Shown here piece after piece: positions 1 to 64,000 of a DNA stretch of 64,000 nucleotides. Position 1 is the first letter of the stretch. Each line of letters starts with the position of its first letter. The notes under the pieces were generated by a model. That model had not been told where the DNA came from, did not search any database, and worked only from the letters and a program-made list of their open reading frames with translations. A program made the position numbers and the translations under genes. This stretch comes from Adenophora triphylla var. japonica (taxonomy: Eukaryota > Streptophyta > Magnoliopsida > Asterales > Campanulaceae). The stretch covers positions 173,501-237,500 of the forward strand of contig JAFEMH010002502.1 of NCBI GenBank assembly GCA_022495995.1. The letters run 5' to 3'.

Positions 1-307
1 ATTTTGTTAATAAAAATTATTAATTATTTATATTAGTTAGTAACCGGTGTAGGGGAGTTTTTTTTTTGTTTTTTCCAACTTTAAATCTAGGTCGCTCTTT
101 GTCTTTTGAGAGATTAAATCTGAGCCACTCTTTGTGTGGCGGTTAGAGAGGTAGTAACCGTTGTAGCAGAGTGGAAAGTTAAAAACAAATTTATTTTTCA
201 TATTCAATCCTAGCCACCAGTTATGTTTTCTCAAATTCAATCTTGGCCATCGATTGTGTGGCGGTTAGATGTGAGCTCTATTGTATTATAGATACCAACT
301 AGCCAAC
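1..307. other. AT-rich flank outside element A
   Basis: This stretch lies to the left of the terminal TG of element A's 3' LTR. It is AT-rich and has no supported gene. It contains diverged internal repeats: GTGTGGCGGTTAG occurs twice (near 134 and 255), and a TAGTAACCG(G/T)TGTAG module occurs twice (near 39 and 152). It is probably a fragment of another repeat into which A inserted, but I do not recognise the family. Confidence 0.5.
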
Positions 308-841
308 TGATGATGTCAAAATGTCGAATCAGCCCAAATCCAAGCGATCGGTATGCTCCGGCGATTGCTTAGCCTGAAAATAAGACAAAACACATAAACT
401 AAGTCGGGGCTTCACCGGCGAAGGCCCTCCGGCGTGAGAGTAAGTTCACGGTTTGTAGAGAGAGAAACTAATTTGACAGAGTTTCGAAATATAAAAGTAA
501 TGTACCAGAATATGGAAATTATGGCTTGTATTTATAATGATGGATCGACAGAATCCATGTTGAACTAGGAATGTAAAGAGATAAAATATAATCCTAGGAG
601 AATTATATATGTTAAGGAGTCCTTGTTTGACTTGAATTGATGCAGATGGGTACAATCCTGATTGGATTATAACTACTTAATCCTTGTTTAAATTGGATTG
701 CTAATACTGCTTGCCGGAAAGCCGAGGTGAATGAATTCCTTATCTCGTCACTTGCAGGTAAGCCGAGGTGAATGAATTCCCTCTCCTCGTAATATGAAGG
801 TATTCCGATATGAAGATAATCCGAGATGAATGAATTTGTCT

Positions 842-867
842 CCTCGTCATATGAAGATATGACGAGG
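842..867. repeat. Perfect 11-bp-arm hairpin in A LTR
   Basis: The arms CCTCGTCATAT and ATATGACGAGG are exact reverse complements separated by the 4-nt loop GAAG. Neighbouring diverged CCTCGT/ACGAGG and CCGAGG/CCTCGG blocks suggest that it belongs to a cluster of related inverted motifs. Confidence 0.75.
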
Positions 868-1040
868 TGCGAACTTTCCTCTCCTCGTCATACATGGCCG
901 TCTCGGTCCATGATGAGCTGGGGAAGGAATGAGAAATATGGGGAGCCCGTAATGACAATATCAAGGCCGAGGGAGGCACCTCGTCCTGCAGAAAGGCGAT
1001 CTCGGCTTACGAGGGAGGTCTCCTCAGCCCTTATAGTTGG

Positions 1041-1050
1041 GCATTTATAT
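1041..1050 (-). promoter_or_regulatory. TATA-like box in A LTR
   Basis: The minus strand reads ATATAAATGC. It lies about 500 nt inside the proposed U3 start, a reasonable place for the LTR promoter. No other core element was identified. Confidence 0.4.
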
Positions 1051-1540
1051 TTGCTTGTTGGGCCTTGGTAAGCCTTGGTCGGCCTTGTTGATGCTGAGAT
1101 GGACGTACGAGAGACCCATGTCGTAACTTGAGATGGATTATGTTTATGGCCCAATCCACTTGGGTGCTTCCGAGGAGACACATGGTGAGGAGGCTCAAAC
1201 CAATGCCCAAACCGAGCAGAACACCCTTCCTATCATTGATGCTGAGACTGAGCACTTTTTGGAAGATCCCTTCGTAGATAAGGCCACTTAGGAATTTTTT
1301 CTTTTCATGTAGTAGGGTAGGACCTTGTATGTCTTTTCATGAATATTAATGAAATGTCCTTTTCTTTCAATTCATGTGTTGATATTATTAACTGTTTGAA
1401 TGCTTGTTTGTGGGCTTTGCACAAGTACAAGTCTATTATTAGGGAGGAGCCGAGGAAGGTTCCTCATTCTTCACCCTTTGTTATAAGATGAGGAGGCTGG
1501 CTCACTCAAGGATTATGGCGATTTTGCCTACAAGTCATCA

Positions 1541-2084
1541 GGCCGAGGTGGGGTTCCTCGGTCTTGACTACGTACCTCAAGTCATTAGGCCGAGGAAGGC
1601 TCCTCGGTCTTGACTGTTGGGGTATTTTCTTCTTTTTCGTCTCCTTATGTCGAGGAAGATGACTTGTACACCGGATTTAGATGTGTGATGCCTGTAGTCT
1701 TGTCTTGACGTAAGGCAAGTCAACATGCCGAGGAGAGGTCCTTGGTCTTGACTGTTAGAGCCTGTAGTCATTGAGTCGAGGTGATTTCTCGTCAAGACGT
1801 GGGGCAAGTCATTAGGCCGAGGAAGGTTCCTTGGTCTTGACTGTTAGAGCCTGTAGTCATGAGTCGAGGTGATTTCTCGTCAAGACATGGGGCATGTACT
1901 TTGAAGAGTCGGGGAAAAGATCCTCGTCTTCCAGTGTTGGTGTCAGTAGTTGGTAGTTGTTTTGCATGTTGAAGAAGTAACTTTCATAAACTGAAGCTGA
2001 TTACATCGAATTGCAATCATACCATACTGAAACGGTAAAAGACTAATAAATAAAACTAATCTATTACAAAAAATGAACTAACAC
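1541..2084. repeat. A 3' untranslated region with CCGAGG...CCTCGG repeats
   Basis: This non-coding stretch lies between the proposed 3' LTR edge and the pol stop. It holds repeated modules of CCGAGG, 6 to 8 nt, CCTCGG or CCTTGG, then TCTTGACTGTTAG (near 1541, 1588, 1729 and 1817). Two of these are followed by a GAGCCTGTAGTCAT(T)GAGTCGAGG block. No convincing polypurine tract was located, so part of this could still be LTR. Confidence 0.5.
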
Positions 2085-3067
2085 TTAATGATAGTACTTT
2101 CGGAGATTGTCAGAATGCCACGGATGTTTGAGCTCTTTCCCCTCCTTAGTCTTCAGCCTGTATGTCCCTTCTCGAATGACTTGAGTTATAATGTAGGGAC
2201 CTTCCCAATTTGGGGAGAGCTTATTTTGTTCTGCCTTTCGACCAGTTGCTTCAATCTTTCTAAGTACCCAGTCACCTACTTGGAATAATCTTCTAATGAC
2301 CCTCTTATCGTGGTATGCATTGGTCCTTTGCTTGTAATTCACCATCCTCATCTGTGCAGCTAGTCATTTCCCATCTATCAGGTCTAGGTCTAGGAGCCTA
2401 CTAACCTTGTTGACTTGCTCATCATAATGGGAGTTTCTCACAGTGGGGATGGCCATCTCAGCTAGTGCCATAGACTTAGAATCGAAGGTTAATGCGAATG
2501 GGGTTTCTCGGGTTGGCCCCCGAGTGGTTGTGCGAACAGCCCATAAGGCTAGAGGAAGTTCGTCCAACCATCTGCCCTCGCGTCCTTCAAGGTTCTTAGT
2601 CAGGGCTGTTAGGACCAATTTGTTAGCAACCTCCACTTGTCCGTTGCCTTGAGGTCTACTCACAGATGACTTTGCGTGACGAACTCTTACTCTTGCCAAC
2701 TCCATTGTAAATGTCGTAGAGAATTGGAGTCCATGATCGGATACAATTGTGTGTGGGAGCCCAAATCGACACCAAATATGGTCGTGGACAAAGTTGATTG
2801 TGTTATCTTCCGTTATCTTGGCCAATGCTTTCGCTTCTATCCATTTGGAAAAGTAATCAAAAGCTACTATCACATATTTGAAATTGCCTCAGGCGGGAGG
2901 GAAGGGTCCGATGATGTCGATCCCCCACATGTCAAATGGCCATGTAGGTATTACAAGTGTCTGCTCAACTGCCGGTAGTCTAGGAATGTCAGAGAATCTC
3001 TGGCACTTATCACATTTTCTGACATAGGCTTGCATGTCCTCCCTCAAGTTTGGCCAATAATAACCAA
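2085..3067 (-). pseudogene. Element A integrase, C-terminal part
   Basis: This is the integrase remainder of element A, separated from the rest of pol by element B. On the minus strand, just past the insertion point, come the CxxC of the HHCC zinc-binding domain (KCDKCQRF), then the catalytic core with WGIDIIGPF (first Asp), FDYFSKWIEA, IVSDHG (second Asp) and GNGQVEVAN (Glu). The C-terminal domain includes GDWVLRK and NWEGPYII, and the frame ends LRKYYH at 2085. In-frame stops fall after the GPFPPA block (near 2889) and after LIDGK (2364). All three D,D,E residues are still encoded. The protein would join cDNA ends to chromosomal DNA in the nucleus if intact. Confidence 0.85.
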
Positions 3068-3072
3068 GCGAG
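3068..3072. repeat. Target-site duplication GCGAG, left of B
   Basis: GCGAG immediately precedes element B and is repeated immediately after it at 57922-57926. Removing B and one copy makes A's integrase frame continuous across the site, which supports the insertion model. Confidence 0.9.
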
Positions 3073-3444
3073 TAAATGTGCGCTCGCCCGCGAAATTTTG
3101 GTTTTCCAATGATGAAAAAGAAAAGGAGTCGCCACGCCATGTTTTAGAGGTACACTTTGAAAAACCTTTGAAAGAGAACGGGTTCGGGGGTCAGGTTAGT
3201 TGTTGGGAAGAACCGAGAGTTCACCCAACACGCCTCGTCCGTAGATGAGTCTTTCTAATCAAACATCCAAGTAATCCATAAGTGTGTGCAATCATTGATA
3301 ATAAATAAGTGTAGTAAACATGAATTTTATTGATTTGGAAAGAGACTTACAACTTGTGAACCAATTATTCAGGGAGGCCACATCCCCATTACAACAAATC
3401 AGAACAGATTACAAAAGGAAAGGATTCCTGCAAACAGACATAGT

Positions 3445-3525
3445 GTGTCGCGTGACACAGGACGTGCCTGGCCAGATGTGTCGGGTGACACAGGATCTAA
3501 CCAGTCACCATGTATCGCATGACAC
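3445..3525. repeat. B motif triplet, 14-bp palindrome-like, 33-34 bp spacing
   Basis: Three copies of GTGTCGCGTGACAC or close variants start at 3445, 3478 and 3512. The arms GTGTC and GACAC are inverted around four central bases. The other LTR has the same triplet at 57030, 57063 and 57097 with identical spacing. Confidence 0.75.
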
Positions 3526-4138
3526 ACAATGCCCATCTGCAGGAACTTACAAGCTTGAACACAATAGCAACAATAATCAATACAGATCCAATTGATCAAT
3601 CAGATTAGCTTCGAAATATAGAATTAACAACAATTCAACCACGGGAGTGTGGATATGGAGAGATCCATACTCCCTTGGGATCTAAATAACAATTTCACCA
3701 AATATACAACAATGAACACTCAATTATTCAGATCAACCAAGTTAAACAGAGAGATTGCGATTGGGATTCAATAATCTAGACAGATAGAGTCTGATTACTG
3801 AATCCAAGGGAGGTAAAACAATGGAATTATCCAATTATCAAGGTAGGAGAGAGAGGGAAAAGGGGGTGGAGAGTGTTACCCTTGTTGATTCCATGAATTC
3901 TATATCCAGTTAGATACAGAACCTTTCAACAGCAGCTTCTGGTCCTGGAAAGCTTGAGAGGATCAGTAGATGGTGGATCTAAGAGGTGATGGAGGAAGTG
4001 GGTTGAATTGGAGGGAATTGGAGGTAGGTTAGGGGTAGGAGAGAGAGAGGTGTGTGTTTAGTGTGTGTGTTACGTTGCAATTTCTGCAGAGTAACAGTAT
4101 GTGAAATTCTGGATCTCTTTCTAAGAGGGGAAGGGTCT

Positions 4139-4146
4139 TATTTATA
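4139..4146 (-). promoter_or_regulatory. TATA box in B 3' LTR
   Basis: The minus strand reads CTATAAATAAG, a good plant TATA box. It is flanked upstream (in the sense direction) by the motif pair at 4169-4222. The corresponding DNA is deleted from the B 5' LTR. Confidence 0.65.
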
Positions 4147-4168
4147 GGCTGCAGTTGATGGTCACCAA

Positions 4169-4222
4169 GTGTCGCACGACTTTCTGTAACCATTTTCCAA
4201 GCCTCGATTTGTCGCGTGACAC
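4169..4222. promoter_or_regulatory. B motif pair upstream of TATA
   Basis: GTGTCGCACGAC at 4169 and TGTCGCGTGACAC from 4210 lie 20 to 75 bp upstream of the TATA box on the minus strand. The same two variants are paired at 27431/27474 and at 56372/56339. Confidence 0.6.
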
Positions 4223-4482
4223 AAGGTGTCACAATCTCTTTTGGCGCCAAAACCAGTTTCTGGAACATTCAGGGAAACTACCCAAAAGGTCCAAAAAGGT
4301 TTTATTCCCTGGGGTTCCTTTAGCATGAGCAAAGTACCAAAGGTACTTCCTTCGCGGGAAAGTTATGAAATGTTTTCGGAAGTCTCGGGATAGGCCGGGA
4401 ATTTACCAAAACGCCCCTTAATGCAATTTTATCACATTAAAATGCACCTAAAAGGGTCGCGAATTGGGTTAGCGTACTTACA

Positions 4483-4492
4483 GAGCCCCTCG
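4483..4492 (-). other. Polypurine tract of B
   Basis: Directly inside the 3' LTR the minus strand reads GAGGGGCTC before the LTR's TGTAAG. This is the expected position for the plus-strand primer. D has a matching GAGGGGCTTC in the same place. Confidence 0.65.
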
Positions 4493-4619
4493 AAAACGTC
4501 ACTTTTGGAAAAAGTGAGGTTGTCGATAAAATAAGACCCAATCCCAATGAGTGGCAAGGGATAAGGCGGAGGGCTGGACGGTGATCTGGGGAGATCGGAT
4601 GGCTGGACCTTTTGAGAAA

Positions 4620-4667
4620 GGATTCCTACGTATCCCTAAAAGGGAATCAAGCCAAATCGTAGTTCGG
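4620..4667. repeat. Conserved inverted-repeat box (B copy)
   Basis: It contains ATTCCTACGTATCCCT, then GGGAATCAAG, then TCGTAGTTCGG. CCTACG and CGTAGT are inverted, and ATCCC and GGGAT(C) are inverted inside them. The same box occurs twice in D (9022-9069 and 9231-9277), and diverged relatives lie downstream of pol in D and C. Confidence 0.7.
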
Positions 4668-4729
4668 AAACGAGACTGATGAGAAGCAAGATAGAGTAGA
4701 GATGTGCCTTCATACCTTTCCTGTGCTTA

Positions 4730-5215
4730 CCTGTAGCTGCCTGAGGAGCTGGTGCTTCTGCGGGTGGTGAGTAGCTGCCGGAGGGTCTCATGCTACTGCC
4801 GTCGGTGCAAGGTTGTAGCTGTCGGAGGGACTCATGCTGCAACTAGTGGTGGTCTTCGTGGATGCCGGAGGGACTCATACCACTGGGTGTTGGGTTGTAG
4901 CTGCCGGAGGGACTCATGCTACTGTTGATAGTCTTCGTGGATGTCGAAGGGACTCATACCACTGGGTGTTGGGTTGTAGCTGTCGGAGGGACTCATGCTA
5001 CTGTTGATAGTCTTCGTGGATGCCGGAGGGACTCATACCACTGGGTGTTGATGCAGGGTAGCTGCCGGAGGGACTCACGCTACTGCTGATAGTCTTCGTG
5101 GATGCCGGAGGGACTCATACCACTGGGTGTTGATGCAGGGTAGCTGCCAGGGGACTCACGCTACTGCTGCTGTTGGGGATAGGTGTAGCTGCCGGGGGAC
5201 TCACGCTACTGTTGT
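4730..5215. repeat. Tandem array, about 40-bp unit, in B 3' region
   Basis: About eleven units contain GGAGGGACTCAT. Two alternating versions (ATGCTACTG and ATACCACTGGG) make a higher-order repeat of about 80 bp. The unit carries CTGCCGGAGGGACTCA. It is non-coding on both strands; the open frames across it are by-products of the repeat. The remaining DNA to 5741 shows nothing coding, but a single B motif (GTGTCGCACGAC) sits at 5565-5576, about 165 nt before the PMD start. Confidence 0.8.
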
Positions 5216-5741
5216 TGGTGGCTTGCTGGTGCTTTGCCGAGTGCAGGACGGTCTTTGCTGACGGTTGGCTTTTGGGGTCTTGAGCTTTGCTTGGTAGGAC
5301 GGGGTTTTTGCTTGCTAGGGAGCGGGCTCTTGCTGGTGCTTTGGCGGCGAGGCCACTGATCTTGGTGCGCATTACTGGGGAGACTAAAATAGATACGGAT
5401 TTTTTTGTCTCGGTTTTGGATGAGGGCCAGTCTTCGAGGGTTGATGAGGCTCAGTTGATCATTGTACCCTGTGGGGGAAACTGCAAAGCATGCCTCAGGG
5501 GTTAAAGTGCAAAATATCAGATCACAGGGGTGGTTTTTGGAAAATCTGGCCAATGAGTCACGTTGTGTCGCACGACTACATAAAGCTCATGGACAGATCC
5601 TTATAACGCTGAACAGTCACCATTTTGAAAACATATTTCAGAGGGAGACGAGCGGTTTTGATAGGGGAGACCATCTATTCGAATGAATTCAAGGGAAATC
5701 CAGTGAATCAAAGGTGTTGATTTAGTTTTTAGCTTGCAACT

Positions 5742-7432
5742 ATGCCTCCTAGGGCACGTCCCACGAAGAAGGGACCTCAACAGGCTCAGTTAGCTGCTCG
5801 AAGGAAGAATGTTCAGCGGAATCAAAGGCCGTTCATCCCTCAGGCAGTGAGAGGAGAATTCTATCCGCAACTCAAAGAATACACTTCCGTGCCCAGGAAG
5901 AAAAATACGATATTTCTGTAGCTTTTGCCTATTATTGCATTGAAAAAAGGTTCGAGCTTTTCCTGCGAAATTATGAATTTGCTGCATGGTTTTGAGCTAT
6001 GAGAAATCATGAATGCATGTTAAATGTTTTAACCCTAATTTTACTTGGAGAAGTATGAAATTGCAATTAGGAACAATTTATTAACATGCTTCTTTTGAAA
6101 ACGATATTCATACCTGTGCTGTGTTTACCTGCAGGAGTTGCGCACCAGAGACTCACCAGAGGTCGTTGGTCGGCTATGGGATCTCTTGCCCGGCAGCCAG
6201 GAGATGGAGCATTCGCCGAAGGGCTTGATATATGCTGCCGGGCTGGGTCTGTTCTTTGAGATGGCGAAGGCCATCAAGGATACTCAGCGGAGCGTGGGGC
6301 TAGTGAAGGCGTTTCGAGAATTTTGGTGGGAAACTACCCATTCTTTTCATTTTTCCTGGGGGGAGGCGACGGTCACGCCGTATGACTTCGCAGCTATCAC
6401 CGGTCTTCCCTTTACTGCTCAGTCATTATATCCGAAGGAGCCTGCACTTGCAGATGATCCTTAGCCTCCCACTGAGGCAAACTTCATGGAGCTGGTTGGT
6501 TTTTTTCCCAAGGATAAGAAGGGGAACGGGTATGAGCTAGGGGAGCTTCACGGTCACATTATCGTACAGAGCAGGGATTACCCGGCTGATCTGGCAAATA
6601 CTGAGGAGGGCCGGCTGAGGGCTAGGAGGTTGGCTAGGGCTTTTGTATGGGTTGGCTTCTATGACATGCTTTTTATTAATGGCACGTCTTCTGCTCTGAT
6701 TTCATTGTTGAATCTTCTGAGGGATTGGGATACTGTTGGGACTTTGTCCTGGGGAGAGGCAGGACTCGCTGAGCTATACTTGGCTTTGGATGATGTCAGC
6801 AGAGGGGAGGCGAAGTCCTTCAACTGCTGCCATTTAGCTTTTGAGGTATTTCTCAATCTGACCCCATCTTTTTGAATATTCTTTCTTTCTGTCATCTCTT
6901 ACTGTCATTCTGACTTGCTTTGATCCTTCTTTTCCAGGTTTGGGCTTATGAGATCATCGGTTGTTATGCTTGGCGGGTTCAGGAGGCGTACCCGGTCACT
7001 ATGTTTCCTGCCATGAGGCGCTGGGTGAAAGACGCGCGACAGAAGGTCTAGATAGCGGATATCAAGGGACATGTGACGGCTTCTTACCCTGACACTATGA
7101 TCTACTTGCGAGGGACTCCCGGGAGTCTGAATCTGTTTCCCTGGGTTGACCGATATGCTGGGTTTGATCTGGGATATGCTTTACATCTTACCGAGTGCCG
7201 CAAGCTTTTGGTAGGTCTGTCTGGTGATGCACTGTATCTGGGAGAGCGTGTCTGCAGACAGCACGGCCCTGGTAGCATTGCTAGAGTCCCGGTTGATCCT
7301 CCGGCGGGTATATGGTTTCCTCGAAAACTAGAGGATGTGGCTGGATTGATCCAGGGGGAAGCTGCGTTCAACTATATTGCTGAGGGAGATTATGGAGCTT
7401 TCGTGACTACGAGGTTGAGGTCACCGCAGGTG
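5742..7432 (+). pseudogene. Element B antisense PMD gene, exons 1-3 (interrupted by D)
   Basis: This is the 5' part of a plant mobile domain gene on the strand opposite to B's own transcript. The start ATG is at 5742 (MPPRARPTKK); exon 1 is open to 5921 and its donor is unclear. Exon 2 is 6135-6845 after a TTACCTGCAG acceptor; the intron at 6846-6937 is GT-AG; exon 3 starts at 6938. Exon boundaries match the D gene codon for codon. Domain signatures are WWETTHSFHFSWGE, FAAITGLPF, LSWGEAGLAELY and LYLGERVCRQHGPG. In-frame TAG codons at 6462 and 7049 break it. Host PMD proteins (the MAIN/MAIL1 family) act in plant nuclei in growth and transposon silencing; the function of this copy is unknown. 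It continues at 26294. Confidence 0.8.
7428..7432. repeat. Target-site duplication AGGTG, left of D
   Basis: AGGTG is repeated at 26289-26293 on the other side of D. The site is the exon 3 end of B's PMD gene, where CAG|GTG could be the splice donor. Confidence 0.9.
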
Positions 7433-8388
7433 TGAAATAGCCCGGATCCGAGAGGCAGCGCGCTCACGCCCTGGCATCTGGCATTTCGCCCGCCTTGCGG
7501 CGTTTGTTTCGTTGGTGGAGGTGTCTCGCTGTGTTTTGCTTTGTAGAGTCTCCACGCCGTTTTTATTATTAAGCCCAAAACATTGAAAAAGGGCATCAAT
7601 TTAAAAATAATAATAAACTGTTTTTTGTGTGATGAGATTTGAGTTCGGAGGTCAGATGACTCCTCGGGAAGAGAATATTAGAATCTTAGAGCTCACCCGA
7701 GTCGCCTCGTAAAAACGAGTCTTTCGGATACCCCTAATATTCTTTAACTGTTGTGTGTGTGTGTGTGTGCTTTTTAAAAATGCATGCTGTATCGGATGTC
7801 TACATAGTACACTATGTATTGAAATGTATTGAAATAGTGTAGGAAGGAAGCCTTACCAATGTTGGTTCATGTCTGTCTTCCGCTGGGGAATAGTGTTTGA
7901 GGATGGAATAGTGCTCCGGGACGGACCGGGATTGCTTCGGGAGGGGCCAGTTGTCTGCGGACAGAGTTTCGACGTGAGTTGAGATTGTAGGCTGCGTTCG
8001 GGCAGAGGTTCGGCGTGCGTTGGGATGGCAGGAGTCACTCGGGCAGAGTTTCGGCGTGCGTTGGGATGGCAGGAGTCACTCGGGCAGAGTTTCGGCGTGC
8101 GTTCAAGCTACCGGTTTGACTCGGAAAGAGCCGGGACACCTTGGAAAGACCAGGCAAGGCCTCGGAGTACCACGAGGGGCCTCAGAGTACCTCGAGAGTG
8201 CCTCGGGGCAGCGCGGGAGCGTCGCGGGAGTGCTCGGGGAGGCTTCGGAGCACCACGAGGAAGCTCGAAAGGCCTCAAAAGGATCCGAAAGGGGCCGGGA
8301 TTGCCTCGAGAGGACTTAGAGGGGTGCCAGAAGGCTAGGGGAAGAAGAGAGAAGAGGGAGGTGTGAATGAAATGGGAGGGGGAGCCCT

Positions 8389-8397
8389 CTATTTATA
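8389..8397 (-). promoter_or_regulatory. TATA box of D 3' LTR
   Basis: The minus strand reads CTATAAATAGAGGG, close to the plant consensus. A palindrome copy sits just upstream (sense) at 8419-8432. Confidence 0.75.
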
Positions 8398-8525
8398 GTG
8401 GTAGATTTCGTGCAAAGAGGTCCGTACGGACCTCCTAGGTTATCCAGAATTTTAGTTTTCCTCGATTTGAGGGAATATGTGATAATTGTGAATATTCTGG
8501 AATGATGGTGTCCCCTGTGCAAAGA

Positions 8526-8570
8526 GGTCCGTACGGACCATCTTGGCATGCAAAGAGGTCCGTATGGACC
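8526..8570. promoter_or_regulatory. D palindrome pair in 3' LTR U3
   Basis: GGTCCGTACGGACC at 8526-8539 and GGTCCGTATGGACC at 8557-8570 are 31 bp apart start to start. Each follows the context CAAAGA. Single copies flank the pair at 8419-8432 and 8657-8670. Confidence 0.85.
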
Positions 8571-8855
8571 AACCATGCATGAGGGTAATGATTTTCTCCG
8601 GGATTTGAGGGAATATTGTGGACTTTAAGGGGATTCAGTAATTATTGCAACAAAGAGGTCCATACGGACCTTATTTGCTTCTCCAATTTCCTGAAAATTC
8701 CCAAAAGGTCCTTTTGTCCCTTTTTATCCCAGGAAGGCTCCTCCCTTGGTTTGGTTGAGGGTTTTTGAGTACTAGAGGTCTTCGAGACTGTGTTTGTGAG
8801 TCTGCGGTGTTTCCCATGTGCTCGAAAGAGGGTGATCCAGATTGGGGTACTTACA

Positions 8856-9427
8856 GAAGCCCCTCAACGACATCACTTACGAAGGAAGTGGGGTCGTTGA
8901 TAAGATAAGGGTCCTAATCTGGATCGCGTGCTGGGAGAGGAAGTGGCCATGGAGGTCGGGGTGAGGATGTGGCGGTGTCCTATTGTGTGACCGTTTAGGT
9001 CAGTTGGCTGGACCCTGTGATAGGATTCCTACGTATCCCTGGCGGGAATCAAGCCTGATCGTAGTTCGGCTGTGGGGTGAGTGTTTGTGGTGCACGAGGA
9101 TGGAAAGGGTCCTCTGACTGAAACTTTGTGCATGGACGTGGTGGTGTCCTGTGGGTGACCGCATAGGTCGATGGTGAGGACGTTGCGGCGTCCTGTGTGA
9201 CCGTATAGGTCGATAGCTGGACCCTGTGATAGGATTCCTACGTATCCCTGGCGGGAATCAAGCCTGGTCGTAGTTCAGATGTGGTGAATTTGTGAGTGTA
9301 TGTGGGCGTGGTGGTGCCCTGAAGTATCGTGTGATCGCCGAAGTCAGTGGTAAGGACAGGGTGGTGTCCTAAGATGTGGTGACCGCCGAGGTCAATTGTG
9401 ATGGAAACTTTATGATTTTCCTAATCG
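8856..9427. other. D 3' untranslated region with two conserved boxes
   Basis: Next to the polypurine tract this non-coding stretch resembles the same part of B (a CTCAACGACATCACTT-like start). It holds two copies of the ATTCCTACGTATCCCT...TCGTAGTTC inverted-repeat box (9022-9069 and 9231-9277). They are separated by GGTG(T)CCT...GTGACCG(C/T) repeats that continue to about 9400. No gene is supported. Confidence 0.65.
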
Positions 9428-9778
9428 GGTGGTTTAAGGCCTTCCGGGCCGGATATAGTGATTGGGGATGTTTATACGGTCTTCCGGACCGAGTGATTTA
9501 AAGCCTTCCGGGCTGGAGATAGTGATTTGGGAGGTTTATACGGTCTTCCGGACCGAGTGGTTTAAAGCCTTCCGGGCTGGAGCTAGTGATGGGGGAGGTT
9601 TATACGGTCTTCCGAACCGAGTGGTTTAAAGCCTTTCGGGCTGGAGATAGTGATGGGGGAGGTTTATACGGTCTTCCGGACCGAGTGGTTTAAAGCCTTC
9701 CGGGCTGGAGATAGTGATTTGGGAGGTTTATACGGTCTTCCGGACTGAGTGATTTAAAGCCTTCCGGACTGGAGGTAG
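9428..9778. repeat. 64-bp tandem array in D
   Basis: TTTATACGGTCTTCCG recurs at 9471, 9535, 9599, 9663 and 9727, a strict 64-bp period with about 5.5 units. Each unit contains CTTCCGGGC and TCTTCCGGACC blocks that are partly inverted. Confidence 0.9.
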
Positions 9779-10340
9779 TATGAGGACTTGAATCGTCTTC
9801 TGGTTGCGGTTTGCCATGCGTGAGGACTTGAATCGTCTTCTGACTGTGGTTGTGTCACGTATGAAGACTTGAGTCGTCTTCTGTCTGCGGTTGTGTCATG
9901 TATGAAGACTTGAGTCATCTTCTGACTGTTGTTGTGCCATGCGTGAGGACTTGAATCGTCTTCTGGCTGCGGTTGTGTCACGTATGAAGACTTAAGTCGT
10001 CTTCTGACTGCGGTTGTGTCATGTATGAAGACTTGAGTCATTTTCTGACTGTGGTTGTGCCATGCGTGAGGACTTGAATCGTCTTCTGGCTGTGGTTGTG
10101 TCATGTATGAAGACTTGAGTCGTCTTCTGACTGCGGTTTGCCATGCGTGAGGACTTGAATCGTCTTCTGGCTGTGGTTTGCTATGCGTGAGGACTTGAAT
10201 CATCTTCTGGCTGCGGTTGTGTCACGTATGAAGACTTGAGTCGTCTTCTGACTGTGGTTGTGCCATGCGTGAGGACTTGAATCGTCTTCTGGCTGCGGTT
10301 TGCCATGCGTAAGGACTTGAATCGTCTTCTGGCTGTGGGT
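9779..10340. repeat. 40-41-bp tandem array in D
   Basis: About fourteen units contain TGA(A/G)GACTTGA(A/G)TCGTCTTCTG, starting at 9781, 9821, 9862, 9903 and 9944 and onward. The unit has alternating GAGGACTTGAATC and GAAGACTTGAGTC versions. GAAGAC and GTCTTC are inverted inside the unit. A minus-strand frame stays open only because the unit length keeps it so. Confidence 0.9.
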
Positions 10341-10600
10341 TTTGGTTCAGGAGTATGAACCTAGTGTTTGAGACTTAGTTCAGGAGTATGAACTTAAGTT
10401 GGCGTTTGAGACTTAGTTCAGGAGTATGAACTTAAGTTGGAGCTTGGTTCAGGAGTATGAACCTGGCGTTTGAGACTTAGTTCAGGAGTATGAACTTAAG
10501 TTGGAGCTTGGTTCAGGAGTATGAACCTGGCGTTTGAGAGTTAGTTCAGGAGTATGAACTTAAGTTGGAGCTTGGTTCAGGAGTATGAACCTGGCGAGGC
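10341..10600. repeat. Tandem array of GTTCAGGAGTATGAAC hairpins in D
   Basis: About eight copies of GTTCAGGAGTATGAAC have arms GTTCA and TGAAC around a six-base centre. They alternate with GAGACTTA and AAGTTGGAGCTTG spacers. Non-coding. Confidence 0.85.
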
Positions 10601-11298
10601 CTTTTATGAGGCGTGATTGCCTTGTGCTTGATTTCGAGAGGCGTGATTGCCTTGTGCTTTGTCTGCTGGGGAGAAGGTTGGACTTACGATGACTGCCGGT
10701 GTTCGTCTGTTGGGGATCATCGTGGCCTTGTAGGGGCCTTTTCTGCTGAGAGGGTGACGTCGGGCTTACTTTGATGGCCGGTGCTTGCGTTGTCGATGAG
10801 CGTTTTGTGCCTTGGGATTTGTACTTGGAGGTGCTGGCTCCTTTTGCACTTATTTTGCCGTTGAGTGGGCGAAGTCCGGGCTTGCATTGACGGCCGGTGC
10901 TGGGGATATGTAGTCTTGTATGACTTCCCTTTTGACTTGCTGGGGAAGGAGCTCGGGCTTACTTTGATGGCCGGTGCTTGAGTTGCCATTGGAGTGGGCG
11001 AAATCCGGGCTTACACTGATGGTCGGTGCTTGAATTGCCATTGAGTGAGCGAAGTCCGGGCTTACATTGACGGCCGGTTCTTGAATTGCCATTGAGTGGG
11101 CTAAGTCCGGGCTTACATTGACGGCCGGTGGTTGAATTGCCGTTGAGTGGGCGAAGTCCGGGCTTACATTGACGGCCGGTGGTTGAATTGCCATTGGTTA
11201 AGGACCAAATTGCACTGAATTTGCTGAAATAGGCCTTAGGACAGCCAGGGGCAAAGATTATAAGGGCAAGAAAGTAATTTGGCCCTCCCTTGCAAGAA
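10601..11298. repeat. About 54-bp tandem array and PMD upstream region in D
   Basis: From about 10850 to 11195 there are about six units of TTGCCATTGAGTGGGCGAAG, then TCCGGGCTTACATTGACGG, then CCGGTG. Diverged CCGGTG-containing units extend back to about 10690. The last 100 bp lead into the PMD upstream region and palindrome pair. Confidence 0.75.
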
Positions 11299-11343
11299 GG
11301 TCCGTACGGACCAACCTGGGATGCAAAGAGGTCCGTACGGACC
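11299..11343. promoter_or_regulatory. D palindrome pair upstream of the PMD gene
   Basis: Two perfect GGTCCGTACGGACC copies start at 11299 and 11330, exactly 31 bp apart, with the same GCAAAGA-type context as in the LTR. The pair ends about 160 nt before the PMD start codon (11505). A TATA-like TTAAAAA lies between, near 11380. Confidence 0.8.
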
Positions 11344-11504
11344 AGGTTGGTTTTTTACAGTTCCCAGATTTTGACTGGGTTAAAAACCCGAGGCCCCCTT
11401 CACTTCTTCTTCTTTAGTTCGTGCATCCGAGAGAGAGAGAGAGAGAAGGAGAAAACCTCCATTTTTACACCAAAATCTTCCATTTTTCGCTTGAATTGCT
11501 CGCA

Positions 11505-14500
11505 ATGGCGGAAGGATCTCGGAGGGGTCGTTGACAACACAGTCAAGAAGTGATCGAGCAACGTATGGAGCTCCAAAGAAATTGGATCTCCTTTGTTCCA
11601 TCTTCGAAGAACCCGGATGTATTATATCCGAATCCGGAGGTGCACAATCGTCACTCTAGGAACGTCGGGGAGGTAAGAAATCCATTTTGTCTTGATTCCC
11701 TGCTTGAATTTTTGAATGCTAGAACTAGGTTTTAGTTTTTCGCATTTTGGGGCTTTTGTTATTTGCCATGCTTTTTTGTGAAATTCTTGATGAATTGTTG
11801 AAATTGAGCATGTAAATATTGTGGGTATGTGAATTTTGTGCAGAAATGTGTAGATTAGCTCTTATTTGTGAAAATAAAGTGCCTCTCTAATGAATTGCAT
11901 GCTTTGGTGTTTTGTACATTATGCTTTTTATGTATGTACAATGTGGGGAAAAATTGTCATGTAGGGACAAATTTTGTAGAAAAAGGAAAAAAATGTGACA
12001 TGTGCCGTGTTTTGTGACGGGTTTTGTCTGAAAGTATGTGCCGTGTAGGGACGGACTTTTCTTTTGAAAATGTGTTATGCAGTGTGTGCCGTGTTCTTGG
12101 GTGACAGACTCTGTGGGGAAAGTATGTGCAATATGTGCCGTGTTTTGTGACGGGTTATTTTGAAAGTGTGTCGTGTAGGGCTTAATCCCTCTTTTGAGAA
12201 AATTTGTGTGCCGTGTTTTTGTGACGGACTTCGTGGAAAAATTATGTATAATGCATGTCATGTTTTGAGTTGCATGTAAAAATTATGTGCAATATGTGCC
12301 GTGTTTTGTGACGGGTTGCATGTAAAAATTATGTATAATGCATGTCATGTTTTGAGTTGCATGTAAAAATTATGTGCAATATGTGCCGTGTTTTGTGACG
12401 GGTTGCATGTAAAAATTATGTGCAATATGTGCCGTGTTTTGTGACGGGATATATGTGCTTTGCCGTGTTGGGACGGTCTTTTGTGCTTTGATTTTCTTTT
12501 GGTATTTTGCATTAAGTACTGTGACTGACGTACCTTTGCTGTGTTTACCTGCAGGATGAGGGGCTCTTGGCTGGGAAAGCCAAGAAGATGAAGACTCGGG
12601 GATCGCTCGAGGCTGTTGTTGAGTTGTGGCAGCGGATGCCGGACATTTCTGTGGATGGCAGGCCGAGCCCCAGGAGGCTGGTCTATGCTTCTGGCCTAGG
12701 CGTGTTCGTGGAGAACTTGGCCGGGGTTTCTGACACGAGGAAGAACAAGAGCGTCTTCCTTGGCCTTTCTGAGTACTGGTGGGATACCACCCACACCTTC
12801 CATCTGAGCTGGGGAGAGGTGACGGTGACGCCTACGGACTTTGCTGCTATCACTGGGCTTTCCTTCAAAGGAGGGCCAGTGCGGTGGCGAGATATGATTG
12901 CCGAGGATGTGCTGACTGAGCTGCTGGGCTTTGCGCCTGTTCCTCGTAGGGGTCTTGGCATGTTGTATAGTGATGTTGAGATGAGGATCATGGCCAGTAT
13001 TGGGGCCTATGTTTGGGGTACCGGCCAGGTGACGGTGGAGCAGCTGGCGCGCTCCTTCCTGTGGTTTGCGCTTTCCGAGACTTTGTTCTCGAACCACTCG
13101 ACTACGGCTCCTTTTGCTCTGCTGGAGAGCTTGATTGATTTGGAGAGAGTTTGTGATATCTCTTGGGGCGAGGCGGGCTTGGCCGAGCTCTACTTCTCCT
13201 TGGACCGGTTTAGCCGGGGTGTGGCCAGTTCCTTGGCTTGTTTTGATTTTGCTTTGGAGGTATGAGTTCATTGCTGTTTTTGATGTAGCAACTTGTTGTT
13301 TCTCCGTTTTCTTTTGCACTGAGCCTTTTTCTGCTTTTGTCACAGGTGTGGTTCTATGAGATCTTTCAGTGCTTCCCGTGGGATAGAGATCCTGGGGCCG
13401 TAGCAGCGTATCCTGCTATGTTAGGCTGGGCATGCCCGGCGAGGAGGAGGAGGACCAGCAGGGGTAAGCTCACGATTTCCTACGGGGAGGTGCAGGAGCA
13501 TTTGGAGAGAGATAGCCCGGAGAGGTTTGTTCTGTATCCTTGGGCTCGATATGAGGATGATGATTTCGAGGGGGCTCCCCTGGTGACGGTGCAGCGGAAG
13601 ATGCTGCGGGGCCTGACTTGCGACGTCATGTATTTGGGAGAGCGGGTCTTCTGGCAGCATGGCCCGGGTATGCTTCCCTTGGCTCCGAGGGACCCTCCTT
13701 TTGGGATGTTGGATTCCCGGGATATGGATGTGTTGGATTTTGAGAGGTATCTTGGCGGCGTGGGTGCCGAGGAGTTTGTTTTGTATCGAGAGGAGTATGG
13801 GGCCTTTGTGAGGAGGAAGTTGAGGACGCCACAGGTGTTGGCGAGGGAGAGGGAGGCTGGTCCGCAGGGTCCCCCAGAGGTTTCGGTGCCTGGGCCGGAC
13901 TTTACGTATGTTCGTGGGGATTCCTCGAGGAGGAGGGTGTCTGTACCTGTCCCTGAGCAGGCTCCTGCTGCCTACCGAGTGGATCCTGATAGACCGGTGA
14001 GTGTGCTTACTCTTTTCCATCTTGGCATCTTTTCTGTATTTTTCTCTTTTTGTTGTTGAGTATGACTGTATTGCTGAGCGTTTCTTTGGCTGCTTGCTTG
14101 TGCAGGTCCCGGGGAGGGCTTTTGACATGCTGACCCGCCGTTATGTGGCGATGCGGTCTTTCGCGAAGAAGATGGCGTCGAAGATGTCTTGCCGGTCTTC
14201 GCGACGTGTGCCGGCGTACACGCCGATGCCTTCGAGGCATTCTGTAGATGTTCCTCCACCGAGAGCCGAGCCGGAGCCACAGCAGTATGGACCTTCGCGG
14301 GGGCGGCATAGAATGGATGCCGGACATCTTCGGGAGCTCCGAGGCCGCAGACCCTTTACCAGCTTCTTTCCTCCAGCAGGATGCACAGGTGAGGGTTCGT
14401 CGAGCCTTCCTTCTTCGATCCTTTCGTCGGATTTGATCCTTCGATTACTTTGAGTACCAGCCTCCGGAGGGGGCTCGGTACTCTGATGACGAGGATATGA

Positions 14501-14577
14501 CTGGCGACTTCACCGGGATGCCCGACTTCTCGCTTGATGATCTTGGGGAGGATGATGATGCTGAAGAGTCGGACTAG
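11505..14577 (+). pseudogene. Element D antisense PMD gene (4 exons)
   Basis: This is a plant mobile domain gene antisense to the element. Exon 1 is 11505-11672, exon 2 is 12555-13259, exon 3 is 13346-13996 and exon 4 runs from 14106 to the stop at 14577. All three introns are GT-AG and phase 0, giving about 665 codons. Signatures are YWWDTTHTFHLSWGE, FAAITGLSF, DISWGEAGLAELYF, VWFYEIF and MYLGERVFWQHGPG, then a basic stretch and an acidic tail (GEDDDAEESD). Defects are few: TGA at 11532 (a CpG-type change from CGA), a frameshift near 14290 and TGA at 14434. Exons 2 and 3 are fully open. Because the gene opposes the element transcript, its introns would not be spliced out during retrotransposition. 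The role is unknown; host relatives (MAIN/MAIL1) are nuclear proteins linked to silencing. Confidence 0.85.
11673..12554 (+). other. Intron 1 of D PMD gene, with tandem repeats
   Basis: GTAAGA donor after 11672 and TTACCTGCAG acceptor ending at 12554. From about 11980 to 12450 it holds repeats of TGTGCCGTGTTTTGTGACGG joined by GCATGTAAAAATTATGTG, with units of about 46 bp at the 3' end. B's intron 1 ends with the same acceptor context (GTGTTTACCTGCAG) but lacks this array. Confidence 0.75.
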
Positions 14578-14916
14578 GGTTTATTTGCTTTCCCTCTTTC
14601 CATATCTTCTCTTTTTTTTTTTGTTTAGCAACAGACATTTATGGGTACCTGTAATAAAACACTTGTATTTGCATGGCAAAAGTATTTCATTTTAAGATGT
14701 AATGTCGTTTTTGTGATTCCCGGGAATTGTCCTAGGAATGGTTGCTATTATTTTTTTTATTTTTGTGCATGCCACGTGAGCTAAGAGTGCGTTTGTGGGT
14801 AGTGTATGTTTGCCGGCAATGGCTTTGGCCAGTGTTTGGGCAGTTTGGAGCAAGGTCCTGCTGAGAACAGTGGTTGTTGTACTATTTGCTGAGAAAGTGG
14901 GGCCAAGATGCAATAA
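14578..14916. other. Intergenic region between the two D antisense genes
   Basis: This is the PMD 3' end: T-rich run, AATAAAAC near 14655 as a possible polyadenylation signal, then a low-complexity stretch with no gene. It leads into the palindrome pair upstream of the DUF7745-like gene. Confidence 0.5.
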
Positions 14917-14961
14917 GGTCCGTACGGACAGACCTATGTTGCAAAGAGGTCCGTACGGACC
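14917..14961. promoter_or_regulatory. D palindrome pair upstream of the DUF7745-like gene
   Basis: GGTCCGTACGGACA starts at 14917 and GGTCCGTACGGACC at 14948, again 31 bp apart. The pair ends about 118 nt before the ATG at 15080. An AAATAAATG sequence near 14984 could serve as TATA. Confidence 0.8.
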
Positions 14962-15079
14962 AACCTTGCTTTTGGGAAGGAAATAAATGCTTTCCCGTGT
15001 CTGGTCTTTCCCCCATTCCCCATTTGCAGCCATTTTCGAGCTTTCTTCCCCATTTTCTCTAGGAACCTCCATTTTTGCC

Positions 15080-16603
15080 ATGGATTCTTCGTACGTTCCC
15101 AGAATTTTGCCGAGGCTTTCGCAGGAGAGGCAAGCACACTTCCTTGAGCAGCTGAAAATGTGGATGCGACGCCGTATGAGGCATCAGAGGCGGGCTTTCG
15201 AGGTAAGGTTTCGTCTTTGCTCGATTTGGTCTTTTAAGGAGTTGGTTCCTGATTGGGAGTTATTGCGGGCTGCCGCGAAGTTCTGGGATGTTAGGAGGCA
15301 TGTGTATTGCTTTTCCTACAATGAAATGGTGCCCACTTTCGAGGATTTTCGGGCTTTGATTGGAGGACCGGAGGTGGAGGCCATCTCGCTTCCTTTGATT
15401 GGTGGTGCTGCTGTGAGCGTGAAGCTTGCAGGCTTTCTTCGTACTTCGTTGGAAGAAGTGCAGGGCATGATCCTTGATTCGGGTCATATTGACATTTCTG
15501 AGCTGCCGGAGCGGTTTATGGTTGATGATGAGAGTGATGTCTCTTGGGACGCATTTTCCTTGTGCGTGATTGCGACACTTTTTATGGTCAGCTCCCTTGG
15601 CATTTGCGATGGCGCTTTGCTAGATGTGGTTGGGCACTGCAGAGCTGGAGAGGATATTGTCCCGTTGGTGCTGGGGGAGACTCTTCATGGTATTGACCGT
15701 CTGGCGACTGGGGATCGGTTCATGAGAGGGGGAAGCCCCGCTTTGCTCACCTTGTGGCTGCGAGAGAGACTTCAGGCCATGCCCGAGGCTCCGATGTCAT
15801 TTAGCCCGTGGTCATTTGCTCAGCGACCTCTTGTGTTGGATATGGATCAGTCCGCCTGGGAGAGATGGATGGCACGACTTGGTACGCATCAGATCCGTTG
15901 GTGGGTTCCTCACTGGGGGATTGAGACTAGGAGGGTCTTTCAGGAAGGGTCCTATGTCGTCAGAGTTCCAGGTTTGTCTTGGTCCTCCTTTTATATTTCG
16001 TCGCTTGTTTCCCGGCAGTTTGGGATGAGGCAGGAGCCTTTGTTAGGCTGGGATGACCTTGCTACTATGGAGATAGCTCCTCTTTGTATGGCAGCTCCAG
16101 GTGCTTTCTTGTATTTTCTGAGGGTATGGAAGTATTCCGCTTTCCCTCCTGTGGTGCTCCTTAGACGTCGGGAGAGTGTCGTATTGACGACTCGCACACG
16201 GCCCGGTATGAGCGGCGTGTTGGGCGATCCCAAGTGGCTTTGGAGAGCGAGGCATGTAGCAATTGCAGGACCCGGTTGCCGTAGTAGCTATTGCCTTAGG
16301 AGTGCCGAAGCACAGTCCGACCCTCAGGATGTTACGGGAGACACTTTATTTGACTACGAGACCAGAGTTGACCGACTGACGGGGAGAGGTCCTCTTTTAC
16401 AGACTCGCAGGGAGGAGATCTGAGCCGAAGCACGGGCGAATGAAGCCTTGAGAGCTGCTGGATTGTTTGACTCTACGGGGAGGACCCCTGATCTCGGACT
16501 GAGAGACGCAGAGTTGGTTCGCGTGGAGCGAAAGAAGACTCGCCGGGGACGAGGGAAGAAAGGGAAGAATGGCGAGGGGACAAGCGCAGATGGCGCGGAA
16601 TGA
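15080..16603 (+). pseudogene. DUF7745-like gene, antisense in D
   Basis: The frame starts with MDSSYVPRILPRL at 15080, is open for 447 codons to TGA at 16421, then stays open in the same frame to TGA at 16603 (about 507 codons in all). The 16421 stop looks like a CGA-to-TGA change. Signatures are AAAKFWDVRRHVYCFSYNE and VPTFEDFRALIG near residues 55-90, the GETLHGIDRL and LLTLWLRERLQ helices near 200-240, and WWVPHW near 275. These agree with my memory of the plant DUF7745 family, whose function is unknown and which is often found beside transposons. The C-terminus is basic (RKKTRRGRGKKGKNG). No intron is needed. It lies 3' of the PMD gene in the same orientation. Confidence 0.65.
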
Positions 16604-17381
16604 CCTTCTAGGTATCCATTCATTGCATTGTAAACACATAATTTGTTAAAGTATTAAGCTGTCTTTTAGCATGTTGTGAACTTGAGAGTAGACCGTGCTT
16701 GAACTCATCAAGAAATGTTATAACCGTTAGTGATTTGCGATTTACTTTTAAAGCTTTGTCGAGACGCAAGATCTCTTGTTCGCTTTTGTGTATTTTGTGA
16801 ACCTTGGCGGTGTCCATCTTTGGACTTTTCTGTTGCATTTGCGAACTGAAGCGGCCTGGGCCTTGACGGCAATCCCCTTTGCTTAGGCTTTGTGCTTGGC
16901 TGAGAGGTTGAATGATCCCCTGACAAGTTGTTTTGACGGTCATTTCCGTAGCTTCCTTGCCCTTTGTTGGCGTCGGGCTCTTGACCTCAATTTCGTGGCT
17001 TCTGCTTGAGCCTCTTTTTTTATTATTTTTTTTGTGAGCCTTTGCTCGAGCTCTTTTTTTTTTTTTTGAAGCGCGTGAGGGCGAAGACAAGCCCCTGGCT
17101 TGGAAGCAGACATGGGTCAGTCGTTTGATGCTGAGTGACCTCCGGATGTCCTTTGATGTTGCCGCTGTCGTTTGACTTGGTCAAGGTGACGTTGGGGGCG
17201 TGCTCTTGAAAAGTGCATAGCTTGATGGAGGTCTTGATTGACATTCAAACTTTTGACTTTTTTTTTTGTGTATTTTTAGACCGGACCAATTAAGGTTGCC
17301 TACGTTCCCCCGGACTAGAGGGCTCAGGTCTGCGTAGTTCGACACTACCTGAAGTGCCAAGAGATGCACCGTTGTTCTTCT
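16604..17381. other. Region between DUF7745-like gene and D pol
   Basis: The two genes converge here. It holds T-rich runs (near 17015-17066) and no recognised gene; a lysine-rich minus-strand frame at 16620-17090 has no family I know. The post-pol inverted-repeat box lies at 17299-17345: TTGCCTACGTTC, then GCTCAGGTC, then GCGTAGTTCGACAC. Confidence 0.55.
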
Positions 17382-18700
17382 TCAGGCGAAGTATCTGCGA
17401 AGTTTGCTTCCGTTGACTGGATTCATGAAGGGATTGCCGTCTAGGTCTGTCAGTTTCATGGCACCTCCGGAGAAGATCTTTTGAACCACGAAAGGGCCGA
17501 TCCATGTGGGTTCCCATTTTCCCAGTGGGTTGGTTCGAGTGGGAGGCTTTTCTTTGAGTACCAGATCGCCTTCCCTGATGTCTCGGGACTTGACTTTCTT
17601 GTCGAAAGCTCTAGCCATCCTGTTTTGATAGGCTCGGACGTGTTCCATGGCCTTTAGTCGTCGCTCGTCTAGCAGAGCCAATTCATCATGTCGGCTTCGG
17701 AGCCATTCAACTTCGTTGACGTCATTTTCCAGCAGCACTCGGAGTGAGGGAATTTCCAGTTCAATGGGAAGGACTGCTTCCATCCCGTATGTCAGGGCGA
17801 ATGGGGTTTCTCCCGTGGTCGTTTCCGACCGATGTTCGGTAGCCCCAAAGTGCAAGGTGCAGCTTCTCGGGCCAATCTCATCCTCGGGTGGTTATTTTTC
17901 GGATGATCCGTTCGAGGGTCTTGTTTGCTGCTTCCACGGCGCCATTTGTTTGTGGCCGGTAGGGAGAAGATTTGTGGCGTGTGATCTTGAATTCGGCCGG
18001 CGGTGCATCGAATTCCCCTCGAAGTGTGAACCGTTGTCTGATACGACCTCATTTGGGATGCCGTATCGGCAGATGATGTTTTCCTTGAGGAAATGCGCGA
18101 CCTTCTTGGAGGTGAGTACCTTGTAGGACTTGGCTTCGACCCATTTGGTGAAGTAGTCGATGGCTACTAAGATGAACTCGTGACTTCTTTGCTGGCGGAG
18201 CGATTTTCCCGATGACGTCTATTCCCCAAGTGGCAAATGGCCAGGGTGTAGTCATGCAGTAGAGATCGTGGGGAGGTAGATGATTGAGGTTGGAGAACCG
18301 TTGACACTTGTCGCAGCTTCGGACAAAGTGGATGCAATCTGCCTCCATAGAGATCCAGTAGTAGCCCATCCTGAGAATGATTTGCATCAGGGCTCTGGCA
18401 TTCATGTGGGGTGGCGTTCATGTGGGGACCGCAAGCCCCATTGTGGACTTCGTTCATGAGCTTGTTTGCCTCTTCCTGGTTGATGCAGCGTAGGAGTGGT
18501 CCATGGTAGCGTTTCTTGTATAGCATGTCCCCGAGGATGACGAAGTGAGAGGCGAGGCATTTTAGGGCCATGATGCTCTTGGTTTTGACCCCTTCTGTGT
18601 GTGGGCCTTCCTTGTTCATGAAGGTGATTTTCCCGTTCTTGAGGTATTCGAAGATCTGGTTGTACCATGGCTCATTGACGGGCTTGGGTTCTGGTTCGAT
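17382..18700 (-). pseudogene. Element D integrase
   Basis: On the minus strand the zinc-binding domain (NEVHNGACGPH, then SCDKCQRFSN) is followed by the core motif FATWGIDVIGKI, conserved spacer sequence, HFGATEHRSETT, GETPFALTYGMEAVLP, and the C-terminal GDLVLKE and WIGPFVVQKI, ending LRRYFA at 17382. Frameshifts separate these blocks near 18405 (next to a small direct repeat CATGTGGGG) and in the core near 18050-17860. It would insert element cDNA into the genome. Not functional as it stands. Confidence 0.8.
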
Positions 18701-19746
18701 TTTACAACAGTAGGCAGGAATTTCCTTTCGTCCGACTTTGAAGGGTTTGATTGCTTTTCCTTCAGGGATTTCCACAAGGGAAGCCAAGGTGGCTAAGGCA
18801 TCTGCAAACCTGTTTCGGTCTCTTGGCAAGTAGTGGAAGGTGACCTCTTCGAATTGTGTGATGAGGTCCTCCATGCGAGCATGGTATTTTTGCAAGCACA
18901 GGTCTATGGTTTTCCATTTGTTGGAAACTTGGTTGATGATCGTGGGCGAGTCCCCATAAACTTCGAGTTTCGGACATTCCTCTCGAGTGCGGCTTGTAGT
19001 CCCGGCGGCCACGAGGCTTCATATTCGGCGGCATTGTTGGTTACCTCGAAATTGAGCTTTATGGCGATTGGGGTGTGCTCGTCCTTGGGATCGACCAAGA
19101 GCATACCGATGCCGTTTCCTTTTTTGTTGGCTGCTCCATCGAAGAACAGTTGCCATAGATTTTCGCCTTCAAGTGCAAAGATTCCCTCATCTGGGAATTG
19201 TGGTTCAGGGCCTCGAGCCTCGTCGGTTGGGAAATCAGCCAGTTGTTCAGCCATTGCCCGTCCCTTGATTGACTTTTGGTTAACGTACTTGATGTCAAAT
19301 TCCGCTAGGAAGAAAGACCATTTGGCGAGCCTCATTGACAGAGATGGTTTGTCGAAGAGGTATTTGACTGGGTCCATTTTGGAAACCAAGTGTACCGTGT
19401 GCGACTGCATGTAGTGCCGTAATTTTCCGACAACCCATACCAGAGCTGCGCAGGTTTTCTCGAGGGCTGAGTAATTGAGTTCGCTGCCTTGAAACTTTTG
19501 ACTGACGAAGTAGATGGCGCTTTCGACTCGTGACTCCTTCTTTTCTTGACAAAGCATGGCTCCAACTGGGGTGTCGGTCACAGTTAGGTATAGCAACAGT
19601 GGCTTCTCCTCGTGGGGAGGACAGAGAATCGGAGGACTCACAAGGTATGCCTTTATTTCCTCAAAGGCATCTTGGCATTCTGAGTTCCATTCGATGTCGG
19701 CGTTCTTCTTCATCAGTTTGAAGATTAGCTCGCACATGGAGGTCAA
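18701..19746 (-). pseudogene. Element D RNase H and archaeal-type RNase H
   Basis: The RT-linked RNase H spans residues about 25-155 of the minus-strand frame (AFEEIKAYLVSPPIL, LLYLTVTDTPVGAML, NYSALEKTCAALVW, LAKWSFFLAEFDIKY). A second RNase H of archaeal type follows (LFFDGAANKKGNGIGMLL, NNAAEYEA, VYGDSPTIINQV, RFADALATLASL), the hallmark of the Tat lineage. There is a frameshift after NNAAEYEA near 19000. These enzymes remove the RNA strand during reverse transcription. Confidence 0.8.
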
Positions 19747-19770
19747 TTGGTTGACGAAACGACTGATATA

Positions 19771-20734
19771 CTACAGGCGGCCCATGAAGCTTTTCACCTC
19801 TGTCTGAGTTTGCGGTGGTCTCATTTCGATGATGGCCTTGATCTTTTGAGGATCAACCTCGATGCCTCTCTCGGTGACCATGTATCCCAAGACCTTGCCT
19901 CGGATAACCCCAAATGTGTATTTGGCAGGGTTTAGCCTCATTGAGTGTTTTCGGAGGCGATTGAAGAATTTTCTCGTGTACGAGGTGTTGTCCATCCGAT
20001 CCCTTTGAGTGGATGATCATGTCATTGACGTACACTTCGATCTCTTTGTGGATCATGTCGTGGAAGAGAGGGCGGTTCTTTGCCCGTTGGTAGGTAGCCC
20101 CAGGCGTTCTTTAGTCCGAACGGCATTGCGTGTAGCAAGAGGTTCCCAGGGGTTGTGAAAAGCTGTCTTTTCTTGATCTTCTTCGGCCATCTTGATTTGA
20201 TTGTAGCCGGCAAACCCGTCCACGAAGGACTTGACTTCGAAATTGGCTGTAGTGTCTACCAACATGTCGATGTTGGGTAGTGGAAAATCGTCCTTGGGAC
20301 TTGCTTTGTTGAGATCTCGAAAGTCCACGCAGCAACACACTTTTCCATTGGCCTTGGTGACCGTAACGATATTGGAGAGCCATGTGGGGTACTCGATCAC
20401 CCTGATGAAGCCGACGCGGAGCATTTTTTCGATCTCTTCTTTGACTTGTAAAGACCATTCTGGCTTGATTCGGCGTAGCTTTTGCTTGATGGGCTTAGCC
20501 TTGGGATTGAGAATCCGGTGTTCTACAATGTTTGGATCTAATCCGAGGCATGTCTTGGTAAGACCAAGCGAACACGTCCACGAATTCTTTGAGCGGTGCG
20601 GTCAATGCGTCTTGCTCTGTGCCGGTGAAGAAACTTCCGATTTGCATCTCTTTTGACTCTTCGGCGGTTCCCAAATTCACTTTGGTTAAAACCTCCTCGC
20701 GGCTTGGGCCCGGTTTTCTCTCGTTTGACAACAT
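19771..20734 (-). pseudogene. Element D reverse transcriptase (YVND in place of YVDD)
   Basis: Blocks on the minus strand are EFVDVFAWSYQDMP, VCCCVDFRDLNKASPKDDFPL, FVDGFAGYNQIKMAEEDQEK, YVNDMIIHSK and NRLRKHSMRLNPAKYTFGV. The polymerase active-site box reads YVND: the codon for the first Asp has become AAT, as expected from decay of a CpG in GTCGAT. That residue is needed for metal binding in reverse transcriptases. Two frameshifts and a displaced segment (20053-20213) also break the frame. Confidence 0.8.
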
Positions 20735-21584
20735 GCTTAAAGATGTGCTTAATGTATTGTTCGTTTAATGTATGCTTCTTTATCAAGTGAATCGTTATTA
20801 ACTTGTTTGTGTGTTAGTTAATTTATCGGTTGTTAAAGATGCAATGAGAGGATACTCGGAAAGATCGAAGCATTCATTAAGAGCATACGGGAATACATTA
20901 TTGGCAATGAGTTCGTAATCTTCGGCGTGAGGCCATCGGATGACTCGAGAGACTCAAATTCAAAGATAATGGATTCGGGATGAGTTTTGACACTGGACTC
21001 TAGGACTCGAGAGGTCGAGACCAAGTTGTTCGATCATGTCCTTTTCTTTGGCGGTGGAGTCCGGAGAAGGTGGCCCGGTTATTGAGTGGCAATGAGCTTG
21101 ATAGGAGGCGGAGTTTGAAAGGCTTTGTGTCACCGTTCCCAATCATTGCTATCACGAGTTATCGAAACAAAATCGATCGGGTCGGCATCTCGATTTCTTC
21201 ATTGAAGAAGCGAGGTGGAGCGGTGGCTCATTCCAAGCATCACTGCGGAGTCTTTTGCTTTTGCCTTGGGCATTACTAGCTCGAATGCGGACTCGTCCCG
21301 CTTGTTTAAGGCGGAGTGTTGACAGAGAGTTTTTCGAGTTCTTACGCGAAGAGGGGTTTTCCCGAACCAAAATTCGTTGTGAATAGTGGTGGTCGTGGGT
21401 CCTGGCAGAGGCGGTGTATCGAGAAATGCTCTTCGGACGGGATTTGGCTTGAGGCCTCTGAATCTTGCCAGGTTCCGCTGGAGCTTGTCCATGGTTGTCG
21501 GCCAGCTTTGTTTGGCGCTGATCAGCTCTGTTCCCTTTCTGGATCTTCTTCCAAGTTGTGAGGCCTTCTTTGTGAAGTACTTGG
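20735..21584 (-). other. D linker between protease and RT
   Basis: Tat-lineage pol has a long poorly conserved linker here. Minus-strand frames (for example PLRVRTRKTLCQH and ESIIFEFESLE) have no domain that I recognise and are broken by stops. The stretch near 20735-20830 is AT-rich. Confidence 0.4.
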
Positions 21585-22310
21585 TCATGTCGAAGGAGGA
21601 CGAAGATCGGAGATTGCGTGCAAGCCTCTTTTGCTATCTGCGGAGCATTTCCGTGCAGCTCGCTTGTCCTCCGCAATGTGTTCGGGAGTAGGAAAGTATC
21701 CCAAGCCATGGAGGGTATTCTGCTCTTTGATATGGATGATTTGTTGGGTACCTTGATGGCGTTTTCCCAAACCGAGCCCCGGGATGTAGTTCATGTGCTT
21801 CATCATTTTCATCGGGGGAGGGATCTTGTCCCAAATCAAAGGCAGGTCTATGTGGCATACCTGGGCCTTTGGGCTTTCGATGGTGAACCCTGTTAGCATC
21901 ATGCCATCATCGTCGTGTTTGATCTCTAAGACCGGGACGCCGTTTGTGTCGGTCCTTTCGGTGACTACGCTATCACCATAGATGATGGTTAGATCTGTTC
22001 CTTGGACGAACTTTACACACTGATGGAGATTGGATGCCACCCCATTGATCTGGTGTAGCCAAGGGCGTCCCAAAATGGCAGTGAATGTGATCGGGATGTC
22101 GATGACTTGGAAATCCGTCGGGACCATTTGTTTTCCGAACCACAGGTTCAAGGTGGCTATTCCCAAGACTGGGCGGGATGTTGAGTCGTATGCCTTGATT
22201 GCCTGAGTTGAGGGCTTTAGATCAGTCGCTTTGATCCCTAGCAGATCCATCATTTTGGATGGCAGGACATTCATGGATGATCCTCCATCTACAAAACCCG
22301 AGGGAGGCGG
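21585..22310 (-). pseudogene. Element D aspartic protease
   Basis: The active-site motif VDGGSSMNVLP (near 22260-22300) is the usual Tat variant with DGG in place of DTG. ITFTAILGRPWLHQ follows in the second half of the fold. Downstream comes a G-patch-like stretch (PGLGLGKRHQG, LHGLGYFPT). A frameshift separates the motif from the preceding gag-side frame. It would process the polyprotein in the particle. Confidence 0.75.
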
Positions 22311-23581
22311 CGCTCGTCCAGTTGAACTGTTATGTAGAGAGGCTCATTGTGGTCAGCCCCAAATTTTGGAAGGTCGAGCTCTGTGAAAGTGATGATGTTG
22401 CTGTAATTAACGTTGCCAATCATCTGAACTGCTTCATCATTTGTCACCGTGATAGGAACCATGGTCTGGGCCAGGCTTTCCTCCAACTTGAGCTTGTGCG
22501 GGTAAGATGAAGTGAGTAAGGACCAGAGTGAGATGTTAGCTTGAGTGTGCTTGAGCTGTGTTAAGACAGGATCTTCAGCCTTTGGGTCCAAGGTTTCAGC
22601 CTCTTTGGCGTAGGGCCCCTTTTCAGTTTGTGGCTCAGGTATGGCTGGCCTTTTGTCTGCCCGTGGAGGATTCACTGGGATTTGACCGGAACGTGTCAGA
22701 ACGTTCACTTCTGGCCTTACTGTTTTGCTTGTCTCCCCTATTTCTGTAGTGGGAGGACCCTGATTGGCGTAGGGCCAGACTGCGTATTTCAATTCGTTCA
22801 CTGTCATAGCTTTTGTGGAGACGTCCACAGTGGCTTTGAGGTCTTCCCAAGACAGGGGCTGGGGTATCTAGACTTTTGGGCCTTCTGTGGCGGTGCGGAG
22901 CTCGCCCAGCTGATCATGGAGCGAGACGTTGCCATGGCCTTGTGCGAGAGCTAGGTCGGGAGACTTCTTTGGAGTAGATGACATAGTAGTCAAACTTTCT
23001 GAGGGTTCTCCAAGGGTTCCGGCGTGGGATCACCGGATTCATACCTCTTTTTCGGTTTTTGTTGAGAAGATGGCTTCTTCTTTCTTCGAGGACGGCCCTC
23101 GTTCATTTCATCCTGGAATTCCATTTCCGCACAAGCACTGTCCTTGCAGATGTCCCACCGAGATGTGTCCGTTGTTCGGCGGTGGTACCGGACCTCGGGA
23201 GGGCCGAATGGGCGTGCTTTCGCCGGAGGGTCCTGTGGCCTTATGTCATAACCGCATGGTTCGTACGAGGGCAACGGGTTGATTTACGGGAGACAATGAG
23301 AGGCGTTAGAAGGCTGCGGGAGCAGTCATGACTTTGGAAGCCCCGGGTAGTTGGGTGGCTAATGTCCCGAAGTGATGCATAGCGCCTTCGATCCAAGCTT
23401 GTTGTTCACCTTGGCATTTCTCAATAGCCATGAGGACCTGCCAAACTTCTTCCAATGTTGGGAAATTTCTTGGGGGTAAGGTCCCATTCTCATCGTTGTT
23501 ATCCACACGACTTGGCCATGGGAATTGACGGTATCCTGGTGACGTAGCCGGGAAGAAAGTTGGACCTTGCGGCTTTGACAC
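22289..23581 (-). pseudogene. Element D gag-like region
   Basis: Three minus-strand blocks: 23581-23306 (MSKPQGPTFFPATSPGY..., with an LEEVWQVLMAIEK helix), 23274-22990 (basic, ending in a KKKPSSQQKPKKR stretch) and 22828-22289 (LTRSGQIPVNPP, VPITVTNDEAVQMIG, LYITVQLDERRLPRVL, leading into protease). I do not see the Retrotrans_gag capsid core or a zinc knuckle, so the capsid part appears lost or too diverged. Confidence 0.6.
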
Positions 23582-24836
23582 GGGGAGACGGGTTCACAGG
23601 TACTCTCGATCACTCTACGGTTAGCTGGAGGGGTGACGGGCAAGGTTTAGACACGGGAATGGCCTCACGGGATAAAAGGGGAAAGCTCACGTGGCATGCG
23701 GTTTCCGTTTCTTTTTTATTTTTATTTTTTTGTTGTTTTAATTTACTTAAAACATGTTTTCTCGTAGTCCTAGGTAGGTTGGAAAAGATTGCTCTTCTTT
23801 TTCGCAACTATGCTAGATCTGGGTCGATGGAGACCATCCGTGCGGCTATAAGCCCCTCGTTTTGCACACAGTATTTCGACATCCCGGGGTGGACAGCCCC
23901 GGGCAAGGGTCCTATAGGGCAAGCGGTTTCCACCGGCCTAAAAGAAAAATCGAGCCTAAGGACCGAGCCTGTCATGTTCGTTTTGATGCGTTAGCCATGC
24001 GAATAGTGAATCGAGCCGGCACCGAGTCAAGATCGGGTCAAGAGTTCGGCATGATCTCTCTTTACCTTGCTTGCGCAAGGGATCCAGTGACGTTAGGCGT
24101 TAGGTGGGTCATATTGTCATGGCCGACGTATCAAAGGCGTGATGACATGGTGTCATGTGAGCATGGATGTATATCCGGACGGAACATCGTCTGGGTGTAG
24201 CTTCGGAAATCAAGATCAGGTCAAGATTTTAGCATGACCTTTCATCGCTTTGCTTGCACAAGGGATCTTGAGTTCCGAGCCTTGACTCAGAAAATGGCCG
24301 GCATGGTATATGTATCCGAGTGTATGACACGGGAGGTAAAAACCAACCGAGTGCGGGACGGAGTGTGACTCAAGACTCAAACGTGCAGGGTTGACGCTTG
24401 GCTAGGATGGGATGTTTGGAATGATCCCGTGCGCATCCGAGAGGCCTAGGAAGACCAAACGGACTGCAACTGAGACCACTCCGGGTTAAGGGTTGTAGTG
24501 TGCAGTGTATCCGAGGCAGCAGTGCACATAGCGTGCGGTGTAACCGAGGCAGCAGTGTGCGTAGTGTGCGGTGTAACCGAGGCAGCAGTGCGAGTAGTGT
24601 GCGGTCTCTAAAATTCTTTTTCTGAGTAAAACAAAAGTTTTTTTTCGAAGAATTTTAAATGTATGCACAGATGTATATTGATGCATTTTTTTTTTAATTT
24701 TTTTTTTTGTAAAATAAAAAGTAAAGCACGTGCACACACACACAACAGTTAAAGAAGGGGGTAAAATGAAAGTTTGACCCTCATCATCGTTTTAAAAATC
24801 TTTTTCTTTGTTTAAAAAGATTTTAAAACAAAAAGA
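23582..24836. other. D 5' leader
   Basis: Non-coding DNA between the gag-like start and the primer-binding site, with no supported gene. Near 24490-24604 there are three 38-bp repeats carrying CCGAGGCAGCAGTG. T-rich and A-rich runs lie at 24640-24720, with a CA run near 24733. Confidence 0.6.
24497..24604. repeat. 38-bp tandem repeat in D leader
   Basis: Three units of TGCGGTGTAACCGAGGCAGC plus a variable GTGCG(A/T)AGT tail lie about 240 bp from the primer-binding site. Confidence 0.75.
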
Positions 24837-24853
24837 TCCCAGCGGAGTCGCCA
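24837..24853 (-). other. Primer-binding site of D (tRNA-Arg type)
   Basis: The plus strand reads TCCCAGCGGAGTCGCCA, the 3' end of a plant tRNA-Arg (with one C fewer than B's copy). The minus strand is therefore the primer-binding site, three bases from the 5' LTR. Confidence 0.85.
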
Positions 24854-25811
24854 ACTGAAATAGCCCGAATCCGAGAGGCAGCGCGCTCGCACCCCGGCAT
24901 CTGGCATTTCGCCCGCCTTGCGGCGTTTGTTTCGTTGGTGGAGGTGTCTCGCTGTGTTTTGCTTTGTAGAGTCGCCACGCCGTTTTTATTATTAAGCCCA
25001 AAACATTGAAAAAGGGCATCAATTTAAAAATAATAATAAACTGTTTTTTGTGTGATGAGACTTGAGTTCGGAGGTCAGATGACTCCTCGGGAAGAGAATA
25101 TTAGAATCTTAGAGCTCACCCGAGTCGCCTCGTAAAAACGAGTCTTTCGGATACCCCTAATATTCTTTAACTGTTGTGTGTGTGTGTGTGTGCTTTTTAA
25201 AAATGCATGCTGTATCGGATGTCTACATTGTACACTACGTATTGAAATGTATTGAAATAGTGTAGGAAGGAAGCCTTACCAATGTTGGTTCGTGTCTGTC
25301 TTCCGCTGGGGAATAGTGTTTGAGGATGGAATAGTGCTTCGGAACGGACTGGGATTGCTTCGGGAGGGGCCGGTTGTCTGCGGACAGAGTTTCGACGTGT
25401 GTTGAGATTGTAGGCTGCGTTCGGGCAGAGGTTCGGCGTGCGTTGGGATGGCAGGAGTCACTCGGGCAGAGTTTCGGCGTGCGTTGGGATGGCAGGAGTC
25501 ACTCGGGCAGAGTTTCGGCGTGCGTTCAAGCTACCGGTTTGACTCGGAAAGAGCCGGGACACCTTGGAAAGACCAGGCAAGGCCTCGGAGTACCACGAGG
25601 GGCCTCAGAGTACCTCGAGAGTGCCTCGGGGCAGCGCGGGAGCATCGCGGGAGCGCTCGGGGAGGCTTCGGAGTACCACGAGGGAGCTCGAAAGGCCTCG
25701 GAAGGATCCGAAAGGGGCCGGGATTGCCTCGAGAGGACTTAGAGGGGTGCCAGAAGGCTAGGGGAAGAAGAGAGAAGAGGGAGGTGTGAATGAAATGGGA
25801 GGGGGAGCCCT

Positions 25812-25820
25812 CTATTTATA
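25812..25820 (-). promoter_or_regulatory. TATA box of D 5' LTR
   Basis: CTATAAATAGAGGG on the minus strand. The nearest palindrome (25842-25855) lies about 21 bp upstream in the sense direction. Confidence 0.75.
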
Positions 25821-25948
25821 GTGGTAGATTTCGTGCAAAGAGGTCCGTACGGACCTCCTAGGTTATCCAGAATTTTAGTTTTCCCCGATTTGAGGGAATA
25901 TGTGATAATTGTGAATATTCTGGAATGATGGTGTCCCCTGTGCAAAGA

Positions 25949-25993
25949 GGTCCGTACGGACCATCTTGGTATGCAAAGAGGTCCGTACGGACC
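25949..25993. promoter_or_regulatory. D palindrome pair in 5' LTR U3
   Basis: Two perfect GGTCCGTACGGACC copies are 31 bp apart start to start, the same arrangement as at 8526, 11299 and 14917. Confidence 0.85.
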
Positions 25994-26288
25994 AACCAAG
26001 CATGAGGGTAATGATTTTCTTCGAGATTTGAGGGAATATTGTGGACTTTAAGGGGATTCAGTAATTATTGCAACAAAGAGGTCCGTACGGACCTTATTTG
26101 CTTCTCCAATTTCCTGAAAATTACCAAAAGGTCCTTTTGTCCCTTTTTATCCCAGGAAGGCTCCTCCCTTGGTTTGTTTGAGGGTTTTTGAGGGTTTTTG
26201 AGTACTAGAGGTCTTCGAGACTGTGTTTGTGAGTCTGCGGTGTTTCCCATGTGCTCGAAAGAGGGTGATCCAGATTGGGGTACTTACA

Positions 26289-26293
26289 AGGTG
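26289..26293. repeat. Target-site duplication AGGTG, right of D
   Basis: Partner of 7428-7432. The PMD reading frame continues in phase across the two copies once D is subtracted. Confidence 0.9.
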
Positions 26294-27029
26294 GCGCCGA
26301 GACGTGATGCTCAGGGCGCAGGCCCCTCTACTGGATACGTGGCAGATGCACCCTTGCCTCCTCCTTTTTGTTGATTTTTAGGATGGGGATCACTTGAGGC
26401 GGGCTCCTCTCGATACCAGCAGGATTTATCCATATTTTCAGCTTCCGGAGGGCACCCGATCTGTAAGCAACTGTCTTCTCTTTCTTTATTGCCTTGAACT
26501 GTTTATATCCCCTGTCCTTTTGTCATGACTGGTCTCTGATTCTTCCTTTGTTTGATTGTACCAGATCTCGGCTGATATTTACTGGAGCTTTGCTCGGTAC
26601 TATACTGGGTCCATGTATATGATTGATCAGCTGGAGAGGAGCACCCGTTATTGGAGGGAGCGGTGCTTGGCTCAGAGCTCTGATGATGATTCTACGCCCA
26701 GCTTGCCTGACAGGAAGAGGTCTTGTACTGATATGGCTGCGGATGATACACATAGGCCCAGGACCAAGACTGCCTCTCGTCGTCCCCCTAGCCCTGAGTA
26801 TGAGAGTGATGTTTCTGGAGATCCGTACGAGATTGAGACTATGGCCATCCCTGCTGTTCATGAGCTTTTCCGCGATGATCCCGTCATTTACCACGATCCT
26901 GTTGTAGATCCGAGTCACGAACAGGCTGAGGAAGAGGATGCAGACGTAGAGGAGAGCGAGGATGATGGCAATGATGATTCTGACGATGACGGAGATGTCT
27001 ACGTTTCTGAAGGTGATGGCTCGGAGTAG
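26294..27029 (+). pseudogene. Element B antisense PMD gene, 3' exons
   Basis: Continuation of the gene that begins at 5742. After the D insertion the frame first reads on to TGA at 26372. If CAG|GTG at the insertion point is the donor, the intron ends at 26381 (TTGATTTTTAG). The next exon is 26382-26462 (DGDHLRRAPLDTSRIYPYF) and the last is 26565-27029 (ISADIYWSFARYY... to a Glu/Asp-rich tail ending GDGSE). Both are phase 0 with GT-AG borders. The acidic tail matches the D gene in character but not in sequence. Confidence 0.75.
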
Positions 27030-29502
27030 CCTCTTGGATCAAATCACAGCTCTTTGATTATTGTATCCCCCGGAGGAAACAAACAAACACTCTTCTCTCT
27101 TTTATTTGTAAAAACTTATTTTCTTTGCGAATCCTAGACTTAGTACATTATTATTAGCTTTTATGTTATCTTTGTTGTTTGCACGAGTCCACTTTTGGAA
27201 AAATAGGAAGGAATGGTTTTTTGATGGTTATGGCATTGATGTGAATGGTTTATATGGTTTGGATTGTGGAATGCTTGTATGGCTTGTATATGAATGGTGA
27301 ACGAGTTGAATGAAACCCTCTCCTAGGTTTATTTGTAGGATGGCTTTGTTGCTTGTAGCTTGGGACAAGTCGGGGCGTGCCCTGGTAGAGAACAGATTGC
27401 AGCTTACTGATGTCTGGTGTTGGACTCAAAGTGTCGCACGACTCAGGACAACATGAACATATTCTGTCGCGTGACACAATGATTCATGCTGACAGGTCTT
27501 CAAAATCAGACTTCCACATTACCTCAAGACCTCTTCCTTTTGCTTAGGGCAAAGAATGCAGCAGTCTCCAACATGGAGTAGGCCTTGAGTAACCAATCCA
27601 TACCCAAGGATCAAGATTATAAAGCTAGCCCCGGTATTTTACATAGATGAACACATCATTCTTCCTCTTCTTTGACCAAGCCCCCGTTTGACACGTAGCC
27701 TCATTGCAGACAACACGTCATGTAATCCAGGAGGAGATCGTTCCTCAAAACTCAGTCAATCAGTCGGCGGACAAGACTTAGGAATGCTCACGTGCAGGGG
27801 CACATTTTCCGAAAGGTGGGAATAGTTCCCGGACTTGCGTACGACACTCTCGCTTTTTGGTTTAACTCTTTTGGGAGAGTATAAGCATTACAAGGTGTGG
27901 AAAGTGTATGGAAGCCCCTGCTTGACAGAAATGCAGTGTTTAGCTCTATATCCCTAAAAATGTAGAGAAGAAGACTTGTCGAGACACTTGAAAATTTGTC
28001 TTATTCACGATGATCACAAGGCTGCTTAAAACCCTTTATTGATGTTCGAGTTAGTCAAACACCAATCTTGATATGAGCAAATGTTTCAGTTAATCATGAG
28101 GAGAAAACCAACCGATATCGAGAATCAAACTCCGAATGATGGAAAGTATATTTGTGCATGGAGACGGTCCTTGAGGGAACTAGACGCATGAATTTCTTTG
28201 GAGCGTCGATGAAGGATGCAGATGTGAAGCCCCAGTGGGACATTCACGGGAGGTGTTTTGCGGAGGAGAAATGGAACATGCTCACATGAAATATCGAATG
28301 AACGGGTAGAACTTGCACAATCTTAGATTGACGATCCGAAACTGCTATCTGGTAGGAACTGCGGTTGGGCTTCGGGATTTCGATCAGTCTTCGGGTAATT
28401 CGGGATATCGTGACCTCTTAAGACGAGAGGTCGGCTAGGCTTTTTGCTGGCTGAACCTCTAAAGATGAGAGGTTGGCTTTCTGGGGACGTGTTTGGGATT
28501 TCTAAGGTGAAGGGATCAATTTGCCTCTAAGAATGAGAGGTCAGATTTGGCTTTGCCAAGGGCAAGGGTAATGGTAACGGGAATATCCTCTAAAATCGAA
28601 AGGACGGCTTGGAATTGGTCAAGGCAGTGGGAATATCCTCTAAAATCGAGAGGATGGCCGGAATTGGTTAGAGGTAATGTTGAGGGACATCCGTGCTGCT
28701 TCTTTATTTGCTCTGAGACTCCCTTTGAGTAACGACCGGATCCTTTGCCTTTTGCTTTTGAGAGAATCGCTAGGGACTAGGCTCTCTTTCTTTTCTTTTC
28801 TTCTTTTCTTTTTTTATTCTACCTTTCTTTTCGTCTCTCTTTTTTTTTGTACCTTTCTTTTCATCTCTCTTTTTTTTTTTTTTGAGAGGAGAATTTCAGC
28901 TAGTCCCCAGGAGGGATCATTGCTTTCCACCGTTCTTTGAACTTGGAGACGGTCAATCTTCTTTTGCGTCATGGGAGTCTCAAGGATAGTCCCTCTTCTT
29001 CTGGCGATGGTTAAACGGGTTTCAAATGTGCCGATCTTGAAATGAAGGGATATTATTTGGTGAGGGTGAGGTAATGGCTTTGGTTTCAACCGCAGTCCCT
29101 ACCGGATGGTCCAAACGAGATTGAGTCTTCATTTGCTTGCTTGAGTTTACTCTGAGGAAGATCCATGCAAATTGTGAGCATACGAGGAACGAGGTGGGGA
29201 GTTGATAAGCCCCAGTTTGAAAAAGATACCAGTCGATTTTCTCACTCTAATTAATTTAAACATTAGTCATTTCAAAGCATTAGTAATTGAGCAGCACAAG
29301 TGATTATGTAGAATAAGACCATTTCAATTAGATGTAAAGTGGGTGTGCAAGTAATGTCTCGAGTCTAGCAAGAATAGAAACAAATATTTTATTATTGAAA
29401 TAAAAGACTCATAACATGGATGTAATAGACTCAAATCATAAAAACATCTGCTAGCAAAATAAAACAATCTAGGACCCTACGATGCCTGACTGACTGACTT
29501 CT
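27030..29502. other. B non-coding interior, where pol would be expected
   Basis: There are 2.5 kb between the PMD 3' end and the gag-like gene. No protease, RT, RNase H or integrase motif is visible on either strand. It contains a B motif pair (27431-27442 and 27474-27487), five CCTCT...AGAGG hairpins (28412-28655) and T-rich runs near 28785-28880. It ends with a GTTGATAAGCCCCAGTTTG stretch near 29201. Confidence 0.6.
28412..28655. repeat. Five dispersed CCTCT/AGAGG hairpins in B
   Basis: Hairpins with 7-nt loops lie at 28412-28432 (arms GACCTCT/AGAGGTC), 28454-28474 (AACCTCT/AGAGGTT), near 28523-28541, 28586-28604 and 28635-28655 (ATCCTCT/AGAGGAT). The outer base pairs change in compensating fashion between copies. 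Confidence 0.7.
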
Positions 29503-30291
29503 TCACATGGGGAATCCTTGGAATTGCGGAAGAGGATTATCGACCACCTTAGGAGGAGCTTTCTCAATCCTACCTTCGTCAACCAACCTTTGAATCAACA
29601 ACTTCAGGGGAACGCAGTCGTTGGTGGCGTGACCGGGATACTGATGATAGTAACAATACTTGCTGCGATCCAAACTCGGATTGGGTTTGAGGGGATGGTA
29701 GTTATCAAGAGGCCTTATCATTCCTCTTCGCATCAACCCGTTGAAAGCTTCCTCGGTTGTTATTCCCAGGTCATCGAATTCTCACTGTTTGCGCGGTGGG
29801 AACTGACCACGATTCTGGACACCACTTTCCTCATGAGAGCCAATTTCGATCTTCCCTTCATCAATAAGTTCCTGGATGATCACCCTCAACTGTCTGCATT
29901 CACAAGTGGTATGGCCCTGATATTGGTGATAGTAACAATACTTGCTTGGATCTAGCTTTGTGTTGTTATGAGGAGGGACATAATTGACTAATGGCTGAAC
30001 TAGTCCTCCGCTCACCAAAATCTTGAGGAATTGATTCATAGGCATTCCCACCTTTCCCTAGTACGCTTTCTTCCTTTCCGCCTGAACTGTTTTCGGAGGG
30101 GATTCAGGTATTGGCGCCCCTTGCTGGATGGGATTCACAGCTGGAATAAAAGACATCTGATTCACGGTTACGTATGAGGCTGGTCCTGAGTGCTGATCTT
30201 GCGGAGGTGCTAAGTTGAAGCTATATGAACTCATTGGTGGTTGGGGAATACCTCCTTGAAGGGGAGCTTGGTCAGAGCGGAATGACAGCGG
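29503..30291 (-). pseudogene. Element B gag-like gene, C-terminal part with two zinc-knuckle-like modules
   Basis: Minus strand. A Pro/Gln-rich stretch (APLQGGIPQPP, QQGAPIPESPP) is followed by two related modules: KLDPSKYCYYHQYQGHTTCEC then QELIDEGKIE, and SLDRSKYCYYHQYPGHATNDC then QRLVDEGRIE. The CxxH...GHxxxxC pattern is the gag zinc-knuckle form of Tat elements. In-frame stops lie at about 30060 and 29780, and the frame ends at 29503. The N-terminal half lies at 54845-55262, on the other side of array C. Confidence 0.7.
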
Positions 30292-30296
30292 TTCCT
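30292..30296. repeat. Target-site duplication TTCCT, left of C
   Basis: Repeated at 54840-54844. The gag-like frame of B is continuous when C and one copy are removed. Confidence 0.9.
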
Positions 30297-31660
30297 TGAC
30301 GAGTGTCGAATTGCGTCAAAAATAAATTCCGACTCAAACTACCTACAATTGATTTGTAGATAGGGTAAGTAGGGTCGAACCACCGAGACACGTATTTAAA
30401 GTGTGTAAAATTATTGCTATGAAAAAGATTTTATAAAGTGATAGAATTTGTTGGTTTCGAACAAAATAAAGCTTTAGCAAAATTAACTAGAATTGTTATA
30501 AAATGAAGTTTCAATATTACGGCGAAAATTCCCGGAATTGGCTTCACAATTATGCTCAAGTTTCACTATTCATCAATCAAAGAATACTTGGGGGTTTTGT
30601 TCTTACAAAATTATGATTGGGACACTTCGGCGGGTGATTTGCAATCAAGTGTTCCCAATTAATCTATTCCCTTGGCCCGTTCATAGATTAATTAGGAACC
30701 CATTTAGAACTTAAGAACAATACAAGAAAAACCACAATTCTTATGAATCCTTTGGCGGGGATTCAACAAATTGTTACTATCAAGTCAAGTCTAATTTCAA
30801 TTGTGAATTTGGCGGTTCACAATTGAAATTCCAAATTATTCAAGAACAAATATGTGATCAAGATAAATATTCTAAAATTCAATTAAAAGCAACTTGATAA
30901 TCCCAAGTAATACAATGATATTGATAAAAAGTAAAACTCAAAACATAATTGTTACCTCCAATTCCAAGAACAAAGAGTTTAGCTATCCATGAAAATCAAG
31001 AACACCAAGAAAATTGTTGATGAAGAAGAAGCTATGGAAAAAATGGTTATATGTCTCTAAAAAACAATAATAATTAAAATAGTAAATTGTCCTCTCCATA
31101 AAAACCCACGGCTGCTGTAATTGTTTTTGTTATAAAACCTTAACAGTCACAATTAATAAGTACCAATAACTCCACATCCGTTCCAGTCCGCCTGGGATCC
31201 ATCTTCAATTCGCCTCGTGGGCGGTCGCTCATGTGAATCCTAAGCGGTCGCCCACAACAACAGTCAGATTTAGCTTCAAAACAAATGCTCATGCGCGGCC
31301 GCCCACAATGCCTTGTGCGACCGCCCACCCGCACAGAATGTTGTGGCCATTTTCTCCCTTGCCTTCAATCAAGCCTGGCCCAACTCCTCACCATTGGCCG
31401 GCCCACTCCTCAGCATTGACCCTTTCACTTGCCGGCCATCTGCTGCTGCCTTAGCCCAGTATTTTGTGCCACTTAATATTCGATTCGTCCCAAAATTACA
31501 CCATCGCCTTTTTGATCCTTGATTAATTCACGAAATGCTCTTGAACCACTGAAACTAAAAAAAAACACTAAAACAACTATTAGCACACACAAAACTCAAG
31601 GATTAAGCAAATAATAAGTTCATAAAGTAGTCAATGGATGAGTGTAAAACTCACTCATCA
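30297..31660 (-). repeat. C LTR 1 (3' LTR of unit 1)
   Basis: 1364 bp, TGACGAGTG...CACTCATCA. The polypurine tract AAGTTTGGGGGTATT (minus) lies just inside. It shares variants with LTR 4 (GGGTCGAACC) rather than with LTR 3. Confidence 0.95.
31218..31327. promoter_or_regulatory. C motif pairs in LTR 1
   Basis: Two pairs of 14-mers of the type TGGGCGGYCGCYCA start at 31218/31241 and 31292/31314 (23 and 22 bp apart). In the sense direction they precede a TATA-like TTTTATAAC near 31130. Confidence 0.75.
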
Positions 31661-33082
31661 AATACCCCCAAACTTAAACATTTGCTAGTCCTCGAGCAAA
31701 CCCCCAAAGTAACCTATAAACATTATAAAACTAACTCAACACAAAACTAAAAACAAACTACTCTACCAAATAATCAACTATGTCCCCACATTCTTGAATG
31801 TTCCACAATTGCACAAATCACACATTACAATCAACCGCAGGATAATATCTTCCACTATGCAAGTATCAATATATTTCCCATTAATTGTAGTATCTTACTT
31901 AACCATTATAATTACACCATAAATCTCTTTATGCATTATCATCTCTCTCTTTACTCACAACCAAGATCCATATTTATAAAGCTAAGTACACCAACCATCT
32001 TTTATTTTATTGACTTTATTTATCAAACAACAACACTTTTTAAACATAAAACATGAATATCCCATGAACCGCGTACACCCCCCCAAACTTGATTCTTTAA
32101 GCACATTTTAAAATCTTCTACCGTTCAAGTAGGGAACACTGTAGTAGCGAACTCCATGCCCCTAATACTAGGTAGAGATGCAATACTTTATACTCCTATT
32201 TGGCAAGGAAGCAACGTCGCAGCGAACGCCGTGCCCCGAGCTACTCTAGGAATATTTATTTAAAGGTTTTGAGAGTTAGCCACTTCGGTATCGAGCTTGG
32301 TACGGACCATCACGGCGGTAAAGCTCTTCCTCCATAACACTACTGCATACCCAGAAATCTGGTTAAGCTAGAATAATCCCTAACCAATTAATCTACGCGT
32401 CTGGAGGTTTCACCGAGTATAAATTGCATTGCCATCGCTCTCATTCCCATTTCATTTTTTCCTCTCTTTTTTTCAAACCAACAAGGGGGAGGTTCCATTC
32501 ACATCAAAGGAGCACTCATCTTAAAACTTGCCTAATGTTGCTATGTGACAAACAAATTCATTAACTTAAAAGATGATGGTGTACTATAAACTTTATAAAA
32601 AATGGATCAAAATTATCAACAAAGAGAATATTTTCAAGAATAATTACCACTAAGAGATTTAGAACACAATCATAACTCTTAAGTAATGTACCACAATTCA
32701 ACACAAATATACCAACACTTGCATATACAATTATCAAACCCAATTATCCTCATTAGCGGTCACAACAAATCTCATGCAATTAAGGGGAACATCAAAAATG
32801 TTAAAGACATAGCTAACTATTTTTTCCAAGAAATTTTTTCTTTCATTTTTTTCATCATTTTTTTTTTTTACAAAAGCAGTAAATTCTAACTAACATGGTG
32901 AATAAAACAATCAATCAAGTACCCCACACCCCCAAACTTAAATCATGCATTGTCCCTAATGCAACAAAATAAAGTAAGGAATAGGGGTACCTCCAACCAA
33001 AAATCACCTCCAAAATTGGTCCCAAGGACCATATGAGCCACTACCGCTCGATCCGTCTTTGTGGTCTTTCTTCTTCTTCTTG
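31661..33082. other. C unit 1 3' non-coding region
   Basis: AT-rich DNA between the polypurine tract and the third ORF. No gene is supported; short frames are not shared with any family I know. It is repeated in unit 2 at 44167-45565. Confidence 0.6.
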
Positions 33083-34320
33083 TTATTCTTTCTGATCTTG
33101 CTGCTCCTGCGCTTGCCAAGAGGTCCATCCCCTCAACTGTTCTGGATCACGATATAGAGGCGGCTGATATGGAATATGCTGAGGCGGCGGAGGTGGAGGA
33201 AGCCTGTCCCTAATTTCTTGAAACATCTCCGTCTGTGCGTCCTCCATACGCTGCCTCCACATACTCGCAGCGTAGAAATCCTCAGTAACCAGAGATTGTA
33301 TTTGTCTCTGATTCTCTTCCATTCCCGCTAAACGTTGATCCATCAAACCATACTGCCCTCGCAGCTGCCCAATCTCAGCCGACAACGCATCCACATGGCC
33401 CGCCATATAATACGCAGCCTCAGTCGGAGTGAACTGCTGTTCCTCCATATCCTCATCTACTTCTCTCTCTCTAACTCCTCTCGAAGAACCCTCTCCCTGC
33501 TACAGCTGGGCATATCCCTTTATTGTGAGGGACCTCTTACTCACAGATGTACCCGTTGATGCAATGTCCCTCGCAATACGTGGACGAGTAAAATTCACTC
33601 CAGCCCTCTCAATCAACCCTGAGATTAACAGTGGAAAATTAAAGTTGCACCGCCCAATTGTCTTATACGTGTTCACTATCTCCATGGACATTACCAGTCC
33701 CGTATTGAAACGTTGACCGGTCAACACCACATTCATCAACAGCGCTCTCCTCCAATGCACATCATTGTAATGGGAAGTGGGCATGATACGCTCACAAATA
33801 AATCTGTGCAAAGCACGCATCCTCAAATCCAAATTCCGCGCCTTCATCACATTCCCATTCCTCAACAAAGCCAAATCAATATTCACAAAATTTGGGGCTA
33901 ATCTATCAAGATTCGCCGCCACATCTCTTTCCATGATTCTAGCATTGGAGTAGTAAGCACACGCATCATCCTCAAACCCAGGCGGCACCATCCCATAATA
34001 ACTGTTAATATCTTCCCCATTATACCACACATTCTTTCCTCTCACTTTTGAGCACTTCCTACTCCCCCTTTCTCATAGGCATTTGCATAAAACTCCTTGA
34101 CTAACACTGACCAACCCTTATTAGCCAGTCGGCTCGCCAAGTTGCCCCAACCATACCTTTCAAAAATGTCATCTAACCCAAGCTCTTCCGGCTTAAACTC
34201 ATTTTCAATTGAGAAACCTTTGTTTTCGTATTTATCAAAAAATACCTTGGCTTTACTTCCCACAAACTTAGTTTCATCAAAATCAACATCCGGGACCGGG
34301 ACATTCTTTTGCCTAGACAT
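33083..34320 (-). pseudogene. C unit 1 third ORF (Athila accessory protein)
   Basis: The ATG at 34320 opens MSRQKNVPVPDVDFDETKF; the reading ends EQQDQKE at 33083, about 412 codons. Blocks include GWSVLVKEFYANAY, VRGKNVWYNGEDINSYYG, LRMRALHRFICERI and GRCNFNFPLLISGLI, then a Gln-rich C-terminus with a predicted helix (HVDALSAEIGQLRGQYG). It resembles the 'putative plant transposon protein' domain found 3' of pol in Athila elements and once called env-like; I see no signal peptide or membrane segment. Breaks: a frameshift near 34060 and a TAG at 33500. Unit 2 is intact at both places. Confidence 0.65.
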
Positions 34321-34826
34321 TTTTGACTTAACCACCCACAAATACTTCCAAAGAGAGAGCACTAAAGAAGGAGGGAGAAATCTTACTTGCCGGAAAATTC
34401 ACCGGAAAATTCGCCGGAGTTCGCCGGAAATCCACCGGAATAGATGAAGATGAACGGAGAAAGAAACCTCACACCTTGAACACTGATTCCCACACTAAGA
34501 TTTCACCTTTGGGCTTCAAAATTCAACCTTTGTAACCTTGAACTCCTTTGCACAAACCTTTCAAGATCTCTTCAAAATTCTGCCCAACAATGGTGGAAAG
34601 GGGTTTAAATCTTGGCTTAGGGGTTGAGTATGGTAGGAGAAGAGCAATTTATGGAGAAAAGAAAGAGGATTTGGGTGTTTGGAAGAAGAATTTTTAGAGA
34701 GAAGAGGAGAGAGAGCCGGGTCTTGTAGAGAGAGAAAGAGGAGTGATTGAAAAATTTAAGAGTAAGAAAGAAAAAAGGAGGAGGCACTATTTAGGGCTTT
34801 CAAATTGTAACGCCAGATCCGAGCCT

Positions 34827-35082
34827 TGGGCGGTCGCTCACCCTCTCTTGGGCGGCCACTCACATGTCCAACAATGTTTTTCAATTTTGAAATTTCAACA
34901 TGGGCGGTCGCACAGACCATCGTGGGCGGCCGCTCACATGTTCAGCACCATCAACCATTTTTCCAATCAAACATGGGCGGTCGCACAAACCATCGTGGGC
35001 GGCCGCTCACATGTTCAGCAGTTCCAATCTCTTTTCAAATAAACTGTGGGCGGTCGCCCATAACACCTTAGGCGGTCGCCCA
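34827..35082. promoter_or_regulatory. C motif cluster, four pairs at 22-bp spacing, 5' of third ORF
   Basis: 14-mers of TGGGCGG(T/C)CGC(T/C/A)CA type start at 34827/34849, 34901/34923, 34974/34996 and 35047/35069. Every pair is exactly 22 bp apart; the gaps between pairs are about 73 bp. The cluster lies about 500-760 nt 5' of the third ORF start on the minus strand and after the pol stop. Confidence 0.85.
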
Positions 35083-35498
35083 TATGTCCAGTGAGATTTT
35101 GGTTGGCTCCCAATCTGTACATCACCACAAAAACAAACACCAAGCGTAATATCTATTGATACACTAAATTTGACTCATATTTTGACCGCACTTTCGCTGC
35201 CTACGTCCCCATTAATGTGGGCGGACTACCCAACAAAAATAGGCTCAGGTCACCGTAGTTCGACACGTTCCCGAAATGCAAGAAAAACATTTTTTTTTCT
35301 ACAATGAAAAGAAAACAATGCAATGAAAACTAAGAACTCTACACCCCCAAACTTAATAATTACTTTGTCCTCAAAGTGATGAAATCAAAGGAAAAATTAA
35401 ATTTAAGGGCACTAAAAATTAACTACTTTCCTTGGGTTGCCTCCCAAGTAGCGCTTTTGTTTAACGTCGTTAGCTCGACAGAATGACCTTCTCACCGA
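35083..35498. other. C unit 1 post-pol region with conserved inverted-repeat box
   Basis: Non-coding. At about 35198-35262 it holds GCTGCCTACGTC, then GGCTCAGGTCACCGTAGTTC, then GACACG. CCTACG and CGTAGT are inverted. D has the same arrangement at 17299-17345. Also present in unit 2 near 47710-47765. Confidence 0.7.
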
Positions 35499-38400
35499 TT
35501 ATGGATCCTTCAACTCGACCCATTCAACATCCCTTGAAACTCCATCAAAATACGGCTTCACCCGTTGTCCATTCACCTTGAACTTGTTCTTGGTAACCAA
35601 ATTCATTAGCTCCACCGCTCCATGAGAATACACATTCACGACCTCAAACGGACCACTCCAACGCGAACGCAACTTTCCCGGGAAAAGCTTCAACCTTGAA
35701 TTGAACAGTAACACCTTGCTTCCCGGAATGAGTTCCTTATGCACAATTTTCCGGTCATGGTACATTTTGGTTCTCTCCTTGTACAACCATGAGTTCTCAT
35801 AGGCTTCCAACCGATGTTCCTCAAGCTCATTTAAATGAAGTAACCTTTGTTCACCGGCTAGTTTCAAATCCATATTCAACTCCTTGATCGCCCAAAATGC
35901 TTTGTGCTCTAACTCCACCGGCAAATGACAAGCTTTCCCAAAGACTAGCCGATATGGACTCATTCCAATCGGAGTTTTGTAGGCGGTGCGGTATGCCCAC
36001 AATGCATCATTCAACCGTAAGGCCCAATCCTTCCTGTTTGGCTTCACCGTCTTCTCAAGAATTTCCTTAATTTGCTTGTTACTCACTTCCACTTGCCCTG
36101 AAGTTTGGGGATGATACGCGGTTGCAACCTTGTGATTCACCCCATACTTCTTCATGAGTGCTCCAAAGATTTTGTTGCAAAAGTGAGAACCACCATCACT
36201 TATAATCGGCCTTGGAACGCCAAACCTGCTAAAAATCACATCCTTGACAAACTTGACAACAACATTAGCATCGTTAGTCCGGGTAGGAATTGCTTCCACC
36301 CACTTTGACACATAATCCACCGATACTAAAATGTACTCAAAACCACATGAAACAACAAAAGGACCCATAAAATCTATGCCCCATACGTCAAACAAATCCA
36401 CAACCAAGTTATTCATAAGAGGCATTTCATCTCGCTTACCAATGTTACCGGTTCTTTGGCACCTGTCACAACTTTTACTGAAAATGTATGCATCTTTAAA
36501 AAGACTAGGCCAAAAGAAACCCGATTGCAACACTTTTTGAGCGGTTTTCTTACCACTAAAATGACCTCCACAATGCAATTCATGACAAAACGAAAGAACA
36601 TTTTGTTGCTCATTTTCATGAATGCATCTACGAATAACCATATCGGGACCATATTTAAACAAATATGGGTCATCCCAATAATATTGCTTAACCATTGACA
36701 AAAATCTTTTCCTTTCTTGACTCGAAAAATCTGGATTTAGAACCCCCGTAGCCAAAAAATTTACAATGTCGGCATACCAAGGCTCACTATCCTTTACCAC
36801 CATCAACTGCTCATCAGGAAAATTTTCATTCAAAGGAATTTCACTCACACACCCCTTTTCAAGTCTAGACAAGTGATCCGCCACAACATTTTCACAACCC
36901 TTTTTGTCTTTGATGGAAATATCAAATTCTTGTAAAAGCAACATCCATCTTAACAATCGGGGTTTAGCATCTTGTTTAGAAAGCAAATAACGCAATGCAG
37001 CATGGTCCGAATAAACAATCACCTTAGATCCTAGCAAGTAAGAACGAAACTTTTCTAAAGCAAATACCACAGCCAAGAATTCCTTCTCGGTTGTAGTATA
37101 ATTCAATTGAGCATCATTTAACATTCTACTCGCATATTGGATCACATGTGACTTCTTATCAATTTTCTGACCCAAAACTGCACCCACCGCAAAATCGGAT
37201 GCATCGCACATTATCTCAAAAGGTTGAGTCCAATCCGAACCCATAAGAATAGGGGCTGAAGTAAATTTTTCCTTCAACAAATTAAAAGAATTGAGACATT
37301 CTTGGTCAAAAACAAATTCCGTCTCTTTAGCAAGCAAGTTTGTTAACGGCTTACAAATTTTCGAAAAATCTTTTATAAAACGCCGATAAAAACCCGCATG
37401 ACCAAGAAAGCTTCGAATTCCTTTAACATTTGTTGGCGGAGGCAATTTAGATATTATCTCAATTTTTTCCTTGTCAACTTCAATCCCTTTTCTTGACACC
37501 ACATGACCTAACACAATTCCATGCTTGACCATAAAATGACTCTTTTCCCAACTTAAAGTTAAATTGGCATCACAACATCTTTTAAGAACCAAAGTCAAAT
37601 TATTTAAGCATGCATCAAACGAATCACCATACAACGAAAAATCGTCCATAAATACCTCAACAAACCTGCCAATCATCTCAGAAAAGATCGACATCATGCA
37701 CCTTTGGAATGTAGCAGGAGCATTGCATAAGCCGAAGGGCATCCTTCGATATGCAAATGTTCCGAAAGGGCATGTGAATGTGGTCTTTTCCTGATCTTCC
37801 GGAGCAATGGGAATCTGATTATATCCTGAAAAACCATCTAAGAAACAGTAATATTCCTGACCAGCTAGCCTCTCTAGAATTTGGTCAATAAATGGAAAAG
37901 GAAAGTGATCCTTTCTAGTCGCAGCATTAAGTATTCGGTAATCGATAACCATGCGTTGACCAGTGACCATTCTAGTAGGCAAAAGCTCATTATCCTCATT
38001 CTTAACAACAGTAATTCCGGACTTTTTAGCAACAACATGAACATGACTTACCCACTTACTATCAGAGATAGGATAGATAATACCTGCATCCAACAGTTTC
38101 AGGACTTCTTTTCTTACCGCCTCCAGCATGTGAGGATTCATCCTTCTTTGATTCTGCCGAACTGGCTTGGCATCCTCCTCCATATGAATTCTGTGCATGC
38201 ACATGGTTGGGCTAATTCCCTTTATGTCAGTAATGCTCCAACCAAGTGCGGACTTATGTCGCTTCAACACATCCAACAACCTTCTTTCCTGCAATTCTGT
38301 TAAGTCCGAAGCAATAATAACAGGCAAAGAATCATTTGCACCAAGAAAAGCATACTTTAAGCTAGATGAAAGTTGTTTAAGATCTAACTCGAGAGGAGAG

Positions 38401-40860
38401 ACCATAGATGGTAAATGCTTAGGATTAAAATTACCTAAAGATTCCAAAGGAACCTTTTTAGTAATTTCCTCCATAACATCCATCTCAGCAAGAATGGCCC
38501 TCGCCTCATTTTTATCAAAAACACCTTCCATAACTAACTCATCCACAAACTCAGAAACAAGAGAGCCCTCAACATCAGGCTCAAGTAACAAAGAATTTTC
38601 AGCAATATCACAAAAGAGGCATTCATTGACCTCATATGGCTTTTTCATGGAATCAAAGATGGAAAAGTTAACAATTTCATCCATGACAGTCAAGGACAAA
38701 CTTCCATCTTTCACATTAATGATCGCATTTGCGGTAGCCATAAAAGGTCGTCCCAACAAAATAGGGACATCATTCACACCACTAGCCTCTCTCTCCATAT
38801 CAAGAACCAAAAAATCAACCGGGATAATCAATCTATCAATTTGAACTAAAACATCTTCTACTACTCCCTTGGGATATTTGACCGAACGGTCCGCAAGTTG
38901 CAAGGTCATAGTAGTAGGTTTTAGTTCACCCAACCCAAGCTCAACAAACAAAGAGTATGGCATCAAGTTAATGCTAGCTCCTAAATCTAACATTGCCCTC
39001 ACTTTCTTAGAGTCCCCCAACGAAATCATAACATTAAAACTACCGGGGTCTTTAAGCTTAGGAGGCAAATCTTTTTCAAAAACAGCACTAACTTGGTCTG
39101 AAACCACAATTTTTTCATTCGGAGCATATTTTCTTTTATTTGTGCTCAATTCCTTGAAAAATTTAGCATATGAAGGAATGTTCTTAATCACATTGAGCAA
39201 AGGTAAATTTACATTCACCTTAGAAAGCATGTCATACAATTCTTTAAATTGTGTTTCGACCTTATGCTTGACCAATCTACCAGGGAAAGGAACAGGAGGC
39301 ACATATGGCTTAAGGGGAGGAGTTGGAAGTTTCTCATCGGGAGTCACTTCAACTCGTTCCTCGGCCACAACTTCATTCTCATGCAAATTATTATCATCTA
39401 AAGGAGAAGGAGAAGAGTGTACCTCCTGAAGAGTCTTACCACTCCTCAGGGTGACGGCCTTTGCTTGTTCCGGTTGACTTGGTAGTGTACCCGGATTGTG
39501 CTTTTTGAGTGCCTCGGCAATTTGACCAATCTGATTTTCAAGCTTTTTCATGGAAGCTTCTTGATTCCCCATTCTTTGGTCCATGACCATTTGATTTTGT
39601 TGCGAGGCCTGGATAAACTTCTGCAATGTTTCCTCCACACTTGGCCTTGCGAGGCCCTTGTTCTTTGTGGCTGTGGTTGTGGTTGATACTGTTGCTGAAA
39701 CTGACTTTGTCCTTGATTTCCACCCCATGAGAAATTGGGATGATTCCTCCAACCCGGATTGTAAGAGTTGGAAAACGGATCATTCCGCACTCTTGGTTGG
39801 AAGGCATTCATTGCATTGGCTTGCTCAAGGAATTCCGGAAATTGATCTCGCAACGGGCACCCCATAATATCATGGGTATTCAAATTACAAATTACACAAC
39901 TTGTGCCCGAACTTCCCTCTCCTTGACTTCGACCTTGATTTTGACCTTGGTTTTGAGCCGTCATCATCCCCATGAAGTTCTACATTTGTGTAGTCAATGT
40001 TGAAACTTCTTTGTGCTAACACATCATTGGACTCAACTTCATAAACACCTTTTCTTCCTCCTCTCACACTTTTCTTTGTGAATTCATGCCAAGTCTCTCA
40101 TATAAGGCTTTCGTTTCATTCGCGGTTTTCTCACCCATAGCACCTCTTGCTGCATTCTCCACTTGTGCTTGACCTTGTTGAGTCAACCCATCATAGAAAG
40201 CTTGATTTAAGAGGGCTAAAGGAAACCCGTGATGAGGACATTGGACCAACAACATCTTGAATCTATCCCAAGCTTCATGGAAAGCTTCACCCTAGCTCTT
40301 GATTGAAATACATTATCTTGGACCTCAAATCGGATGTCTTACGATGAGAGTAGAACTTTGCCATGAACTTGTTGTAAACATCCGTCCAAGTGTTTAGAGA
40401 GGCCGGAGCAAGTGCCATAAACCATGTCTTCGGGCAAAGATCCTTCAACGTATAAGCAAAGCACCTCATTCTCAATTGCTCCTCGGTTAGTTGCCCCAAT
40501 GGAAAACCTTGCACTGTGCTATAAAATTCTCTCATAAAGGTAATTGGGTCTTTCGATGCCATCCCATGGAATGAAGGGAGCATGTTGAAATGAAGGTTCT
40601 TCAACTCATAACTCCTTGCTGCTTGTGGAAGCACGATGCACGATGGTGACGGTTCAATTACCGGACGAGCAAAATCACCCATCATTTGTGGTTCCGCCAT
40701 TTTAACTTCTTCTTCAGAATCAGAATTCTCGGACTGCCGTTCGGAAGTAAACCGACTCACTTTCTGTATCACTTGGTTCCGGGTGCTTTCTCTTGTTGAT
40801 GCAATGAATGTTGTGGTCAATTGGTAACAAATCTGGTTGTAGTGACCTACGACCAAACAT
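35499..40860 (-). pseudogene. C unit 1 gag-pol (Athila)
   Basis: The gag start MFGRRSLQPDLLP is at 40860 and the pol stop at 35499. Gag has ARSYELKNLHFNMLPSFHG, FPLGQLTEEQLRMRCFAYTL and NTWTDVYNKFMAKFYSH; a CNLNTHDIMGCPLRDQFPE knuckle-like stretch follows. The long open frame from 39752 (1417 residues) carries protease ([13 protein letters not shown], residues 255-266; ILLGRPF 331), RT ([16 protein letters not shown] 602; [13 protein letters not shown] 636; FMDDFSLYG 701), RNase H ([13 protein letters not shown] 848; [11 protein letters not shown] 914) and integrase (H1060, H1064, CDRC 1095, D1127, D1186, E1222, a DD35E spacing). All catalytic residues are present. Breaks lie only in gag: a TAG near 39979 and several frameshifts that coincide with CAG/CTG sites. 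Confidence 0.9.
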
Positions 40861-40958
40861 TCAAATCTGCAACACCAAGTTAAAACAGAACAAAAAAATA
40901 TATATACAAAAGACTATTCACAATAGCAAATAATTAAATCTACTTTAAATTTAACGAG

Positions 40959-40976
40959 TCCCCGGCAACGGCGCCA
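40959..40976 (-). other. Primer-binding site, C unit 1 (tRNA-Asp)
   Basis: The minus strand reads TGGCGCCGTTGCCGGGGA, complementary to the 3' end of plant tRNA-Asp, the usual Athila primer. It lies 5 nt from the LTR edge at 40982. Confidence 0.95.
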
Positions 40977-40981
40977 AATTT

Positions 40982-41423
40982 TGACGAGTGTCGAATTGCG
41001 TCAAAAATAAATTCCGACTCAAACTACCTACAATTGATTTGTAGATAGGGTAAGTAGGGTCAAACCACCGAGACACGTATTTAAAGTGTGTAAAATTATT
41101 GCTATGAAAAAGATTTTATAAAGTGATAGAATTTGTTGGTTTCGAACAAAATAAAGCTTTAGCAAAATTAACTAGAATTGTTATAAAATGAAGTTTCAAT
41201 ATTACGGCGAAAATTCCCGGAATTGGCTTCACAATTATGCTCAAGTTTCACTATTCATCAATCAAAGAATACTTGGGGGTTTTGTTCTTACAAAATTATG
41301 ATTGGGACACTTCGGCGGGTGATTTGCAATCAAGTGTTTCCAATTAATCTATTCCCTTGGCCCGTTCATAGATTAATTAGGAACCCATTTAGAACTTAAG
41401 AACAATACAAGAAAAACCACAAT
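40982..41423 (-). repeat. C LTR 2, partial (442 bp)
   Basis: It matches the first 442 bp of the other LTRs on the plus strand and stops at ACCACAAT, where gag sequence begins. Most simply it is the truncated end of the tandem duplication. Confidence 0.9.
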
Positions 41424-42683
41424 GTTTCCTCCACACTTGGCCTGGATAAACTTCTGCAATGTTTCCTCCACACTTGGCCTTGCAGGCCCTTGTTGCTGTG
41501 GCTGTGGTTGTGGTTGATACTGTTGCTGAAACTGACTTTGTCCTTGATTTCCACCCCATGAGAAATTGGGATGATTCCTCCAACCCGGATTGTAAGAGTT
41601 GGAAAACGGATCATTCCGCACTCTTGGTTGGAAGGCATTCATTGCATTGGCTTGCTCAAGGAATTCCGGAAATTGATCTCGCAACGGGCACCCCGTAATA
41701 TCATGGGTATTCAAATTACAAATTACACAACTTGTGCCCGAACTTCCCTCTCCTTGACTTCGACCTTGATTTTGACCTTGGTTTTGAGCCGTCATCATCC
41801 CCATGAAGTTCTACATTTGTGTAGTCAATGCTGAAACTTGCTGTGCTAACACATCATTGGACTCAACTTCATAAACACCTTTTCTTCCTCCTCTCACACT
41901 TTTCTGCTGTGAATTCATGCCAAGTCTCTCATATAAGGCTTTCGTTTCATTCGCGGTTTTCTCACCCATAGCACCTCTTGCTGCATTATCCACTTGTGCT
42001 TGACCTTGTTGAGTCAACCCATCATAGAAAGCTTGATTTAAGAGGGCTAAAGGAAACCCGTGATGAGGACATTGGACCAACAACATCTTGAATCTATCCC
42101 AAGCTTCATGGAAAGCTTCACCCGGCTCTTGATTGAAATACATTATCTTGGACCTCAAATCGGATGTCTTCTGATGAGAGTAGAACTTTGCCATGAACTT
42201 GTTGTAAACATCCGTCCAAGTGTTTAGAGAGGCCGGAGCAAGTGCCATAAACCATGTCTTGGCAGCATCCTTCAACGTATAAGCAAAGCACCTCATTCTC
42301 AATTGCTCCTCGGTTAGTTGCCCCAATGGAAAACCTTGCACTGTGCTATAAAATTCTCTCATAAAGGTAATTGGGTCTTTCGATGCCATCCCATGGAATG
42401 AAGGGAGCATGTTGAAATGAAGGTTCTTCAACTCATAACTCCTTGCTGCTTGTGGAAGCACGATGCACGATGGTGACGGTTCAATTACCGGACGAGCAAA
42501 ATCACCCATCATTTGTGGTTCCGCCATTTTAACTTCTTCTTCAGAATCAGAATTCTCGGACTGTTCAGAGTAAACCGACTCACTTTCTGTATCACTTGGT
42601 TCCGGGTGCTTTCTCTTGTTGATGCAATGAATGTTGTGGTCAATTGGTAACAAATCTGGTTGTAGTGACCTACGACCAAACAT
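41424..42683 (-). pseudogene. C duplicated gag 5' part
   Basis: The gag start MFGRRSLQPDLLP at 42683 reads in frame through the capsid region (KDAAKTWFMALAPASLNTW) to TAG at 41811, then on to knuckle-like sequence and stops at the duplication junction. It has no pol attached. In the regions where unit 1 gag has CAG/CTG-centred discrepancies, this copy agrees with unit 2. Confidence 0.85.
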
Positions 42684-42779
42684 TCAAATCTGCAACACCA
42701 AGTTAAAACAGAACAAAAATATATATACAAAAGACTATTCACAATAGCAAATAATTAAATCTACTTTAAATTTAACGAG

Positions 42780-42797
42780 TCCCCGGCAACGGCGCCA
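42780..42797 (-). other. Primer-binding site, duplicated copy (tRNA-Asp)
   Basis: Same 18-nt site as at 40959, five bases from the edge of LTR 3 at 42803. Confidence 0.9.
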
Positions 42798-42802
42798 AAT
42801 TT

Positions 42803-44166
42803 TGACGAGTGTCGAATTGCGTCAAAAATAAATTCCGACTCAAACTACCTACAATTGATTTGTAGATAGGGTAAGTAGGGTCAAACCACCGAGACACGTA
42901 TTTAAAGTGTGTAAAATTATTGCTATGAAAAAGATTTTATAAAGTGATAGAATTTGTTGGTTTCGAACAAAATAAAGCTTTAGCAAAATTAACTAGAATT
43001 GTTATAAAATGAAGTTTCAATATTACGGCGAAAATTCCCGGAATTGGCTTCACAATTATGCTCAAGTTTCACTATTCATCAATCAAAGAATACTTGGGGT
43101 TTTGTTCTTACAAAATTATGATTGGGACACTTCGGCGGGTGATTTGCAATCAAGTGTTTCCAATTAATCTATTCCCTTGGCCCGTTCATAGATTAATTAG
43201 GAACCCATTTAGAACTTAAGAACAATACAAGAAAAACCACAATTCTTATGAATCCTTTGGCGGGGATTCAACAAATTGTTACTATCAAGTCAAGTCTAAT
43301 TTCAATTGTGAATTTGGCGGTTCACAATTGAAATTCCAAATTATTCAAGAACAAATATGTGATCAAGATAAATATTCTAAAATTCAATTAAAAGCAACTT
43401 GATAATCCCAAGTAATACAATGATATTGATAAAAAGTAAAACTCAAAACATAATTTTTACCTCCAATTCCAAGAACAAAGAGTTTAGTTATCCATGAAAA
43501 TCAAGAACACCAAGAAAATTGTTGATGAAGAAGAAGCTATGGAAAGATGATTATATGTCTCTAAAAAACAATAATAATTAAAATAGTAAATTGTCCTCTC
43601 CTTAAAAACCCACGGCTGCTGTAATTGTTTTTGTTATAAAACCTTAATAAATACAATTAATAAGTACCAATAACTCCACATCCGTTCCATCCGCCCGGGA
43701 TCCATCTTCAACCCGCCTCGTGGGCGGCCGCCCATGTGAATCCTAAGCGTGCCGCCCACAACAACGGGCCGGATGAAGCCTTCAAAGCAAATGCTCATGC
43801 GCGGCCGCCCACAATGCCTTGTGCGACCGCCCACCCGCACGTAATGTTGTGGCCATTTTCTCCTTGCCTTCAATCAAGCCTCGCCCAACTCCTCACCATC
43901 GTCGGCCCACTCCTCAAGATTGACCGTTTCACTTGCCGGCCATCTCGCCTTTGCCTTAGCCCAGTATTTTGTGCCACTTAATATTCGATTCGTCCCAAAA
44001 TTACACCATCACCTTTTTGATCCTTGATTAATTCACGAAATGCTCTTGAACCACTGAAACTAAAAAAAAAACACTAAAACAACTATTAGCACACACAAAA
44101 CTCAAGGATTAAGCAAATAATAAGTTCATAAAGTAGTCAATGGATGAGTGTAAAACTCACTCATCA
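42803..44166 (-). repeat. C LTR 3 (middle, complete)
   Basis: 1364 bp. Mostly near-identical to LTR 1 and LTR 4, but 43680-43950 carries a dense cluster of differences, many at CAG/CTG sites. The motif at 43721-43734 here is the perfect palindrome TGGGCGGCCGCCCA. Confidence 0.95.
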
Positions 44167-45565
44167 AATACCCCCAAACTTAAACATTTGCTAGTCCTCG
44201 AGCAAACCCCCAAAGTAACCTATAAACATTATAAAACTAACTCAACACAAAACTAAAAACAAACTACTCTACCAAATAATCAACTATGTCCCCACATTCT
44301 TGAATGTTCCACAATTGCACAAATCACACATTACAATCAACCGCAGGATAATATCTTCCACTATGCAAGTATCAATATATTTCCCATTAATTGTAGTATC
44401 TTACTTAAACATTATAATTACACCATAAATCTCTTTATGCATTATCATCTCTCTCTTTACTCACAACCAAGATCCATATTTATAAAGCTAAGTACACCAA
44501 CCATCTTTTATTTTATTGACTTTATTTATCAAACAACAACACTTTTTAAACATAAAACATGAATATCCCATGAACCGCGTACACCCCCCCAAACTTGATT
44601 CTTTAAGCACATTTTAAAATCTTCTACCGTTCAAGTAGGGAACACTGTAGTAGCGAACTCCATGCCCCTAATACTAGGTAGAGATGCAATACTTTATACT
44701 CCTATTTGGCAAGGAAGCAACGTCGCAGCGAACGCCGTGCCCCGAGCTACTCTAGGAATATTTATTTAAAGGTTTTGAGAGTTAGCCACTTCGGTATCGA
44801 GCTTGGTATGGACCATCACGGCGGTAAAGCTCTTCCTCCATAACACTACTGCATACCCAGAAATCTGGTTAAGCTAGAATAATCCCTAACCAATTAATCT
44901 ACGCGTCTGGAGGTTTCACCGAGTATAAATTGCATTACTTATCAGTTTTCTCATTCCCATTTCATTTTTTCCTCTCTTTTTTTTCAAACCAACAAGGGGG
45001 AGGTTCCATTCACATCAAAGGAGCACTCATCTTAAAACTTGCCTAATGTTGCTATGTGACAAACAAATTCATTAACTTAAAAGATGATGGTGTACTATAA
45101 ACTTTATAAAAAATGGATCAAAATTATCAACAAAGAGAATATTTTCAAGAATAATTACCACTAAGAGATTTAGAACACAATCATAACTCTTAAGTAATGT
45201 ACCACAATTCAACACAAATATACCAACACTTGCATATACAATTATCAAACCCAATTATCCTCATTAGCGGTCACAACAAATCTCATGCAATTAAGGGGAA
45301 CATCAAAAATGTTAAAGACATAGCTAACTATTTTTTCCAAGAAATTTTTTCTTTCATTTTTTTCATCATTTTTTTTTTTTTTTACAAAAGCAGTAAATTC
45401 TAACTAACATGGTGAATAAAACAATCAATCAAGTACCCCACACCCCCAAACTTAAATCATACATTGTCCCTAATGAAACAAAATAAAGTAAGGAATAGGG
45501 GTACCTCCAACCAAAAATCACCTCCAAAATTGGTCCCAAGGACCATATGAGCCACTACCGCTCGA
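44167..45565. other. C unit 2 3' non-coding region
   Basis: Close copy of 31661-33082. No gene is supported. Confidence 0.6.
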
Positions 45566-46831
45566 TCCCGTGCTGTGATGCTTCGCCGTCCTGCCGTTGT
45601 TGCCGCGATCTTGCCGCTCTGCGCTTGCTAAGAGGTCCATCCCCTCAACTGCTTCGGATCACGATATAGAGGCGGGCCGATATGGAATATGCCGAGGCGG
45701 CGGAGGTGGAGGAAGCTCGTCCCCTAATTTCTTGAAACATCTCCGTCTCGTGCGTCCTCCATATGCCGCTCCACATACTCGCAGCCGTAGAAATCCTCGG
45801 TAACCGTGAGATTGTATTTGTCTCTGATTCTCTTCCATTCCCGCTAAACGTTGATCCATCAAACCATACTGCCCCCGAAGCTTCCCAATCTCAGCCGACA
45901 ACGCATCCACATGGCCCGCCATATAATACGCAGCCTCAGTCGGAGTGAACTGCTGTTCCTCCATATCCTCATCTACTTCTCTCTCTCTAACTCCTCTCGA
46001 AGAACCCTCTCCCTGCTGCAGCTGGGCATGTCCCTTTATTGTGAGGGACCTCTTACTCACAGATGTCCCGTTGATGCAATGTCCTCGCAATACGTGGACG
46101 AGTAAAATTCACTCCCCTCTCAATCAACCCTGAGATTAACAGTGGAAAATTAAAGTTGCACCGCCCAATTGTCTTATACGTGTTCACTATCTCCATGGAC
46201 ATTACTGCCCCGTATTGAAACGTTGACCGGTCAACACCACATTCATCAACAGCGCTCTCCTCCAATGCACATCATTGTAATGGGAAGTGGGCATGATACG
46301 CTCACAAATAAATCTGTGCAAAGCACGCATCCTCAAATCCAAATTCCGCGCCTTCATCACATTCCCATTCCTCAACAAAGCCAAATCAATATTCACAAAA
46401 TTTGGGGCTAATCTATCAAGATTCGCCGCCACATCTCTTTCCATGATTCTAGCATTGGAGTAGTAAGCACACGCATCATCCTCAAACCCAGGCGGCACCA
46501 TCCCATAATAACTGTTAATATCTTCCCCATTATACCACACATTCTTTCCTCTCACTTTTGAGCACTTCCTACCCTCCCCTTTCTCATAGGCATTTGCATA
46601 AAACTCCTTGACTAACACTGACCAAACCTTATTAGCCGGTCGGCTCGCCAAGTTGCCCCAACCATACCTTTCAAAAATGTCATCTAACCCAAGCTCTTCC
46701 GGCTTAAACTCATTTTCAATTGAGAAACCTTTGTTTTCGTATTTATCAAAAAATACCTTGGCTTTACTTCCCACAAACTTAGTTTCATCAAAATCAACAT
46801 CCGGGACCGGGACATTCTTTTGCCTAGACAT
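45566..46831 (-). pseudogene. C unit 2 third ORF (Athila accessory protein)
   Basis: The ATG at 46831 reads uninterrupted to about 46202 (MSRQKNVPVPDVDFDETKF through NVVLTGQRFNTG), including the point where unit 1 has a frameshift. From 46215 down to 45566 the match to unit 1 is riddled with small differences, many at CAG/CTG triplets (the TTACTGCCCCG junction near 46205, the CGGGCCGATATGG stretch near 45672). These break the C-terminal frame. Same protein family as 33083-34320. Confidence 0.65.
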
Positions 46832-47337
46832 TTTTGACTTAACCACCCACAAATACTTCCAAAGAGAGAGCACTAAAGAAGGAGGGAGAAATCTTACTTG
46901 CCGGAAAATTCACCGGAAAATTCGCCGGAGTTCGCCGGAAATCCGCCGGAATAGATGAAGATGAACGAAGAAAGAAACCTCACACCTTGAACACTGATTC
47001 CCACACTAAGCTTTCACCTTTGGGCTTCAAAATTCAACCTTTGTAACCTTGAACTCCTTTGCACAAACCTTTCAAGATCTCTTCAAAATTCTGCCCAACA
47101 ATGGTGGAAAGGGGTTTAAATCTTGGCTTAGGGGTTGAGTATGGTAGGAGAAGAGCAATTTATGGAGAAAAGAAAGAGGATTTGGGTGTTTGGAAGAAGA
47201 ATTTTTAGAGAGAAGAGGAGAGAGAGCCGGGTCTTGTAGAGAGAGAAAGAGGAGTGATTGAAAAATTTAAGAGTAAGAAAGAAAAAAGGAGGAGGCACTA
47301 TTTAGGGCTTTCAAATTGTAACGCCAGATCCGAGCCT

Positions 47338-47593
47338 TGGGCGGTCGCTCACCCTCTCTTGGGCGGCCACTCACATGTCCAACAATGTTTTTCAATTTTG
47401 AAATTTCAACATGGGCGGTCGCACAGACCATCGTGGGCGGCCGCTCACATGTTCAGCAGCATCAACCATTTTTCCAATCAAACATGGGCGGTCGCACAGA
47501 CCATCGTGGGCGGCCGCTCACATGTTCAGCAGTTCCAATCTCTTTTCAAATCAACTGTGGGCGGTCGCCCATAACACCTTAGGCGGTCGCCCA
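47338..47593. promoter_or_regulatory. C motif cluster, unit 2
   Basis: Same four pairs as at 34827-35082, with the 22-bp pair spacing preserved. Confidence 0.85.
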
Positions 47594-48004
47594 TATGTCC
47601 AGTGAGATTTTGGTTGGCTCCCAATCTGTACATCACCACAAAAACAAACACCAAGCGTAATATCTATTGATACACTAAATTTGACTCATATTTTGACCGC
47701 ACTTTCGCTGCCTACGTTAATGTGGGCAGACTACCCAACAAAAATAGGCTCAGGTCACCGTAGTTCGACACGTTCCCGAAATGCAAGAAAAACAATTTTT
47801 TTTTCTACAATGAAAAGAAAACAATGCAATGAAAACTAAGAACTCTACACCCCCAAACTTAATAATTACTTTGTCCTCAAAGTGATGAAATCAAAGGAAA
47901 AATTAAATTTAAGGGCACTACAAATTAACTACTTACCTTGGGTTGCCTCCCAAGTAGCACTTTTGTTTAACGTCGTTAGCTCGACAGAATGACCTTCTCA
48001 CCGA
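47594..48004. other. C unit 2 post-pol region with inverted-repeat box
   Basis: Non-coding copy of 35083-35498. The CTGCCTACGTTAATGTGGG...CGTAGTTCGACACG box is at about 47708-47770, shortened by a few bases relative to unit 1. Confidence 0.7.
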
Positions 48005-51000
48005 TTATGGATCCTTCAACTCGACCCATTCAACATCCCTTGAAACTCCATCAAATTACGGCTTCACCCGTTGTCCATTCACCTTGAACTTGTTCTTGGT
48101 AACCAAATTCACTAGCTCCACCGCTCCATGAGAATACACATTCACGACCTCAAACGGACCACTCCAACGCGAACGCAACTTTCCCGGGAAAAGCTTCAAC
48201 CTTGAATTGAACAGTAACACCTTGCTTCCCGGAATGAGTTCCTTATGCACAATTTTCCGGTCATGGTACATTTTGGTTCTCTCCTTGTACAACCGTGAGT
48301 TCTCATAGGCTTCCAACCGATGTTCCTCAAGCTCATTTAAATGAAGTAACCTTTGTTCACCGGCTAGTTTCAAATCCATATTCAACTCCTTGATCGCCCA
48401 AAATGCTTTGTGCTCTAACTCCACCGGCAAATGACAAGCTTTCCCAAAGACTAGCCGATATGGACTCATTCCAATCGGAGTTTTGTAGGCGGTGCGATAT
48501 GCCCACAATGCATCATTCAATCGTAAGACCCAATCCTTCCTGTTTGGCTTCACCGTCTTCTCAAGAATTTCCTTAATTTGCTTGTTACTCACTTCCACTT
48601 GCCCTGAAGTTTGGGGATGATACGCGGTTGCAACCTTGTGATTCACCCCATACTTCTTCATGAGTGCTCCAAAGATTTTGTTGCAAAAGTGAGAACCACC
48701 ATCACTTATAATCGCCCTTGGAACGCCAAACCTGCTAAAAATCACATCCTTGACAAACTTGACAACAACATTAGCATCGTTAGTCCGGGTAGGAATTGCT
48801 TCCACCCACTTTGACACATAATCCACCGATACTAAAATGTACTCAAAACCACATGAAACAACAAAAGGATCCATAAAATCTATGCCCCATACGTCAAACA
48901 AATCCACAACCAAGTTATTCATAAGAGGCATTTCATCTCGCTTACCAATGTTACCGGTTCTTTGGCACCTGTCACAACTTTTACTGAAAATGTATGCATC
49001 TTTAAAAAGACTAGGCCAAAAGAAACCCGATTGCAACACTTTTTGAGCGGTTTTCTTACCACTAAAATGACCTCCACAATGCAATTCATGACAAAACGAA
49101 AGAACATTTTGTTGCTCATTTTCATGAATGCATCTACGAATAACCATATCGGGACCATGTTTAAACAAATATGGGTCATCCCAATAATATTGCTTAACCA
49201 TTGACAAAAATCTTTTCCTTTCTTGACTCGAAAAATCTGGATTTAGAACCCCCGTAGCCAAAAAATTTACAATGTCGGCATACCAAGGCTCACTATCCTT
49301 TACCACCATCAACTGCTCATCAGGAAAATTTTCATTCAAAGGAATTTCACTCACACACCCCTTTTCAAGTCTAGACAAGTGATCCGCCACAACATTTTCA
49401 CAACCCTTTTTGTCTTTGATGGAAATATCAAATTCTTGTAAAAGCAACATCCATCTTAACAATCGGGGTTTAGCATCTTGTTTAGAAAGCAAATAACGCA
49501 ATGCAGCATGGTCTGAATAAACAATCACCTTAGATCCTAGCAAGTAAGAACGAAACTTTTCTAAAGCAAATACCACAGCCAAGAATTCCTTCTCGGTTGT
49601 AGTATAATTCAATTGAGCATCATTTAACATTCTACTCGCATATTGGATCACATGTGACTTCTTATCAATTTTCTGACCCAAAACTGCACCCACCGCAAAA
49701 TCGGATGCATCGCACATTATCTCAAAAGGTTGAGTCCAATCCGGACCCACAAGAATAGGGGCTGAAGTCAATTTTTCCTTCAACAAATTAAAAGAATTGA
49801 GACATTCTTGGTCAAAAACAAATTCCGTCTCTTTAGCAAGCAAGTTTGTTAACGGCTTACAAATTTTCGAAAAATCTTTTATAAAACGCCGATAAAAACC
49901 CGCATGACCAAGAAAGCTTCGAATTCCTTTAACATTTGTTGGCGGAGGCAATTTAGATATTATCTCAATTTTTGCCTTGTCAACTTCAATCCCTTTTCTT
50001 GACACCACATGACCTAACACAATTCCATGCTTGACCATAAAATGACTCTTTTCCCAACTTAAAGTTAAATTGGCATCACAACATCTTTTAAGAACCAAAG
50101 TCAAATTATTTAAGCATGCATCAAACGAATCACCATACAACGAAAAATCGTCCATAAATACCTCAACAAACCTGCCAATCATCTCAGAAAAGATCGACAT
50201 CATGCACCTTTGGAATGTAGCAGGAGCATTGCATAAGCCGAAGGGCATCCTTCGATATGCAAATGTTCCGAAAGGGCATGTGAATGTGGTCTTTTCTTGA
50301 TCTTCCGGAGCAATGGGAATCTGATTATATCCTGAAAAACCATCTAAGAAACAGTAATATTCCTGACCAGCTAGCCTCTCTAGAATTTGGTCAATAAATG
50401 GCAAAGGAAAGTGATCCTTTCTAGTCGCAGCATTAAGTTTTCGGTAATCGATAACCATGCGTTGACCAGTGACCACTCTAGTAGGCAAAAGCTCATTATC
50501 CTCATTCTTAACAACAGTAATTCCGGACTTTTTAGCAACAACATGAACATGACTTGCCCACTTACTATCAGAGATAGGATAGATAATACCTGCATCCAAC
50601 AGTTTCAGGACTTCTTTTCTTACCGCCTCCAGCATGTGAGGATTCATCCTTCTTTGATTTTGCCAAACTGGCTTGGCATCCTCCTCCATATGAATTCTGT
50701 GCATGCACATGGTTGGGCTAATTCCCTTTATGTCAGTAATGCTCCAACCAAGTGCGTACTTATGTCGCTTCAACACATCCAACAACCTTCTTTCCTGCAA
50801 TTCTGTTAAGTCCGAAGCAATAATAACAGGCAAAGAATCATTTGCACCAAGAAAAGCATACTTTAAGCTAGATGGAAGTTGTTTAAGATCTAACTTGGGA
50901 GGAGAGACCATAGATGGTAAATGCTTAGGATTAAAATTACCTAAAGATTCCAAAGGAACCTTTTCAGTAATTTCCTCCATAACATCCATCTCAGCAAGAA

Positions 51001-53357
51001 TGGCCCTCGCCTCATTTTTATCAAAAACACCTTCCATAACTAACTCATCCACAAACTCAGAAACAAGAGAGCCCTCAACATCAGGCTCAAGTAACAAAGA
51101 ATTTTCAGCAATATCACAAAAGAGGCATTCATTGACCTCATATGGCTTTTTCATGGAATCAAAGATGGAAAAGTTAACAATTTCATCCATCACAGTCAAG
51201 GACAAACTTCCATCTTTCACATTAATGATCGCATTTGCGGTAGCCATAAAAGGTCGTCCCAACAAAATAGGGACATCATTCACACCACTAGCCTCTCTCT
51301 CCATATCAAGAACCACAAAATCAACCGGGATAATCAATCTATCAATTTGAACTAAAACATCTTCTACTACTCCCTTGGGATATTTGACCGAACGGTCCGC
51401 AAGTTGCAAGGTCATAGTAGTAGGTTTTAGTTCACCCAACCCAAGCTCAACAAACAAAGAGTATGGCATCAAGTTAATGCTAGCTCCTAAATCTAACATT
51501 GCCCTCACTTTCTTAGAGTCCCCCAACGAAATCATAACATTAAAACTACCGGGGTCTTTAAGCTTAGGAGGCAAATCTTTTTCAAAAACAAAGACTAACT
51601 TGGTCCGAAACCACAATTTTTTCATTCGAAGCATACTTTCTTTTATTTGTGCTCAATTCCTTGAAAAATTTAGCATATGAAGGAATGTTCTTAATCACAT
51701 TGAGCAAAGGTAAATTTACATTCACCTTAGAAAGCATGTCATACAATTCTTTAAATTGTGTTTCGACCTTATGCTTGACCAATCTACCAGGGAAAGGAAC
51801 AGGAGGCACATATGGCTTAAGGGGAGGAGTTGGAAGTTTCTCATCGGGAGTCACTTCAACTCGTTCCTCGGCCACAACTTCATTCTCATGCAAATTATTA
51901 TCATCTAAAGGAGAAGGAGAAGAGTGTACCTCCTGAAGAGTCTTACCACTCCTCAGGGTGACGGCCTATGCTTGTTCCGGTTGACTTGGTAGTGTACCCG
52001 GATTGTGGTTTTTGAGTGCCTCGGCAATTTGACCAATCTGATTTTCAAGCTTTTTCATGGAAGCTTCTTGATTCCCCATTCTTTGGTCCATGACCATTTG
52101 ATTTTGTTGCGAGGCCTGGATAAACTTCTGCAATGTTTCCTCCACACTTGGCCTTGCAGGCCCTTGTTGCTGTGGCTGTGGTTGTGGTTGATACTGTTGC
52201 TGAAACTGACTTTGTCCTTGATTTCCACCCCATGAGAAATTGGGATGATTCCTCCAACCCGGATTGTAAGAGTTGGAAAACGGATCATTCCGCACTCTTG
52301 GTTGGAAGGCATTCATTGCATTGGCTTTCTCAAGGAATTTCGGAAATTGATCTCGCAACGGGCACCCCATAATATCATGGGTATTCAAATTACAAATTAC
52401 ACAACTTGTGCCCGAACTTCCCTCTCCTTGACTTCGACCTTAATTTTGACCTTGGTTTTGAGCCGTCATCATCCCCATGAAGTTCTTCATTTGTGTAGTC
52501 AATGTTGAAACTTGTTGTGCTAACACATCATTGGACTCAACTTCATAAACACCTTTTCTTCCTCCTCTCACACTTTTCTGCTGTGAATTCATGCCAAGTC
52601 TCTCATATAAGGCTTTCGTTTCATCCGCGGTTTTCTCACCCATAGCACCTCCTGCTGCATTATCCACTTGTGCTTGACCTTGTTGAGTCAACCCATCATA
52701 GAAAGCTTGATTTAAGAGGGCTAAAGGAAACCCGTGATGAGGACATTGGACCAACAACATCTTGAATCTATCCCAAGCTTCATGGAAAGCTTCACCCGGC
52801 TCTTGATTGAAAGACATTATCTTGGACCTCAAATCGGATGTCTTCTGATGAGAGTAGAACTTTGCCATGAACTTGTTGTAAACATCCGTCCAAGTGTTTA
52901 GAGAGGCCGGAGCAAGTGCCATAAACCATGTCTTGGCAGCATCCTTCAACGTATAAGCAAAGCACCTCATTCTCAATTGCTCCTCGGTTAGTTGCCCCAA
53001 TGGAAAACCTTGCACTGTGCTATAGAATTCTCTCATAAAGGTAATTGGGTCTTTCGATGCCATCCCATGGAATGAAGGGAGCATGTTGAAATGAAGGTTC
53101 TTTAACTCATAACTCCTTGCTGCTTGTGGGAGCACGATGCACGATGGTGACGGTTCAATTACCGGACGAGCAAAATCACCCATCATTTGTGGTTCCGCCA
53201 TTTTAACTTCTTCTTCAGAATCAGAATTCTCGGACTGTTCAGAGTAAACCGACTCACTTTCTGTATCACTTGGTTCCGGGTGCTTTCTCTTGTTGATGCG
53301 ATGAATGTTGTGGTCAATTGGTAACAAATCTGGTTGTAGTGACCTACGACCAAACAT
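48005..53357 (-). pseudogene. C unit 2 gag-pol (Athila)
   Basis: Same domain order as unit 1. The gag start is at 53357. Breaks: TAA at 52440 (unit 1 has an amino-acid codon), TAG at 51966, a frameshift at about 51590 (CAAAGAC where unit 1 has CAGCAC), and a TAT-to-TAA change at 48056 that removes the last 17 residues. From 51634 to 48056 pol is one open frame (1192 residues) with [20 protein letters not shown], the RNase H motifs and the HHCC plus D,D35,E integrase residues. One core residue differs (FMDPF instead of FMGPF). The duplicate shows that unit 1 and unit 2 pol decayed independently. Confidence 0.9.
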
Positions 53358-53455
53358 TCAAATCTGCAACACCAAGTTAAAACAGAACAAAAAAATATAT
53401 ATACAAAAGACTATTCACAATAGCAAATAATTAAATCTACTTTAAATTTAACGAG

Positions 53456-53473
53456 TCCCCGGCAACGGCGCCA
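53456..53473 (-). other. Primer-binding site, C unit 2 (tRNA-Asp)
   Basis: TGGCGCCGTTGCCGGGGA on the minus strand, five bases from LTR 4 at 53479. Confidence 0.95.
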
Positions 53474-53478
53474 AATTT

Positions 53479-54839
53479 TGACGAGTGTCGAATTGCGTCA
53501 AAAATAAATTCCGACTCAAACTACCTACAATTGATTTGTAGATAGGGTAAGTAGGGTCGAACCACCGAGACACGTATTTAAAGTGTGTAAAATTATTGCT
53601 ATGAAAAAGATTTTATAAAGTGATAGAATTTGTTGGTTTCGAACAAAATAAAGCTTTAGCAAAATTAACTAGAATTGTTATAAAATGAAGTTTCAATATT
53701 ACGGCAAAAATTCCCGGAATTGGCTTCACAATTATGCTCAAGTTTCAATTCATCAATCAAAGAATACTTGGGGGTTTTGTTCTTACAAAATTATGATTGG
53801 GACACTTCGGCGGGTGATTTGCAATCAATTGTTCCCAATTAATCTATTCCATTGGCCCGTTCATAGATTAATTAGGAACCCATTTAGAACTTAAGAACAA
53901 TACAAGAAAACCCACAATTCTTATGAATCCTTTGGCGGGGATTCAACAAATTGTTACTATCAAGTCAAGTCTAATTTCAATTGTGAATTTGGCGGTTCAC
54001 AATTGAAATTCCAAATTATTCAAGAAAAAATATGTGATCAAGATAAATATTCTAAAATTCAATTAAAAGCAACTTGATAATCCCAAGTAATACAATGATA
54101 TTGATAAAAAGTAAAACTCAAAACATAATTGTTACCTCCAATTCCAAGAACAAAGAGTTTAGCTATCCATGAAAATCAAGAACACCAAGAAAATTGTTGA
54201 TGAAGAAGAAGCTATGGAAAGATGATTATATGTCTCTAAAAAACAATAATAATTAAAATAGTAAATTGTCCTCTCCTTAAAAACCCACGGCTGCTGTAAT
54301 TGTTTTTGTTATAAAACCTTAACAGTCACAATTAATAAGTACCAATAACTCCACATCCGTTCCAGTCCGCCTGGGATCCATCTTCAATTCGCCTCGTGGG
54401 CGGTCGCCCATGTGAATCCTAAGCGGTCGCCCACAACAACAGTCAGATTTAGCTTCAAAGCAAATGCTCATGCGCGGCCGCCCACAATGCCTTGTGCGAC
54501 CGCCCACCCGCACAGAATGTTGTGGCCATTTTCTCCCTTGCCTTCAATCAAGCCTGGCCCAACTCCTCACCATTGGCCGGCCCACTCCTCAGCATTGACC
54601 GTTTCACTTGCTGGCCATCTGCTGCTGCCTTAGCCCAGTATTTTGTGCCACTTAATATTCGATTCATCCCAAAATTACACCATCGCCTTTTTGATTCTTG
54701 ATTAATTCACGAAATGCTCTTGAACCACTGAAACTAAAAAAAAACACTAAAACAACTATTAGCACACACAAAACTCAAGGATTAAGCAAATAATAAGTTC
54801 ATAAAGTAGTCAATGGATGAGTGTAAAACTCACTCATCA
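53479..54839 (-). repeat. C LTR 4 (5' LTR of array)
   Basis: 1361 bp, ending CACTCATCA next to the right TTCCT. Motif pairs start at 54397/54420 and 54471/54493 (23 and 22 bp), as in LTR 1. Confidence 0.95.
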
Positions 54840-54844
54840 TTCCT
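54840..54844. repeat. Target-site duplication TTCCT, right of C
   Basis: Partner of 30292-30296. One TSD flanks the whole multi-LTR array. Confidence 0.9.
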
Positions 54845-55262
54845 TCTGGTTGGAAAAACTGTTCACATGATGACATGACCCTCGGGAATCTTGCTGATAC
54901 TGACTCTTCAACTCAAATTGATTGGGAGAACTGAAAACTTCAAGGATCAGTTGTCCATCCTTAATCTGAGTTTGGACCACTTGAGGTGTCGGGGAAAGAA
55001 TCTTGTCTTGTTCATCTTCAATCACCCTTTTCATTACACTTCCATTCCCATGATCAACACTGCTAGCACTGATGATTTCTTCGTATGACCCATCTTCGTG
55101 ACGAATTTTCGTGATCCCTTAGACGCGCATCGCTTCTACAAACCTAGCGTGCGCCTCTTCTTCTCAGGCTTTAGCAACTTGGGCTAGCAATTGGGCCTTA
55201 CATTCACGAACCATGGCAGCCTCGAGAGCAGCTCGCAACTCTGTCACTGACAAATCACTCAT
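54845..55262 (-). pseudogene. Element B gag-like gene, N-terminal part
   Basis: Minus strand. The best start is MSDLSVTELRAALEAAM at 55262, a helical, Ala/Glu-rich opening. In-frame stops lie at 55164 (TGA) and 55119 (TAA); the frame then continues GSYEEIISASSVDHGNG and ends at the C insertion with NSFSNQKE, in phase with 30291. The two halves together would be about 400 codons. There is no recognisable capsid core between this part and the zinc-knuckle part, so gag may be internally deleted. Confidence 0.55.
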
Positions 55263-56638
55263 GTCCAACTGACCCGGAGTGAGAGGAATCCGGATGGCAT
55301 ATCTTTTGCACCAGACATCTCGAATAGCAGGACAGATGAGAACTTCGTAGAGACTGCAAATATTCCGGAGACGCAAACCAAACGAGCACCAGGGACAGAT
55401 GAGCGGGTCCAACTCGCCGTAGCTGCAGGGGTAGATACGGGTTTATAAGGTAGCGAAGGGAGAGAAAAGGATCTTGAGGGCGTACAGGAGAGGGAAAGGA
55501 AACGAGGGACAGACTCGCACAAACAATTTATTTATCTTCAAGTATAAATTGGTGTCTTAATCCTAAATACGGTTGGGAAAGGAGAAGCCTTTATTTGTAC
55601 AAACTACACCTTGGGGAAACCTAAGGACGCAACATTCAAATCACACCAAATGCCTTGCATTGAAATCTATAATAGGTAATGATACCTAACCAGAACCTAA
55701 CATCGTATGGGACGGAGAGGTTGTCCAAATTCCTGGGGAAATTTGGGCAGCATAACGGGTATTCTTGAAGAAATTCAAAGAAAAATCCGGCATGACCTCT
55801 TGTCGGTGCACGTTGACAAAGCGGCATGATCTCTCGTTAGAACACGCCACGGGAGTGACATGTCCCCACGTGAAACCATGTTGCGTTGGCAACATGCCCA
55901 CAAGATGCGAGGTTTTGGGGAAGGTATAAGGACCTATGGTAAGTTTCAAAACAATTCATTTTGGTGTGATAAAAAACGTTGTATCAAAAACCAACCGTGG
56001 GTAAGGTTTAAGTGTGGCGCCACCTATAACGCACTAGGGGGATAGGTTTGATATTAGGCGCTCAAGCGTAGGCGACATACATCACTGTCCGCGATGCCGT
56101 CAATCGCACCCGAGGGCTCTAAATCTATGTGTTAGTAGTGTGCGGATGACTATATTATTTTATTTACGAAAACAAAATTTTATTTTTTTATTTTTTATTT
56201 TTTTTAAGAAAAGAGAAAAGGAAAAAAAACACACACACCCTCACACTGAAAAAAAAAGAACAACAATCAACTGAGCCATTTTTCGATTCAAGGGACTGCC
56301 CTCAAACCATCTTCTGAAGACCTGTTCAGTCACCATTCCTGTCGCGTGACACAGGACAACATGGGACAAAGATGTCGCACGACTAGGATGATCACTGAAC
56401 CAGAACCCTGCAAAGTGGAATCAGCCCCTGCCCTATCCATGGCAAGGGACAAGCACAATAACCAAAGCACAACAGAATGGCCACAAAATATATGCAAGAC
56501 TCACAAGTCTCCAAATACAACAAAATGCATGTACTACAAAAGATTATCAAAGATGCACACAAAGATGGACATGATGGATGTTCAATTGAATGAAAGCTTG
56601 ACCCACTAAGTTTTGAAAAACATGTTTTCAAAGTGTAG
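55263..56638. other. B 5' leader
   Basis: Non-coding DNA with AT-rich and A-rich runs (56160-56260). A B motif pair lies at 56339-56352 and 56372-56383 (33 bp apart), about 260-300 bp from the primer-binding site. Confidence 0.55.
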
Positions 56639-56656
56639 TCCCCAGCGGAGTCGCCA
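56639..56656 (-). other. Primer-binding site of B (tRNA-Arg)
   Basis: The plus strand TCCCCAGCGGAGTCGCCA equals the 3' end of plant tRNA-Arg. It lies one base from the LTR start at 56658. Confidence 0.95.
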
Positions 56657-56657
56657 C

Positions 56658-57921
56658 TAAATGTGCGCTCGCTTGCGAAATTTTGGTTTTCCAATGATGA
56701 AAAAGAAAAGGAGTCGCCACGCCATGTTTTAGAGGTACACTTTGAAAAACCTTTGAAAGAGAACGGGTTCGGGGGTCAGGTTACGTGTTGGGAAGAACCG
56801 AGAGTTCACCCAACACGCCTCGTCCGTAGACGAGTCTTTCTAATCAAACATCCAAGTAATCCATAAGTGTGTGCAATCATTGATAATAAACAAGTGTAGT
56901 AAACATGAATTTTATTGATTTGGAAAGAGACTTACAACTTGTGAACTAATTATTCAGGGAGGCCACATCCCCATTACAACAAATCAGAACAAATTACAAA
57001 AGGAAAGGATTCCTGCAAACAGACATAGTGTGTCACATGACACAGGACATGCCTGACCAGATGTGCCACGTGACACAGGATCTAACCAGTCACCATGTGT
57101 CGCGTGACACACAATGCCCATCTGCAGGAACTTACAAGCTTGAACACAATAGCAACAATAATCAACACAGATCCAATTGATCAATCAGATTAGCTTCGAA
57201 ATATAGAATTAACAACAATTCAACCACGGGAGTGTGGATATGGAGAGATCCACACTCCCTTGGGGTCTAAATAACAATTTCACCAAATATTCAACAATGA
57301 ACACTCAATTATTCATATCAACCAAGTTAAACAGAGAGATTGCGATTGGGATTCAATAATCTAGACAGATAGAGTCTGATTACTGAATCCAAGGGAGGTA
57401 AAACAATGTAATTATCCAATTATCAAGGTAGGAGAGAGAGGAAAAAGGAGGTGGAGAGTGTTACCCTTATTGATTCCACAAATTCTGTATCCAGTTAGAT
57501 ACAGAACCCTTCAACAACAGCTTCTGGTCCTAGAAAGCTTGAGAGAGTCAGTAGAAGGTGGATCTAAGAGGTGATGGAGGAAGTGGGTTGAATTGGAGGG
57601 AATTGGAGGTAGGTTAGGGGTAGGAGAGAGAGAGAGAGGTGTATGTTTAGTGTGTGTGTTACGTTGCAGTTTCTGTAGAGTAACAGTATGTGAAATTCTG
57701 GAATATTCAGGGAAAATACCCAAAAGGTCCAAAAAGGTTTTATTCCCTGGGGGTCCTTTAGCATGAGCAAAGTACCAAAAGGTACTTCCTTCGCGGGAAA
57801 CTTATGAAATATTTCCGGAAGTCTTGGGATAGGCCGAGAATTTACCAAAATGCCCCTTAATGCAATTTTATCACATTAAAATGCACCTAAAAGGGTCGCA
57901 AATTGGGTTGGCATACTTACA
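56658..57921 (-). repeat. Element B 5' LTR (promoter deleted)
   Basis: It matches 3073-4482 but lacks the 151 bp equivalent to about 4107-4257. In the long copy those bases are flanked by direct TTCTGGA repeats; here a single TTCTGGA remains (near 57690). The deleted DNA contains the TATA box and the motif pair. The triplet at 57030-57110 remains. Confidence 0.9.
57030..57110. repeat. B motif triplet in 5' LTR
   Basis: Copies start at 57030, 57063 and 57097 (33 and 34 bp apart). The third is a full GTGTCGCGTGACAC; the first two have G/C-to-A/T changes. Confidence 0.75.
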
Positions 57922-57926
57922 GCGAG
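57922..57926. repeat. Target-site duplication GCGAG, right of B
   Basis: Partner of the copy at 3068-3072. Together they date B as younger than A. Confidence 0.9.
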
Positions 57927-58645
57927 ATAATCTTGTCAGCTAAGGTTCTGGCCCCCAGGTGTCCGCCGCAAACGCCCTCATGTACTTCAGCCAAGAGATT
58001 CTCAACTTCCTTAGGATAGACACATCTCAGCAGGGGCTTAGTAAAAGATCTTCGGTAGAGGACTCCGTTCATCACAGCGAACCTTGGTGACCTCTTCTTG
58101 ATAAGTTTAGCTTGTGCTTCATCTTCTGGGAGTTGTCTCTTCTCGATGTATTTTATGTAGTCATCGATCCAACATTTCTCCTCTCCATCTAGGAACATGA
58201 CTTGTAGTCTTACATACGCGGGTTCTTCAGCAAAAACTACGTATGGATTGGAGTTAGACTCTGACACGTCCATACTTGCTAGTTTTGATAGAACGTCCGC
58301 GATTTGGTTGTCCTCCCTCCCTATTTGCTTGATCTCAAAAAATTCCATCTTCTTCATCATGTCTAGGACCAGGTCTCTATATTTGGTAAGGGTGGGATTT
58401 TGGGTGTTATATTCTCCCTTCACTTGTTTGAAAACAAGTTGGGAGTCACAGAATGCCACCACCTTAGTTTCTCCATAGAAGGAAGCCAACTCGATACCAA
58501 ATATCATAGCCTCATAATCAGCTTGGTTGTTGGAGGCAGGGAACTTGAATCGGATGATGTCTTGCATTGTGTACTCTCCTTTAGGACTTGCTAGTATAAC
58601 TCCAGCTTCGCTTCTCTCCTTCGTAGCTGATCCATCTGTGTACAA
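57927..58645 (-). pseudogene. Element A archaeal-type RNase H and integrase N-terminus
   Basis: Minus strand. The RNase H opens MYTDGSATKERSEAGVIL and continues NNQADYEAMIFGIELA, FCDSQLVFKQVKGEY and NQIADVLSKLASMD, the four active-site blocks (the usual AEYEA reads ADYEA). A linker and the first half of the HHCC domain follow (LRCVYPKEVENLLAEVHEG then GGHLGARTLADKI), ending at the B insertion. This dual RNase H arrangement identifies the Tat lineage. Confidence 0.85.
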
Positions 58646-58648
58646 GAC

Positions 58649-59290
58649 CTAACAATTGGATGGGAGTTCGATGGGAGACTCTTCCTCTTCCGTCGTGTTT
58701 TGCGTACGAGAGGTGGGGACGTGTTCACCCATGAAGGCAGTCTCAACCATGAAGTCAACCAGAGGCTGTGCTAGGAGGGTATTTCTTGGTTGGTACGTGA
58801 TATCAAACTCAGTAAGAGCGATAGACCAATTCAGGAGACGTCCGAAGCCATCCAACTTGTGCAGAATTTTCTTCAATGGTTCATTGGTATACACAGTGAT
58901 GGGATGCGCAGAAAAGTAGGCACGTAGTTTTCTTGAGGCTATAACTAGTGCGTACGCTATCTTTTCCACGTTGAAATATCTGCTCTCCACGTCTGACAAT
59001 GCATTAGAGACATAGTAGACTAGTTTTTGTGTTCCTTCATCATTTCGTACAAGAATAGCTGTGACTGCATGATCTGTGGCGGCTAGGAAGACATATAGCA
59101 TCTCACCAATAATCAGACTGCTAAGCAAGGGAGGGGAACCGAAGTACTCCTTCAACTGGAGGAATTCTTCAGAGCATTCGGGAGTCTAGGAGAAGCTCTT
59201 GGTACCCTTCAATCCCTTAAAGAACGATAGTGATTTTTCAGCGGATTTGGCGATGAATCTTCCAAGTGCCGCTATTCTTCCATTTAATCT
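58649..59290 (-). pseudogene. Element A RT-linked RNase H
   Basis: Minus strand. Blocks are YFGSPPLLSSLIIGEMLYVFLAATDHAVTAILVR (split by normal family spacing), YYVSNALSDVESRYFNVEKI, YALVIASRKLRAYF and LLNWSIALTEFDITYQPR. Upstream, 59156-59290 is the connection with RT, with stops. The frame ends at 58649, four bases before the second RNase H begins. Confidence 0.75.
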
Positions 59291-60112
59291 CTAAACCTCC
59301 TTGATGTTAGGAGGAGATGTATGAAAAATTTCCAACTTCCTACTTTGTCTTTTTTCAAGGCAATGATGAAAAGGGACAGGTTCCTTCATGTCAATTAAGG
59401 CCTTGATCTTCTCAGGGTTCGCCTCGATTCCCCTTTGTGAAACTATGAAGCCTAAGAATTTTCCAGTTGTCACCCCAAACACACATTTACTTGGGTTTAG
59501 CTTCATGATGTTGGCTCGGAGACTGTTTATTGTTTCCTCCAAGTCAGGGGCGTGACTTCCCTCCCTGGTCTTTATGATCATATCATTAATGTAGGCCTCC
59601 ATGTTACGACCTATTTGTGCACCAAATACCTCATTCACCATACGTTGGTATGTGGCACCCGCGTTCTTGAGCCTAAAGGGCATCATGACATAACAATAAT
59701 TTCCCCCATATGTTTGGAAGGCCGTCTTCTCAATGTCTTCTTCCGCCATTTTGATTTGATGGTAGCCTGAATAGGCATCTAGAAAACTGAGAGTTCGGTG
59801 TCCAGCTATGGAGTCAACCAACTTGTCAATTCTGGGGAGAGGATAACTGTCTTTAGGGCAGGCTTTATTAAGATCAGTAAAGTCTATACACATTTGCCAC
59901 TTCCTATTTTATTTTTTCACCATCACTACGTTGGCCAACCAAACGGGGTAGTTTACTTCTCGAATGATTCCGACGCTAAGTAACTTCTGTACCTCTTCCT
60001 TAATAGCTTCCTCCTTGTCCCTCGCAAAAATCCTCCTTGTTTGTGAGATGGTTTTTGCCAATGGATCGACTTCCAAGCGGTGGAGGGCTACTTCTTCATT
60101 AATCCCCCTCAT
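59291..60112 (-). pseudogene. Element A reverse transcriptase (YIND in place of YVDD)
   Basis: Minus strand. Blocks are RRIFARDKEEAIKEEVQKLL, VGIIREVNYPVWLANVV, CIDFTDLNKACPKDSYPLP, SFLDAYSGYHQIKMAEED, VMMPFRLKNAGATYQRMV, YINDMIIKT and FLGFIVSQRGIEANPEK. The active-site box is YIND, so the first of the two catalytic aspartates is lost. A TAA follows MVKK near 59910. Also PFRLKNA replaces the common PFGLKNA. Confidence 0.85.
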
Positions 60113-60124
60113 GTCCTCGACCCT

Positions 60125-61028
60125 TCAAGAAAAGACGTCGAGACTGCTTTTTAGGAGGGAGATGATTTCTTCCTTCTCCTCTGGGGATAGCTGGCCCCCG
60201 AGTTTAATTTTTTGTTCATGATAGTCAGGATTGATAACTACCTCTTCCAATTCATCCATGGGTTCCATTTCTGGACCGTCTCGAAATTTCAAGGATTCAA
60301 TAATGATTTCCCTGAGTCTTCTACCCTCATTGTCATTCACATCAAGGCCTTCCTCTTGCATCAGTTCGTCAACGTCGGGCAGATCAACTATCCTAAAGTC
60401 AGGGTTGGCCCCCAAGTTATGGCCGTTGATGAGTACAGGATCTATCTCCGGGATGGGCGGAACTATGCCTTGGTCAGCTGCAATTTCTAGGACCAAAGGT
60501 TCCTCTTCCAGTATTTCACAGATGTAACTCATCCTAGAGCTTGTGTGAGTAGTTTTCAAAGATTTGGAGATTTTGATGTTGTCTTCGGGAGTATCTATCT
60601 CCACGCTTTTGGATGCTTTCCTGCTTTTTACGACATGCTCCAAGAAGTCTTTGGCGGTCGCCCTCAAGCATCCAATTCCAGCGCGAGTTGGGAATTTAAC
60701 TCATTGGTGAGGAAGGGAGGCAACCAACCCAAGTTTTGCTTGACTTGGAATGCCTAGGATTGCATGATAGTCACTTGTTAGGTCCATGACCACGAAAGTG
60801 ACAGTAGCCTTGGATCTGAAGGGATGTTCGCCGACTTCTAGTTCCATGTCAACAGTTCCCTTGGCACCAACTTTGTGGTTTGTGAAACCTTCTATCCTTC
60901 CATGGTACGGTTCCAGGATAGTGTCTTTAAACCCATCAGTTGGAAAGCAGAGTAATATAGGATATCACGAGAGGCCCCCGTGTCAACAAGATGTCTCTCG
61001 GATTCAACGTTATCAATTCGACCCTTTA
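60125..61028 (-). pseudogene. Element A protease and protease-RT linker
   Basis: The protease motif LVDTGASRDILYYSAF lies near 60930-60990 on the minus strand, followed by FTNHKVGAKGTVDMELEVG and VVMDLTSDYHAILGI. After two stops a frame at 60667-60125 (EEPLVLEIAADQG..., ending LLKSSLDVFS) is the acidic linker found before RT in Tat elements. The stop at 60125 replaces the Trp usual in the FxWxxEDM motif. Confidence 0.75.
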
Positions 61029-63207
61029 TCACCAAGGGTTGTTCATGGGCAGCACGACTCCCTGCCAATTCGTTGGGAGAGAAACTAATGACCTCTTCCG
61101 CCTTATGAATCCAAGAAGGAACGGGTACACCTTGCTTAGCTCATGGATCTGGTCTCTTAGCTTTCTTGTAGAGACAACCTCTTCTCGGATTACATGCAGT
61201 TTGGCCCTAGGAGGCCTCTGTTCACCATCCTCGCTCTTGTCATCATCTTCACTTTCGTCCTCCTTCCGCTTCCGCTTGCCATCTTTCTTCATGACATAGC
61301 GGTCGAGTTTTCCCTCGTCGACCCACATTTGGATCATTCGCTTGAGGGCGATGCACCTTTCAGTGTTGTGACCATGGTCCTTGTGGAAATCACAGAATTT
61401 GGAAGTGTCACGAGGGAACTTTTGTTTGTCGCTCAGCGGACGAGGTGGTGGAAGGTTAACTAGTTGCATGATCTCCGTGATGAGTTTGGTAAGAGGGGTA
61501 AAAATTTCAGGCTTTTCAGTACTCCTTGTTCTGTTCTTCCCTTTGGATCCATTACCATTCCCATTTTCATTGGAAGCATGGCGATTGCCAGCTGCTTCTG
61601 GTTCCATCTTGTCGGATCCCTTTTCTTGCTTTTATCCTCCGCCATGGCAATGCCATAAGCCACGTTGTACAAATCTGCCTTGGACTTTGGCTCTTTGGCG
61701 GAGAGTTCATATATGAGTGGTCCGAATCTCAATCCGGAGTTGAAACAAACAATTACCTCTCTATTAGCGAGGCATTCTTCCACTTGTTCCGCCATGGTTC
61801 GAAATCGGTTAAAGTAACTGAGAGTGGTCTCGTTCTTCCTTTGCTCGATATTGGCAAGGTCGATTAACCTCTTCTTCCTCCTTCCTGCAGTGGCAAAGTG
61901 GTCCAAGAACATCCTCCTCATGCCTCTCCAGCTATCGATGCAACCCTTTTTCAACTCATGGAACCAAGTCAAGGCTGTTCCGGAGAAGGTGCTCGAGAAA
62001 GCTTTATAGAGCATGTCATCGGCCTTTGTGAGGAGGTTCATGGTCGACTCAAAACTTTGCACGTGGTCCTTCGCGTCAGTGGTTCCGTTATACTTTTCAA
62101 AGTTTGGGACCTTAAATAGAGGATTAGGTGGTGCATCTGTTATCCTCTGGGAGAAGGGACGAGTGGACCAGTCATCATCATCTCTGTCAACCTTCTTTCC
62201 CATCTCTATGTCATCAATTCTCTTTTTCAAGAGTTGCCATTCCTTAGCTTCCACCCCTTTTTCAGTGCTAGAGTGAGTACTGTGGTGGGAACTCTGGTGG
62301 GAACTGCGATGGGAGCTACGATGGGACTTATCTCTAGGGTGACCATTCACCCTATTGTGCTCCTCGTCATTTTGTCGGTTTTCTCCTCGTCTAGAGGGTG
62401 CTTTATCTTGCCTTGTTTCTGCCTCATAGCCACCAAGTACCATTCTGTATGGTTGGGGAGTCCTCGGCCTTGCAAAGTGATGAGGACGAGGAGAGTCATG
62501 CCGAGGTCTAGGAGAATCACACCGAGTTCTAGGAGAATCACGATGATGAGGTGCCATGCCGAGATGAGGGGGGATAAACGTTTGAACAGACTGAGCCTTG
62601 TTCGTAGGTCTCTTGAGTCTGCTCCCTGGTCTTTAGAATTTAAGTGGCTTCTTAGGTCTACCACTTCCTTCTCTTTCCCATGATTATGAGGCTGAGGACG
62701 AGGAGCATCTTGGAGGGTCTGCTTAGGTGGTACAACAGGATCATGGGGAGGATCTCGGCTACGAGGAGGACTCCTCTGGCTATCTCGTCCTACACCCGTT
62801 TCCCTTCCACGAGAGTTGCCTCCTGACCTCGAAGGCCTAATGAACTCAGCCATCGAGTTGTCTAGATCCAATTGCAGTAAAGCAGCTTGAGTCTCGTAAA
62901 TTCTCTGCAATATCTCCATTTGCTTGTGCAACAAAGTACGTCGGTTGTCAGGCTAGGTGTTCTCAGCTTGTCCGACGTCGGTGTTCCTCATCGTCTTCTT
63001 GTTTCGTTTCCCTCGTGGTCGAGTATTACGAGGGAGGTTTGCACCTGCCCCCTCGGCAACTGGCTGTCCCATGGAACAGAGAGTCATGGCGAGGGGAGGT
63101 AGTCCTTCGGGCTGAGGTGGAAGAGGGAGCACCTCGGTGTTATGTTGGACCTCGTCAACTTGAGTCTGCTCCTCGATGGTAACACTGGCAAATCGTCTGT
63201 CTTCCAT
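61029..63207 (-). pseudogene. Element A gag
   Basis: Minus strand. Start MEDRRFASVTIEEQTQVDE at 63207, with TAG at 62953. It then continues with the RIYETQAALLQLDLDNSMAE helix, an Arg/Ser/Pro-rich region and a His/Ser-rich stretch (HRSSHRSSHQSSHHSTHSS). The capsid core matches Retrotrans_gag (NFEKYNGTTDAKDHVQSFE, FSGTALTWFHELKKGCI, FLDHFATAGRRKKR, LSYFNRFRTMAEQV). The zinc-knuckle-like CDFHKDHGHNTERCIALK comes near 61400-61350. Frameshifts near 62560 and 61630 and a stop at 61029 break it. Confidence 0.8.
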
Positions 63208-63463
63208 TGTAATTCAGTGATTGTGATGCAAACAAAGTTTTAATCAGAATCAAACAGCAAGAACGGCCCAGAATTCTCAGCGATTTAATAATATCAAAAT
63301 TTCAGGCCAAAAGCGATTGTTCCAGGCGAAAATTTGCAGATTTCGGTCGAACGTGAAACAGAGCAACACAAAACAACGATTTCCGACCAAATCTCACAAT
63401 TATCCGGCAGAAAATATGATTTCAAGCGAGCTTTTTCCAGGCCAAACAAAGGGCGTTTGAATC
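63208..63463. other. A 5' leader
   Basis: Short AT-rich non-coding stretch between gag and the primer-binding site. Confidence 0.6.
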
Positions 63464-63483
63464 GATTCCCGGCAATGGAACCA
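63464..63483 (-). other. Primer-binding site of A (tRNA-Glu-like)
   Basis: The minus strand reads TGGTTCCATTGCCGGGAA next to the LTR (three bases off). It fits the 3' end of plant tRNA-Glu with one or two mismatches, better than tRNA-Asp or tRNA-Arg. Confidence 0.6.
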
Positions 63484-63486
63484 AAC

Positions 63487-64000
63487 TGATGATGCCAAAA
63501 TGTCGAATCAGCCCAAATCCAAGCGATCGGTATGCTCCGGCGATTGCTTAGCCTGAAAATAAGACAAAACACGTAAACTAAGTCGGGGCTTCACCGGCGA
63601 AGGCCCTCCGGCGTGAGAGTAAGTTCACGGTTTGTAGAGAGAGAAACTAATTTGACAGAGTTTCGGAATATAAAAGTAACGTACCAGAATATGGAAATTA
63701 TGGCTTGTATTTATAATGATGGATTGACATAATCCATGTTGAACTGGGACTGTAAAGAGATAAAATATAATCCTAGGAGGATTATATCTGTTAAGGAGTC
63801 CTTGTTTGACTTGAATTGATGTAGATGGGTACAATCCTGATTGGATTATAACTGCTTAATCCTTGTTTAAATTGGATTGCTAATACTGCTTGCCGGAAAG
63901 CCGAGGTGAATGAATTCCTTATCTCGTCACTTACAGGTAAGCCGAGGTGAATGAATTCCTTTCCTCGTAATATGAAGGTATGCCGATATGAAGATAAGGC
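63487..64000 (-). repeat. Element A 5' LTR, partial
   Basis: TGATGATGCCAAAATG matches the 3' LTR from 308 onward with few differences. It continues past the window end. Confidence 0.9.

Follow-up and report, generated by a model that had tools for sequence, protein, structure and literature searches.

VANDALs are DNA transposons. In their anti-silencing system in Arabidopsis, VANC proteins recognize short family-specific motifs, which change from one related family to the next, and the motif of VANC21, YAGTATTAY, is non-palindromic and lies in tandem arrays of one orientation (PMC5735166, PMC10398659). The LTR retrotransposon analyzed here, element D, likewise has a family-specific short motif that is concentrated in its noncoding regions and differs in related families. 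However, according to the available text of these papers, VANDAL elements themselves encode the protein that binds the motif, whereas the motifs described below are putative binding sites in LTR retrotransposons, namely palindromes that stand in pairs at LTR and antisense promoters. Gypsy elements of the Retand/Grande type carry antisense ORFs between pol and the 3' LTR (PMC11963269, PMC7264820), for whose Retand proteins DNA binding was predicted and a regulatory role proposed, while the available text of the same paper describes no binding sites for them (PMC11963269). The TRP28 domain (PF04195) is found in 97% of published Retand clusters (PMC11963269), and the antisense proteins surveyed there are of this type, whereas those of element D are plant mobile domain (PMD) and DUF7745 proteins; a Pfam scan of three antisense pieces of D gave no match to TRP28. 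PMD proteins are also encoded by gypsy elements (clades PMD-A1/A2), and a promoter motif termed 'DOWN', CATGCAGTTT in the MORC1 promoter, has been linked to the function of MAIN/MAIL1, its direct recognition by these proteins being a hypothesis only (PMC5418596, PMC7156037, PMC9899485). The likeness to our case lies in PMD proteins with a promoter motif linked to function; however, the DOWN motif, as given in the available parts of these papers, matches none of the palindromes of the three lineages D, G, and E2 considered here. The available texts call the roles of plant gypsy antisense genes and of the plant mobile domain unknown (PMC7264820, PMC11963269, PMC5418596). In the one open-access library searched, we found no paper on palindromic transcription-factor sites in the U3 of LTR retrotransposons, none on retrotransposon self-transactivation, and none naming DUF7745, and 'plant mobile domain' was absent from the matches listed for PMD DNA binding (EMSA/DAP-seq).

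Element D and its antisense genes

Element D lies on the minus strand of the window, that is, the whole 64-kb stretch of DNA analyzed, and a single genome stands behind all counts given below. Its 3' LTR (7433..8855) and 5' LTR (24856..26288) are direct repeats of each other with TG...CA ends, they diverge by K 0.021, and their outer flanks show a 5-bp target duplication, AGGTG. On the minus strand, Pfam matches to RNase H were above the cut-off, while RVT_1 fell under it (21.6 vs 29.6 bits). The TATA box of the LTR (8390..8397; minus strand, TATAAATA) belongs to the best-conserved parts of an alignment of 20 LTR pieces.

The plus strand, antisense to the element, encodes the PMD and DUF7745 proteins identified with Pfam. 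In the first gene, the PMD-coding exon spans 12525..13265 and then 13289-14059 (PF10536, E 1.2e-24); the ATG at 11505 was taken as its start, although in this copy the reading frame opened there has 9 codons before a stop. The DUF7745 gene occupies 15080..16423 (PF24924, 37.2 bits, cut-off 26). Searching a set of 5.8 billion proteins with its product yielded 7,997 scored candidates, of which none reached E <= 0.001, and its single-sequence AlphaFold model was unusable (mean pLDDT 36) and gave no fold evidence.

Paired palindromes in element D and its family

A search for GGTCCGTACGGACC allowing up to 2 mismatches revealed 12 sites in the 64 kb, all inside element D and each at the position given by the sequence-only reading, while 100 shuffles yielded a mean of 0.07 and at most 1. 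In the 3' LTR, a single site (8419..8432) and the TATA box are separated by 21 bp, in agreement with the distance proposed earlier; the site is accompanied by a pair with a spacing of 31 bp (8526..8570) and, as found by motif search, a fourth site (8657..8670). The same search located the counterparts in the other LTR at 25842..25855, 25949..25993 (the pair, 31 bp apart), and 26080..26093. Two further pairs are on the plus strand: from the end of that at 11299..11343 (starts 11299/11330), it is 161 nt to the ATG of the PMD gene, 1 nt off the distance of 160 nt given earlier, and from the end of that at 14917..14961 (starts 14917/14948), 118 nt to the ATG of the DUF7745 gene, precisely as claimed. 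The spacing of 31 bp was exact in all four pairs. The sites at 8557 and 8657 deviate from the palindrome by CG>TG and CG>CA changes, and that at 14917 by its last C>A; since four of five other D-family DUF7745 promoters that were read have the latter change at the same place, it looks inherited. A blind scan of the window for near-palindromic 12-mers repeated 15-44 bp apart returned 8 pairs, namely the four of D, two at E2 sites, and two unrelated ones, against a mean of 0.1 and a maximum of 1 in 10 Markov-1 simulations.

In the whole genome, GGTCCGTACGGACC is present in 47,555 exact copies (0 for the reversed control) and forms 9,548 perfect close pairs. With distances of 16-46 bp allowed, 46 of the 50 unique pairs listed were 30 or 31 bp apart (23 each), so the spacing is narrow and not random, although 30 bp is as common as 31. 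No site with up to 2 mismatches was present in four arbitrarily placed 10-kb regions, in line with the expectation that the motif is not equally common in unrelated DNA.

The D-family copies that we compared share ancestry and are thus not independent, and their regions were picked for holding the motif, which biases conservation, CpG retention, and flank counts upward. In this motif-chosen sample, all 20 aligned LTRs had the four sites, pair included, hence no member without the pair was encountered. The window and 20 motif-chosen regions together contained 36 site clusters, each of which was a quartet in an LTR (20 typical and 1 atypical), a pair (12 cases), or a single site (3 cases). Site columns were conserved at 99.0% vs 87.8% elsewhere (20 LTR pieces, values biased upward), and in antisense promoters compared with D, site identity exceeded flank identity in 10 out of 11 cases. 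The flanks are not random, contrary to the earlier statement that they differ outside the pairs: of 106 sites from the window and fetched loci that deviate from the motif by no more than 1 mismatch, 99 have GCAA on one or both sides, 3 or 4 bp away from the core (a count biased upward). Pairs also precede PMD genes at six further D-family loci (L005, L007, L015, L016, L021, and L023), and the distance from pair to ATG in DUF7745 promoters is constant within 2 bp in five of six copies, element D included. Identity to the DUF7745 protein of D, calculated for the longest in-frame pieces, was 94% (L020), 89% (L015), 95% and 76% (L013), 83% (L017), and 62% (L008); values of 58-61% obtained for several copies were discarded, as the alignment had crossed frameshifts. 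In one region, L026, a near-palindrome unrelated to these sites recurs at distances of 49, 72, and 121 bp.

Different palindromes in families G and E2

In family G, another palindrome, TCTCGCRCGAGA, occupies the corresponding promoters. It has no GTAC centre, it is paired 19-21 bp apart, and its pairs are located in LTR U3, in the PMD promoter, and in the DUF7745 promoter. All eight DUF7745 promoters read, among 118 listed, had the pair, and about 5,300 pair matches were found genome-wide (control 0). Between D and G, the DUF7745 proteins share only 33-36% identity. The blind pair scan overlooked two of these eight promoters (L029 and L030) and returned 0 in L037, the pairs being recovered in each case only with the motif known. 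A short G element (L039) has an internal pair with neither a TATA match nearby nor an identified gene.

The third palindrome, TGTCGNNYGACA of element E2, is mostly spaced 33/34 bp apart and its layout is less complete than that of D or G. Triplets with distances of 33 and 34 bp are found in one LTR (3445..3525) and in the right LTR (57030..57110), two sites 40 bp apart (4170..4221) adjoin a minus-strand TATA box of the former, and a pair 33 bp apart (56340..56384) lies in the stretch adjoining the PBS-like sequence of the right LTR. On the plus strand, a single site (5566..5577) with no partner seen stands 176 nt before ATG 5742 of the E2 PMD gene; past the end of this gene lies a pair 33 bp apart (27432..27476). 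Scanning the window with the 14-mer gave 19 strand matches at 10 places, all within E2, with 2.2 expected; a loose scan (12-mer, up to 3 mismatches) gave 30 places, 12 of which are the E2 sites described and most others lie outside E2. The PMD pieces of E2 scored below the Pfam cut-off (33.2 of 34.9 bits, and 15.9 bits) and resemble the D PMD by tblastn (38-49% identity), and no DUF7745 match for E2 was found within the window.

All three palindromes have the outer half-sites GTC...GAC, separated by 4 (E2), 6 (D), or 8 (G) bp. The PMD pieces of L021, which are frame-broken, are only 34-49% identical to the D PMD, yet L021 retains the D palindrome; L021 and E2 have the lowest identities to D, in the same range, and they carry different palindromes, indicating that PMD divergence alone is no predictor of the motif. 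The spacing had been ascribed to adjacent helical faces about three turns apart. We rejected this rule, as the distances are 19-20 bp in G, 30 or 31 bp in D, and 33-34 bp in E2, and 19-20 bp is no whole number of turns; the full-site length may set the spacing instead.

Candidate regulators of the paired sites

These findings led us to favor, with moderate confidence, the hypothesis that the palindromes are operators at which a dimeric PMD and/or DUF7745 protein encoded by the element would act on its own LTR and antisense promoters, lineage by lineage. The element-encoded dimeric protein suggested by the sequence-only reading, now detached from its helical geometry, gains support because family G repeats the three-promoter layout with another palindrome, and E2 does so in part. 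A sequence-specific dimer made from the antisense genes (PMD, DUF7745, or both together) would recognize the palindromes and act on the paired sites in LTR U3 and ahead of each gene; a single regulator would thereby govern its own synthesis as well as the promoter of genomic RNA. As with VANC proteins and VANDAL elements, this would most likely bring about activation, or local removal of silencing, limited to copies with the private site. Palindrome and spacing are lineage-specific, and the encoded binding proteins would diverge between lineages. The presence of a related family with another palindrome in the same genome suggests that each family has a private DNA-binding protein controlling its own copies. 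More tentatively, and with somewhat less than even confidence, we propose that a change in the GTC/GAC gap (4, 6, or 8 bp) created a new specificity that was installed at the promoters, so that PMD and/or DUF7745 proteins on paired palindromes would form private circuits and families in one genome would avoid cross-regulation. Several observations were counted against the operator hypothesis: (i) the PMD identities of L021 and E2 bear on coevolution in opposite ways, (ii) E2 showed no DUF7745 match within the window, (iii) the PMD gene of E2 is preceded by one site only and followed by a pair, and (iv) the CGTACG of D and E2 could suit a host factor.

LTR retrotransposons commonly use host transcription factors, and the core of SBP/SPL sites is GTAC. 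We regard it as unlikely that the sites bind such factors and are exploited in this way by the elements, e.g., SBP/SPL in D and E2 and another one in G. The centre CGTACG is indeed common to the D palindrome and the perfect E2-type site, both of which present CGTAC on the two strands, but the conserved unit of D is longer and symmetric, its 14-bp core and GCAA flanks exceeding the need of a GTAC core, and family G has the same layout without such a core. Furthermore, within a lineage, a single palindrome recurs at several promoters. Quite improbable, in our estimation, is that a 45-65-bp module was copied by chance within the element and then spread without selection on the sites. The 65-bp stretches holding the D pairs are 77-83% alike (family D9), which indicates that a module probably was copied, and the common ancestry of the family copies means that the counts are not independent; nevertheless, the sites have diverged less than their flanks, D and G show the same layout in different letters, and the copies are placed ahead of gene starts and TATA boxes. 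Palindromes mediate dimerization of retroviral RNAs, and the E2 leader region has a pair, but a role in element RNA, such as dimerization or packaging of genomic RNA, is very improbable, as the D and G positions follow TATA boxes and gene starts on both strands and not a leader, and Rfam gave no match in D at gathering thresholds, which speaks weakly against it.

The operator hypothesis comes with defined candidate DNA targets, i.e., probes of about 45 bp from the two families in which each of the three promoter types has sites. The D and G probes serve as mutual specificity controls, and E2 provides a third, less complete set. If confirmed, the circuit would represent VANC-like self-recognition in retrotransposons and would hint at possible targets of the domesticated MAIN/MAIL1 proteins.

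Palindromic sites in element D and its setting

The entire window is a nest of insertions. Element D, a minus-strand LTR retrotransposon whose LTRs occupy 7433-8855 and 24856-26288, splits the PMD gene of the surrounding element E2 (5742-7435 and 26290-27038), and its 5-bp target duplication, AGGTG, is present on both of its sides. Because of this position, and of the LTR K values (0.021 for D versus 0.041 for E2), the D insertion is, as judged from sequence, younger than E2. At 30296-54070, E2 also contains another gypsy element in two tandem copies about 12.5 kb apart, with a 1,426-aa open frame (RT, RNase H, integrase, protease), in which a blind scan revealed no palindrome pair. LTR-like direct repeats 63 kb apart (305-604 and 63484-63783) mark the outermost element, with gag and RT pieces on the minus strand at about 57.9-62.6 kb.

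The 14-bp palindrome GGTCCGTACGGACC was found 12 times in the window at up to two mismatches, as compared with a mean of 0.07 matches in the shuffled window. All 12 sites were recovered where the sequence-only reading had placed them, and none lay outside D. This element contains a PBS-like sequence (GGCGACTCCGCTGGG), broken pieces of pol (RNase H matches and a weak RT match) and, between pol and the 3' LTR, antisense genes for plant mobile domain (PMD, PF10536) and DUF7745 (PF24924) proteins. Each LTR has four sites: the first is 21 bp from the TATA box, the next two form a pair at a more upstream position in U3, and the fourth also belongs to U3. The antisense-gene pairs end 161 nt (PMD) and 118 nt (DUF7745) before the ATGs taken as starts. 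The interval between the 3' LTR and the PMD promoter holds tandem arrays with units of ~64, ~41 and ~51 bp (9347-10341, 10362-10596 and 10657-11181), resembling those reported for Retand elements (PMC11963269). The DUF7745 family of D looks large and recent, since the protein gave 70,198 first-look candidates in its own genome; the best 94 of those scored shared 88-100% identity with it, and many of them had an open frame of about 538 aa.

In the whole genome (2.48 Gb), there were 47,555 exact copies of GGTCCGTACGGACC (reversed control, 0) and 9,548 perfect pairs with 2-32 bp between sites. The pair distance, claimed to be exactly 31 bp, was indeed narrow, but 30 bp proved equally common: the 50 unique pairs listed had start-to-start distances of 30 (23), 31 (23), 32 (2), 33 (1) and 43 bp (1). 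An equally common motif in unrelated DNA, named beforehand as a refuting result, was not seen in the sample: four arbitrarily placed 10-kb regions contained no site (≤2 mismatches).

Conservation and extent of the D site

The D-family sample comprised the window and 20 regions fetched for holding the motif, with sites counted at ≤2 mismatches. Its 36 site clusters were 20 typical LTR quartets (successive distances of 105-107, 30-31 and 96-100 bp), one atypical quartet (region L010), 12 pairs and three singles. In 20 aligned LTR pieces with a mean pairwise identity of 85%, the sites were exact in 71 of 80 cases; site columns were 99.0% conserved versus 87.8% elsewhere, and CpG was kept in 156/160 site cells versus 106/119 elsewhere, both comparisons being biased upward because the regions were picked by motif. 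The TATA region was conserved about as strongly. Among 11 antisense promoters aligned to those of D, site identity exceeded flank identity in ten (DUF7745, 4/5; PMD, 6/6), the exception being region L015, with a single DUF7745 site.

The flanks outside the pairs had been described as differing. However, GCAA recurred at a short distance from the core, with a gap of 3 bp in 93 cases and of 4 bp in 22. Of 106 sites, 99 had it on one side or both, the chance expectation being <3% per side; since it flanks so many cores, the D site is, on this comparison, longer than 14 bp. We infer that the 30-bp spacing corresponds to the end-to-end length of two extended sites (14 + 2 × 7 + 2), which would be a simpler reason for it than the helical phase proposed earlier. 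In spacers of D-family LTR pairs (e.g. 8541-8556), the bases next to the core often read CATGCAA. This partly resembles the DOWN motif CATGCAGTTT, which has been linked to MAIN/MAIL1, the PMD proteins of the host (PMC9899485); the likeness is perhaps due to chance.

Palindromes of E2 and lineage G

A blind scan for repeated near-palindromes turned up a second, different motif in the window. GTGTCGCGTGACAC (≤3 mismatches) matched at 10 places, every one of them in E2, for a total of 19 strand matches against 2.2 expected. Both LTRs carry triplets spaced at 33 and 34 bp, the TATA box of the left LTR is accompanied by two sites 40 bp apart, a single site precedes the PMD ATG by 176 nt, and pairs 33 bp apart follow the PMD gene and adjoin the PBS-like sequence. 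No DUF7745 match was found for E2 in the window. Among the four arbitrarily placed regions, L028 included a segment that is related along about 200 bp to the LTR of E2; it carries four E2-type pairs, spaced at 34, 33, 34 and 42 bp, and one of the sites is a perfect TGTCGTACGACA.

The Pfam DUF7745 model revealed another lineage, G (118 matches scored of 15,523 candidates, 71-84 bits; the D protein scored 37 bits). Eight of the 118 were examined, and in all of these two sites within two mismatches of TCTCGCGCGAGA stood at about −195 and −176 relative to the DUF7745 ATG, a spacing of 19 bp; the blind scan by itself revealed the pair in six. These eight regions, whose DUF7745 proteins are 33-36% identical to that of D, contained neither a D site (≤3 mismatches) nor an E2-type site (≤2 mismatches). 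In 9.4 kb adjoining one G match (L037), TCTCG-N(0-5)-CGAGA occurred three times; an LTR U3 pair (6681, 6700) lies about 150 bp from the TATA box, and a site at 7764, with a weaker partner 20 bp on, precedes a PMD gene 36% identical to that of D.

Genome-wide, there were 2,696 matches to the G pair on the forward strand and 2,651 on the reverse (control, 0/0), a few symmetric pairs being counted on both strands. Of 97 unique pairs listed (14-48 bp allowed), 79 were at 19 bp, 15 at 20 bp and three at 22, 33 or 38 bp. A short G-like element (C12:684600-691966, regions L038-L040) is bounded by LTRs about 6.5 kb apart that share 99.7% identity over 746 bp. Each LTR contains a pair with 19-bp spacing, at about 150 bp from a TATA box, and a further pair, spaced at 20 bp and with no assigned gene, is internal. 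The element could be a non-autonomous derivative relying on the regulator of larger relatives; the genome-wide listing suggested more short elements of this layout.

A putative element-carried regulator

Across the three lineages of this one genome, D copies being motif-chosen, each palindrome was paired and seen in a single lineage only, and in both D and G one palindrome recurs at three of the element's promoters. All three palindromes have alike outer half-sites, GTC...GAC, and the inner distance is 4 (E2), 6 (D) or 8 bp (G). It is possible that host factors act at the palindromes, mainly because CGTACG, which is close to an SPL core, is common to those of D and E2. A simple one-to-one coupling of protein and palindrome is disfavoured, because regions L007 and L021 keep the D palindrome with PMD proteins 48-54% and 34-49% (frames broken) identical to that of D, whereas E2, at 38-49%, does not.

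PMD clades are encoded by gypsy elements (PMC5418596, PMC7156037, PMC9899485), DNA binding has been predicted for Retand TRP28 proteins (PMC11963269; see also PMC7264820), and VANC proteins have family-specific motifs (PMC10398659, PMC5735166); the accessible portions of these papers contain no description of the palindromes. The simplest account of the three palindromes, as far as sequence comparison goes, would be that the elements carry a DNA-binding protein which acts as a dimer and has diverged in spacing and inner contacts, and PMD and DUF7745 are natural candidates for this putative binder.
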